A stretch of 37,612 nt of DNA from positions 1 to 37,612 of IMG/VR virus record IMGVR_UViG_3300046812_000397, one strand, 5' to 3'. The notes under the pieces were generated by a model. The model was given only the letters and a program-made list of their open reading frames with translations, had not been told where the DNA came from and did no database searches. The position numbers were made by a program, and so were the translations under genes. The stretch is from a virus. Below, piece by piece: positions 1 through 37,612 of the stretch. Position 1 is the first letter of the stretch; every line of letters begins with the position of its first letter.

Positions 1-3000
1 GGACTTGAGCCTCTTGAGATTCGCCATGTCCTTGGCGATCTGGCCCCGGTGGACGTACAGCCACGAGCCCTTGGCCGGGTGCCGGAGACCGGTCTTGAAG
101 GCGTTCTCCAGGCCGATGTAGTCGTGGTACTCGGCCCGCTGGAGCGCCTTGAGCTTCGCCATGAACGCGGCCTGGGTCAGCTTCGGCCCCCGGACGGGGA
201 CGGCTGCCCCGGCCGGGACGGGGCCGGTGGCGATTTTCTCCAGCGCGGTGACCTGGTGCTGGATCTCGTGCAGCCAGCCGGGGTGGCCGCCCGGCCCGGA
301 GTAGGACAGGCCCTTGTCCCGCGTGGTGGTCATCAGCGCCCTGAGCGTGGAGTTGAGGTGGCTCATGACAGTCTTGGTGCCGCCCTTGTGGAACACCGCG
401 TCGTAGGCGGCCTCCTCGGCCGACTGCCGCTTGGCCAGGGTGCCCAGCTCGCCCGTGATGGTCGACTTGTGCCCGGACAGGTACGAGCCGGGCCTGGCGG
501 CCTTGAGGCTGGCCAGCTCGGCCTTGCGGAAGCCCATGTAGTCCTGGTACTCGCGGGCCTGCGCGGCCTTGATCTTGGAGTGCCAGGCGGTGACCGAGCC
601 GCCCGACGCCAGCCCGCCGATGAGGCCGCCCGCCGCGTACCCGTGGCCGCTGCCGATCTGGCCGGCACCGGTACCGAACCCGCGCCCGTTGTGCGCCCCG
701 TAGTTGAGCGCAGCCGCGATGTTGGCCAGCGGATCGTAGATATTGAAACTGGTTCCTGGCCAGTGGTAGGCCAAAAACGTACTCATGATCGTCTGCATCA
801 GTCCGCGAGACGGATCTCCCGCTGCTGCGTTCGAATCCCAGTTATTGATCGCGTTGGGGTTGCCTCCCGATTCGGTCTGCATCTGGTACAGGACGTAGTG
901 CAGGTACGAGGCGGGGAGCCCTTCCATCGCGAGTGCCTGGAGGACCAGCCCGGCCCAGCGGGCCACCCCGGAGCCGACGTTGCCGACCTGCTGGGACAGG
1001 CCCGCCTGGGCCGCCGCCTTCTGCCTGGACAGCTCGGCCCGCATCTGGGAGATGAACGAGTTGAGCATCGTCTGCCGGAAGGTCTCGTGCTGGCCGACCG
1101 CGTACTGACCGGTCAGCACCGAGGTGTCCCCGGTCGGGATCATGTTGGCGACGTGCGGCAGGAGGACGCCGCCCGAGGCGTAGCCGGGGATCAGCCCGCC
1201 CCGCGCGTAGGCCCCGGCGTTGATCTTGTCCATGGTCTGCTTGCCGTACTTGTTCACGGCCTTGGCCTGGACCACGTACTCGCCCTTGGACGCCATGATC
1301 GGCACGTCGTCGGCGGTGGGACCGGTGCCCATATCGATGAACCCGCCCGCCGCGAGCCCGCCGCTGCCACGGCCCGCCGCCGTGTGCGTGCCGGGCGCCT
1401 GGCCGGTGCCGGTGGTGATCCTGAACGACCCGTCACCGGTCATGATGATCTGCATGGCTTCCTTGGGCGGGATGCCGAGCACCTTGGTGATCATGGCCGC
1501 GATCTGGCCCTTGGACTGGTCCGCCGCCCGGCCGGACAGCACGAGGTCGGTGATCAGGCGGTTGCGGGCCTGGTGCGCGGCGTCGGAGTCCCGGCCGGAC
1601 TGGGCCACGGCCCGGCCGTACGCGGCAGCCGCGTCCCGCACGCCGTTGTACTTGAGGATCGCGTTGTTGATGTCGTTGAGGAGCTGGTTGGCGATGTAGC
1701 TGCCCTGCGCCTGCATCGCCCCGGTGAGCAGCGCTTCCTGGGTGGTCGCCTGGTTGGTGATGTCCTTGAGCCGCTGGGTCGAGCCGTGCGCGTTGCCCAG
1801 CCACTTGGTCAGGGCCTGCATCGAGATCGGTCCCTGGTACCCGGCCTCCTGGGCCAGGGCCACGAGCTGGGCGGTGGCCTCCTGGCTGCCCCTGGCGTAC
1901 TTGACCATGGGCTGGATGGCGGCCTTGACCCCCTCGGTGAACAGGTTGTTGGCGATGCCCGCCGTCCGCCAGCTCGCGAACAGCTTGTCCACGTTCTGGA
2001 CCTGATCCCCGAACGCCTGGTTGAGCGCGATGCCGGCCGGGGTCAGCGAGTCGATGGCGGCGTGGGCGTCGGCGTACTTGACCTTGAGCTTGCCCAGGGA
2101 GAAGGTCAGCTTGCCGCTGTGGTCCGACAGGGTTTTGAAGCCCTGTGCCACGGTGTCGAACGCGCCCTGGGTGCCGGTCACGTCGCTGATGAACGAGCCC
2201 CACGCCTGGTTCAGCTTCGAGATGGCCTGGTACTCGTCGGTAACCGTGCGGCCGAGCACGTCCAGGTCGTTGCCGAGCGTCCCCGCCTGGGTGCCCATCG
2301 CCTGGTACGCCGCCGTGGTGGCCGCCACCTGGACCTTGATGACGGCCCACGCGGCGCTGCCCTTGGTCAGGAGCTGCTGGGTGGTGATCCCGGCCGCGTT
2401 CAGCGCGCCGAGGGCCTGGGTGTTCCCGCCGTAGGTCTTGGCCAGGATGCCCACCCGGCCGGCCACCAGCCGGTACTGGTCCCCGAGCTGGCTCTGCGAG
2501 TTCCTGAGAATGTCGACGGCGGACTTGGCCGCGTTCCACGCCCCCGACACGACCGTCATCGACTGGCCGGTGCGGATGTTCTGGACGGTGAGGTACTTGG
2601 TGGTGTTCGCCAGCTCGGACTGCGCCTTGGCCAGCCGGGACGCGTTGGACGCCTGGGCCGCCATGAGGGTGGGCAGGAGCTGCGCCCCCGACGCCGCCTG
2701 GATCGTCTTCTGGAGCCCGTCAGCGAAGTCCTGGGTGGCGTTGTGCGAGCTGCGCAGCAAGATGACCAGCCCGGCGATGGCCGAGGCGACCAGGGTGACC
2801 CAGAAGATGACCGGGACCTTGCTCAGCAGGGTTGCCGCCTGGGACAGGGCGTACATCGACGCGGCGGCCACGCCATCGGACGCGGCCAGGGAGAACATGG
2901 CTACCGTCCAGCCGATCGCCAGCTTGATGACGCCGACCATGCTCAGGGCGAACGACTTGAGGGCGTTGTAGCCGACCAGGGTGATGGCCTCGTTGAACTT

Positions 3001-4551
3001 GGTGAACGCGCCCGCCAGCTTGACGATCCCGGCCACCAGGCCGAGGCTCATGGTGACCGCGAGGCCGCCGTAGATGAAGAACCCGTGCAGCAGCAGGCCC
3101 GCCGCGATGACCGGCTCAGCGAAGTTGGCGAAGGCCGCGATGACGTGCAGGATGGCGTTGCCCACCGTCAGCAGGATCTCCGCGTAGCCGGGCACGGCCC
3201 GGAACACCGAGGCGAAGATGGAGCCGAAGGCGGCGAAGGAATCGCCCAGCTTCTGCACGTCGTCCACGGCGTGCTGCATGAACTTGTTGACCCCGGAGCC
3301 GGTGGTGACGGCGACCACGAACCGGGCGGCGAGCTGGTCGAGCACGTGGCCGGTGCCGGTGGCGATCTGGTTGAACGCCCCGCCCCGCTTGTTCATGATC
3401 AGCAGCGCGTCACCGAATAGCTGGTAGACCTCGGGCCGCACCGCTTCCTGGAGGCTCTTGAAGCTGTTGGTCAGCGGCGGGACCGCCTGGCCGGTGGCGG
3501 TCATCACGGTGTGGACGGCCTGCATCCGCTTGAAGATGTCCGTGGCCGCGTCGGCCCCGGCCACGCCGAAGGCGGCCACGGCGATGGCGGCGGGCACCCA
3601 CACCGCGATCAGCTCGATCACCGCGTCGGCCAGCAGGTGCCACACCGCCACGGAGGTGAACATCTTGGGCAGGATCGTGTTGAGCACGCCGCCGAACAGG
3701 GTGATGTGGCCGGTGAGCAGGCGCCAGCCGGCCGCCGCCGCCGTGGTGCCCGACTTGGTGCTGCGGAAGAACGCGTTCATGGCCGTGTTGGCGATGGGGG
3801 AGTCCTTCGACCCCAGCTTCTCCACCACCGACTCGATGCCCAGCAGCGCGGACTCCGCGCCGAGCAGCTTGGCCGTGTCGACGTTCTTGCCCAGGGAGAT
3901 ATCGGCCGCCTCGCGCCGCAGCCGCAGGATCTCGGCCTCGGACACGGCCAGGGCCGATTGCAGGTTGCCCCGTTCCGCCTTGAGCTGGATCGTCCGGGCG
4001 TCGGAGTTGAGCACCCGCAGCTCGGCGTCGATGGCCCTGATCCGGTCCTCGGCCTTGCGGATGTCCACGTTGGCGGTCAGCTTGGACAGCGACTCGTTCA
4101 GGTGGAACGACTCGGCTTGCAGGGCCGAGATCTTGGCTATCGCCCTGGCCGAGTCCGCGTCGATCTGCTGGTCGCTCAGTTGCTGCCGGAGTTTCTTGGC
4201 CTGGGCTATCTCCCGCGCGATGGCGGCGTCCACTTTCTTGGTGTCGACGCCCATCGTGATGTTGGTGCTGGACCGGATCAGCGCGGAGAGCCTGGCCTGG
4301 AGGGCGGCGATCTTGGCCTCGGCGGCCTTGGTGGTGACGTCGGCCCGCATCTTGGCCAGCGTGTCCCGCATCGCCTCCATCCGGCCCTTGAGGTCGGCCA
4401 CCGCCTTGGCCGAGTCCTTGGTGTCCACGCCGAGCTGGATCTTCGGCTTGAACCCGGCCAGGTCGCGCCGCAGCAGGGCGTCGGCCTTCTGCCGGAACCC
4501 GACTGTCGCGGGATTGATGACGACCGCGACGTCAGCGAGAACCTTGGGCAT
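1..4551 (-). CDS. Tape measure protein with lytic transglycosylase (SLT) motif, C-terminus beyond the window
   Basis: One open minus-strand frame runs from an ATG at 4551 off the left edge (about 1517 residues visible). It should set tail length and help DNA entry. Residues ~20-230 are charged and helical with regular hydrophobic spacing (coiled-coil-like). Several long hydrophobic stretches follow (~300-350 and ~440-620), as is usual in tape measures. Near residue ~1225 the stretch QTESGGNPNAIN followed by GLMQTI matches the SLT lysozyme-like signature, whose Glu is catalytic in that family. Gly/Ala loops such as GGLIGGLASGG follow. The ATG shares one base with the stop of the gp10-like gene upstream, and the chaperone genes just before it fit the conserved siphovirus order. 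Base composition is less GC-rich around 730-880, where the SLT motif lies. Confidence 0.93.
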   Translation of the reverse strand, partial: MPKVLADVAVVINPATVGFRQKADALLRRDLAGFKPKIQLGVDTKDSAKAVADLKGRMEAMRDTLAKMRADVTTKAAEAKIAALQARLSALIRSSTNITMGVDTKKVDAAIAREIAQAKKLRQQLSDQQIDADSARAIAKISALQAESFHLNESLSKLTANVDIRKAEDRIRAIDAELRVLNSDARTIQLKAERGNLQSALAVSEAEILRLRREAADISLGKNVDTAKLLGAESALLGIESVVEKLGSKDSPIANTAMNAFFRSTKSGTTAAAAGWRLLTGHITLFGGVLNTILPKMFTSVAVWHLLADAVIELIAVWVPAAIAVAAFGVAGADAATDIFKRMQAVHTVMTATGQAVPPLTNSFKSLQEAVRPEVYQLFGDALLIMNKRGGAFNQIATGTGHVLDQLAARFVVAVTTGSGVNKFMQHAVDDVQKLGDSFAAFGSIFASVFRAVPGYAEILLTVGNAILHVIAAFANFAEPVIAAGLLLHGFFIYGGLAVTMSLGLVAGIVKLAGAFTKFNEAITLVGYNALKSFALSMVGVIKLAIGWTVAMFSLAASDGVAAASMYALSQAATLLSKVPVIFWVTLVASAIAGLVILLRSSHNATQDFADGLQKTIQAASGAQLLPTLMAAQASNASRLAKAQSELANTTKYLTVQNIRTGQSMTVVSGAWNAAKSAVDILRNSQSQLGDQYRLVAGRVGILAKTYGGNTQALGALNAAGITTQQLLTKGSAAWAVIKVQVAATTAAYQAMGTQAGTLGNDLDVLGRTVTDEYQAISKLNQAWGSFISDVTGTQGAFDTVAQGFKTLSDHSGKLTFSLGKLKVKYADAHAAIDSLTPAGIALNQAFGDQVQNVDKLFASWRTAGIANNLFTEGVKAAIQPMVKYARGSQEATAQLVALAQEAGYQGPISMQALTKWLGNAHGSTQRLKDITNQATTQEALLTGAMQAQGSYIANQLLNDINNAILKYNGVRDAAAAYGRAVAQSGRDSDAAHQARNRLITDLVLSGRAADQSKGQIAAMITKVLGIPPKEAMQIIMTGDGSFRITTGTGQAPGTHTAAGRGSGGLAAGGFIDMGTGPTADDVPIMASKGEYVVQAKAVNKYGKQTMDKINAGAYARGGLIPGYASGGVLLPHVANMIPTGDTSVLTGQYAVGQHETFRQTMLNSFISQMRAELSRQKAAAQAGLSQQVGNVGSGVARWAGLVLQALAMEGLPASYLHYVLYQMQTESGGNPNAINNWDSNAAAGDPSRGLMQTIMSTFLAYHWPGTSFNIYDPLANIAAALNYGAHNGRGFGTGAGQIGSGHGYAAGGLIGGLASGGSVTAWHSKIKAAQAREYQDYMGFRKAELASLKAARPGSYLSGHKSTITGELGTLAKRQSAEEAAYDAVFHKGGTKTVMSHLNSTLRALMTTTRDKGLSYSGPGGHPGWLHEIQHQVTALEKIATGPVPAGAAVPVRGPKLTQAAFMAKLKALQRAEYHDYIGLENAFKTGLRHPAKGSWLYVHRGQIAKDMANLKRLKS

Positions 4552-4928
4552 CAGAACCTCGCCACCAGGGTGTCGAGCGCCGTGGTGAGGAACGGGTAGG
4601 CGTGCTCCATCTGGCTGGCCGGGTACTCCAGGAAGATGCCCGCGTTACCGGCCGCGTTGACCCCGCCGTACAGCTCGCCGGTCAGCACGCCCCGGCCCAG
4701 GTGCGGCCGGATGCTCGCCTTGGTGAAGCCGACCGCCTGGGCGGTGCTGTTGGCGCCGGCCCGGCGGCGGCGGTCCCTGCGGTCCAGCGTGCGGACGGGG
4801 ACCAGCCGCCGGGCGGTCGTCGCCACCTCCTCGGACATCTCCATCAGCATCCGGGCGAGGGGGCTGTCCGCGTTCTTGAACAGGCCGTCCAGCGCCGCCG
4901 GGCTCCAGGTGATCTTGATGTCCTCCAC
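4551..4928 (-). CDS. HK97 gp10-like neck/tail-completion protein
   Basis: 125 residues. The protein starts MEDIKITWSPAALDGLF, has a basic patch (TLDRRDRRRRAG) and then a GFTKASIRPHLG segment, ending in LEYPASQMEHAYPFLTTALD. The pattern of an N-terminal helix, a basic loop and a late 'hPFl..Al' segment is typical of HK97-gp10-like neck or minor tail proteins. In most siphoviruses such a gene lies between the head-tail adaptor and the major tail gene; here it lies between the chaperones and the tape measure. That position is unusual. Its stop overlaps the tape measure start. The family call rests on pattern and context only. Confidence 0.7.
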   Translation of the reverse strand: MEDIKITWSPAALDGLFKNADSPLARMLMEMSEEVATTARRLVPVRTLDRRDRRRRAGANSTAQAVGFTKASIRPHLGRGVLTGELYGGVNAAGNAGIFLEYPASQMEHAYPFLTTALDTLVARF

Positions 4929-4930
4929 GG

Positions 4931-5847
4931 CTACAGCTCCTCGTCCCGCAGCATCCAGGCGGGCGTGCCGGAGGGGTCGTCGGGAGCGGCCACCACCTCG
5001 TCCGGGTTCGCGAACCGCATGCCCATCGCCTCCTGGTGCGCCCGCAGCGCCTCTTTCGCCTCAGCCGCCGGGTCCTCGATGATCCCGAGCAGGATGTCCA
5101 GCTCCTCCAGTTGCTTCTCGTCCCTCCCCTCGGCCTGGATCGAGTAGGCGACGTTGCATAGCTGGCGCGGGGTCAGCGCCTCGATCCCCTGGCCCGTTTG
5201 CCGGATGAGCGTGCCGTCGAGCCGCCCGAGATTGCGCGTCGTCCACCCGAGGAGGAGGGCGACGGCCTGGTAGGGCGCCCGGCGATGATCTCCGTGGTCT
5301 GGGAGATGACGTCCAGCAGCTCCTCGGCGTCGGCGCGGGTGTCGATCGCGTGCTCCTCGAAGATCTTCCAGTCGCCGGGGTCGTAGTCCGCGCACAGGGT
5401 CTGGTCGGGCTCGTTCACCGTGCAGGGCGAGGCGTCCGGTTCCGCGCCGCGCTCCACCCGCAGGCAGGCCGCGCACTGGCCGCACCGCTCCGGGGCGCAC
5501 TTCTCGCACTGGCCGCAGCCGGGCTGGCCGGGGTGGATGCAGTCGCGGAGCATGGCGTACATGGCGGACATGGCCTTGGCGTCCTGCACGCTCATGTCGG
5601 CGTACATCGAGAACTTGAGCAGCGGCATCGCGCCGATCTTGTCCGCGATCCGGAACTTGCGGCCCTTGAAGGTGACCGTCCGGCCGTCATCGACCACGGA
5701 GCCGTCGATGACTGCGGCCGGGCGGACGTCATCGTCGTCCTCGCTGCCCCGTGGCATGGTGCCGGACAGGCGCTGGAGCCTGGCCAGCTCGGCGTCGTAG
5801 TCGATTTCGAGACCGGCGTCCTGGGCCTGATCCTGGTCCTGTGACAT
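4931..5847 (-). CDS. Tail assembly chaperone gpGT (-1 frameshift product)
   Basis: A second frame, -1 relative to gpG, is open from 5509 to its stop at 4931 with no convincing start of its own. Its useful sequence begins at about 5280 with YQAVALLLGWTTRNLG and continues with GTLIRQTGQGIEALTP and an acidic end. This is the classic gpG/gpGT layout of long-tailed phages, in which a small share of ribosomes slip back one base. Where the zero frame becomes nonsense (after EIIAGRP) and the -1 frame becomes protein-like, the slip should lie near 5260-5300. No canonical slippery heptamer was identified with certainty there. The stop lies 2 nt before the start of the gp10-like gene. Confidence 0.75.
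5173..5847 (-). CDS. Tail assembly chaperone gpG (short product)
   Basis: 224 residues in the zero frame, ATG at 5847. It lies between the major tail gene and the tape measure, the usual place for gpG, which chaperones the tape measure during tail assembly. The N-terminus is acidic (GSEDDDDVRP), followed by TVTFKGRKFRIADKIGAMPL and helical segments. The stretch around residues 105-150 holds many cysteines in CxxC spacing (CGQCEKC, CGQCAACL), an unusual metal-binding-like insertion for this family. After residue ~190 the zero frame becomes low-complexity Ser/Arg sequence, as expected downstream of a frameshift site. Confidence 0.82.
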   Translation of the reverse strand: MSQDQDQAQDAGLEIDYDAELARLQRLSGTMPRGSEDDDDVRPAAVIDGSVVDDGRTVTFKGRKFRIADKIGAMPLLKFSMYADMSVQDAKAMSAMYAMLRDCIHPGQPGCGQCEKCAPERCGQCAACLRVERGAEPDASPCTVNEPDQTLCADYDPGDWKIFEEHAIDTRADAEELLDVISQTTEIIAGRPTRPSPSSSGGRRAISGGSTARSSGKRARGSRR

Positions 5848-5927
5848 GGCTGTCTCCTCTTGCGGGTGGTCGCGGGTGTAGCCGGCCAGGGCGCCACACC
5901 CGCTGAGACGCCCTGGCCGAGCTGGGA

Positions 5928-6374
5928 TCAGGTACCGGGCAGGCCGTAGACCGGGTACCTGGAGATCTTGCTGGCGGCGTTCCAGGTCGACTTGAGCGAG
6001 ACAGCCGCCGTGACGCCTCCGGCCAGCGCGTAGTCCGGCAGGATGGTGCCCCAGAAGTACTGCGGGACAGGAGACATCTGGCTGGCCTGGTTGGACGGGT
6101 AGAGGTAGAAGTTCCTCGGGAGTCCGTCCGTGGCCGCGACGTACGTCTGAGCGGTGGCGGTGTCGTAGAAGCCGGAGAAGTCTCCCGAGGCGTCAGGGAG
6201 ACCTGCGACGTAGATCAGGTTCGAGTCCGTCATGGCGGTGACGTCGACCTTGGCCACCGTGAAGTTGATGGACCAGTCCGACAGGAAGGCCATGGGGGAT
6301 GCGACGGGGTTGGCCCCGCCGATCGGGTCGACGCTGACATACGCCACGCCGTTGCGACCGTGGATGCGACTCAA
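5928..6374 (-). CDS. Major tail (tube) protein
   Basis: 148 residues from a TTG at 6374. The upstream GAAGGAG, about 8 nt before the TTG, decides this start, although the frame is open further upstream. The sequence begins MSRIHGRNGVAYVSVDP and has a WSINFTVAKVDVTAMTDSN segment and FSGFYD, a pattern common to actinophage major tail tube proteins. Position directly before the gpG/gpGT pair supports the role. It is the last virion gene before the divergent region at 6375-6612, and its own SD plus the break in gene packing suggest a strong separate promoter, as expected for an abundant structural protein. Confidence 0.82.
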   Translation of the reverse strand: MSRIHGRNGVAYVSVDPIGGANPVASPMAFLSDWSINFTVAKVDVTAMTDSNLIYVAGLPDASGDFSGFYDTATAQTYVAATDGLPRNFYLYPSNQASQMSPVPQYFWGTILPDYALAGGVTAAVSLKSTWNAASKISRYPVYGLPGT

Positions 6375-6612
6375 AGTACTGACTCCTTCACAGACTGTGA
6401 ATAGGAGCCGGCTCTGCATCCGTACGAGCAGCAGCGGTAGCTATGCGCTCCGGCGGTAACTTACGCACCAGGTTACGGCAGCAGTTTATGAACAGGCGAT
6501 AGCCGGGTTACCCTGGTATCCAGCGAGGCCCGGCCCGTGCTGGAGCGGCCTGCCCCTACCTGCAAAGGGGGCAGTACGCTCACCATCGACCAGCACGGTT
6601 CGGGCCTCATAC
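6375..6612. other. Divergent intergenic region
   Basis: About 240 nt lie between the leftward major tail gene and the rightward 6613 gene. The stretch is richer in A/T than its surroundings and has TAAC/GTTA steps (6460-6480) and a GGTTACCCTGG element (6508-6518) that recurs upstream of 12934. It probably holds promoters for both directions. No ORF here is convincing. Confidence 0.5.
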
Positions 6613-6909
6613 ATGGACGAGGAGCGGTGGCTGCCGGCCCCTGGCTACGCGGGCTGGTACGAGGTGAGCGACCTCGGCGCCGTGCTGTCCCTGCCCCGCG
6701 CGTCCACGGCCGGGGGCCTGCTCGCCGTCCAGCTCAACTCGCGCGGGTACCGGGTCGTCGTGCTGTGCAAGTACGGCCGGTGCCGGACGGTCCCGGTAGG
6801 GCGCCTGGTCCTGCTGGCCTTCGCCGGGCCTGCCTGCGGGCGCCGAGCCCGCCATGGTGTCAAGGGACCTGCCGACGACAGCCTGGCTAACCTATCCTGG
6901 GGGCCATGA
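6613..6909 (+). CDS. NUMOD4-type protein, remnant of an HNH homing endonuclease
   Basis: 98 residues. The opening RWLPAPGYAGWYEVSDLGAV matches the NUMOD4 DNA-contact motif that precedes HNH nuclease domains. RGYRVVVLCKYGR and VGRLVLLAFAGP fit the segment that normally leads into the HNH core, and the final DDSLANLSWGP resembles the conserved 'DNrleNLeW' tail of these enzymes. The metal-binding His segment normally found between them is missing, so the core appears deleted and catalysis is unlikely. It sits in the non-structural island between major tail and protease genes, a plausible site for a decayed homing gene. The last 4 nt overlap the next gene. Confidence 0.6.
   Translation: MDEERWLPAPGYAGWYEVSDLGAVLSLPRASTAGGLLAVQLNSRGYRVVVLCKYGRCRTVPVGRLVLLAFAGPACGRRARHGVKGPADDSLANLSWGP
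6893..6898 (+). promoter_or_regulatory. -10 box (TATCCT) of the 6906 gene
   Basis: TATCCT ends 7 nt before the ATG at 6906, leaving no room for a Shine-Dalgarno site in a normal leader. The spacing fits a leaderless transcript. The same arrangement recurs at other plus-strand genes in this window. Confidence 0.45.
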
Positions 6910-7412
6910 TCATCCTCCAGGGAGACCACATCAGCGAGGTACCCGACCCCGAGCCGGAGGACCGGTTCGAGCTGGTCATGCAGCACCCGTTCAGCCGGCC
7001 GCGCAGGGACTCAGTGCAGGTCGTCCTGTATCTGGGCGAGGTCATCATCGGGATCGCAGCCGCCTCCGCGAGCATCCGCGCGCTGACCGAGACGGTGGTC
7101 CGGGCGACCGAGGGCCTGCCCGTCCGGCCCCCGTTCCCCGACGACGGGTCAGTGCTTGCCTCGGGCGCCATGGCCGCCGTCGCCTCGCTCAAGAACGCGT
7201 CCCTGGACATCACCGGGACCTTCGACGGCCCCCTGTCGGATGAGGGGCTGGACAGCCTGGCCGCGATGATGGAGCTGGACATGCCCCCGCGCCGGGACAG
7301 TGCCGCTGCCGCCGCGAGGCAGGCCCGCGAGGACGCCCTGCTGTCCCTGCGCATCCAGGGCGGGAACTCGTTCCGGGTCGCCGCCGGCGCGGTCAAGGTC
7401 AACTTCTCCTGA
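6906..7412 (+). CDS. Hypothetical protein
   Basis: 168 residues, not recognised. It starts MIILQGDHISEV. A hydrophobic stretch (VVLYLGEVIIGIAAASASI, ~residues 39-57) could be a buried helix or a weak membrane segment. An Ala/Arg-rich helix (DSAAAAARQAREDALLSL) precedes a C-terminus FRVAAGAVKVNFS. The ATG lies just after a TATCCT box, suggesting leaderless expression. The stop overlaps the next ATG (TGATG), so the two are translationally coupled. Confidence 0.6.
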   Translation: MIILQGDHISEVPDPEPEDRFELVMQHPFSRPRRDSVQVVLYLGEVIIGIAAASASIRALTETVVRATEGLPVRPPFPDDGSVLASGAMAAVASLKNASLDITGTFDGPLSDEGLDSLAAMMELDMPPRRDSAAAAARQAREDALLSLRIQGGNSFRVAAGAVKVNFS

Positions 7413-7618
7413 TGGCCAGGTCCGCGTACGTCTACGTGCTGGAGTGCCCCCGCGAGCCGCCACGGGCATGGACCGTCAAGCACGAGCTGCGGACCTGGCT
7501 GCGCGGGCAGGACATACCGGAAGACTGGGTACTGTGGCGCGCGGCCGACGCCGGCCCGGACGTGCCCCGCACCGAGATGAGCATCCAGGACGTGCTAGAA
7601 GGGTCGTACGGGAGGTGA
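7412..7618 (+). CDS. Hypothetical small protein
   Basis: 68 residues, not recognised: MARSAYVYVLECPREP, then WTVKHELRTWLRGQDIPEDW and a short acidic end. The start overlaps the stop of the 168-residue gene by one base, and the region has normal phage base composition. It may work with that protein. No catalytic motif is seen. Confidence 0.55.
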   Translation: MARSAYVYVLECPREPPRAWTVKHELRTWLRGQDIPEDWVLWRAADAGPDVPRTEMSIQDVLEGSYGR

Positions 7619-7705
7619 AGGGTGCGCGGCAAGCCCCGGCGGGCCGCCACGGGCACCCCCTGGCCAGCGGACAGGCCGCTGGCCTGTCATCGAGGAGATG
7701 ATGCA

Positions 7706-8233
7706 GTGAGGAAGATCGGCAGCATGCCGCGTACCGCGCGGCTATTCACCGGGATCATCGGCTCGGTACTCCTGCTGCTCGGAGTACTGACCGTGCACAG
7801 CACGCCCGCACACGCCATCAGCGGCGCGTGCTTCTATTACCCGGACAGCGGCAACCACGCCACTCTCAATGCATGGAATGGCGGGCCGGCCGTCAAGGTC
7901 TACCATAGCTGTGCAGACCCGAACGACCGCTTCACCATCCTCTTCCCAGGCGGGGGCAACGTCCAGCTAGAGTTCACTGGTGTCAACAGCAATAGCAATA
8001 AGTGCATCGGTGACACCAACAATGACGCTGGTAATGCGTCTACGGGCCTCACAGGGTGCAGTCCGGCCGGATGGGGAACCCTGTTCACGGAGCAGACCAG
8101 CGGATGCGGGTCCGGGCAGCTCGCATTCAGGAACAACCACTGGAACGGCTATCTCGGGCCGCCCAACCCCTACTCGGACGGCTCAGAGTTCTACCTGAAC
8201 AACTTCGGGTTCTTCTGCTTCACGATCGCTTAG
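7706..8233 (+). CDS. Secreted cysteine-containing protein, compositionally foreign (candidate moron gene)
   Basis: 175 residues from a GTG with GAGGAG 8 nt upstream. The same frame is open from another GTG at 7622 behind GGAGGTGAAGG, which would add 28 residues. The N-terminus is a clear signal peptide: basic n-region, LFTGIIGSVLLLLGVLTV core and an AHA cleavage site. The mature part has about eight Cys, many Asn/Gly and aromatics (CFYYPDSGNH, FRNNHWNGYLGPP). The family is not recognised; disulfides and a small beta fold are likely. The coding sequence is clearly poorer in GC and uses codons such as AAT and AAC in runs, unlike its neighbours, which suggests recent acquisition. A phage gene with an exported product suggests action on the cell envelope or surroundings. 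Confidence 0.75.
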   Translation: MRKIGSMPRTARLFTGIIGSVLLLLGVLTVHSTPAHAISGACFYYPDSGNHATLNAWNGGPAVKVYHSCADPNDRFTILFPGGGNVQLEFTGVNSNSNKCIGDTNNDAGNASTGLTGCSPAGWGTLFTEQTSGCGSGQLAFRNNHWNGYLGPPNPYSDGSEFYLNNFGFFCFTIA

Positions 8234-8271
8234 GACCAGGGGAACACGAGGGACCGGGCTGGAGGTGAGCA

Positions 8272-8478
8272 GTGCGGGGAGTACGCGGCAGGCCGAAGCC
8301 GTGGCGGCACCGGAAGTGGGGACGCCCGCCCCGCTGCCCGGCCTGCGGCAAGATCAGGTTCGCCACCTTCGAGATGGCCCAGGCCCGCCTCGATTACCTG
8401 ATGTCCGTGGGCGCGAGCCTGCGCCGGGTCTACCAGTGCGCGGACACCCCCTGGTACCACCTGACCAGCCATGGCTAG
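8272..8478 (+). CDS. Small basic zinc-ribbon-like protein
   Basis: 68 residues, GTG start with GGAGGTG just upstream. The N-terminus is very basic (GRPKPWRHRKWGRPPR). One CPAC knuckle is followed by KIRFATFEMAQARLDYL and a single later Cys (YQCAD), giving a half zinc-ribbon appearance. It probably binds nucleic acid, but no family is recognised. Its 3' end overlaps the start of the next zinc-ribbon gene by 8 nt. Confidence 0.62.
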   Translation: MRGVRGRPKPWRHRKWGRPPRCPACGKIRFATFEMAQARLDYLMSVGASLRRVYQCADTPWYHLTSHG

Positions 8479-8593
8479 TTCCGGACGTCCGGAAGATCCG
8501 TGCCCGCAGTGCGGCGAGGCCGACCTGGAGCCGTTCGGCGCCAAGCACCGGTGTCCTTCCTGCGGGTACGTCCAGCCCTGCTGCCAGCCCTAG
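8471..8593 (+). CDS. Small zinc-ribbon protein
   Basis: 40 residues: MASSGRPEDPCPQCGEADLE, then KHRCPSCGYVQPCCQP. Two CPxCG knuckles give a complete four-Cys zinc ribbon with a typical CGY end, a pattern seen in small actinobacterial and actinophage proteins. The ATG lies inside the end of the preceding gene. Codons 3-8 are formed by the repeated 16-bp palindrome. The stop shares the tetranucleotide CTAG with the stop of the converging minus-strand gene. Confidence 0.65.
   Translation: MASSGRPEDPCPQCGEADLEPFGAKHRCPSCGYVQPCCQP
8479..8494. repeat. 16-bp palindrome TTCCGGACGTCCGGAA, copy 1
   Basis: Starts directly after the stop of the 8272 gene and forms early codons (SSGRPED) of the 8471 gene. 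Confidence 0.8.
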
Positions 8594-8964
8594 AGCGGGC
8601 AGTCCAGGATCACCAGCACCCTGGCCGCCGGCGGGAACAGGTGCGCGTCGGTCATCACCACGGCGAACCGGGGGATGACCGGGCCGCCGGGCAGGGTCCT
8701 GGCCGGGATGACGGGCTCCCCCGTGTTGGCGTCCCTGATCACCCGCAGGTTCGACGGTGCCGGGAACCACGTGCCCGGCACCCCCTGCCGGACCGTTTCC
8801 AGGGTCAGCGCGCAGCAGCTCTCGCACAGTGTCATCCCGTGCTCGGGCGGGCACGGCCACAGGCAGTGCTCCGAGTAGTAGGTGTAGACGAACGCGGCCG
8901 GGGCCGGGCCGGGCGGGGTATGGCAGTGGTCCGGCCGGTCGCAGTCCGGCACGACGGGGGGCAC
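8590..8964 (-). CDS. Cys/His-rich hypothetical protein
   Basis: 124 residues from a GTG at 8964. The N-terminal half carries CDRPDHCH, YYSEHCLWPCPPEHG and LCESCC, a dense set of likely metal ligands. The C-terminal half is beta-rich (RFAVVMTDAHLFPPAARVLVILDCPL). It resembles the several other metal-knuckle proteins in the virion operon but is not assigned to a family. It converges tail to tail with the zinc-ribbon gene through a shared CTAG. A palindromic CACGTG places its GTG next to a GTG on the other strand. Confidence 0.6.
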   Translation of the reverse strand: MPPVVPDCDRPDHCHTPPGPAPAAFVYTYYSEHCLWPCPPEHGMTLCESCCALTLETVRQGVPGTWFPAPSNLRVIRDANTGEPVIPARTLPGGPVIPRFAVVMTDAHLFPPAARVLVILDCPL

Positions 8965-9102
8965 GTGATCACCGTATGGCAGTGTGGCCGGTGTGCTGTT
9001 ACGCCAAGGGGGCCAGGATCGTTTGCCCTGCCGCGCGCCAGCGTTCCTGCTCTCACCGCAGGTGCCCTCGCACAGCAGGCGACCGCCCCGCTCCTTAGAT
9101 GA
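8965..9102 (+). CDS. Possible small protein
   Basis: 45 codons from GTG 8965: ITVWQCGRCAVTPRG, then Ala/Leu/Pro sequence. One CxxC knuckle and a G-rich stretch upstream are the only support, and the rest looks like non-selected high-GC sequence. It is listed because the 175-nt gap at 8965-9138 contains nothing else that can be named. Confidence 0.25.
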   Translation: MITVWQCGRCAVTPRGPGSFALPRASVPALTAGALAQQATAPLLR

Positions 9103-9138
9103 TGGCTGCCTCTAAGCCCACATCCCGGCTGCGCTGCC

Positions 9139-10200
9139 CTACAGCTCGTCCGCCAGCTCCAGGAACCGGCGCACGTTGGCCGCGAACGTCCGGCCCGCGA
9201 TGGCCGCCCTGGCCTTGCGGGCGGCTTCCTCCCGCTCGGCATCGTGGGCGAGCCACCACCGCAGCTTCTCGCTGGCGTCGGCCGGGCTGTCGAACGAGGG
9301 CAGGATACCGCCGAACACCTCGTCGCTCTCGCCGCGCGGGTCGCGCAGGAAGAATAGTCCCGTCGCCGCCATCTCCACCTCGCGCGGCCCCATCGCGTAC
9401 GCTTCCCCGGTCCAGGTGACCTCGGCCTCGCGCCGGTAGAAGTTGATGCCGGCCTTGGCATGCTGGTACAGGTCCGTCGCCTGGGTGTTGTCGACGCAAT
9501 CGGGGTTGCCCAGCCCGGACCCGACGAACGGGGCCAGCGGGGAGTCCGGCGAGATGGAGCCCCAGTCGTTCCCGCCGATCAGCACGTCGATCCCGGCCAG
9601 GTCCATCGCCTCGAAGAACTCGATCCTGGACCTGAACGCGGTGCCGATGAAGCACAGGTCGGACGCCTTGGCCGGGTCGACCGGGCCGTAGCGCGGGTGA
9701 TGCTGGGCCGGCCGGTAGGCGTGCGGCATGTACTCGGCCGGGCCGTCCTGCCGGAACCGGGCCAGGTTCACCGGGTCGTTGAGCAGGTTGAGATGCGCCA
9801 GGCTGCCCCGGACAAGCTGCTCGTCGTCCTGGTACGGCGACTCGGTGTGCAGCACGACCAGCTTGTGGCCGCGCTGCCGCAGGGTCATCAGGATCGGCGC
9901 GGTCATGAAGAACGCGCTGACGAACAGGATGACATCCGGCCAGAACGTGTAGCAGGCGTGCGTCAGGCCCTGGGTGGCGGCGGCCCACGCCTGCTCGTGG
10001 GTCATCGCCTGCCGGACGATCTGGTGGCCCTCCTCGTCCTTCTCGCCCGTGTCGAGCAGGGCCGAGGAGTAGAAGATGAGCCTGTCGTTGAGGTTGTAGC
10101 CGGCCACTTCCACCCCGGCCGCCTTGAGCGCTTCGTACCAGCCCGCGTAGACGTCGTGGACCGAGAAGTCCGGGCCGGGGTGGACGATCAGGACGCGCAT
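9139..10200 (-). CDS. CgeB-like glycosyltransferase
   Basis: 353 residues from ATG 10200 (MRVLIVHPGPDFSVHDVY). The fold looks like GT-B: an N-terminal Rossmann half (KLVVLHTESPYQDDEQ) and a C-terminal half with SDLCFIGTAFRSRIEFF. The late YAMGPREVEMAATGLFFLRD matches the 'R..E.mA.G.fll' donor-site signature of the CgeB/Glyco_trans_1_2 group. It should transfer a sugar from a nucleotide sugar to phage DNA, a virion protein or the host surface; the acceptor cannot be read. Its ATG overlaps the stop of the protease gene by one base, so they are co-expressed. It lies in the virion operon between neck and tail-tube genes. Confidence 0.8.
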   Translation of the reverse strand: MRVLIVHPGPDFSVHDVYAGWYEALKAAGVEVAGYNLNDRLIFYSSALLDTGEKDEEGHQIVRQAMTHEQAWAAATQGLTHACYTFWPDVILFVSAFFMTAPILMTLRQRGHKLVVLHTESPYQDDEQLVRGSLAHLNLLNDPVNLARFRQDGPAEYMPHAYRPAQHHPRYGPVDPAKASDLCFIGTAFRSRIEFFEAMDLAGIDVLIGGNDWGSISPDSPLAPFVGSGLGNPDCVDNTQATDLYQHAKAGINFYRREAEVTWTGEAYAMGPREVEMAATGLFFLRDPRGESDEVFGGILPSFDSPADASEKLRWWLAHDAEREEAARKARAAIAGRTFAANVRRFLELADEL

Positions 10201-11129
10201 CAGAAACCCTTGGCGGTGAACCAGTGCTTGAGGTCCCTGGCCACGGCGGCGTTCTGGCCGACGTGGTGCTCCTGGGTCCAGGCCATGGTCTGCTGGTGCA
10301 GGGTCACGTCGGCCGGGTCCTGGCCGGGCACCGGGACGGGCTTCGGCGGGACCGGGACCGGGGTGGGCACCGGGGCGGTCAGCGGCAGCGAGACCGTGCC
10401 GTCGCCCTGCTCGCCCAGCAGCCGCTCCAGGGTGGCGAACGAGTAGGAGAACGAGCCCTGGACGCCGAACGAGGTGCCCCAGGAGTTGTCGAAGTGGACG
10501 ACCTGCGCGTCCATGTCCTTGCCCCTGGCCAGGTACTCGTGGCCGCCCCGGATCGACGCCCCGGAGCTGATGGAGACCAGCCCGTTGCTGTCCGGGCGGT
10601 CCATCGAGTCGTACCAGTTGGACCCGATGCAGACCGGGTGCTCCTCCAGCGCGTCCAGGACGTCGGCCAGGGACAGGCAGTGCAGGTACCCGGAGATCAG
10701 GCCCATCTTCATGGCCGCCTTGGCCGCGCTCGGCCCGGTGGACCCGTTGTCGTTGGGCGGGTACGGCCCGTCCCCGTCGATGGACTCGGCGTCTGAGTAG
10801 ATCCTCAGTGCCAGGGCCTCGTTGAGCGCTTCGTGGCCGCCGGGTCCGTAGGCGACGGGCAGCGCGCCGAAGTCCGGGTCGCAGCCGAGCGCGCCGGTCT
10901 CCGCATTCCCCGTGCAGCTCCCGACCTGCCCCTGATCCAGGATCGGGATGTGCCGGGTCCACATCTGGCTGGTCAGGGTCCGGGCCTGGCGCTGCCACGG
11001 GAAGGCCAGGTTGCGGCTGTCGTGGTAGACGTTACGGCCGAGAGGCAGGACGGCCCCTCGCGAGGATGCGGCCTCCCACGGGATGCGCCGCCGGGTAACG
11101 GTCCAGGTGTCCAGGGCGGGGGTGGTCAT
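10200..11129 (-). CDS. Papain-like (C1A-type) cysteine protease
   Basis: 309 residues. The papain catalytic order is complete: oxyanion Gln and catalytic Cys in LDQGQVGSCTGNAE (Q66, C72), catalytic His in IRGGHEYLAR (H197), and Asn in VHFDNSWGTSFG (N215), the 'NSWG' hallmark. A proline linker (PTPVPVPPKPVPVPG) separates the domain from a ~50-residue C-terminal tail. No signal peptide is seen, and the N-terminal ~55 residues could act as a short propeptide. It sits in the virion operon, directly before a glycosyltransferase and after a tail-terminator-like gene. A virion-borne or assembly protease is plausible; the target is unknown. Confidence 0.88.
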   Translation of the reverse strand: MTTPALDTWTVTRRRIPWEAASSRGAVLPLGRNVYHDSRNLAFPWQRQARTLTSQMWTRHIPILDQGQVGSCTGNAETGALGCDPDFGALPVAYGPGGHEALNEALALRIYSDAESIDGDGPYPPNDNGSTGPSAAKAAMKMGLISGYLHCLSLADVLDALEEHPVCIGSNWYDSMDRPDSNGLVSISSGASIRGGHEYLARGKDMDAQVVHFDNSWGTSFGVQGSFSYSFATLERLLGEQGDGTVSLPLTAPVPTPVPVPPKPVPVPGQDPADVTLHQQTMAWTQEHHVGQNAAVARDLKHWFTAKGF

Positions 11130-11579
11130 CTACTGCGCTCCTATGCTCACGTTGACGGCGGCCCCGAAGTAGGTCACGCCGGAGTACTCCAGCCGCCCGT
11201 ACCGGCCTGCGGATACGGACTGCACCCAGTGCGCGGTGCCGGCCAGGGTCTGGTCTGCCTCGATCGCGTCCGGCACCGATACGCCGGGACTGCCCACGCC
11301 GAGGTAGGTATCGAGTGCCCGCTGGACCTGTTCGACCATGGGGGCATCGGACATGATCAGCAGCACGACCAGGCTGAGGGTGACCGCGCCACGGAAGGTG
11401 CCGGGAGAGCCCATGACCGGGCTGTCCATGGTGTCGCCGTAGGTGATCAGCGGCTGGCCGGGCAGCACCACGGCGACGGGCGGGGTGATCTGGTCCCTGG
11501 CCTGGCCCTGCGCCCGCAGGCCGGTCCCGTTCGTGATCGCGGTGGCCAGGGCGTTGCGGATCGCGGTGAGGTCAGCCAT
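11130..11579 (-). CDS. Tail-terminator-like minor tail protein
   Basis: 149 residues: MADLTAIRNALATAITNGTG, then PPVAVVLPGQPLITYGDTMD and a LSLVVLLIMSD strand and helix, ending in beta sequence YSGVTYFGAAVNVSIGAQ. This layout, with a short N-terminal helix, alternating strands and a central VEQVQRALDTYL helix, is common in tail-terminator/tail-completion proteins of actinophages. It lies between the adaptor region and the tail tube gene, the expected place. The start overlaps the upstream gene by 8 nt. Confidence 0.62.
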   Translation of the reverse strand: MADLTAIRNALATAITNGTGLRAQGQARDQITPPVAVVLPGQPLITYGDTMDSPVMGSPGTFRGAVTLSLVVLLIMSDAPMVEQVQRALDTYLGVGSPGVSVPDAIEADQTLAGTAHWVQSVSAGRYGRLEYSGVTYFGAAVNVSIGAQ

Positions 11580-11955
11580 CCGTCCGCCATTCCGCGATCA
11601 GTTCCCTCGCCCGCTCCTCGCTGATCTCCTGCCCGTCCAGCGTGTAGGTGACCAGGCCGGCGATGTACCTGACGCCGGGTCCGGTCATGCCGGGCCGGAT
11701 CTCCTCGCCGCACTGGCGGCATTCCAGGTGGCTGTCGTCGTGCTCGTCGTGGCAGCTCTCGCACCAGTACGTGCAGTCGGTGACCAGGATCAGGGTGGGG
11801 TAGTGGTCCGGGGCGTCGTACTCGCAGTGGTGCCGGTGCCCGGCCTTGTCCGTGTGCGTCCAGCTCGGGTCGATGTCGGACATGTAGTGGACCGGGATGA
11901 CCTCGCGGTTCATCTCCAGCGTCCCGCGCTGGCCGCTGATCCTGGCGCTAGGCAT
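11572..11955 (-). CDS. Cys/His-rich virion-operon protein
   Basis: 127 residues. It begins MPSARISGQRGTLEMNREVI and carries HRHHCEY, CTYWCESCHDEHDD and ECRQCGEE, enough ligands for two zinc sites. The C-terminus (EISEERARELIAEWR) is an amphipathic helix. A small structural or neck-associated protein is likely from position between adaptor and tail terminator genes. No family is recognised. Confidence 0.65.
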   Translation of the reverse strand: MPSARISGQRGTLEMNREVIPVHYMSDIDPSWTHTDKAGHRHHCEYDAPDHYPTLILVTDCTYWCESCHDEHDDSHLECRQCGEEIRPGMTGPGVRYIAGLVTYTLDGQEISEERARELIAEWRTDG

Positions 11956-12115
11956 GCTCGTCCTCCGGCCCCAGCTCGTAGGTCATGAACCCGGTCCGGG
12001 TGAAGCCGTGCCGTTTCAGGACCCTGGCCTGGTACGGCCAGGAGATCCAGGTCCACGCCGTGCTGGCCCACCGGGCGTACCAGGGGCACAGGGGCGGGGG
12101 CAGCGGCTTACTCAT
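11948..12115 (-). CDS. Small hypothetical protein
   Basis: 55 residues: MSKPLPPPLCPWYARWASTA, then WTWISWPYQARVLKRHGF and an acidic end (YELGPEDEHA). It is Trp-rich. The start overlaps the upstream gene's end and the stop overlaps the downstream start, forming an unbroken coupled chain 12359-11130. Function is not recognised. Confidence 0.6.
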   Translation of the reverse strand: MSKPLPPPLCPWYARWASTAWTWISWPYQARVLKRHGFTRTGFMTYELGPEDEHA

Positions 12116-12359
12116 GCTGGCTGTGCGCTTCCCGCAGCGGCTTCTCGTAGCCGGGAGGGGCGTCGGAGGTCCAGGTGTCCGGGTCCGGGTTGCCGGCGTT
12201 GGGGCAGAACCCGCCGTGGCCGCCGCCGCCGATGGCGTAGCAGACGCCGCACTCGGGGCCGTCCGGGTCGGTGCCGGTCTCGCCCCGGCCGATCACCAGG
12301 CCGGTGCTGCCCCGGAATGAGCCCTTCTGCTTGTCGCCGCCGCGAAAGTTCTTGTCCAT
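12108..12359 (-). CDS. Small Gly-rich hypothetical protein
   Basis: 83 residues: MDKNFRGGDKQKGSFRGSTG, then CGVCYAIGGGGHGGFCPNAG. One CxxC and a later Cys with His could bind a metal. The remainder is polar and probably flexible. Its ATG follows a GGAGG-containing segment (AGGAGGTACACACCG) on the minus strand. It is part of the coupled virion chain. Confidence 0.6.
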   Translation of the reverse strand: MDKNFRGGDKQKGSFRGSTGLVIGRGETGTDPDGPECGVCYAIGGGGHGGFCPNAGNPDPDTWTSDAPPGYEKPLREAHSQHE

Positions 12360-12376
12360 CGGTGTGTACCTCCTGG

Positions 12377-12844
12377 TCAGGCGGGTTGTCCGGGGTTGTC
12401 CGGCCGGGACTGTCCGGAATCGTCCGCGATTGTCCGCGTCGGCGGCTCGGCCGGGATCTCGGGCAGCGGGCGGTCACCGAACGACGCCATGGCCGCGCTC
12501 ATGCCGCCGTAGTCCGTGGCGAAGTTGGCGTAGATCGAGTAGACGAGGGTGATGAAGACGCCCAGCTTGAGCCACAGCGAGGGGGCGAGGAAGAACAGCA
12601 GCACGACCAGCGGCAGGTTGGCCAGCCAGTAGATCGCGCCGTAGAAATGCACCTTGTACTGGGTGCGCGGGTTGGTCTCCAGGTCTTTGACGACGTACCG
12701 GAGCCAGCCGTGCCGCATGGGCGCCATCCGCAGCATCCGCATGTGGATGATCCGCGTTTCGAGCTGGTGCTGCGCGATCATCGTGCGGACGGAAGCCAGC
12801 TCGGCCTTGAGGTAGCGCAGCTCGGTGGCAGCGTCATCGGGCAC
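12377..12844 (-). CDS. Membrane protein with N-terminal coiled coil
   Basis: 155 residues. Residues 5-35 form an amphipathic helix (LRYLKAELASVRTMIAQHQLE). Residues ~68-105 hold two closely spaced hydrophobic segments (GAIYWLANLPLVVLLFFLAP, LKLGVFITLVYSIYANF). The C-terminal ~40 residues are Pro/Asp-rich and encoded by DNA with repeated TGTCCG units. The shape (coil plus hairpin of two TM helices) could suit a holin-like or membrane-anchored phage protein; this is inference. It is the first gene of the leftward block below the divergent region at 12845-12933. Confidence 0.65.
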   Translation of the reverse strand: MPDDAATELRYLKAELASVRTMIAQHQLETRIIHMRMLRMAPMRHGWLRYVVKDLETNPRTQYKVHFYGAIYWLANLPLVVLLFFLAPSLWLKLGVFITLVYSIYANFATDYGGMSAAMASFGDRPLPEIPAEPPTRTIADDSGQSRPDNPGQPA

Positions 12845-12919
12845 GGCGGTAGCTCTCGTCGTCCCGGCCCGGAGCCCGGACCCTCCCGGCTCGCTGCCGT
12901 GATCAGGATAGCGCCCGGT

Positions 12920-12925
12920 TACCCT
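12920..12925 (+). promoter_or_regulatory. -10 box (TACCCT) of the 12934 gene
   Basis: TACCCT lies 8 nt before the ATG at 12934, inside a GGTTACCCTGG element also present at 6508. No Shine-Dalgarno site is visible, so the transcript may be leaderless. Confidence 0.4.
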
Positions 12926-12933
12926 GGTGGGCT

Positions 12934-13230
12934 ATGAGCACCCGCGCCCGCCCTGAATCCGTCGTCATCGACGGCGTTCGCTACGTCCCCGTCAGCCAGG
13001 CAGCCCCCACGATCCCCCTGCTCGAAGACGCCATCATCAGCGTGTGGGGCGGGGACAACTGGCGGGAGGACTACCCCGACGCGGCCGGCTACCTGCACGT
13101 CCTCGTCACCGATGACTACGACGGCAGCAGCGGCGAGTCGGTGACCGAGTTCCTGGCCCGGCTGGTGCAGGCCCTGCCGGCTAGCGGGGAAGCCAGCCCA
13201 GCCCCAGGCACGCCCGGCACCACCGCCTGA
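12934..13230 (+). CDS. Hypothetical protein
   Basis: 98 residues: MSTRARPESVVIDGVRYVPV, then a beta/alpha body (IISVWGGDNWREDYPDAAGY, LHVLVTDDYDG) and a Pro/Ala tail. The 'viDGvRYvPv' opening is common in small phage proteins of unknown role. It is a single rightward gene inserted between two leftward blocks and is expressed from its own promoter. Confidence 0.65.
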   Translation: MSTRARPESVVIDGVRYVPVSQAAPTIPLLEDAIISVWGGDNWREDYPDAAGYLHVLVTDDYDGSSGESVTEFLARLVQALPASGEASPAPGTPGTTA

Positions 13231-13290
13231 TCGTCGTGGCGGGGGACGGCTCGGCGCCGGTCCCCCAGCAGTGCCCGCACCGGGAGGTGT

Positions 13291-13599
13291 TCACCCGAGC
13301 GACCTGATCCCGCCCGATGCCGACGCCACCATGATCCGCACCAGCTCGAACGTCTCTTCCTCGGTGAACTCCCCCGTGTCACGCCATGCGCGCCGCCACA
13401 TGGCGTGCAGGGTGGCCATGGCCCGCATCGCGCCGTCCGTGTCCGGGGTGATGCCCTGGCTGGCCCGCAGGATCTCCTCCAGGTCGGGGCTGTCGGCGGC
13501 GGCCTCGTGCAGCGGGACCGGGCCGCAGGCCGGGCAGAAGCCGCCCACCGGGAACGTCGCCTGGCAGTTCGAGCACGTCAGCTCACGGGGCTGCGGCAT
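13291..13599 (-). CDS. Zinc-ribbon protein with C-terminal helical region
   Basis: 102 residues. CSNCQATFPVGGFCPACG is a complete four-Cys zinc ribbon at the N-terminus. The rest is helical (LEEILRASQGITPDTDGA, AMATLHAMWRRAWRDTG, EEETFELVRIMVAS). Nucleic-acid or protein binding is likely; no specific role is recognised. The start overlaps the end of the upstream gene by 17 nt, so it belongs to the same operon. Confidence 0.68.
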   Translation of the reverse strand: MPQPRELTCSNCQATFPVGGFCPACGPVPLHEAAADSPDLEEILRASQGITPDTDGAMRAMATLHAMWRRAWRDTGEFTEEETFELVRIMVASASGGIRSLG

Positions 13600-14191
13600 C
13601 AGGTCCCTCCCATCCGAGAATCCACGCCTCTTCCGGCGTGCCCAGCAACGGGAGCACCATACCCCAGCTCAGCATGCCGTGGCGGGTGCTGAGCACGGCG
13701 TGGTAGCCGATGGAAAGCTGGATGCCGTACACCAGGCCAGGGAAGTACAGGTCCGGGCAGGCGGGCTCGAACGAGGCCAGCCGCCAGCCGGCCAGCCCGT
13801 GCTCGGCCACGGCCTCCAGCACGTCCGCGACCGGGCCGGGGCCGGTGCGCTGGTACAGCTCCCAGACCTGGCCGTGGCCGGCCTCCGGCCCGCCGGCCCA
13901 CGCCAGGGACGCGGCCACGGCCACCGCCGCGCACAGCGGCAGGGAGTGCAGCCCGGCCGCCCCGCACGGGGCCTTGGCGTTCTTGGCCGGCTTGTACGTC
14001 TTGCCCGAGCGCCTGGCCCGCTGCGCGGACCTGGCCTTGACCAGGTTCTGCCGGGACGCGGCCTGCTGCTTCGCCGTGTGGTGGTGCAGCGCGCCGGACC
14101 TGCGCTGCGCGGCGCGGGCCTTGACCAGGTTCCCGATGCTGGCCGCGTGCTGCTTCGGGGTCTGGGCCGCTGCCCTGGGCGCTGCTGACAC
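13583..14191 (-). CDS. Protein with two Lys/Arg-rich helical repeats and a possible cysteine-peptidase-like domain
   Basis: 202 residues. Two related N-terminal segments (HAASIGNLVKARAAQRR and QAASRQNLVKARSAQRARR) look like DNA-binding repeats. After a basic linker the second domain starts CGAAGLHSLPLCAAVAVAAS, with ACPDLYF and IQLSIGYHAVLSTRHGMLSWG further on. An early Cys near a helix start and a later strand with His-Ala-Val suggest a papain-like or bacteriocin-peptidase-like fold, but there is no NSWG-type signature, so the call is weak. It lies in the virion operon just after the small-gene cluster. Confidence 0.5.
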   Translation of the reverse strand: MSAAPRAAAQTPKQHAASIGNLVKARAAQRRSGALHHHTAKQQAASRQNLVKARSAQRARRSGKTYKPAKNAKAPCGAAGLHSLPLCAAVAVAASLAWAGGPEAGHGQVWELYQRTGPGPVADVLEAVAEHGLAGWRLASFEPACPDLYFPGLVYGIQLSIGYHAVLSTRHGMLSWGMVLPLLGTPEEAWILGWEGPDAAAP

Positions 14192-14194
14192 CGG

Positions 14195-14449
14195 CTACTC
14201 CTTCCGGACGTCCGGAACGTGGCGGGCGACGATGTGGGACGAGCTGCCCGCGAACCCGAAGCCGGGAGCGGGCTCGTCGGCCTGCTCCACCTGCGCGGCC
14301 AGGGTGCCGTGCGGATCGTGTCCGGGGATGTCCTGGACCGGCCGGACGGCGGTCACGCTCAGCCGGGTCAGCAGGTCGAGGTCGATCAGCGACCAGCCGC
14401 CCGCCTGGATGATCAGCCGCCGCCGCTCGATCAGGATCTTGATGTTCAC
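14195..14449 (-). CDS. Small hypothetical protein
   Basis: 84 residues from GTG 14449: MNIKILIERRRLIIQAGGWS, then LIDLDLLTRLSVTAVRPVQD, and a polar C-terminus. The final codons are made by the 16-bp palindrome (14202-14217), giving VPDVRKE. Start and upstream stop overlap (GTGA). A structural accessory role is inferred from position only. Confidence 0.6.
   Translation of the reverse strand: MNIKILIERRRLIIQAGGWSLIDLDLLTRLSVTAVRPVQDIPGHDPHGTLAAQVEQADEPAPGFGFAGSSSHIVARHVPDVRKE
14202..14217. repeat. 16-bp palindrome TTCCGGACGTCCGGAA, copy 2
   Basis: Forms the final codons of the minus-strand gene 14195-14449, about 10 nt before the start of the next gene. Confidence 0.8.
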
Positions 14450-14544
14450 CGGCCGCGCCCGCCCCGTCCCCCGGCTCCCGCTTTCGGGATGACCACCGGT
14501 ACCAGGACCCCGCAGTTCGCGGTCGTCAGCACGTTCCTAGCCAT
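14446..14544 (-). CDS. Possible 32-residue protein
   Basis: MARNVLTTANCGVLVPVVIP followed by a Gly/Arg tail. It overlaps the end of the upstream 26-codon gene and the start of the 84-residue gene in the same ATGA/GTGA style as the rest of the operon. That overlap is its main support. Confidence 0.45.
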   Translation of the reverse strand: MARNVLTTANCGVLVPVVIPKAGAGGRGGRGR

Positions 14545-14617
14545 GTCGCCTCCAGACTTCGCGGCCGAACCCGTCGTATCCGCAGAACCACCACACAGTG
14601 CAGTTCCCGCTGGTCAT
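14537..14617 (-). CDS. Possible 26-residue protein
   Basis: MTSGNCTVWWFCGYDGFGRE plus WRRHG. The ATG overlaps the stop of the adaptor gene (ATGA), and the aromatic/Cys composition is not what random GC-rich sequence gives. A real tiny gene is plausible but unproven. Confidence 0.45.
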   Translation of the reverse strand: MTSGNCTVWWFCGYDGFGREVWRRHG

Positions 14618-15558
14618 ACGCCTACCTTCCGCCGGGAGTTGATAAAGGGCCGCAGGTTCTCCACCAGCCACGGGTTGGACTGGATGCGGACCACGCCGAG
14701 GTCGGAGACGCCGGCCACGCCGAAAGGCGCGTCCTTCATCTTGAACTCGTCCGTGGCCAGGATGCGGTTGGCCTCGGCCACCTGCCACGGCACCGACGAC
14801 CACCCCCACGTGGTGTTGATCTGGACCCGGTTGAGCGGGGTGTACGGCCAGGTGTAGGGCAGCCACTTGCCGCTCTGGATGACCTGGACCTGCCGGTACG
14901 GCTTGATCACCCCGGTCGTGTTGATGTTGTAGCGGCCGGGGCCGAGCAGGAGCTGGTAGTCCGTGCCCTGGGTCCACGGCTGCTCGTACACCCCGTCGCC
15001 GTCCTGGTCGACATTGATCGTGATCGGGGTGCCGGGCACGATGTCGTCCACGTCGAGCAGCCAGATGTTGTGCGGCTGGTAGGTGCGGGTCTCGGTCACC
15101 CGGTTGAAGTGCCGGCCGCAGTACTCGTTGATCCACCCGGCGGCGGCCAGGATGGAGGTCTGCACGGAGTAGTCCTCGGAGTTGTCCGTGATCCCCATCC
15201 GGTCCTTGAACTCCTCGGCCCCGATGTAGGCCACCTGGCTCATGTTGGGCGGCAGCACCCGCCAGGTACCCGGCTGGACGTCGGAAACGGCCCCGGTGCC
15301 GATCCACTCGAACCCCCACAGGCCGTCGATGCCGGTCGCGGACGGGGAGCACGCCACCGCCAGGGTGTACTTGCCGGTGGTCACCTTCACGATGTCGGCG
15401 GGCAGCGCCCCCGCGAAGGTGTGGGTGACGGACGCCCCGGACGGCTCGGTCACGATGCACGAGACGGTGGTGGGGTCAGCCGGGTTCCCGCCCGAGGTGA
15501 ACGTGTTGGAGATCAGCGCGATCTCGTTGGCGTTGTCGTAGAAGACAGTCGCAGTCAC
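14614..15558 (-). CDS. Head-tail adaptor (gp6-like connector) protein
   Basis: 314 residues from GTG 15558 with GAGGAG 6-8 nt upstream. The N-terminal ~105 residues form a beta domain (VSCIVTEPSGASVTHTF, WGFEWIGTG). The second part begins AYIGAEEFKDRMGITD and has SILAAAGWINEYCGRHFNR, the helical 'attf...i..aa..ie..tgR.F' pattern of gp6-type connectors that close the portal. LLGPGRYNI and INTTWGWSSVP follow, typical of longer actinophage versions. It anchors the order adaptor, terminator, tail tube, chaperones, tape measure. Confidence 0.75.
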   Translation of the reverse strand: MTATVFYDNANEIALISNTFTSGGNPADPTTVSCIVTEPSGASVTHTFAGALPADIVKVTTGKYTLAVACSPSATGIDGLWGFEWIGTGAVSDVQPGTWRVLPPNMSQVAYIGAEEFKDRMGITDNSEDYSVQTSILAAAGWINEYCGRHFNRVTETRTYQPHNIWLLDVDDIVPGTPITINVDQDGDGVYEQPWTQGTDYQLLLGPGRYNINTTGVIKPYRQVQVIQSGKWLPYTWPYTPLNRVQINTTWGWSSVPWQVAEANRILATDEFKMKDAPFGVAGVSDLGVVRIQSNPWLVENLRPFINSRRKVGV

Positions 15559-15607
15559 CGGGTCTCCTCATGTCGGAGGCCCCGCACGCACGGTGGCTGA
15601 CCTGCCA

Positions 15608-18097
15608 TCAGGATACGCCGGAGGAGCTGGAGGTCATCGGCTCCGTGACCGAGCTGGTGCTGGACCCAGGCCCCTTCCCGGCCGACGCCGAGGATGCCTT
15701 CGGCTGGGTGACCCCGGCCGCCGAGGTGGCTGTCCCGGCGACCCCGGACAGGGATGCCATCGGCTCGGTGACAGACCACCCGGTGGACCCGCCCTTGATC
15801 TGGGGCGGGTGGGTGATGGCGGCTGCCACGACCGAGCCGGCCCCGGTCAGGGCCGCGCCGGCCCGCTGGGTCACGCTCGCGGCCAGTGAGCCGGCCGCTG
15901 CCAGGGTGGTGATGACCCGCTGGGTGCCGGAACCGGCCAGTGAGCCGGCCGCTGCCAGGGCCGCTGAGCCGGCTGCGGTGACCAGGCCCGTGGCGGTCAG
16001 CGAGCCGGCCCCGTTCAGGGCCGCTGAGCCGGCCGGCCCGCCCTGCGCGGCCAGTGAGCCGGCTCCGGACAGCGTGGCGGGGGACCGGATGGTGGCCAGC
16101 GACGTCAGCAGCCCGGCGCCGGCCAGGGTGGCGGACGAGAGCTGCGCGGCGGCTGCGGCCAGCGTGGCGGCGCCGGCCAGGGTGGCGGACGACCCCTGGG
16201 TGACGAGCGGGTTCAGCGACCCGGCCCCGCCCAGGGTGACGGCCCCGGACGCGGACCCGCCTGCCGCAGCCGTCAGCGATCCGGTGCCGGACAGGGTGGC
16301 GGACGAGCCCTGGGCAGCAGGCGCGGCCAGGGAGCCGGCCCCCGCCAGGACCGCAGACGAGCCCTGGGTGGCCGCCGTGCTCAGCGATCCGGTGCCTGTC
16401 AGGGTCGCGGACGCTCCCTGGGTGACGAGCGGGTTCAGCGTGCCGGTACCGGACAGGGTGGCCGACCCGTTCCCCGCGCCGCCCGCCGCAGCCGTCAGCG
16501 ATCCCGCCCCGCCCAGGGTGACCGACGAGCCCTGGGTAGCGGGCGCTGAGAGCGATCCTGCGGCGGCCAGGGTCGCAGACGACCCTTGTGCCGCCAGGGA
16601 GGCCAGCGAGCCCGCAGCGGCCAGCACGGCGCCCGCTAGCTGGGTTGCCAGGGAGGCCAGGGAACCGGTGCCGGACAGGGTGGCCGACACGCCCTGGACA
16701 GCAGCCGTCGACAGCGACCCGTGCGCCCCCAGCGTCGTGCCGGCCGTGCCCTGGGTGACCGCCGCCGATAGCGAGCCCGTAGCCCCCAGCGTCGTGCCAG
16801 AGCCGGTCGTACCGGACGTGGACAGCGACCCGGCCCCGCCGAGAGTGCCGGGGGCCGCGATGGCCGCCCCGGCCGAGACCGAGCCCTGGCCGCCGAGCAC
16901 CCCGCCCGCTGCCGCCGCCGTGGTGACTGACCCGGCCCCGCCCAGGGTCGCGGCCCCGGCGATGGCCCCGTTCGGGCTCAGCAACCCGGTGCCCGCCAGG
17001 ACGGCGGTCGCGGCCTGGGTGACGAGCGAGGCCAGCGACCCGGCCCCGCCCAGGGTCGCAGATGAGCCCTGGGCAGCCGCCGTGGTCAGGGCGCCGGCGC
17101 CGGCCAGGGCAGCCGGGGCTCCGGTGATGTCGAGGTTGCCGAGCGAGCCCGCCGCGCCGAGGGTGGTGCCCGCCCGCTGGGTCACGCTCGCGGCCAGGGA
17201 GCCGGTGCCGCCCAGGGTGGTGCCCGCGAGCTGGGTGACCAGCGCGGTGTCCAGGTTCGCGTCCCCGGCCAGGGTGGCGCCCGCGAGCTGGGTGGCCAGG
17301 GCCGCGTCGATGCTGCCGGCCCCGCCCAGGGTCGCGGCCCCGGCGATGGTGACGGGACCGGCGGCCGGCGGGGTCATCCTCGGCACCCACGCGCCCTGGA
17401 TGAGCCGGGACCGGAAGATGCGGGTAACGCGCCGGAACTGCGAGACCGGTGCCGCGCCCCCGGCGGGCGGGATGACCTCTACCGCGACCAGGCCCCAGAA
17501 GTCGGACCCGCCCGTGGAGAACCCGGCTGCCTGGCTGCCGCCGGGCGACGGCCAGGTGGCGATGCCCAGGTTGTTGGCGCCGCCGCCGGAGTCACCCGGA
17601 TCATTGACCCGGCTCGTGCCGCCGCTGGACGGGATGAACGTGGTCAGCCCGGTGCCGCCGAAGCAGGCGATGGCCACGACCATGCCGCCGGACGTGGTGC
17701 CGGTGACGGTCGTGCTGACCGAGGCGGCGTTGGCGAACGCCGTGAACGCCGTGCCGAACGTGCCGCCGGAGGTGAACGAGATAGCTGCGGCGCAGACGGT
17801 GCTCGCGCCCGAGCTGATCGAGACGGTGTTCGCCCCGGTGGGCAGGCCGCCGATCTTGCCGTAGACGCTGATGCCGCCGGACCCGGTTGTCGGCCCGTCC
17901 GAGGGGATGTAGCCGATGAACGACAGGGCTACCCCGCCGTAGGTGACCCCGGTGGTCTGGTTGGTCGTGCCGGTGACGCAGGTGACCCCGACGAGGATCG
18001 CGTTCCCGTTGTTGGTGTGCGAGAACGTGCCGGACCCGGAAAAGGTCGCGCTGTAGAAGCCCGAGCTGGACGGGCCTACCGCATCGAAGGCGACCAA
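15608..18097 (-). CDS. Large repeat protein, probable tail fibre or virion surface fibre
   Basis: 829 residues. Residues ~1-215 are a beta-rich globular domain (GFYSATFSGSGTFSHTNNGN), followed by a basic neck (QFRRVTRIFRSRLIQGAWVP). From residue ~248 to ~750 come about 28 imperfect repeats centred on ATLxGxGSL, spaced mostly 13-18 residues and rich in Gly, Ala, Ser and Thr. Such regular short repeats suggest a beta-solenoid or fibrous shaft. A Ser/Thr end carries two related SVTEPM units. The DNA repeats are also visible and could vary in number by recombination. A 17-codon frame overlapping its stop (MAGQPPCVRGLRHEETR, 15555-15608) is too short to call. Confidence 0.7.
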   Translation of the reverse strand: MVAFDAVGPSSSGFYSATFSGSGTFSHTNNGNAILVGVTCVTGTTNQTTGVTYGGVALSFIGYIPSDGPTTGSGGISVYGKIGGLPTGANTVSISSGASTVCAAAISFTSGGTFGTAFTAFANAASVSTTVTGTTSGGMVVAIACFGGTGLTTFIPSSGGTSRVNDPGDSGGGANNLGIATWPSPGGSQAAGFSTGGSDFWGLVAVEVIPPAGGAAPVSQFRRVTRIFRSRLIQGAWVPRMTPPAAGPVTIAGAATLGGAGSIDAALATQLAGATLAGDANLDTALVTQLAGTTLGGTGSLAASVTQRAGTTLGAAGSLGNLDITGAPAALAGAGALTTAAAQGSSATLGGAGSLASLVTQAATAVLAGTGLLSPNGAIAGAATLGGAGSVTTAAAAGGVLGGQGSVSAGAAIAAPGTLGGAGSLSTSGTTGSGTTLGATGSLSAAVTQGTAGTTLGAHGSLSTAAVQGVSATLSGTGSLASLATQLAGAVLAAAGSLASLAAQGSSATLAAAGSLSAPATQGSSVTLGGAGSLTAAAGGAGNGSATLSGTGTLNPLVTQGASATLTGTGSLSTAATQGSSAVLAGAGSLAAPAAQGSSATLSGTGSLTAAAGGSASGAVTLGGAGSLNPLVTQGSSATLAGAATLAAAAAQLSSATLAGAGLLTSLATIRSPATLSGAGSLAAQGGPAGSAALNGAGSLTATGLVTAAGSAALAAAGSLAGSGTQRVITTLAAAGSLAASVTQRAGAALTGAGSVVAAAITHPPQIKGGSTGWSVTEPMASLSGVAGTATSAAGVTQPKASSASAGKGPGSSTSSVTEPMTSSSSGVS

Positions 18098-18133
18098 CGC
18101 CTGCTCACCTCCGGGCGGTCAGGTCCCGGTGTG

Positions 18134-18505
18134 CTAGCTGATGACCAGCGACCCGGCGACGGCTACGGCGGCCCCGCTGATCGTCACGATGGCCCGTCCC
18201 TGGCGGCCGGTACCGGGGAACAGGCTGGAGCCCACGTCGTTCGTGTTGAGCTGGGTGCCGCCGTGACCGGTCTGGATGCCCCCGGTGAAGGTGGCGTTGC
18301 AGATCTCGGTCCAGGTCGCGCCGCCGTCGTTGCTCTGCTCGAACGCGATCTCGGCCGAGGCCGCCGGGGTCGCGTTGAACCCGTTCGCCACTGTCCGGTC
18401 GATCGTCAGGTCGAGCATGGTGTCGGTGTTGGCCAGGTTGACCGGGCCGAACGTGCGCGGTCCGGGGTTGACGGTCACCGGGCCGAAGTTGGTCGTGCCT
18501 GCCAT
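18134..18505 (-). CDS. Virion-operon beta-rich protein
   Basis: 123 residues from ATG 18505 (MAGTTNFGPVTVNPGPRTFG); the longer open frame upstream is not needed. The body contains AEIAFEQSNDGGATWTEICN, a 'S.DGG.TW.e' motif often found in phage tail and neck proteins and beta-propeller-like surfaces, and it ends VAVAGSLVIS. The start overlaps the upstream stop (TAATG). It is probably a minor virion protein next to the fibre gene. Confidence 0.6.
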   Translation of the reverse strand: MAGTTNFGPVTVNPGPRTFGPVNLANTDTMLDLTIDRTVANGFNATPAASAEIAFEQSNDGGATWTEICNATFTGGIQTGHGGTQLNTNDVGSSLFPGTGRQGRAIVTISGAAVAVAGSLVIS

Positions 18506-19086
18506 TACGCGACTCCGTACACGATTGCGGACTGCATGGTTGCGCTGTTCGTGGCCGAGGCGGTGGAGAAGGTCACCGAGGCCCAGAGCCACTGAGTGAC
18601 CGAGGCGTCGACCGTGGTCACGATGTTCGGCGCGGCAGTGGCCTGGAGGTTGGACCCGACGCTGGCGATAGCGGACGTGGCCAGGGTGGTGGCCACGGTG
18701 GTCGTGCCGTAGCCGGCCCCGCGCATGACGGCCTTGAAGTCGATCTCCCAGCCGACGTTGGACAGCGAGGTGATCGTGATGGCGGGCAGGGTGACCAGGG
18801 TGACCGCGCCCGTGGCGATCGAGTTGGACGCGGTGGCCAGGCCGATCGCGAACGTCGCCGTGGTGGCTGTCGCCTGGCCGGTGACCTTGCCGCCGAAATG
18901 GCCGACGACCGCGCGGCCCTGCTTGTCCAGCGGGAAGAACCCGACCGGGATGGAGGGCTGGCTGAACCCGCCGGACGCGCCCGTGACGAGGGACTGGGCA
19001 GCGGACGAGGCGGCTGCCGCTGCCGGGTAGTCCTGCGGCGGCCCGACGTACAGGGACGAGAGCGGAACGCCGTCATACCAGCTCAC
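18505..19086 (-). CDS. Virion-operon protein, probably structural
   Basis: 193 residues: MSWYDGVPLSSLYVGPPQDY, an Ala-rich helix, then IPVGFFPLDKQGRAVVGHFG and long Ala/Thr/Val beta-like sequence (VGWEIDFKAVMRGAGYGTTT). It is low in charge and repetitive, resembling minor head or tail decoration proteins. Function is inferred from position in the coupled series 20224-15608. Confidence 0.58.
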   Translation of the reverse strand: MSWYDGVPLSSLYVGPPQDYPAAAAASSAAQSLVTGASGGFSQPSIPVGFFPLDKQGRAVVGHFGGKVTGQATATTATFAIGLATASNSIATGAVTLVTLPAITITSLSNVGWEIDFKAVMRGAGYGTTTVATTLATSAIASVGSNLQATAAPNIVTTVDASVTQWLWASVTFSTASATNSATMQSAIVYGVA

Positions 19087-19328
19087 AGGAACACCACCTG
19101 CAAGGCCGGGTCATTCAGGGTGGCCCGGATGGAGGCCGCCAGCTTGCCCGTGATGGTCGTGTACGAGTCGCCGTAGGTCAGCGTGGCGCTCACTCCCGAG
19201 GGCTGCGAGTAGATCACCTGGTCCTGCGGGTTCTTCACGAGCACATCGGCGTACATGACGGCGTTGGGCGGGGCCTGGCCGACGTTCCCGAACCCGGAAT
19301 TGAGGATCATGTAGGCCGTGTTAGCCAT
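19083..19328 (-). CDS. Small virion-operon protein
   Basis: 81 residues: MANTAYMILNSGFGNVGQAP, then VMYADVLVKNPQDQVIYSQP and a helix ITGKLAASIRATL. Overlap of 4 nt with the downstream gene and the structural context suggest a minor virion component. No family is recognised. Confidence 0.58.
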   Translation of the reverse strand: MANTAYMILNSGFGNVGQAPPNAVMYADVLVKNPQDQVIYSQPSGVSATLTYGDSYTTITGKLAASIRATLNDPALQVVFL

Positions 19329-19338
19329 CCCGCCCGCC

Positions 19339-19776
19339 TCAGAACCCGCCCGCTGAGATCGCGTTGGCCGCCACCTGGAACGTGTTTCCGTTGGCGACCG
19401 AGATGGGCTGGCCGTTCCAGTTGCCGTACCAGACCCGGATCGGGGCCGCGTCGGTGATCTCCAGCGACACGATCGACCAGGCGCCGCCCGAGCCGTTCGT
19501 CCAGGAGATCGCCGTGGTGGCCGGGCAGGTCACGTTCGAGCCGGCCGAGCTGGCCGTGCTCTGGGTGGAGAACGCGGTGCCGCCCGTGGTGTAGCCGGTG
19601 CCGGTCAGCTCGGTGCCGGACGCCGACCCCGTACTGGCCGTGGACGTCAGCTTGAGCTTCATCGCGCCCGCGTTCAGGGCGGCGAGCTGGGTGCCTGGGA
19701 CGCCGGACGCGCCGGTCGGGAGGTTGGCGTTGAGCATGCCCGAGCTGCGGGTGGCGTCGATCGCGGTCTGCGCCAT
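19339..19776 (-). CDS. Virion-operon beta-rich protein
   Basis: 145 residues: MAQTAIDATRSSGMLNANLP, then KLKLTSTASTGSASGTELTG, GGAWSIVSLEITDAAPIRVW and GNTFQVAANAISAGGF. Short strands linked by Gly/Ser/Thr turns recall minor tail and fibre-base proteins with carbohydrate-binding-like folds. It lies two genes above the large repeat fibre and may be part of the same assembly. Confidence 0.58.
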   Translation of the reverse strand: MAQTAIDATRSSGMLNANLPTGASGVPGTQLAALNAGAMKLKLTSTASTGSASGTELTGTGYTTGGTAFSTQSTASSAGSNVTCPATTAISWTNGSGGAWSIVSLEITDAAPIRVWYGNWNGQPISVANGNTFQVAANAISAGGF

Positions 19777-19777
19777 G

Positions 19778-20224
19778 TCAGCCCACCTGCCCGGCCAGCG
19801 TGACCTCGGCCGAGCCGGGCAGCATGGTGATGATCAGCGGGCGGCAGACCGTGCAGTCAGGGATGCTGGCGTGGCAGTGGCCGCCGGGGCAGGGCGGCGG
19901 TTCCTTGCCGGAGAACAGCGGGTGGGAGCCCGGCTCGAACAGCGGGTGATGCGCGTCAGCGATGGCGCCCCGCCACACCGTGCACTTCCCGGCCGGCTCG
20001 GGGCAGGCGACGTCCTCGTGGTTGCCGTGGCACGAGTTCGCCATGGCGGCGTGGTCGTGATCTTCGGCGCAGCAGTCGGAGCCAGGCGGGCAGGCCACCT
20101 TGGCGTCGATGTCTGTGTGCGTGCAGTCGGGGTGGTGATCACCCGTCGCGACGATATGACCCGGCGGGCAGGTGCACTCCAGGAACACCTGGGTCATGCA
20201 GCCGGGGCACTGGACCTGGATCAA
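19778..20224 (-). CDS. Cys/His-rich metal-binding protein at the head of the virion block
   Basis: 148 residues with about 17 Cys and 17 His: VQCPGCMTQVFLECTCPPGH, DHHPDCTH, CPPGSDCCAEDHDH, CHGNHEDVACPEP, CPGGHCHASIPDCTVC. Several zinc knuckles are likely. The C-terminal IITMLPGSAEVTLAGQVG is beta-like. Many virion-operon proteins here carry such knuckles. It is the first minus-strand gene after the 200-nt gap at 20225-20425. Confidence 0.62.
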   Translation of the reverse strand: MIQVQCPGCMTQVFLECTCPPGHIVATGDHHPDCTHTDIDAKVACPPGSDCCAEDHDHAAMANSCHGNHEDVACPEPAGKCTVWRGAIADAHHPLFEPGSHPLFSGKEPPPCPGGHCHASIPDCTVCRPLIITMLPGSAEVTLAGQVG

Positions 20225-20333
20225 GGCGGTGGCCTTCCGGGGGAGCGATACTTCCCGGCTCCCGGCTCCGCTCAGGCGGCCACAGACCTCGGCTGTGTCT
20301 CAGGTTATCAGCGTGAGGCGCGTGAGGGACATA

Positions 20334-20376
20334 GGCCAGGCAGGGTCCTGGGCAGTGGACGGGAACCTGCCTGGCC
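20334..20376. terminator. 11-bp inverted repeat in the 20225-20425 gap
   Basis: GGCCAGGCAGG (20334-20344) pairs perfectly with 20366-20376 around a 21-nt loop. It lies downstream of the methyltransferase gene on the minus strand and upstream of the virion block, so it may end the upstream transcript. No U tract is seen. Confidence 0.4.
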
Positions 20377-20425
20377 CGTCCGTACCCCAGGGGGCAGCTA
20401 CGGCCTTCGTTCGCTTCCCGTTAAC

Positions 20426-21007
20426 TTACCAGGCGGCTGGCTGGCTGTCGGGCTTGCGCCAGATCCCCCGCCGTACTTCCCAGTCGTCCAGCACCGGCAG
20501 CCATGGCGCCGGCGGCCGGTTCTCCAGGTTCGCGCACATGACCACGGAGCCCGGCATCATGCCGCGCCACACGACGGCCTCGATATCGGCCTCGATGTCC
20601 GCGTCCCTGGCCACCCGGTTGAACCAGGTGACGTGCGCCCAGTTGTAGCAGCCGTAGCTCAGGGCGTCGCAGGTGCTGGCGTTCAGGCCGATCGAGCGGG
20701 CGGCGGCGGTGTACTCGTCGCTGCGGTCGATGCCGCGCACGTCCATGCCGAACAGGTCGCGGGCGATCAGCATCTTCGGGCCGGGACCGCAGCCGACCTC
20801 CAGGAACCGGATGTCGCCGGAGTTGCCGGGGATGCCGTACTCGGCCAGGCCCTGGGCCGCCTCGGCCAGCATCGAGATGAACGCGGGCGTGGAGAACGGC
20901 ATCCACGGCGTGTACCGGCGGTCGTCCTCGGGAACCCGGCGCTGCCAGTCCCGGTCCAGCTTGGCGGCCAGGAGCAGGGTGTCAGCGATCATCGTGGCGC
21001 GGGACAC
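20426..21007 (-). CDS. SAM-dependent methyltransferase
   Basis: 193 residues. IRFLEVGCGPGPKMLIARDL is motif I (E-x-G-x-G-x-G) of class I methyltransferases and MDVRGIDRSDEY holds the acidic residue that binds the SAM ribose. LNASTCDALSYGCYNWAHVT covers the region of motifs II-III. The N-terminal helical cap (YTPWMPFSTPAFISMLAEAA) should bind the substrate. No DPPY-type DNA motif is present, so the target could be a sugar, protein or small molecule. Its neighbours (nucleotide-sugar dehydratase, glycosyltransferases elsewhere) make sugar methylation a reasonable inference. Confidence 0.8.
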   Translation of the reverse strand: MSRATMIADTLLLAAKLDRDWQRRVPEDDRRYTPWMPFSTPAFISMLAEAAQGLAEYGIPGNSGDIRFLEVGCGPGPKMLIARDLFGMDVRGIDRSDEYTAAARSIGLNASTCDALSYGCYNWAHVTWFNRVARDADIEADIEAVVWRGMMPGSVVMCANLENRPPAPWLPVLDDWEVRRGIWRKPDSQPAAW

Positions 21008-21010
21008 CGG

Positions 21011-21187
21011 TCAGTCGCCGCCGCAGCCGGGAACGCGGCCGGGGCACGGGGCCGGGAGCGGCGCCACGTCCTCGCACTCGTCGTCGTGGGTCTCGGGCCT
21101 GGCGAGCTGAGGCAGCTCCTGACCGGGCCGGGCGTTCGCCCAGTCGGGGTGCTCTCCCCCGCGCGACTCCACTGCTGGCAGGCTCAT
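21011..21187 (-). CDS. Small acidic hypothetical protein
   Basis: 58 residues: MSLPAVESRGGEHPDWANAR, then RPETHDDECEDVAPLPAPCP and a CGGD end. The ATG overlaps the upstream stop (ATGA) and the gene stops 3 nt before the methyltransferase start, so it belongs to that operon. Not recognised. Confidence 0.55.
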   Translation of the reverse strand: MSLPAVESRGGEHPDWANARPGQELPQLARPETHDDECEDVAPLPAPCPGRVPGCGGD

Positions 21188-21483
21188 CTCGTGCTCCCCT
21201 CGTCCCGGCGTACCAGGACATAATACGGCTCGCCCCGGTTGAACAGGCTCATCCTGCGGGACACGACCAGGTAGGTGACGTCCGGCACGCCCCAGGCGGG
21301 GAACCGGACGAGCCGGCCGATCCAGGGTCCGCCCCCGCCCCCGTCCAGGACGAACCGGACCAGATCCGGGTCGAGCCCGCCGTAGTGGTCCAGCGACTGG
21401 GCGTCCAGCCACAGCTCGGGGTCACCGGGCTTGCCGGGCGAGCCGTCCACCAGCACCCGCGAGCTGTCCACCGCCATGGTCAT
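21184..21483 (-). CDS. Hypothetical protein
   Basis: 99 residues: MTMAVDSSRVLVDGSPGKPG, then DPDLVRFVLDGGGGGPWIGR and a beta end VTYLVVSRRMSLFNRGEPYY. Small, soluble and beta-rich. It is the second gene of the leftward set 21675-20426. No family is recognised. Confidence 0.6.
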   Translation of the reverse strand: MTMAVDSSRVLVDGSPGKPGDPELWLDAQSLDHYGGLDPDLVRFVLDGGGGGPWIGRLVRFPAWGVPDVTYLVVSRRMSLFNRGEPYYVLVRRDEGSTR

Positions 21484-21492
21484 CCGGCCAGG

Positions 21493-21675
21493 CTACCGGT
21501 GGGCGGGACAGCGGCCAGGCCGGGCCGCCCGCCCGGATACCTCGGCCCGGTACGCCGCCTTGGCCGCGATGATGCAGTCCTCGCACCGCCCCCGCCACCA
21601 GGCCCGGTCGCGCCGCCGCTGCCAGCACGCGGCCAGGTTCGCGCGGCCGATGGCGGCGGCCAGCCAGCCGCTCAC
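21493..21675 (-). CDS. Small basic hypothetical protein
   Basis: 60 residues: MSGWLAAAIGRANLAACWQR, then RRDRAWWRGRCEDCIIAAKA. Arg/Trp-rich with three Cys, one pair as CEDC. It heads the leftward set and diverges from the 21751 gene. A nucleic-acid-binding role is possible but unsupported by a motif. Confidence 0.5.
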   Translation of the reverse strand: MSGWLAAAIGRANLAACWQRRRDRAWWRGRCEDCIIAAKAAYRAEVSGRAARPGRCPAHR

Positions 21676-21750
21676 GGCACCTGGCCAGGCGGCCGGGCAT
21701 GCGGTAGCGTGACCCCCAGAGCAGTAGCCACCCGGTCACTGGAGGTAACC

Positions 21751-21906
21751 ATGAGTGCAGCCGAGGACACGGCACGGCAGCCGGACGCGGGCGAGGAGCC
21801 CGCCGACGACTTCTGGATGCCCGACATCGTGGTTTCCGGGTCGTCGCTGTCCTCCTCCTGGGACATCGGCAGCGCGCGGCGGATGGAGCGGTTCATCGGC
21901 TTCTAG
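21751..21906 (+). CDS. Small hypothetical protein
   Basis: 51 residues with GGAGGTAACC directly upstream, one of the clearer Shine-Dalgarno sites in the window. An acidic first half (TARQPDAGEEPADDFW) is followed by MPDIVVSGSSLSSSWDIGSA and a basic end. Not recognised. Its stop shares CTAG with the stop of the converging dehydratase gene. Confidence 0.6.
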   Translation: MSAAEDTARQPDAGEEPADDFWMPDIVVSGSSLSSSWDIGSARRMERFIGF

Positions 21907-22961
21907 CCGGCCAGCCATTCGGGATGGGCCATGGTCCAGTGCACGGTCCGGGTCAGCGACTCGCGGAACGGGACCGGCGGCTTCCAGCCGAGCGCCCCGA
22001 TCTTGCCGGGGTCCAGGCCGTAGTGGGGATCATGGCCCGGCCTGGTGGTGTGGAAGTCCTCCAGCCGGTACCGCAGCGGCTTCCCGGCCGCCTCCGCGAT
22101 CATCTTCGCCAGGGTCAGGTTGTCGATCCGGTCGGCGCTGGCGATGTTGTACCGGTCGGGCGCCAGCGACCACTCCTGGCCGGGCCGGGCATGCGCCGCG
22201 AACGGGACGGGCTCGCCGTAGCGCAGCAGGAAGACCACGGCATCGGCCATGTTGCGGGCGTGCAGGTAGTGACGGGAGCCGATGTTCCCCGGCGTGCCGT
22301 GGATGACGGCCTCGCCCCCGGTCAGGACTGCGTGCAGGGTCTTGGGGATGAACTTCTCCGGGTGCTGGCGCTCGCCCACCAGGTTCATCGTGTTGGTGAT
22401 GATCAGCGGCACCCCGTACGTACGCCAGTACGAAATTGACACCGCTTCCTGCGCCGCCTTGCTGGCCGCGTACGGGTTGCTCGGCATGATGGGCGACCAC
22501 TCCCGGTGCCCGTAGCCGGGCGGGCAGGGACCGTACACCTCGTCCGTGGAGATCATGACCACGGCCCTCGGCCTGAGCTGCCGGGCCAGCTCCAGGGTGT
22601 TGAGCGCGACCGCGAAGTTGTTCTCGCAGAAGGCCACCGGGCCGGTGATGGACCGGTCGACGTGGCTGGCGCTGGCCATCCCGATCAGGTAGTCCAGGCC
22701 GCCCCCGCCGCCGATGCGGGCCATGGCCTGGTCGCTGAACGGGGCCGTGAGGTCGTGGGTCAGGACAGACGTCCGGTCGGCCCAGCGCGGGCAGGTTCCC
22801 CGGCAGGGGTCGCCGGCGAGCACCTGGGAGATACGGTCGGTGGTGCCGCGATGGCGGAACGAGTCGGTGGCGATCACGTCCCAGTCCGTGACGGACAGGA
22901 CGTGCTCCAGGAAGTGGTGGCCGGCGAAGCCCCCGGCTCCGGTCAGCAGCAGTCTGGTCAT
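21903..22961 (-). CDS. NAD-dependent epimerase/dehydratase, RmlB-like (dTDP-glucose 4,6-dehydratase type)
   Basis: 352 residues. LLLTGAGGFAGHHF is the GxxGxxG dinucleotide-binding motif (G8-G14). MISTDEVYG (T139-D140-E141) is the signature that separates 4,6-dehydratases from plain epimerases, and NPYAASKAA gives the catalytic Tyr164/Lys168 pair. The family makes 4-keto-6-deoxy sugars from nucleotide-activated hexoses. In this phage it could prepare a donor for the glycosyltransferases at 9139, 33155, 35053 and 36531. It is on its own transcript; upstream lies the 150-nt divergent region to 23114. Confidence 0.85.
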   Translation of the reverse strand: MTRLLLTGAGGFAGHHFLEHVLSVTDWDVIATDSFRHRGTTDRISQVLAGDPCRGTCPRWADRTSVLTHDLTAPFSDQAMARIGGGGGLDYLIGMASASHVDRSITGPVAFCENNFAVALNTLELARQLRPRAVVMISTDEVYGPCPPGYGHREWSPIMPSNPYAASKAAQEAVSISYWRTYGVPLIITNTMNLVGERQHPEKFIPKTLHAVLTGGEAVIHGTPGNIGSRHYLHARNMADAVVFLLRYGEPVPFAAHARPGQEWSLAPDRYNIASADRIDNLTLAKMIAEAAGKPLRYRLEDFHTTRPGHDPHYGLDPGKIGALGWKPPVPFRESLTRTVHWTMAHPEWLAG

Positions 22962-23078
22962 GTGTACGGCCTCCGCGCCGGGCTTGCTCGGCGGCAGCTC
23001 CCCCGGCGGGTGACGGAGGCCGTACCTGGGACGACAGGTTACCAGGACGCCCCGGAAACAGCTCGCGGAAAATTAGGT

Positions 23079-23107
23079 TTGCATACTCCGTGATCGTGCC
23101 GCATACT
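23079..23107 (+). promoter_or_regulatory. Promoter of the 23114 gene
   Basis: TTGCAT (23079-23084), 17 nt, CATACT (23102-23107), then 6 nt to the ATG. This is the best complete -35/-10 pair seen in the window. It could also feed the downstream tRNA array if the terminator at 23245 is leaky. Confidence 0.55.
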
Positions 23108-23113
23108 GAGGAC

Positions 23114-23224
23114 ATGACCACGTACCTAGCCTTCTCAGAGCAGCACGACGGGCGCACCTGCCCGATCGCCATGCTGCCCGCGTGGAGGAAGGCTAGCCGG
23201 AACACCGAGGCGGAACCTGGATAG
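23114..23224 (+). CDS. Small hypothetical protein (leaderless or weak SD)
   Basis: 36 residues: MTTYLAFSEQHDGRTCPIAM, then LPAWRKASRNTEAEPG. GAGG sits in the 6-nt gap between the -10 box and the ATG, so translation could be leaderless or could use GAGG. A strong hairpin terminator follows 20 nt after the stop, which supports a real short gene. Not recognised. Confidence 0.5.
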   Translation: MTTYLAFSEQHDGRTCPIAMLPAWRKASRNTEAEPG

Positions 23225-23244
23225 GCCCGAGAGGGTCAGACCCC

Positions 23245-23278
23245 AGAACCGCCCCCGGAGATCCGGAAGGGCGGTTCT
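23245..23278 (+). terminator. Strong intrinsic-type hairpin
   Basis: AGAACCGCCC (23245-23254) pairs with 23269-23278 over 10 bp and encloses a second CCGG/CCGG hairpin. It is followed by TCTGGTTT. It separates the 23114 gene from the tRNA array. Confidence 0.6.
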
Positions 23279-23304
23279 TCTGGTTTCAGGGCCACAACTG
23301 CACA

Positions 23305-23377
23305 AGGGGATTAGCCAGCGGATAGGCACCCGGTCTCCAAAACCGGGCAAATGGGAGTTCGACCCTCTCAGTCCCTG
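23305..23377 (+). tRNA. tRNA-Trp(CCA)
   Basis: First gene of the array. Anticodon loop CTCCAAA on a CCGGT/ACCGG stem; T arm GGGAG-TTCGACC-CTCTC; acceptor AGGGGAT/AGTCCCT with one weak pair. No encoded CCA. Confidence 0.88.
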
Positions 23378-23467
23378 CGACCGTCAGCCAAGGCGAGAGC
23401 CGAGGCAGGCGCATGTCACTGCGGCCGGCTCGCCGGTCATTGACATCTCCACAGCGTGAGCATCACA

Positions 23468-23490
23468 GGCAGGGACAGCCGATCCCTGCC
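23468..23490. other. Perfect 8-bp hairpin in tRNA spacer
   Basis: GGCAGGGA (23468-23475) pairs with 23483-23490 around a 7-nt loop. The 204-nt spacer 23378-23581 holds this hairpin and the tRNA-like element at 23502, and no ORF of merit. Confidence 0.4.
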
Positions 23491-23501
23491 GCAGATAGAC
23501 C

Positions 23502-23578
23502 GTGCCCAGGGGGTAGCCCAAGTGAGAGGCGGCCCGACAAGGGAGGAGATCCAGGCGGAAACCCTGGTCCCCTGGCAC
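23502..23578 (+). ncRNA. tRNA-like structured RNA, isotype unreadable
   Basis: Ends pair as GTGCC(C)AGGGG with CCCCTGGCAC (10 bp with one bulge). Inside are a D-arm-like GCC/GGC loop after GTA, a short CCC/GGG hairpin and a T-arm-like CCAGG-CGGAAAC-CCTGG. The T loop lacks TTC, so this is a decayed tRNA or another structured RNA. Confidence 0.35.
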
Positions 23579-23581
23579 TAC

Positions 23582-23654
23582 GGGGCCTTGGCGCAGCAGG
23601 TGGCGCAGCTCAATGGCATTGAGAAGGTCGCGGGTTCGACTCCCGCAGGCTCCA
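23582..23654 (+). tRNA. tRNA-Ala(GGC)
   Basis: Acceptor GGGGCCT/AGGCTCC, D arm GCGC/GCGC, anticodon loop ATGGCAT, T arm GCGGG-TTCGACT-CCCGC. Nearly identical in body to the Ala(CGC) gene at 23796, so one arose from the other. Confidence 0.88.
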
Positions 23655-23795
23655 CAGGACTGGCTGGACGGGCAGTGGCATGTCCCGAAGGCCAGGGCAA
23701 AGCGGGAATCAGGTTTCCAATCGTCTTCCCCCGCCCGCCAGCCCGGTCAGCCGCAGCCAAGCGGATTTTCCGGTCAGGTGAGTCGGCGTACTCCA

Positions 23796-23869
23796 GGGGC
23801 CTTGGCGCAGCTAGGTGGCGCAGCTCATTCGCACCGAGAAGGTCGCGGGTTCGATTCCCGCAGGCTCCA
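23796..23869 (+). tRNA. tRNA-Ala(CGC)
   Basis: Same acceptor, D arm and T arm as Ala(GGC). The anticodon loop reads TTCGCAC with one mismatch at the loop edge. It reads GCG. Confidence 0.85.
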
Positions 23870-23886
23870 CGTTTCACGTGAATCAT

Positions 23887-23964
23887 CGGGATGTGGCGCA
23901 GCTTGGCTAGCGCGCTACGTTCGGGACGTAGAGGTCGCGGGTTCGAGTCCCGCCATCCCGACCA
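23887..23964 (+). tRNA. tRNA-Pro(CGG)
   Basis: Acceptor CGGGATG/CATCCCG with encoded CCA. Anticodon arm CTACG-TTCGGGA-CGTAG; T arm GCGGG-TTCGAGT-CCCGC. Confidence 0.92.
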
Positions 23965-23972
23965 AGTGACAA

Positions 23973-24050
23973 CGGGCTGTAGCTCAGTACGGCGAGAGCA
24001 CCTGGCTGGGGGCCAGGGGGCCGCGAGTTCAAGTCTCGCCAGCCCGACCA
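23973..24050 (+). tRNA. tRNA-Pro(GGG)
   Basis: Acceptor CGGGCTG/CAGCCCG with encoded CCA. Anticodon arm CCTGG-CTGGGGG-CCAGG; T arm GCGAG-TTCAAGT-CTCGC. Confidence 0.92.
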
Positions 24051-24065
24051 GTACGACCAGTACGA

Positions 24066-24137
24066 CGGGGTGTAGCTCAGTGGCAGAGCGCCCGGCCTGG
24101 GACCGGGAAGTCGTGTGTCCGATTCGCACCATCCCGA
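24066..24137 (+). tRNA. tRNA-Pro(TGG), C33
   Basis: Acceptor CGGGGTG/CATCCCG, no CCA. Anticodon arm CCCGG-CCTGGGA-CCGGG has C at position 33 in place of U. T loop TCCGATT is also slightly unusual. Confidence 0.85.
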
Positions 24138-24209
24138 CGTGAGGACCGCGCAGGGTAGTACGCCGGACTAGCGCGCCGGCGGCTCGCGGTGGCAGAGAAA
24201 CCCTGGCAT

Positions 24210-24282
24210 GGCTCTCTAGCTGAGACGGATTAGCGCCTGGCTGAAAACTAGGAGAAGGCAGGCTCGATACCTGCGGGGGCCA
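24210..24282 (+). tRNA. tRNA-Phe(GAA)
   Basis: Acceptor GGCTCTC/GGGGGCC with G-T pairs. Anticodon arm CCTGG-CTGAAAA-CTAGG; T loop CTCGATA (C at 54). The 72-nt spacer before it (24138-24209) is unexplained. Confidence 0.85.
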
Positions 24283-24294
24283 CGTAGTAACAAT

Positions 24295-24367
24295 GCGGAT
24301 GAGTCCCAACTGGCCGGGTACCAGCCCTCCAAGCTGGTTGTTGCGGGTTCGACTCCCGTCATCCGCT
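24295..24367 (+). tRNA. tRNA-Gly(TCC), C33
   Basis: Acceptor GCGGATG/CATCCGC. Anticodon arm CCAGC-CCTCCAA-GCTGG with C33. T arm GCGGG-TTCGACT-CCCGT. Confidence 0.87.
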
Positions 24368-24372
24368 CCGGG

Positions 24373-24406
24373 GCACTGACCCAGGCTGAACCCCTGGGCG
24401 AAGTGC
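24373..24406 (+). other. Two-tier hairpin with an anticodon-arm-like tip
   Basis: GCACT/AGTGC (24373-24377 with 24402-24406) encloses CCCAGG/CCTGGG with the 7-nt loop CTGAACC. The tip looks like a GAA anticodon arm, but no D or T arm is present. It lies in the 109-nt spacer between Gly and Lys genes. Confidence 0.35.
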
Positions 24407-24476
24407 AAACGGCTGGCAGGCCGTGGCCAGGCAGGGTGGCGAGGCTGCCACCGGACCTCCCTGCACCGGCTGTCTC

Positions 24477-24548
24477 GCGCCGCTAGCTCAATGGCAGAGC
24501 GGCGGACTCTTAATCCGATGGTTCGGGGTTCGACTCCCTGGCGGCGCA
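24477..24548 (+). tRNA. tRNA-Lys(CTT)
   Basis: Acceptor GCGCCGC/GCGGCGC, anticodon loop CTCTTAA, T arm CGGGG-TTCGACT-CCCTG. Confidence 0.9.
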
Positions 24549-24552
24549 CAAG

Positions 24553-24626
24553 GGCCGAGTAGCCCAACTGGCAGAGGTCCCGCCCCAAAAGCGGGGATAG
24601 CGCGGGTTCGACTCCCGCCCCGGCCA
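24553..24626 (+). tRNA. tRNA with anticodon CAA (Leu by anticodon, isotype uncertain), C33
   Basis: Acceptor GGCCGAG/CCCGGCC, anticodon arm CCCGC-CCCAAAA-GCGGG, T arm GCGGG-TTCGACT-CCCGC. CAA would read UUG, but the variable region is short, unlike the long arm expected of tRNA-Leu. C33 and a poor D stem add doubt. Confidence 0.65.
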
Positions 24627-24656
24627 CCGGTACGTCAGGCGGACGTAAAGCGCCGA

Positions 24657-24734
24657 TGGGGTGTAGAGGACGTTGGCATACTCGCCGGGCTCTGAACCCG
24701 GAGTTCCCTGGTTCGATCCCAGGCACCTCAGCCA
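24657..24734 (+). tRNA. tRNA-Gln(CTG)
   Basis: Acceptor TGGGGTG/CACCTCA, discriminator G, encoded CCA. Anticodon arm CCGGG-CTCTGAA-CCCGG; T arm CCTGG-TTCGATC-CCAGG. Confidence 0.92.
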
Positions 24735-24736
24735 CG

Positions 24737-24752
24737 TTCCGGACGTCCGGAA
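24737..24752. repeat. 16-bp palindrome TTCCGGACGTCCGGAA, copy 3
   Basis: Perfect palindrome, flanked by GTTCC...GGAAC to 18 bp. It lies between tRNA-Gln and the broken tRNA-Thr. Other copies are at 8479, 14202 and 31967. Confidence 0.8.
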
Positions 24753-24757
24753 CATCT

Positions 24758-24776
24758 GCCCCGGTAGCTCAGTCGG
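24758..24776 (+). pseudogene. 5' fragment of a tRNA-Thr gene interrupted by the endonuclease gene
   Basis: These 19 bases are identical to the first 19 of tRNA-Thr(GGT) at 25697 (acceptor strand, D stem and D loop to GG). After that the match ends and the endonuclease C-terminus begins. A short match to the anticodon 3' strand/variable region (25233-25244) lies at the other end. Confidence 0.65.
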
Positions 24777-25200
24777 CAGGACGTCGGAAGTCAAGCAGCT
24801 CGTAATCCTTAGCCAGCCGGACACCGGATTCCTGGTTGTTCCGGGTGGGGTCGATCCTGAGCCACGCTTCTCTGGTACCGCAGGCATCCACAGGAACCAG
24901 ATAGACAGTCCTCAGCTCTGGGCAGTACACCCCGAACAGGTCCGCATCTCCGGAATAGTCCTTCATGCACCCGTTGGGCCGCCGCGTAGTCGAGCTACAT
25001 GTCTTGAATCGGACGGACCCGCCACGGAGCCTCCCGGTCTTGCACTGGACTCGCTTGAATCCTTCCGGGGTGTCGATAGCGAGGTCGTACCGGGAGTTCC
25101 CGCCGTAAGGCAGAAGTACTGTGTCGTACGTCTCCAGCAAGGCAGCCAGCACTCGTGCTTCGGTGCGGTTTCCTATTGCTACGGGGTGTTCCTGTGTCAC
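24769..25200 (-). CDS. PD-(D/E)XK homing-type endonuclease (group I intron endonuclease family, I-Ssp6803I-like)
   Basis: 143 residues from GTG 25200, the first start after an in-frame stop. The catalytic set is E14 in NRTEARVLAALLE, D39 in GGNSRYDLAID and Q52/K54 in FKRVQCKTG. This E...D...QxK arrangement matches, from memory, that described for I-Ssp6803I, a tRNA-intron homing enzyme. The C-terminal part (DADLFGVYCPELRTVYLVPV, then DFRRPAD) fits the same family. It is the only protein gene inside the tRNA array, on the opposite strand, with its stop inside the D-arm sequence of a broken tRNA-Thr. The DNA is less GC-rich than around it. It likely moves by cutting tRNA genes that lack the insertion. 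No intron core was recognised in the short flanks. Confidence 0.8.
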   Translation of the reverse strand: MTQEHPVAIGNRTEARVLAALLETYDTVLLPYGGNSRYDLAIDTPEGFKRVQCKTGRLRGGSVRFKTCSSTTRRPNGCMKDYSGDADLFGVYCPELRTVYLVPVDACGTREAWLRIDPTRNNQESGVRLAKDYELLDFRRPAD

Positions 25201-25244
25201 AGGTCAATCGTAATACACCTCCGACATAACATAGCGGAGGTCCC

Positions 25245-25320
25245 GCCCCTATAGCTCAGTCGGTAGAGCGGCCCCCTCGTAAGGGGCAGGTCCCCCGTTC
25301 GATCCGGGGTCGGGGCTCCA
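25245..25320 (+). tRNA. tRNA-Thr(CGT)
   Basis: Acceptor GCCCCTA/TCGGGGC with one mismatch, encoded CCA. Anticodon arm GCCCC-CTCGTAA-GGGGC; T arm CCCCG-TTCGATC-CGGGG. Confidence 0.9.
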
Positions 25321-25332
25321 AGTACGCTCCAT

Positions 25333-25418
25333 GTCCGGGTGGTGAAACCGGTATACACGCCAGCTTGAGGTGCTGGTGGCCCGTAAGGGTCGTGCGGGTT
25401 CAAGTCCCGCCTCGGACA
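25333..25418 (+). tRNA. tRNA-Leu(GAG)
   Basis: Class II tRNA with a long variable arm. Acceptor GTCCGGG/CTCGGAC, anticodon arm CCAGC-TTGAGGT-GCTGG, T arm GCGGG-TTCAAGT-CCCGC. Confidence 0.9.
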
Positions 25419-25423
25419 CTGAT

Positions 25424-25497
25424 GCCGCCGTAGCTCAGCAGGCCAGAGCGTCTGCCTTGTAAGCAGCGGGTCGCCGGTTCGACTCCGGCCGGCGGCT
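25424..25497 (+). tRNA. tRNA-Thr(TGT)
   Basis: Acceptor GCCGCCG/CGGCGGC, anticodon loop CTTGTAA on CTGC/GCAG, T arm GCCGG-TTCGACT-CCGGC. Confidence 0.9.
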
Positions 25498-25501
25498 CTG
25501 A

Positions 25502-25573
25502 TGGGCAGTGGGGTAAACGGCAGCCCGGCCGGTTTTGACCCGGCTAGTCGAGGTTCGAGCCCTCGCCGCCCAG
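25502..25573 (+). tRNA. tRNA-Gln(TTG)
   Basis: Acceptor TGGGCAG/CCGCCCA, anticodon arm GCCGG-TTTTGAC-CCGGC, T arm CGAGG-TTCGAGC-CCTCG. Confidence 0.9.
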
Positions 25574-25582
25574 CTCTATGTC

Positions 25583-25613
25583 GTCGGAGGCCCCAGACAA
25601 TCAACGGCCTCCG
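25583..25613. other. Perfect 8-bp stem-loop in tRNA spacer
   Basis: CGGAGGCC and GGCCTCCG pair around a loop of about 15 nt. The sequence after it (to ~25666) is relatively A/T-rich (GGAACTATAACCATT) and contains no gene that can be named. Confidence 0.4.
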
Positions 25614-25666
25614 CAGGTAACGGAACTATAACCATTGCCGGATCACCGTGGGTTCCGCACGGTCCG

Positions 25667-25690
25667 GCGACCTATAGCTCAGCAGGAGTA
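25667..25690 (+). pseudogene. Orphan 5' half of a tRNA gene
   Basis: An acceptor-like strand GGCGACCTA is followed by a TAGCTCAGCAGGAGTAC D-arm segment, and then the next tRNA begins at 25697. No anticodon or T arm exists, so this is a truncated tRNA. Confidence 0.45.
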
Positions 25691-25696
25691 CAACCC

Positions 25697-25770
25697 GCCC
25701 CGGTAGCTCAGTCGGTCAGAGCGCCTGCATGGTAAGCCGGAGGTCCCCCGTTCGATCCGGGGTCGGGGCT
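25697..25770 (+). tRNA. tRNA-Thr(GGT)
   Basis: Acceptor GCCCCGG/TCGGGGC, anticodon loop ATGGTAA on CCTGC/GCCGG, T arm CCCCG-TTCGATC-CGGGG. Its first 19 bases match the fragment at 24758. Confidence 0.9.
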
Positions 25771-25780
25771 CGCAGTACAC

Positions 25781-25856
25781 GCGGACGTAGCGCAGCCGGT
25801 AGCGCATCACCTTGCCAAGGTGGGGGTCGCGGGTTCGAACCCCGTCGTCCGCTCCA
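25781..25856 (+). tRNA. tRNA-Gly(GCC)
   Basis: Acceptor GCGGACG/CGTCCGC, encoded CCA, anticodon loop TTGCCAA, T arm GCGGG-TTCGAAC-CCCGT. The 89-nt spacer after it (25857-25945) has a GGCCCA/TGGGCC stem and nothing else clear. Confidence 0.92.
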
Positions 25857-25945
25857 GGATCACGGCCCAGAGAACTGGAGTGGGCCGGTTATGACTGAAC
25901 CTCATGCGCGATTCGTCTCCGATGACCGAACGCCGTGATCCGCAC

Positions 25946-26029
25946 GCCCCGCTGGCGAAGCAGGCAGACGCGCACGATTCAGGATCGTGTGTCCGTGAGG
26001 ACGGGAGGGTTCAAATCCCTCGTGGGGCA
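25946..26029 (+). tRNA. tRNA-Leu(CAG)
   Basis: Class II. Acceptor GCCCCGC/GTGGGGC, anticodon arm CACGA-TTCAGGA-TCGTG, long variable arm, T loop TTCAAAT. Confidence 0.92.
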
Positions 26030-26041
26030 CGCAGTAACGAT

Positions 26042-26132
26042 GGAGGGCTGGCCCGGAACTGGAGCACTGGGACCGCACTGCTAATGCGACGGCCTGGCAA
26101 CGGGTCCGCGAGTTCGATTCTCGCGCCTTCCG
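26042..26132 (+). tRNA. tRNA-Ser(GCT)
   Basis: Class II. Acceptor GGAGGGC/GCCTTCC, anticodon loop CTGCTAA on CGCA/TGCG, long variable arm, T arm GCGAG-TTCGATT-CTCGC. Confidence 0.9.
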
Positions 26133-26138
26133 CGTAAT

Positions 26139-26223
26139 GGGGAGTTCGCCTAGTGGCCTATGGCGCACGCCTGGAAAGCGTGTTGGGGTAACACCCTCGG
26201 GGGTTCGACTCCCTCACTCTCCG
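26139..26223 (+). tRNA. tRNA-Ser(GGA)
   Basis: Class II. Acceptor GGGGAGT/ACTCTCC, anticodon arm CACGC-CTGGAAA-GCGTG, variable arm TTGGGGTAACACCCTC. Confidence 0.92.
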
Positions 26224-26242
26224 CGCAGTACAGCACGACCCT

Positions 26243-26333
26243 GGAGGGGTAAGCCGAGCGAGGACTACCGGCTGCCGTCCCGAAAACGGTTAGGGCACAG
26301 CGTCCCGTGTGGGTTCGAGCCCCACCTCCTCCG
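26243..26333 (+). tRNA. tRNA-Ser(CGA), C33
   Basis: Class II. Acceptor GGAGGGG/CTCCTCC, anticodon arm GCCGT-CCCGAAA-ACGGT with C33, T arm GTGGG-TTCGAGC-CCCAC. Confidence 0.88.
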
Positions 26334-26346
26334 CGCAGTAAGCCAT

Positions 26347-26424
26347 GGGGCAGCAGCGTAGCCCGGTTCTCGCAGCTCCCTGATAAGGAAAAGGTCAGTG
26401 GTTCAAATCCACTCTGCCCCACCA
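26347..26424 (+). tRNA. tRNA-Ile(GAT)
   Basis: Acceptor GGGGCAG/CTGCCCC, encoded CCA, anticodon loop CTGATAA on a weak 3-bp stem, T arm AGTGG-TTCAAAT-CCACT. Its CCA is followed by 1 nt and then tRNA-Met. Confidence 0.85.
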
Positions 26425-26425
26425 T

Positions 26426-26499
26426 GGCGATGTAGCTCAGCCAGGCAGAGCAGCCCCCTCATAAGGGGAAGGCCGGTGGTTCGAGTCCACCCACCGCTA
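26426..26499 (+). tRNA. tRNA with CAT anticodon (elongator Met, or Ile if C34 is lysidylated)
   Basis: Acceptor GGCGATG/CACCGCT, D arm GCTC/GAGC, anticodon loop CTCATAA on CCCC/GGGG, T arm GGTGG-TTCGAGT-CCACC. It lacks the GGG/CCC stem of initiators. Confidence 0.85.
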
Positions 26500-26509
26500 C
26501 GGCACCCAC

Positions 26510-26582
26510 GGGCCGGTAACTCACTGGTAAGAGTGCCTGCCTTATAAGCAGAGAGCAGCGGGATCAATACCCGCCCGGCCTA
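26510..26582 (+). tRNA. tRNA-Ile(TAT)
   Basis: Acceptor GGGCCGG/CCGGCCT, anticodon loop CTTATAA on CTGC/GCAG. T loop ATCAATA lacks the usual T54. An UAU anticodon reads AUA without lysidine. Confidence 0.82.
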
Positions 26583-26631
26583 CGAGGAGGTCACCAGCAT
26601 GTACGCGAAACGTGCCCTGCGAATAACCTCC

Positions 26632-26706
26632 GGGGCCGGTAGCTCAGCGGAACGAGCGGCGGGCCTTTAACCCGCGCGTCCTGGGTTCGATCCCCAGTCG
26701 GCCTAC
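26632..26706 (+). tRNA. tRNA-Lys(TTT), C33
   Basis: Acceptor GGGCCGG/TCGGCCT, anticodon arm GCGGG-CCTTTAA-CCCGC with C33, T arm CTGGG-TTCGATC-CCCAG. Confidence 0.88.
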
Positions 26707-26730
26707 GCTGGGTAGTGTTATAGTAACTGA

Positions 26731-26804
26731 GCGCCCGTAGCTCAGCCGGACAGAGCAACCGCCTTCTATGCGGAGGGTCGTGGGTTCGAATCCTGCCGGG
26801 CGCG
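26731..26804 (+). tRNA. tRNA-Arg(TCT)
   Basis: Acceptor GCGCCCG/CGGGCGC, anticodon loop CTTCTAT on CCGC/GCGG, T loop TTCGAAT. The A/T-rich spacer before it (TGTTATAGTAACTG) could hold an internal promoter. Confidence 0.9.
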
Positions 26805-26815
26805 CGTGCTCACAC

Positions 26816-26888
26816 GGCCCGGTCATCTAGTGGCCGAGGATGCCAGCCCCTCAAGCTGGTCACGCCGGTTCGAATCCGGTTCGGGCTA
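26816..26888 (+). tRNA. tRNA-Glu(CTC), C33
   Basis: Acceptor GGCCCGG/TCGGGCT and TCATCTAGTGG D arm are typical of tRNA-Glu. Anticodon arm CCAGC-CCCTCAA-GCTGG has C33. Confidence 0.88.
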
Positions 26889-26897
26889 CGATCACCT

Positions 26898-26976
26898 CTC
26901 GGTGGGGGTGCTGTTGGCTAAGGTGCCGCCGTCCCTTCAAGGCGGTTCGACGCCGGTTCGATTCCGGTCACCGAGA
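26898..26976 (+). tRNA. tRNA-Glu(TTC), C33
   Basis: Acceptor CTCGGTG/CACCGAG, anticodon arm CCGTC-CCTTCAA-GGCGG with C33, T arm GCCGG-TTCGATT-CCGGT. The D region is a few nt longer than normal. Confidence 0.82.
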
Positions 26977-27003
26977 CGAGCATCAGCTAGGCTGGTGTGT
27001 ACG

Positions 27004-27079
27004 TGCGGAGGGGGTTCGGTCACCCGGCCAGGGCTCATAACCCAGGCAACGCGAGTTCAAATCTCAGCCTCCGCTACCA
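27004..27079 (+). tRNA. tRNA-Met(CAT), initiator-like
   Basis: The anticodon stem has the GGG/CCC run around CTCATAA that marks bacterial initiators. The 3' end reads CTCCGCT-A-CCA, so positions 1 and 72 are T and T (unpaired), another initiator feature. The T stem then needs one bulged A. The encoded CCA abuts the next tRNA with no spacer. An alternative reading is G1-C72 with two T-stem mismatches. Confidence 0.78.
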
Positions 27080-27151
27080 TCCCCCATAGCTCAATGGCAG
27101 CAGCGCCCGGCCGTTAACCGGTGGATCTTGGTTCGAGTCCAGGTGGGGGAG
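27080..27151 (+). tRNA. tRNA-Asn(GTT), C33
   Basis: Acceptor TCCCCCA/TGGGGGA, anticodon loop CCGTTAA with C33, T arm CTTGG-TTCGAGT-CCAGG. Confidence 0.88.
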
Positions 27152-27156
27152 CGAGC

Positions 27157-27216
27157 GATGCGGAAGTGCTGATACAGCGTCCGGACAGCGCGGGGGTTCG
27201 CACCCCGCCCGCATCG
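27157..27216 (+). pseudogene. Shortened tRNA-like gene
   Basis: Acceptor GATGCGG/CCGCATC is perfect and the T loop TTCGCAC is plausible, but only 28 nt lie between acceptor and T stem. They form a GCTG/CAGC hairpin and an open TCCGGAC loop. A D arm or anticodon arm is missing, so it is a truncated or highly reduced tRNA. Confidence 0.45.
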
Positions 27217-27222
27217 CATCAT

Positions 27223-27297
27223 GGAGCTGTAGAGCAGCATGGAGTGCTCGCCACCCTGTCAAGGTGGAGGTCGCGGGTTCAAATCCCGTCAGCCCCG
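27223..27297 (+). tRNA. tRNA-Asp(GTC)
   Basis: Acceptor GGAGCTG/CAGCCCC with one mismatch, D arm GAGC/GCTC, anticodon arm CCACC-CTGTCAA-GGTGG, T arm GCGGG-TTCAAAT-CCCGT. Confidence 0.9.
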
Positions 27298-27552
27298 CTC
27301 GGCCGGAAGCGAAGCCTGCTAGCGAGGCGGACCTTCCCGCGCCAGGGATAGAGACCTGGCTCTGGCGGCGGACGCGCCGCGCGGACCCGGAACCGACCGG
27401 GTTGGCTGGCCCAGTTCAGGCAGTCCCTCCTGGACGTCCGGGCAGGTTCCCGCACGCTGCGCGCGGCACGGGAAAACCGCCAGGCGAATCCGTCATACCG
27501 TCCGCCGGCGGGTCTCCCCGTCGCGTGGCACGCGGTACCGGATGGGACACAC
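27298..27552. other. 255-nt gap in the tRNA array
   Basis: No tRNA or convincing ORF. It contains short hairpins such as GCCAGG...CCTGGC (27344-27363) and CCCGG-AACCGA-CCGGG (27386-27401). It may hold processing sites or unknown RNAs. Confidence 0.4.
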
Positions 27553-27624
27553 GGGCGGCTGGCGCAGCGGGAGCGCGCCTGCCTGACACGCAGGAGGCCA
27601 CTGGTTCGATCCCAGTGCCGCCCA
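27553..27624 (+). tRNA. tRNA-Val(GAC)
   Basis: Acceptor GGGCGGC/GCCGCCC, anticodon arm CCTGC-CTGACAC-GCAGG, T arm ACTGG-TTCGATC-CCAGT. Confidence 0.92.
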
Positions 27625-27635
27625 CGCAGGACAAT

Positions 27636-27708
27636 GCGCTTGTAGCTCAATGGATAGAGCACCTGACTACGGATCAGGCGGCTGGGGGTTCGAGTCCCTT
27701 CGAGCGCG
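27636..27708 (+). tRNA. tRNA-Arg(ACG)
   Basis: Acceptor GCGCTTG/CGAGCGC, anticodon arm CCTGA-CTACGGA-TCAGG, T loop TTCGAGT. A34 would need deamination to inosine to read CGC and CGA. Confidence 0.92.
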
Positions 27709-27711
27709 CGG

Positions 27712-27750
27712 TGCCGCCGCCACCCGGACGCGAAACGGGTGGCGGCGGCA
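27712..27750. other. Perfect 15-bp stem-loop between tRNA genes
   Basis: 27712-27726 pairs with 27736-27750 without mismatch around the 9-nt loop GACGCGAAA. No U tract follows. A processing hairpin, attenuator or terminator is possible. Confidence 0.6.
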
Positions 27751-27757
27751 AACCCAG

Positions 27758-27831
27758 GGGCGATTAGCTCAGCGGCAGAGCGGCTGGTCCACACCCAGTG
27801 ACACGCGCAGGTTCGATCCCTGCACCGCCCA
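27758..27831 (+). tRNA. tRNA-Val(CAC), C33
   Basis: Acceptor GGGCGAT/ACCGCCC, anticodon arm GCTGG-TCCACAC-CCAGT with C33, T arm GCAGG-TTCGATC-CCTGC. Confidence 0.86.
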
Positions 27832-27835
27832 CGGA

Positions 27836-27912
27836 CCCAGGACGGCGATGGAGATGAGTCGCATCGGCAAGCCGGCCAGGTTCCCGTGCCGTCTCACGGG
27901 TGCCGTCCTGGG
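27836..27912 (+). ncRNA. Structured RNA candidate closed by an 11-bp stem
   Basis: CCCAGGACGGC (27836-27846) pairs perfectly with 27902-27912. Inside are GATG/CATC and CCCGTG-CCGTCT-CACGGG hairpins. The size (77 nt) and arms resemble a tRNA outline, but no TTC loop or anticodon loop is readable. It fills the spacer between Val and His tRNAs. Confidence 0.4.
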
Positions 27913-27922
27913 ACTGCCCCAT

Positions 27923-27996
27923 GGTGGCCGTGGCTGAAAGGCTATGGCGCCGGGTTGTGAGCCCGGAGTATGCCGGTTCGAGTCCGGTCGGTCACC
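27923..27996 (+). tRNA. tRNA-His(GTG)
   Basis: The extra G at -1 faces C73, the identity mark of tRNA-His. Acceptor GTGGCCG/CGGTCAC, anticodon arm CCGGG-TTGTGAG-CCCGG, T arm GCCGG-TTCGAGT-CCGGT. Confidence 0.93.
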
Positions 27997-28029
27997 CTCG
28001 CTGGCGACGAGCGTAAATCAGTCGCGCAC

Positions 28030-28111
28030 GGCGGAATGACCAGAGATGGCATTGGAGCGGTCTGTAAAACCGTAGTCACTGACACGGCAGGTTCGAGCCC
28101 TGCTTCCGCCA
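28030..28111 (+). tRNA. tRNA-Tyr(GTA)
   Basis: Class II. Acceptor GGCGGAA/TTCCGCC, anticodon arm GCGGT-CTGTAAA-ACCGT, T arm GCAGG-TTCGAGC-CCTGC. The A/T-rich spacer after it (28112-28182) holds a CGAACC/GGTTCG hairpin. Confidence 0.9.
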
Positions 28112-28182
28112 CTTACCTTGTTCTAGTCATATAGGTCCGCGAACCCCCCGGTTCGTGATGGCCGTTATCTGATTGTTATCAA

Positions 28183-28257
28183 GACCCCATAGCTCAGACA
28201 GGAAAGAGCGGGCGCCTCCGGAGCGTCAGGTCGCAGGTTCGAGTCCTGCTGGGGCCG
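28183..28257 (+). tRNA. tRNA-Arg(CCG)
   Basis: Acceptor GACCCCA/TGGGGCC with one mismatch, anticodon arm GGCGC-CTCCGGA-GCGTC, T arm GCAGG-TTCGAGT-CCTGC. Confidence 0.9.
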
Positions 28258-28299
28258 CTGGGCGAGGTCACAGGTCATGCTGTCCGAGCCCGCCCCTGT

Positions 28300-28373
28300 C
28301 GCGGGGTGACCGAGAGGCTAGGCACGCGCCTGCAAAGCGCGTCACACGGGTTCGAGTCCCGTCTCCGCGTCCA
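28300..28373 (+). tRNA. tRNA-Cys(GCA)
   Basis: Acceptor CGCGGGG/CTCCGCG, encoded CCA, anticodon arm CGCGC-CTGCAAA-GCGCG, T arm ACGGG-TTCGAGT-CCCGT. The CCA abuts the next tRNA. Confidence 0.93.
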
Positions 28374-28447
28374 GACCCAGTAGCTCAGCCGGACAGAGCG
28401 GGCGCCTCCTAAGCGCCAGGTCGCGGGTTCGAATCCCCCCTGGGCCG
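28374..28447 (+). tRNA. tRNA-Arg(CCT)
   Basis: Last tRNA of the array. Acceptor GACCCAG/CTGGGCC, anticodon arm GGCGC-CTCCTAA-GCGCC. The same loop CTCCTAA appears inside the third Y-like RNA downstream. Confidence 0.9.
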
Positions 28448-28474
28448 CCCCTCCCCCGATGCTCACGCCGTGGA

Positions 28475-28480
28475 ATACAT
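28475..28480 (+). promoter_or_regulatory. Possible -10 box (ATACAT) for the Y-like RNA cluster
   Basis: ATACAT lies 5 nt before the first base of the closing stem of the first Y-like RNA, in a short A/T-rich patch after the last tRNA. No -35 was recognised. Confidence 0.35.
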
Positions 28481-28485
28481 CTTCT

Positions 28486-28608
28486 GGTCCTGGCGGGCCG
28501 GAAGGGGATCGGTTATCAACAGTTCGATTCTGCTAACCCCCGGCGAAACCCGGAGGTTCCCGCACTGGCTGCGGGAGTCCGGTGCCCGATCACATGCCCG
28601 CCAGGACC
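28486..28608 (+). ncRNA. Y-like RNA 1, with a T-arm-like hairpin
   Basis: A perfect 13-bp closing stem (28486-28498 with 28596-28608) is followed by CGGA, a second stem GATCGG/CCGATC (28507-28512 with 28586-28591), and TTATCA. The element GCGGGCCGGA...CGGTTATCA is shared by all three copies and recalls the Ro60-binding strand of animal Y RNAs (GGUCCGA...GUUAUC). In the head are CAG-TTCGATT-CTG, which copies a tRNA T loop, and CCCGC-ACTGGCT-GCGGG (28559-28575). It is 5' to the Ro60 gene. Bacterial YrlA RNAs are known to be tRNA mimics bound by Rsr/Ro60. Confidence 0.75.
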
Positions 28609-28616
28609 GGCAGACC

Positions 28617-28754
28617 CCTGGCGGGCCGGACTGGAGTCGGTTATCACCCTGCGGAGGTCGAGGTCGCGAGGTGGAACTCCTCGCCGGGGCACAGCCCCGT
28701 AGCTCAGCACTAGAGCGCGTATTCAACTCGGTTCCTGCACACATGCCCGCCAGG
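28617..28754 (+). ncRNA. Y-like RNA 2, with a tRNA 5' half (D arm)
   Basis: A perfect 10-bp closing stem (28617-28626 with 28745-28754), CGGA, then an 8-bp wobble-containing stem GGAGTCGG/TCGGTTCC (28633-28640 with 28728-28735), then TTATCA. The head has GCGAG/CTCGC and GGGGC-ACA-GCCCC hairpins and GCCCCGTAGCTCAGC...GAGC, which copies the acceptor strand and D arm of the tRNAs upstream. It starts 8 nt after copy 1. Confidence 0.72.
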
Positions 28755-28770
28755 CACAACTGGATAAGGC

Positions 28771-28859
28771 CCCCTGCGGGCCGGACGGCGATCGGTTATC
28801 ACCTGACTCCTAATCAGGCGCGATAGCGCTCCGGTAGCCACTAAGCACGCCCGCAGGGG
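28771..28859 (+). ncRNA. Y-like RNA 3, with an Arg(CCU)-type anticodon arm
   Basis: An 11-bp closing stem (28771-28781 with 28849-28859), CGGA, a second stem GGCGATCGG/CCGGTAGCC with one G-A mismatch (28787-28795 with 28831-28839), then TTATCA. The head contains CCTGA-CTCCTAA-TCAGG (28802-28818), a textbook anticodon arm with U33 and anticodon CCU, and a small CGC-GATA-GCG hairpin. It ends about 30 nt before the Ro60 start codon. Confidence 0.75.
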
Positions 28860-28890
28860 CCTTGTCCCGAGGAAGACTGGAGCACCCGCC

Positions 28891-30552
28891 ATGTCCGATG
28901 TCCTGAGCACCGTCCGCACCCGTAACGCGGTCACCCCGCAGGTGATGCAGGCTGACCCGCGTCAGTCGCGCAACAACGCCGGCGGCTTCACGTTCACCAT
29001 CGACTCGGGAGCCCGGATCTACCGGTTCCTGACCATCGGCACGGCAGGCGGCACCTTCTACGTCAACGAGAAGAACCTCACCCGCGACAACGCGGACGTC
29101 GTGCTGGACATGGCCCGGCGTAACCCGGCCGAGCTGGCCCGGATGGCGGCCGAGATCTCCGAGGCGGGCCGCGCCCCGTCCAACAACCCGGCGCTGCTGG
29201 CCGTGGCCGCCGCCATGTCCCTAGGCGGAACCGAGGAGGGCCGCCGGGCCGCAGCGGACATGCTGCCACGGGTCGCGCGCACCGGCTCGCACCTGCTGAC
29301 GGCTGCCCGCTATGTCGAGCAGTTCCGTGGCTGGGGCCGTATCGCCCGGCGCGCGTTCGCGTCCTGGTACCTGGACTACGAGGCCGGGGACCTGGCGTAC
29401 CAGCTCATCAAGTACCGCCACCGTGGCGGGGACACCGAGGGCTGGTCGCACCGTGACGTGCTGCGGTCGGCGCACTCCACCAAGGGCGCTGACCCGGACC
29501 ACGCGGCGCTGTTCGACCTGGTGTGCGGCCGGGGCGTCTCGGACCGGGCGCTGCCGAAGTGGGCGGTCGCCTTCCGCCGTGCCCAGGAGATCGGCCGCAG
29601 CACCGGCTCCCCGGTGGCGAAGTACGTCTCGCTGATCGAGGACTACCCCGGCCTGCCGTGGGAGGCCCTGCCGGACGAGGCGACGGGCAAGGCCGAGGTG
29701 TGGCGTGCGCTGATCGAGGCCGGCCTGCCGGTCACGGCGCTGCTGCGGAACCTGCCGAAGCTGACGCGCCTGGGCGTCCTGGCCCCGCTGTCGTCCCACC
29801 TGCGGATGGTGACGGAGCGGCTGGGCGACGGCGAGCTGCTGGTGCGGGGCCGGGTCCACCCGGTCGCGGTCCTGACCGCGCTGCGCACCTACGCCTCGGG
29901 TCACTCCATCTCGGGCTCGTCCCGGTGGGTTCCGGTCCCGCAGGTCGTGGACGTGCTGGGCGGCGCGTTCTACCTCTCGTTCGGCTCGGTCGAGCCGGCG
30001 GGCAAGCGGACGCTGCTGTGCACCGACGTGTCCGGGTCCATGACCTGGCCGATCAACCGGCAGCACTTCCGCTACCTGCCGCCCGGCTTCGACGGGTACC
30101 CGTTCACGGCCGGCGAGATCGCGGGCGCCATGGCCATGGCCATCGCCCGGTTCGAGCCGGACTGGGCGGTCATGGGGTTCGCGGACGGCATCCGCCCGCT
30201 GCCCGTCACGCCGTCGATGCGGCTGGACGAGGTTCTGCGCATCATGCGGGTCTCCTCGTTCGGCAGCACGGACTGCTCGGCCCCGATCGTGTGGGCTCGG
30301 CAGAACCGGGTCGACGTCGACACGTTCGCCGTGATCACCGACAACGAGACCTACGCGGGACGCGTCCACCCGCACGAGGCCCTGCGCGACTACCGGCAGG
30401 CCACGGGCATCGACGCGCGGCTCCAGGTCGTCGCGGTGGTCCCCACCGAGTTCAGCATCGCTGACCCGGCCGACCCCCGGCAGCTCGATGTCAGCGGCTT
30501 CGACAGCGCTGCGCCCGTGCTGCTAGCGAACCACTCGGCCGGCCGCGTCTGA
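28891..30552 (+). CDS. Ro60/Rsr homologue (TROVE domain plus von Willebrand A domain)
   Basis: 553 residues, close to the length of bacterial Rsr. ATG 28891 with GGAG ~10 nt upstream. The N-terminal ~330 residues show the TROVE ring of helical repeats: NNAGGFTFTIDSGARIYRFL, TIGTAGGTFYVNEKNLT, then helices ending HRDVLRSAH. The C-terminal vWA domain has the MIDAS motif TDVSGSMTWP (D379, S381, S383) and a second metal loop at TDNETYAG. Ro60 proteins hold the ends of misfolded RNA in the ring and bind Y RNAs on the outside. In Deinococcus, Rsr with Y RNA tethers the exonuclease PNPase (known work). Here the gene lies just 3' of three Y-like RNAs and a 39-tRNA array, so RNA or tRNA quality control or decay during infection is the likely role. 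Confidence 0.93.
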   Translation: MSDVLSTVRTRNAVTPQVMQADPRQSRNNAGGFTFTIDSGARIYRFLTIGTAGGTFYVNEKNLTRDNADVVLDMARRNPAELARMAAEISEAGRAPSNNPALLAVAAAMSLGGTEEGRRAAADMLPRVARTGSHLLTAARYVEQFRGWGRIARRAFASWYLDYEAGDLAYQLIKYRHRGGDTEGWSHRDVLRSAHSTKGADPDHAALFDLVCGRGVSDRALPKWAVAFRRAQEIGRSTGSPVAKYVSLIEDYPGLPWEALPDEATGKAEVWRALIEAGLPVTALLRNLPKLTRLGVLAPLSSHLRMVTERLGDGELLVRGRVHPVAVLTALRTYASGHSISGSSRWVPVPQVVDVLGGAFYLSFGSVEPAGKRTLLCTDVSGSMTWPINRQHFRYLPPGFDGYPFTAGEIAGAMAMAIARFEPDWAVMGFADGIRPLPVTPSMRLDEVLRIMRVSSFGSTDCSAPIVWARQNRVDVDTFAVITDNETYAGRVHPHEALRDYRQATGIDARLQVVAVVPTEFSIADPADPRQLDVSGFDSAAPVLLANHSAGRV

Positions 30553-30567
30553 CCGGGTACGGTATCA

Positions 30568-30638
30568 GCAGGGACGGTCCTCAATAAGGCGTAGCTCCCC
30601 CTGCGGGAGTTCCAGCCCCCAACCGGGACCGTCCCTGC
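30568..30638 (+). ncRNA. Structured RNA or terminator directly after the Ro60 gene
   Basis: GCAGGGACGGTCC (30568-30580) pairs perfectly with 30626-30638 (13 bp). The enclosed 45 nt contain CTCCC/GGGAG. A TACGGT box at 30559-30564 would place a start near the stem base, which favours a separate small RNA. A rho-independent terminator without U tract is the alternative. It lacks the GGTTATCA core of the Y-like RNAs. Confidence 0.5.
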
Positions 30639-30746
30639 CCCGTCGTGTCAGGTCCGGGCGGCCCGCTACTCTGCTGTGTACGGGCCGGGTGCATCCGTAA
30701 GTCCTCTCCCCGTCACCGGCACCCCTTCCAGGGTGCGCGCACGCTA

Positions 30747-30765
30747 GCCGGGCAGGATGCCCGGC
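30747..30765. terminator. Short GC-rich hairpin
   Basis: GCCGGGCA (30747-30754) pairs with 30758-30765 around a 3-nt loop, upstream of the GH5 promoter. It may isolate the Ro60 locus from the next gene. Confidence 0.4.
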
Positions 30766-30801
30766 CCGGCTCAGCTCCGCTGCCCATGATGCGGGCGGGG
30801 C

Positions 30802-30807
30802 TATCCT
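30802..30807 (+). promoter_or_regulatory. -10 box (TATCCT) of the GH5 gene
   Basis: TATCCT ends 6 nt before the ATG at 30814, consistent with a leaderless mRNA. It is the same hexamer as at 6893. Confidence 0.5.
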
Positions 30808-30813
30808 GGCGTC

Positions 30814-31950
30814 ATGACACTGCCAGCCACCGCGTTCCCCCTGTCCGTCTCCGGCGCCCGGCTCCTCGGCGCGGACGGCAGCCAGGTCAGCCTCGGCCTC
30901 GGCGTCAACTGGGGCGGCGCCCAGCAGGACGAGCTGCTGCCCTACGGCCTGGACAGGCTGCACCGCAGCAAGATCATCGACCGCATCACCGGGTGGGGGA
31001 TGAGCCACGTCCGGTTCCCGTTCGCGCTCGGCACGATCGTCAGCAACAACGGCGCCCTCAAGACCGGCATCGCCAAGGCGTCCCGGCTGAGCGCCAATCC
31101 CGATCTGCAAGGGCTCACCCCGTGGGGCGTCTACCAGCAGCTCGTGGATGACATGACGGCGGCCGGGCTGTACGTCATCCTCAACCAGCATCTTTTGTAC
31201 CAGGGGTGGTGCTGCTCCCAGTCCGACTGCAACGGGCTGTGGTATAACGACAACTGGCCGTCGAGCACGTTCAGCAACACCTGGTTCATGATCACGGACC
31301 GGTTCGCGTCCAACCCCCTGGTCGGCTACGACCTGCACAACGAGCCGAGGCCCGCCACGGTCGGCGGCTCGCTGCTCACCCCCACCTGGGGCGACGGGGT
31401 GTGGGGGACGGACTTCCGCCGGATGTACGACTGGCACGCGGGGCAGATCCGCCAGCACGACCCGGACGGCCTGATCTTCTGCGAGGGCCTTGGCTACGGG
31501 GCCGACCTGACCGGCGCCGGGGCGCACCCGGTCACCGGGTCCAACATCGTCTACTCGGTGCACGACTACCCCTGGTACCACCAGAACGCGGACGGCTCCC
31601 AGCAGGACCAGGCCGGGTACGACGCGGCCAACGACCGGAACTGGGGCTACCTGCTCGCCCAGGGCAAGGCGCCGGTCTGGGTCGGGGAGTTCGGCTCCAA
31701 TACCGACGCGAGCACCGCCGCCCAGGGCTCCGGCTGGCTGCCCCACTTCCTGGACTACTACGCCGCCGCCGAGCCGTGCGGGGCCTGCTGGTGGGAGCTG
31801 TCCGCCACCGCCGTGGCCGGCACCGAGCCGACAACGAACAAGGCCAAGATGGCGGCCGGCGGCCGGGAGGGCTTCGGCCTGATGTCGGGCCAGGACTGGC
31901 TCGGCTCCCAGTCGGACATGCTCGCCCGGCTCAGCGCGGTGATCTCGTGA
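30814..31950 (+). CDS. Glycoside hydrolase family 5 (cellulase-like) enzyme
   Basis: 378 residues. VSLGLGVNWGGAQ opens a TIM-barrel strand, and WGMSHVRFPFALGT carries the conserved Arg. YDLHNEPRP contains the acid/base Glu (E177) and APVWVGEFGSN the nucleophile Glu (E292), the defining GH5 pair. VYSVHDYPWYH supplies the His/Tyr strand between them, and CWWELSA the late Trp. There is no signal peptide, so the product is either released by lysis or virion-borne. Substrates of GH5 are beta-linked glucans or mannans; a role in cutting host surface polysaccharide is inferred. The next gene overlaps it by 4 nt (GTGA). Confidence 0.88.
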   Translation: MTLPATAFPLSVSGARLLGADGSQVSLGLGVNWGGAQQDELLPYGLDRLHRSKIIDRITGWGMSHVRFPFALGTIVSNNGALKTGIAKASRLSANPDLQGLTPWGVYQQLVDDMTAAGLYVILNQHLLYQGWCCSQSDCNGLWYNDNWPSSTFSNTWFMITDRFASNPLVGYDLHNEPRPATVGGSLLTPTWGDGVWGTDFRRMYDWHAGQIRQHDPDGLIFCEGLGYGADLTGAGAHPVTGSNIVYSVHDYPWYHQNADGSQQDQAGYDAANDRNWGYLLAQGKAPVWVGEFGSNTDASTAAQGSGWLPHFLDYYAAAEPCGACWWELSATAVAGTEPTTNKAKMAAGGREGFGLMSGQDWLGSQSDMLARLSAVIS

Positions 31951-32156
31951 GCGCCGGGCCGGAAGATTCCGGACGTCCGGAAGATGCGCCCGAGCCGTCC
32001 CCGCTGTTCCCGCCGGCCTGGTGGCTGGCGCGGGTCAACGCGAGCCGGGGACCGGGGGCGCCTATGCTCACGTCGCTGGACCCGCTGGCCATGCTGCTGT
32101 GGCATACCTGTTCCCGGCCGCCCGAGGGGGGCATGCTGCACGTCACCGGATGCTGA
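31947..32156 (+). CDS. Small hypothetical protein
   Basis: 69 residues from GTG 31947, overlapping the GH5 stop. N-terminus SAGPEDSGRPEDAPEPSPLF, of which SGRPED is coded by the 16-bp palindrome, then PPAWWLARVNASRG and LTSLDPLAMLLWHTCS. Probably soluble. Translationally coupled to the hydrolase. Not recognised. Confidence 0.58.
   Translation: MSAGPEDSGRPEDAPEPSPLFPPAWWLARVNASRGPGAPMLTSLDPLAMLLWHTCSRPPEGGMLHVTGC
31967..31982. repeat. 16-bp palindrome TTCCGGACGTCCGGAA, copy 4
   Basis: Lies in the first codons of the 31947 gene and, as in copy 1, encodes SGRPED. Confidence 0.8.
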
Positions 32157-32168
32157 TCCGCCACCGGG

Positions 32169-32174
32169 TATGAT
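32169..32174 (+). promoter_or_regulatory. -10 box (TATGAT) of the 32181 regulator
   Basis: TATGAT ends 6 nt before the ATG at 32181, again a leaderless layout. Confidence 0.5.
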
Positions 32175-32180
32175 AGCAGC

Positions 32181-32750
32181 ATGAGTTCCAGTAACGAGCG
32201 CATGACGTTCCGGTCGGCGCTAGCCTTCGTCGTCGCGGCCGGCTCCGGCGGGTGCACCACCACCGACATGGCCCTCGCGTTCACCCTGCCGGACACCCAT
32301 CAGAAGCGGAGCAACCGGGCCAGCCAGATCATGCGCGAGCTGGCCGGGCGCGGGCTGACGGAGAAGACGGGGACCGAGCGGAGCCCCCTGTACCGCCATG
32401 GCCCCGTGTCGCGGTGGCGGGCGACGCAGGAGGGCATCGCGCAGAGCGCCCGGACCGAGGCCGCCGGCGAGGCCAGCCGCCGTGAGGTGCTGCTGGACGA
32501 GCTGGAGGCGGCGGGCCTGGAGCGGCGCCAGGCCGCCCTCGCGGACGCCCGCGAGGCCATCGCGAAGCGCTACCAGTCCGGGCTCAATATCACCCGGTGC
32601 TTCCGCCGCCGGATGATCCTGGACCTGCGCCAGGTGCCGTGCACCCTGGCCGAGATCGGGGAGCTGTTCGGCATCCAGCGCGAGCGCACCCGGCAGATCG
32701 AGATGGGCCTGGAGCGCCGCTGCGCGTGCCGGGAGTGCATCACCGGGTAG
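32181..32750 (+). CDS. Winged-helix plus sigma-region-4-like transcription factor
   Basis: 189 residues. Residues 10-75 look like a winged helix (TTTDMALAFTLPDTH, SNRASQIMRELAGRGLTEKT). A long charged helix covers ~85-130. Residues ~150-178, TLAEIGELFGIQRERTRQIE, match the helix-turn-helix of sigma factor region 4.2, which contacts the -35 element. No region 2 (-10 binding) is present, so it is not a complete sigma factor. It may redirect host RNA polymerase or bind DNA through both domains. A strong hairpin terminator follows. This combination is not one I recognise by name. Confidence 0.72.
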   Translation: MSSSNERMTFRSALAFVVAAGSGGCTTTDMALAFTLPDTHQKRSNRASQIMRELAGRGLTEKTGTERSPLYRHGPVSRWRATQEGIAQSARTEAAGEASRREVLLDELEAAGLERRQAALADAREAIAKRYQSGLNITRCFRRRMILDLRQVPCTLAEIGELFGIQRERTRQIEMGLERRCACRECITG

Positions 32751-32760
32751 CTTAGGTGGT

Positions 32761-32871
32761 CCAGGGAGGGCAGAGCTGGAACGGCGTTGGCGACGTCATG
32801 CCGAGCGGCCGGATCAGGGCGGGTGAGAGACCCGCCCCTGCCACGTCCAGTCTTGCCGCCTCCCTCCCTGG
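32761..32871. terminator. Nested hairpin region between converging genes
   Basis: GGGCGGGT-GAGAG-ACCCGCCC (32817-32837) is a strong hairpin. It is enclosed by a perfect 10-bp repeat CCAGGGAGGG/CCCTCCCTGG (32761-32770 with 32862-32871). The regulator gene ends at 32750 and a minus-strand gene ends at 32874, so this is probably a bidirectional terminator. Confidence 0.6.
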
Positions 32872-32873
32872 CG

Positions 32874-33158
32874 CTACTCCCGCCTCTCCCAGTACCCGGT
32901 GCGCTGGTCGACGTAGACCACCGGGTGGTGGCTCCGGTAGGTGCAGTAGTACCGGCGGACGTGCTCGAACTCCTCGTACCGCATCGCGAACCCGCAGCAG
33001 GACAGCATGTCCGGCTCCGGTCCCGGCCCCGGTTCGAGGACCCGGACGCGGAGGTGCTGGGCTTCCAGCGGGATCGCGGCCTTGTCCGCGCCCCGCACGG
33101 TGATGGTGTCGAGTTCGCCGTCGCGCTCGTCGTAGTAGGTGACCCGGACGGCGCTCAC
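32874..33158 (-). CDS. Hypothetical protein
   Basis: 94 residues: MSAVRVTYYDERDGELDTIT, then LRVRVLEPGPGPEPDMLSCC and a Tyr/Arg/His-rich end (RRYYCTYRSHHPVVYVDQRT). Mixed beta character. It overlaps the glycosyltransferase stop by 4 nt, so it is the last gene of the leftward set 34685-32874. Not recognised. Confidence 0.6.
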   Translation of the reverse strand: MSAVRVTYYDERDGELDTITVRGADKAAIPLEAQHLRVRVLEPGPGPEPDMLSCCGFAMRYEEFEHVRRYYCTYRSHHPVVYVDQRTGYWERRE

Positions 33159-34177
33159 CGGGCGGGGAACATCGACTCGTAGGCCCGCTCCCAGCGCAGC
33201 CAGTGGTCATCGACCAGGTGCTCAGCGGCCATGGCCGCCGCCGCCTGCCCCATTTTCTCCCGCAGCCCGTCGTCCCGCGCCAGCTCGGACAGGTACCGGA
33301 GCCATTCGTGCTCCTCCCTGACCAGGAACCCGTTCACGCCGTGGGTGATCACGCCGGCGTAGGCCGGGCAGTGGCTCGCCACGGTGGGGATGCCGCGCGC
33401 CCCGTACTCGATCACCTTGATGGCGCTCTTGGACCTGCTGAACGGGGTGGGCCACAGCGGGGCCACGCCGATGTCGAAGTCGATCGAGCCGTAGAACTTC
33501 TCCGGGTACTCGTTGACCTGGACCCACGGCCGGAAGAACACCCGGTCCGCCGGGGCCTTGATCGTCTCCCGGTAGTCGGTGGCGTTGAGCTGGAAGTCCC
33601 AGCCGGGGAACCGCTTGAGGAACCGGCGGACCGGGCCGGCCACCTGGCCGATATCGACGCCGTGGCTGCCGCCGCCCATCCAGCCGACGCGGGGCCGGTC
33701 CCGGCGCGGCCTCGGCAGGTCGAGCACCCAGCCGGGCACGCAGTTCGGGAGCACCGTCACGTTCGGGTTGAACTCCCGCATCACCTCGGCCAGCGGCTCC
33801 GTGCTCACCGTCACCAGGTCGGCCACCTCGGCCGCGTGGCCCACCGCGTCCCTGATCTCCGGCTGGCGGTACAGGTTGTAGGCGTTCCAGTTCTCCGGCG
33901 TCACGTGGAACACGTCGTCGTCCAGCTCGTAGACCAGCCGGGACGTGGGAGTCCTGGCCCGGCGCCAGATCTCCAGCCCCTCGTGCTTGTTCCACCGCTG
34001 TGCCACGATGACGTCGTAGCCCCGCAGGTCGGCCAGCGTGACGGTGAGCGGGTGGTGGGTGTCCGAGGAGTCCGCGTAGCGCACTTCGTGGCCGTGGTCC
34101 CGCAGCGCGTGCATCGGGAGCTGCATCCGGTAGTAGGCGCAGCCCGACCCGCCGTCGTGGCCGGCGAAGATCCGCAT
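33155..34177 (-). CDS. GT-B glycosyltransferase (group 1/GT4-like)
   Basis: 340 residues from ATG 34177 (MRIFAGHDGGSGCAYYRMQL), overlapping the upstream stop. The N-terminal domain has RLVYELDDDVFHVTPENW and DLVTVSTEPLAEVM. The C-terminal domain has RPRVGWMGGGSHGVDI and VIEYGARGIPTVASHCPAY, the donor-site 'E..a.G.PvVas' signature of GT4-type enzymes. It should use a nucleotide sugar. Targets could be phage DNA bases, virion proteins or host polymers. It is the second of four glycosyltransferases in the window. Confidence 0.83.
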   Translation of the reverse strand: MRIFAGHDGGSGCAYYRMQLPMHALRDHGHEVRYADSSDTHHPLTVTLADLRGYDVIVAQRWNKHEGLEIWRRARTPTSRLVYELDDDVFHVTPENWNAYNLYRQPEIRDAVGHAAEVADLVTVSTEPLAEVMREFNPNVTVLPNCVPGWVLDLPRPRRDRPRVGWMGGGSHGVDIGQVAGPVRRFLKRFPGWDFQLNATDYRETIKAPADRVFFRPWVQVNEYPEKFYGSIDFDIGVAPLWPTPFSRSKSAIKVIEYGARGIPTVASHCPAYAGVITHGVNGFLVREEHEWLRYLSELARDDGLREKMGQAAAAMAAEHLVDDHWLRWERAYESMFPAR

Positions 34178-34353
34178 CACTCGCTCCATTCGTGCGGCTC
34201 GGCTACCAGGTGGTAGTCGCTGAACCGGTACCAGGCCACGGCGAGGAACAGCCACCAGACCCGGACGCTGCGGACCTGCTTCCCCCACCGGTTCACGTGG
34301 CGGCCGGGCTTCCAGTTGATGCCGTCCCGGTCGATGCAGACGGTGACGGTCAT
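34177..34353 (-). CDS. Small Trp-rich protein
   Basis: 58 residues: MTVTVCIDRDGINWKPGRHV, then VWWLFLAVAWYRFSDYHLVA. A short hydrophobic aromatic core may associate with membrane or with the glycosyltransferase encoded next to it. Coupled on both sides by overlapping start/stop codons. Confidence 0.55.
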   Translation of the reverse strand: MTVTVCIDRDGINWKPGRHVNRWGKQVRSVRVWWLFLAVAWYRFSDYHLVAEPHEWSE

Positions 34354-34685
34354 CCGTTCCCGTTCGCCTGGCGGGTGGCCTGGACGGCGGCCTGGGCGAT
34401 GGCGGCGGACTGCTGGCGGCCGGGGATGATCAGGCCGGTGGCCTGGAGCGTGCGGGCCAGCTCCGTGAACGTGTCGGCCCAGTCCTGCGCCCCTTGCTTG
34501 TCCATCGAGACGGTCAGGGTGGTGGTCGGGGTCCGGATGGTGGCCAGCCCGACCTCGCCCCCGGTCGGGAGCGGCACCTTGCCGACCAGGATCTGGCAGG
34601 GAATGCCGGTGGCGAGCAGGACATTGCCCTGGTCGAACAGCGGGGGCAGGCCGTCAGCCTCGACCTGCGGCGGCGGGGTGCTCAT
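34350..34685 (-). CDS. Hypothetical protein
   Basis: 111 residues from ATG 34685 with GGAG ~9 nt upstream, which decides the start over a longer frame. A beta-rich body (ILVGKVPLPTGGEVGLATIR, TPTTTLTVSMDKQGAQDW) is followed by a helix (ADTFTELARTLQATGLI) and an Ala/Gln tail. Resembles small phage proteins of unknown role. It heads the leftward set and diverges from the ribbon-helix-helix gene. Confidence 0.62.
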   Translation of the reverse strand: MSTPPPQVEADGLPPLFDQGNVLLATGIPCQILVGKVPLPTGGEVGLATIRTPTTTLTVSMDKQGAQDWADTFTELARTLQATGLIIPGRQQSAAIAQAAVQATRQANGNG

Positions 34686-34717
34686 TGTCTTATCTCCTGT
34701 CGTACATACAAAAGGCA

Positions 34718-34723
34718 TATACT
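34718..34723 (+). promoter_or_regulatory. -10 box (TATACT) of the 34730 regulator
   Basis: TATACT, the best -10 match in the window, ends 6 nt before the ATG at 34730. The 44-nt divergent gap could hold an operator for the regulator itself. Confidence 0.6.
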
Positions 34724-34729
34724 GTCTGC

Positions 34730-35032
34730 ATGACTACTGCTGATAACGAACCCAGGAAGCTGGAGCGGGTCACCGTCAACCTCATCGAGCGCGCTTCCCG
34801 CTCCATCCGCCTGTCGATGCGGCTGACCGGCATGTCCAAGACGGACGTGCTCAACCGGGACGCCCAGCTCGGCGCGTACTTCGACTGGCAGCTCAGCCGG
34901 GGCACGGAGTTCTACATGCGCGAGCCGGGGCAGGGGCGGGCGCGCATCGTCTTCGGCCTCGTCACAGGCGGGGCCAATGAGGTCGACCGGGCGCTGGCCG
35001 CCGAGGAGGCCCCGGCGGCCGGCACGGGATAG
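34730..35032 (+). CDS. Ribbon-helix-helix DNA-binding protein
   Basis: 100 residues; the start at MTTADNEP is chosen from the TATACT spacing. KLERVTVNLIERASRSIRLS is the N-terminal strand and first helix, and MRLTGMSKTDVLNRDAQLGA the second helix with the typical 'g.sktdvln.a' turn of Arc/MetJ-type repressors. YFDWQLSRGTEFYMREP and a short C-terminal part follow. It probably represses its own promoter and the divergent leftward operon at 34685. Confidence 0.75.
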   Translation: MTTADNEPRKLERVTVNLIERASRSIRLSMRLTGMSKTDVLNRDAQLGAYFDWQLSRGTEFYMREPGQGRARIVFGLVTGGANEVDRALAAEEAPAAGTG

Positions 35033-35052
35033 GCCGCGCGTCACCTGGCCTC

Positions 35053-35676
35053 CTACCGGTACAGGCTCGGCCATACGTCCACCGTCTCGGTCCAGACCCG
35101 GACATGGCTGATGTCCGCCTGCATCCAGGCCCACACCAGCTCCCAGTCCTCGAACGCGCTGGAGTGGTCCCAGCCGGCCACGTCCAGCAGCTCGCGGCGG
35201 TGCATGATCATCGGGGTTCCGACGTTACCGCACGCGACCGGGCCGACCCCGATGGTCGTGTCCCCGTGCGGGCCGTGGCTGCACATCTGGCTGACCGCGA
35301 ACCCGGCCTCGGGATGCTCGTCCAGGGCTTCCGCCAGCAGGCGGCAGTGCTCCGGCCGCAGCGCGTCGTCGTCGTCGCAGTAGGTGATGTAGCCGTCCGC
35401 GACCAGCTCGCAGGCGTATGCCCGGCAGTGGTGGCCGTAGTGCAGCTCGGAGAAGTCGTGCTCAGGCAGCTCGCGGAACAGGACCGGGTGGTACGACGGC
35501 TGGCGCTGTAGCTGCGCGCCCAGGGCCATCATCTCCCGCAGCTCCGGGTCCGGCCCGTCGCAGACCACCAGGTGATCCACCGGGACGTCCTGGGCCTGCA
35601 CCGAGGGGATGCACCGGTCCAGCAGCAGCTCGTGCCGGTTCCAGGTCGCGGTGACGACAGTGACCCGCGTGCTCAC
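35053..35676 (-). CDS. Family 2 glycosyltransferase
   Basis: 207 residues from GTG 35676. VTVVTATWNRHELLLDRCIP is the N-terminal nucleotide-binding strand and helix. GYITYCDDDDALRPEHC contains the metal-binding DxD that opens the acceptor half. FEDWELVWAWM fits the 'ED.el..r' catalytic region of GT-A family 2 enzymes. It overlaps the upstream tiny membrane gene (GTGA). Confidence 0.85.
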   Translation of the reverse strand: MSTRVTVVTATWNRHELLLDRCIPSVQAQDVPVDHLVVCDGPDPELREMMALGAQLQRQPSYHPVLFRELPEHDFSELHYGHHCRAYACELVADGYITYCDDDDALRPEHCRLLAEALDEHPEAGFAVSQMCSHGPHGDTTIGVGPVACGNVGTPMIMHRRELLDVAGWDHSSAFEDWELVWAWMQADISHVRVWTETVDVWPSLYR

Positions 35677-35765
35677 GGCTGCCCCCAGGCGATGCCGAGC
35701 GGCAGGATGACGCCGAACAGCACGATGACCCACAGCACGGCCACGGCGACCGCCCACCTGCTCAC
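35673..35765 (-). CDS. 30-residue single-span membrane protein
   Basis: MSRWAVAVAVLWVIVLFGVI then LPLGIAWGQP. One transmembrane helix and almost nothing else. Coupled on both sides by GTGA/TGA overlaps. It may be a small membrane accessory, possibly in lysis control; no motif allows more. Confidence 0.55.
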   Translation of the reverse strand: MSRWAVAVAVLWVIVLFGVILPLGIAWGQP

Positions 35766-35959
35766 TGGATGAACACCACCTGGGTGCCGTCGTTCGCGGC
35801 GGACAGCGGGTGCGGGTCGAACCCGGTCTCCACCCGCCGGGGCGAGCACCAGCCGGCCCCGTTCAGGTTCGTCTTCTCGGGCACGTACGCCGTGGCCGTG
35901 CCCGGTACCCCGGACGACTTGAGCGCCAGGAGCCGGCTGATCAGGGTGTCGATGCTCAC
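35762..35959 (-). CDS. Small hypothetical protein
   Basis: 65 residues: MSIDTLISRLLALKSSGVPG, then TATAYVPEKTNLNGAGWCSP and DPHPLSAANDGTQVVFIQ. A short helix and beta segments. The end overlaps the tiny membrane gene and the start overlaps the gene upstream. Not recognised. Confidence 0.6.
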   Translation of the reverse strand: MSIDTLISRLLALKSSGVPGTATAYVPEKTNLNGAGWCSPRRVETGFDPHPLSAANDGTQVVFIQ

Positions 35960-36222
35960 TCGATCATCCTCCGGTCCACGAACGTCTTCCCGTCCTCCAC
36001 CCGCACGGTGATGCTGACCTTGTGCCCGTCCAGCTCGGGGTCCGCGTTCTCGTCATCGAACGCCTGCCAGTGCATCGGGGCCAGCGCGTGCGCCGGCGTG
36101 TCCCGGCCGTAGAGCAGCTTCCGGTCGGCCAGGTCCAGGACCGGCACCATGCCCGGCGGCCAGGTCGTGTGCTCGCCGGAGAACAGCTCGTCGGTGACCA
36201 GCACCCAGTACCGCGCGCTCAC
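35956..36222 (-). CDS. Hypothetical protein
   Basis: 88 residues: MSARYWVLVTDELFSGEHTT, then VPVLDLADRKLLYGRDTPAH and GHKVSITVRVEDGKTFVDRR. A small beta-rich soluble protein. It is part of the overlapping chain 37268-35053. Confidence 0.6.
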   Translation of the reverse strand: MSARYWVLVTDELFSGEHTTWPPGMVPVLDLADRKLLYGRDTPAHALAPMHWQAFDDENADPELDGHKVSITVRVEDGKTFVDRRMIE

Positions 36223-36431
36223 CGGTCCCTCCTCATTGCCTCCGTGGCCAGGATGATGATGATGAGCTGGAGGAGCACGGACCCGGCCCAGTCCGTCCCC
36301 GTCTGCCAGATGAGGGCCTGGGCGATTCCTATCAGGGCGAGCCCGATCAGCAGGACGTGCCAGCTCACGCTGCGGGCGGCGTCCAGCACCGGCAGCATGA
36401 CCCGCAGGCCGCGTCCCCGGAGCCGGATCAC
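36219..36431 (-). CDS. Small membrane protein (two hydrophobic segments)
   Basis: 70 residues from GTG 36431. Basic N-terminus (MIRLRGRGLRVMLP), then WHVLLIGLALIGIAQALIW and GSVLLQLIIIILATEAM, ending MRRDR. Two TM helices with charged ends fit a holin-like shape, but no lysin gene is adjacent, so this stays a suggestion. Confidence 0.6.
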   Translation of the reverse strand: MIRLRGRGLRVMLPVLDAARSVSWHVLLIGLALIGIAQALIWQTGTDWAGSVLLQLIIIILATEAMRRDR

Positions 36432-36541
36432 GGGGTCAGCACCATCAGGATCACGCCGCCCAGGATGACCGCCGCGCCGATGAGGAACCCGGCCAGCATC
36501 AGGCCCGCCATGGCCGCGCCGGCCAGCAGCTTACTGCCCAT
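36428..36541 (-). CDS. 37-residue membrane protein
   Basis: MGSKLLAGAAMAGLMLAGFL, then IGAAVILGGVILMVLTP. Entirely hydrophobic with Gly zippers. Overlaps both neighbours. Together with the genes at 36219 and 35673 it gives three tiny membrane proteins in one operon. Confidence 0.55.
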   Translation of the reverse strand: MGSKLLAGAAMAGLMLAGFLIGAAVILGGVILMVLTP

Positions 36542-37268
36542 GAGGCCACACCTCGGGGATGTTGAGCCCGGCGTTGAACCCGGCCAGCTCGCCAGCGGTG
36601 AACGGCCGGCCGCCCAGCTTGGCGATGTCGTCGTTCATCCCGCCGGGGCCTTGGCGCCGGGAGTAGGCGTGCCAGGCGGCCAGGTCGGACGCGGTGCGGG
36701 CGTAGCTGCGGGCGTAGGTCTCGTCGTGCGCGGCGCCGAGCGTGTAGTGGTGGTGGGGCAGCAGCACGTCATGCAGGTAGGTGATCCCGCAGGCCCGGCC
36801 CCAGGCCATCCAGGCGACGTCCACGTACATGTGGCTGATCTCGGGCGGTCCCATGTAGCCCAGGATCATCACGACGTCGGAGCGCATGAAGATGTGGCAG
36901 CACAGCGAGCCGGGCTCGCGCGGGTACAGGTCGTTGGCGAACGCGAACGAGGTCTTCTCCAGGGCCTCCAGGATGGCGGTGTCCCATCCTGGGGTGTCGC
37001 ACGTGTTGTCGTCTCCCACGTGCCCCACCGCCGCGTACTTGCCTATCGTGGCGGCGGCCAGGTGGTTGGTCCAGGCGGTGACGTAGCGCAGGCCCGGCGC
37101 GGTGATGTAGTCCGGGCCGTGCGGGTACTCCGGCGCGGTCGGGTCGTCGTCATCCAGGCCGAGGACCAGGTGGCTGTCAGCGGTCCTGGTGTCCTGGAAG
37201 GACTGCCACAGCCGGGCGGCGTTGCGCGGCCGGTTCTTGCTGGGGACCAGCAGCCCGAGTTCATGCAT
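36531..37268 (-). CDS. Family 2-like glycosyltransferase
   Basis: 245 residues from ATG 37268 with GGAGG upstream. GLLVPSKNRPRNAARLWQSF is the opening GT-A strand and helix, SHLVLGLDDDDP the donor/metal segment and AAVGHVGDDNTCDTPGWD a second acidic loop. The His-rich YLHDVLLPHHHYTLGAAHDE is notable. Similar phage proteins are annotated as glycosyltransferases; the acceptor is unknown. Confidence 0.72.
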   Translation of the reverse strand: MHELGLLVPSKNRPRNAARLWQSFQDTRTADSHLVLGLDDDDPTAPEYPHGPDYITAPGLRYVTAWTNHLAAATIGKYAAVGHVGDDNTCDTPGWDTAILEALEKTSFAFANDLYPREPGSLCCHIFMRSDVVMILGYMGPPEISHMYVDVAWMAWGRACGITYLHDVLLPHHHYTLGAAHDETYARSYARTASDLAAWHAYSRRQGPGGMNDDIAKLGGRPFTAGELAGFNAGLNIPEVWPHGQ

Positions 37269-37296
37269 TACGGTCCTCCGCACGTGCACCCGGCTG

Positions 37297-37302
37297 TACT
37301 AT
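37297..37302 (+). promoter_or_regulatory. -10 box (TACTAT) of the 37309 gene
   Basis: TACTAT ends 6 nt before the ATG at 37309, matching the leaderless layout of the other plus-strand single genes. Confidence 0.45.
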
Positions 37303-37308
37303 CCCGCC

Positions 37309-37434
37309 ATGGGACTCTACTTCGGCAGCAGCGCGGCATCCGTCTCCCACAGCACGGGCGAAGGCGGGTCGCGGCCCGGAAACTCGTGGCTCCACAGCCC
37401 GGCGGGCATCCAGAAGCTCGGCAACGCGCTGTAG
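37309..37434 (+). CDS. Small hypothetical protein
   Basis: 41 residues: MGLYFGSSAASVSHSTGEGG, then SRPGNSWLHSPAGIQKLGNA. Polar, Gly/Ser-rich. Support comes from the -10 box spacing and its placement between two leftward genes. Not recognised. Confidence 0.5.
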   Translation: MGLYFGSSAASVSHSTGEGGSRPGNSWLHSPAGIQKLGNAL

Positions 37435-37436
37435 CA

Positions 37437-37612
37437 TCAGCAGCTCGCAGGGGTCTGGAGCACCCGCAGCCACGGGTACTCGGGGATAGGCGGGATCTCC
37501 TCAGCGCGCATCGGGGCCTTGGCCGCGACCAGCCGGAAGGTGTCGGCCAGGCACTCCCGGTAGTAGTAGACCGGCGGCTCGGGCAGCCACGCCTCGGTCT
37601 TGCACCGGCCCG
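37437..37612 (-). CDS. C-terminal part of a hypothetical protein, start beyond the window
   Basis: 58 visible residues in an open minus frame: TEAWLPEPPVYYYRECLADT, then FRLVAAKAPMRAEEIPPIPE and LRVLQTPASC. Its stop lies 3 nt past the 37309 gene's stop on the other strand. Too little is visible to name it. Confidence 0.55.
   Translation of the reverse strand, partial: GRCKTEAWLPEPPVYYYRECLADTFRLVAAKAPMRAEEIPPIPEYPWLRVLQTPASC

What the first reader, a model, noticed from the sequence alone, without database searches (positions are those of the whole stretch)
28486..30552. Phage-borne Ro60-Y RNA locus: three tandem Y-like RNAs followed by a full-length TROVE/vWA protein
Seen: three consecutive RNAs, each closed by a 10-13 bp stem, each with GCGGGCCGGA, a second stem ending CGG, then TTATCA. 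They end ~30 nt before a 553-residue protein with TROVE and MIDAS motifs. Known: Ro60/Rsr binds Y RNAs, bacterial Y RNAs (YrlA) mimic tRNAs, and from memory some mycobacteriophages carry Ro60 genes. Inferred: the phage makes its own Ro60 particle with several Y RNAs, next to a huge tRNA array. It could edit, protect or degrade tRNA or host RNA, possibly by recruiting host PNPase. Three different Y RNAs for one Ro60 would allow alternative partners.
Basis: partly seen in the sequence, partly recalled or inferred. Interest (0 to 1): 0.92.

Follow-up and report, generated by a model that had tools for sequence, protein, structure and literature searches.

The report
Phage Ro60 with three Y RNAs
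A bacterial virus carries its own version of the human lupus autoantigen Ro60 next to three small Y RNAs, each of which seems to display a different piece of a transfer RNA (T arm, tRNA core, anticodon arm); the RNA-protein pair is of a known kind, but the anticodon-arm copies look undescribed.

Summary
Three RNAs (28486-28608, 28617-28754, 28766-28863) share an exact 5' motif (GCGGGCCGGA-N7-CGGTTATCA, nowhere else on the strand) and close on 10-13 bp stems. A full-length Ro60/Rsr gene follows (28891-30552; Pfam 7e-50, PDB Rsr 4e-108). The same two-helix Y-RNA site lies upstream of Ro60 in over 100 phage and actinobacterial loci, often in arrays (1-8 copies). Own 5'/3' arms pair far better than swapped arms (0 of 20,000 permutations). 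Ro60 with Y RNAs in phages is a known kind (2014 report, from memory). What looks new is the effector part: copy 2 is a circularly permuted tRNA core (weak Rfam YrlA hit), copy 1 opens with a T-arm-like hairpin, copy 3 carries a perfect anticodon stem-loop (CCUGA-CUCCUAA-UCAGG, Arg CCU). Across the family, real tRNA anticodon loops occur right after UUAYC in 29 of 172 non-redundant RNAs (shuffles: mean 5.3, maximum 16), with covarying stems; a second set pointed the same way, less strongly. Most likely these are adaptors that bring tRNA-handling enzymes to Ro60. Expression, binding and function were not tested.

The parts
28486..28608 (+). Y RNA copy 1; 13-bp closing stem; 5' Ro site 28493-28518; T-arm-like hairpin CAG-UUCGAUU-CUG at 28520-28532
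   Evidence: motif, fold -68.4 kcal/mol with the homology-derived helices in the MFE, z -4.1; T-arm-first Y RNAs in other phages
28617..28754 (+). Y RNA copy 2; circularly permuted tRNA core: anticodon-like arm ACC-CUGCGGA-GGU 28646-28658, T-arm-like 28666-28684 (loop UGGAACU, not canonical), closed acceptor-like stem 28685-28699, D-arm 28702-28716
   Evidence: Rfam YrlA RF02553 28659-28719, 32.2 bits, E 3.2e-5, below its gathering score of 69; Ro-site helices
28766..28863 (+). Y RNA copy 3; anticodon-stem-loop mimic CCUGA-CUCCUAA-UCAGG 28802-28818 (anticodon CCU, Arg), then GCGC-GAUA-GCGC
   Evidence: relatives L059 (CUUCUAA loop) and L061 (CCAGA/UCUGG stem, compensatory change)
28891..30552 (+). 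Ro60/Rsr protein, 553 aa; TROVE ring + vWA with MIDAS
   Evidence: Pfam, phrog_850, PDB 2nvo 3.7e-108 and 1yvp 4e-89; residues aligned to Xenopus K170, R174, H187 conserved
23305..28449 (+). tRNA array, 36 ARAGORN tRNA genes, ending 36 nt before Y RNA copy 1

Best explanation
The locus makes a phage Ro60 ribonucleoprotein with three alternative Y RNAs. Each Y RNA docks on the outer surface of the Ro60 ring through its basal site (helix 1, the CGGA/CACAU internal loop, helix 2, UUAUC). Its free end presents a piece of tRNA: a T arm (copy 1), a permuted tRNA core (copy 2), or an anticodon arm (copy 3). These ends work as interchangeable adaptors that hold tRNA-handling or RNA-decay enzymes (host PNPase, tRNA-modifying enzymes, tRNA nucleases) next to the Ro60 ring, so the particle can act on tRNA or other structured RNA during infection. 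Shown by sequence and statistics: the Ro60 gene, the Y RNA basal site, arrays, and the tRNA-part mimicry. Inferred from known Ro60 biology: binding, tethering, and the choice of partner.
For: Ro60 family identity with the known Y-binding residues kept (their role is from memory). The Y basal site is conserved across phages and actinobacteria and supported by swapped-arm controls for helix 1 (20.9 vs 13.4; 0 of 20,000 permutations reach it) and helix 2 (15.2 vs 9.4; permutation maximum 11.3). A motif scan of IMG/VR that does not use Ro60: of decidable hits, 52 of 62 with a matching 3' arm have Ro60 within 3 kb downstream, against 15 of 50 without one, P = 7e-9. Same scan near Ro60 against elsewhere in the same loci at score >= 28: 274 vs 2. 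One related phage Y RNA scores above gathering for the nematode sRNA family RF01656, a stem-bulge RNA family (Y RNA relatives). Anticodon-loop mimicry. Tethering of PNPase by a Y RNA and modification of YrlA by tRNA enzymes are reported (reviewed in PMC8394870).
Against: No expression or binding data. Copy 2 hits YrlA well below gathering, and its T loop (UGGAACU) and D loop lack the canonical UUCRA and GG; its minimum-energy fold (-63.0) differs from the homology structure (-56.1). Class assignments by hairpin search are approximate: 71 of 173 RNAs fit no tRNA-part class. The tRNA likeness could be ancestry rather than function.
Confidence: 0.6

Rival explanations
1. The tRNA-part Y RNAs are decoys: they occupy host anticodon nucleases or other tRNA-cutting defence enzymes, complementing the nuclease-resistant tRNAs of the array.
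For: Anticodon loops match real isoacceptor loops with U33 and R37; the locus sits beside a tRNA array, as in L059 and L061. YrlA was suggested as a competitive inhibitor of an anticodon nuclease (PMC7790460), and phage tRNAs are proposed to counter such nucleases (PMC10264068).
Against: The same anticodon-arm Y RNAs occur in loci from bacterial genomes (prophages not excluded), so they are not specific to phage infection. No nuclease partner is known. A decoy would not need Ro60.
Confidence: 0.17
2. The tRNA likeness is a by-product: Y RNAs near tRNA arrays repeatedly capture tRNA fragments by recombination, and only the Ro60-binding arms are under selection (gate function only).
For: Effector parts differ strongly among copies while the arms are alike; many short Y RNAs have only a small loop; loops match many different isoacceptors.
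Against: Anticodon stems covary across the family: own flanks pair 2.38 of 3 against 1.48 when swapped, maximum of 20,000 permutations 2.00. Copy 3 has relatives with a compensatory stem change and a loop change within the Arg AGR box.
Confidence: 0.15
3. The repeats are not Y RNAs but processing or termination elements of the tRNA-Ro60 transcript.
For: They lie between the tRNA array and the gene and are strong hairpins.
Against: No T-tract terminator found there; the Y site specifically tracks Ro60 across collections.
Confidence: 0.03

Closest known systems
Bacterial Rsr-Y RNA (Deinococcus radiodurans RYPER; Salmonella rsr-yrlBA-rtcBA)
   Same: Ro60 orthologue with Y RNAs encoded next to it; basal Ro-binding stem; one RNA with a tRNA-like module
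   Different: Phage-borne, beside a tRNA array, three Y RNAs each with a different tRNA part; no rtcBA seen among the adjacent genes (by eye)
Y RNAs reported near Ro60 in bacteria and phages, at least one tRNA-like per species (Chen et al. 2014 RNA 20:1715; from memory of the abstract, full text not held)
   Same: Same genomic arrangement and tRNA-like domain
   Different: The published module as summarised in PMC8394870 covers D, T and acceptor arms; here an anticodon arm is added or stands alone
Rfam YrlA RF02553
   Same: T-arm, closed acceptor-like stem and D-arm of copy 2 align to model positions 24-84
   Different: Below gathering; the 23 model positions before the matched module leave little room for an anticodon hairpin (inference)
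Mycobacteriophage C1 (ET08/Bxz1-like) Ro-like protein
   Same: Ro60 orthologue, 44-45% identical, with 3 Y RNA candidates upstream found here
   Different: Y RNAs not annotated in the record; different effector parts

Membership tests
Ro60/Rsr protein family | TROVE domain plus Ro60 vWA domain over the whole length | tested here: met
   Pfam PF25045 7.3e-50, PF05731 5.2e-30; residues 15-551 align to Rsr 2nvo
Ro60/Rsr protein family | MIDAS and Y-RNA-contact residues (K170, R174, H187 of Xenopus Ro60; roles from memory) | tested here: met
   K174, R178, H195; DVSGS 379, T in FGSTDCS, D in ITDNE
Y RNA | 5' and 3' ends pair, with conserved Ro-binding site (helix, internal loop, second helix, UUAUC) | tested here: met
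   all three copies; family-wide swap test
Y RNA | gene adjacent to Ro60 | tested here: met
   third RNA ends 27 nt upstream of the start codon; association across IMG/VR
Y RNA | bound by Ro60 | not testable with these tools
   needs pull-down or binding assay
YrlA (Rfam RF02553) | covariance model score above gathering (69 bits) | tested here: not met
   copy 2: 32.2 bits, E 3.2e-5; copies 1 and 3: no match. Phage and actinobacterial relatives also gave no gathering-level YrlA hit
YrlA (Rfam RF02553) | canonical T loop (UUCRA) and GG in the D loop | tested here: not met
   copy 2 T loop UGGAACU, D loop AGCACUA (sequence)
RYPER (Rsr-Y RNA-PNPase) | physical complex with PNPase | not testable with these tools
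   no protein interaction data

The most novel reading that the evidence does not exclude
Phages and actinobacteria run a modular 'tRNA-parts' Ro60 particle: one ring protein with up to eight Y RNAs, each showing a separate tRNA element (anticodon arm of a given isoacceptor, T arm, or whole permuted core), so the particle can capture different tRNA-acting enzymes, including defence nucleases, and the anticodon loops set which ones.
Probability: 0.2. Interest if true: 0.85.

Novelty: new variant of a known kind. Interest (0 to 1): 0.55.

Why it matters
What bacterial and phage Ro60 particles do is still open. If Y RNAs carry true anticodon arms of specific tRNAs, that points directly to tRNA-acting enzymes as partners and gives a simple test: which protein binds copy 3 and not a loop mutant. 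It would also tie phage Ro60 to the present discussion of phage tRNA arrays as counter-defence.

Tried and rejected
Rfam at gathering level found only tRNAs in the window. A coding explanation of 28470-28826 was set aside: GC by codon position is 0.64/0.62/0.68 in that ORF against 0.69/0.52/0.95 in Ro60. The first scan with TYAYC allowed many false hits and mis-called copies 2 and 3; it was replaced by TTAYC with both helices scored together. Spacing between anticodon loop and T loop matched the tRNA value (15 nt) in only 4 of the 11 RNAs scored and was 14 in 5, so exact spacing is suggestive only. Replication in a second set held for hairpin and U33 counts, but catalogue matches were few (4 vs maximum 2 in shuffles) and the sequence-only count (7) only equalled the shuffle maximum; some U33 hits there are T arms. 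The shuffles keep base composition only. Searches for papers on YrlA with anticodon or on phage Ro60 Y RNAs found no description of anticodon arms, but the primary papers (PMC4201824, PMC6047535, PMC6281776) are not held. No structure prediction was run, since solved orthologues exist. RNA model building was not used. One DNA search failed on length and was not repeated.

Full report
What is there. The window is a 37.6-kb virus record from IMG/VR, 69.5% G+C. An array of 36 tRNA genes by ARAGORN runs from 23305 to 28449. It is followed by three structured RNAs and a 553-aa gene. The protein is Ro60/Rsr: Pfam vWA_Ro60 7e-50 and TROVE 5e-30, PHROG 850 'RNA-binding protein', and Deinococcus Rsr 2nvo 3.7e-108 and Xenopus Ro60 1yvp 4e-89 in the PDB. 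The MIDAS residues and the residues aligned to Xenopus K170, R174 and H187 are kept (that these three are needed for Y RNA binding is from memory). 340 phage records in INPHARED encode a relative, all below 60% identity.

The RNAs. GCGGGCCGGA-N7-CGGTTATCA occurs exactly three times on the strand, at 28493, 28621 and 28776. Each copy has helix 1 (13, 10 and 11 bp), an internal loop (5' CGGA.., 3' ..CACAU or GCAC), helix 2 ending in CGG, and UUAUC. For copy 1 the minimum-energy fold contains this homology-derived architecture; for copy 3 it is within 2 kcal/mol; for copy 2 it is 7 kcal/mol above the minimum.

The family. Ro60 loci were collected from viral contigs (56), bacterial genomes (67, nearly all actinobacterial) and annotated phages (14). 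With both helices scored, 283 Y RNA candidates lie upstream of Ro60 in 123 loci; at score 28 there are 274 near Ro60 and 2 elsewhere in the same loci. Copies per locus: 1-4 in bacterial loci, 1-6 in viral loci, up to 8 in a further set. Pairing is specific to each RNA: helix 1 scores 20.9 with its own 3' side and 13.4 with that of another RNA, helix 2 15.2 against 9.4, with no permutation of 20,000 reaching the observed mean. Starting from the motif alone, Ro60 lies within 3 kb downstream for 52 of 62 decidable hits with a 3' arm and 15 of 50 without (P 7e-9). One Y RNA of L057 scores above gathering for the nematode sRNA family RF01656; it is a stem-bulge RNA family as I know it, and stem-bulge RNAs are Y RNA homologues (PMC4726728 abstract). 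So the identification as Y RNAs is firm on sequence grounds.

The effector parts. Copy 2 matches Rfam YrlA positions 24-84 (32.2 bits, E 3.2e-5, below gathering): T-arm, closed acceptor-like stem, D-arm. Its T loop is UGGAACU and its D loop lacks GG, so the canonical 19-56 contact may be swapped to C-G (inference from one sequence). Many relatives have canonical versions, e.g. L005, L007, L015. In these the segment before the T arm reads as the 3' half of a tRNA from the anticodon loop onward, so the effector is a circularly permuted tRNA with the Ro60 stem inserted next to the anticodon arm. Copy 1 starts with CAG-UUCGAUU-CUG, a T-arm-like hairpin directly after UUAUC, as in L004, L006, L044, L055 and L061. 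Copy 3 carries CCUGA-CUCCUAA-UCAGG: a 5-bp stem, 7-nt loop, U33, A37, anticodon CCU. Relatives have CUUCUAA (UCU) in L059 and CCAGA/UCUGG with CUCCUAA in L061.

Is the anticodon arm real? In 172 non-redundant RNAs, 7-nt hairpins right after UUAYC number 82 (shuffle mean 51, maximum 70), those with U33 50 (10.7, maximum 21), and exact matches to tRNA loops found in the same DNA 18 (0.2, maximum 3). With the catalogue rebuilt after masking the Y RNAs and loops found by sequence only: 29 (5.3, maximum 16), and few at later offsets (4, 4, 1, 1, 0). The flanking 3-nt stems pair 2.38 of 3 against 1.48 when swapped (maximum of 20,000 permutations 2.00), with nine different stem sequences. A second set of 60 RNAs not used to form the idea gave the same direction: 36 hairpins (maximum in shuffles 27), U33 18 (11), catalogue loops 4 (2); the sequence-only count of 7 merely equals the shuffle maximum. 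Loci from bacterial genomes have such arms too, so the feature is not phage-specific.

How it may work. Known: in Deinococcus a Y RNA tethers Rsr to PNPase and shifts it to structured RNA; YrlA is modified by DusA and TruB (reviewed in PMC8394870). The RNA-repair-operon paper suggested that YrlA's tRNA-like domain may inhibit an anticodon nuclease (PMC7790460), and phage tRNAs are proposed to evade such nucleases (PMC10264068). I infer that the three Y RNAs are alternative adaptors on one Ro60 ring, bringing tRNA-handling enzymes to it; a decoy role is the main rival.

Novelty. Ro60 with Y RNAs in phages is a known kind. By my memory of its abstract, Chen et al. 2014 reported Y RNAs near Ro60 in more than 250 bacterial and phage species, at least one per species tRNA-like. 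I could not read that paper. The anticodon-arm and T-arm Y RNAs, and arrays of up to eight, were not found described in the held literature, so I call this a new variant, with the reservation that the primary papers were not available.

Noticed in passing
window 30571-30636: Just after the Ro60 stop codon, a 12-bp-closed structured element (AGGGACGGUCCU / GGGACCGUCCCU region, with an inner stem-loop), -39.2 kcal/mol, z -4.7; it lacks the Y motif and may be a terminator or a fourth small RNA.
   Followed up: partly
L061:536-887 (G002:C1:152493-152844): A 190-kb viral contig related by its Ro60 carries a bacterial-type RNase P RNA (RF00010, 261 bits) inside a large tRNA array upstream of its Y RNAs and Ro60.
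   Followed up: partly
L148 (Y RNAs at 703-2188): A viral contig locus with about seven or eight Y RNA candidates before Ro60, among the longest arrays seen.
   Followed up: no
L131:2297-2470 (phage ET08 gp219): A short annotated CDS overlaps predicted Y RNAs upstream of Ro60 and is probably spurious; Y RNAs are not annotated in any of the 14 phage records read.
   Followed up: no
L057:2425-2496: A phage Y RNA scores above gathering for the nematode sRNA family RF01656 (41 vs 38 bits).
   Followed up: no
window 33155-34288 and 35053-35757 (- strand): Two proteins (they look like glycosyltransferases) that are 62% and 61% identical to ones in L059, another Y RNA/Ro60 phage contig, so the two phages share more than the Ro60 locus.
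   Followed up: no
window 30814-31950: A 378-aa ORF downstream of Ro60 that reads like a cellulase-type glycoside hydrolase (by eye; not searched), unusual beside a tRNA/Ro60 block.
   Followed up: no
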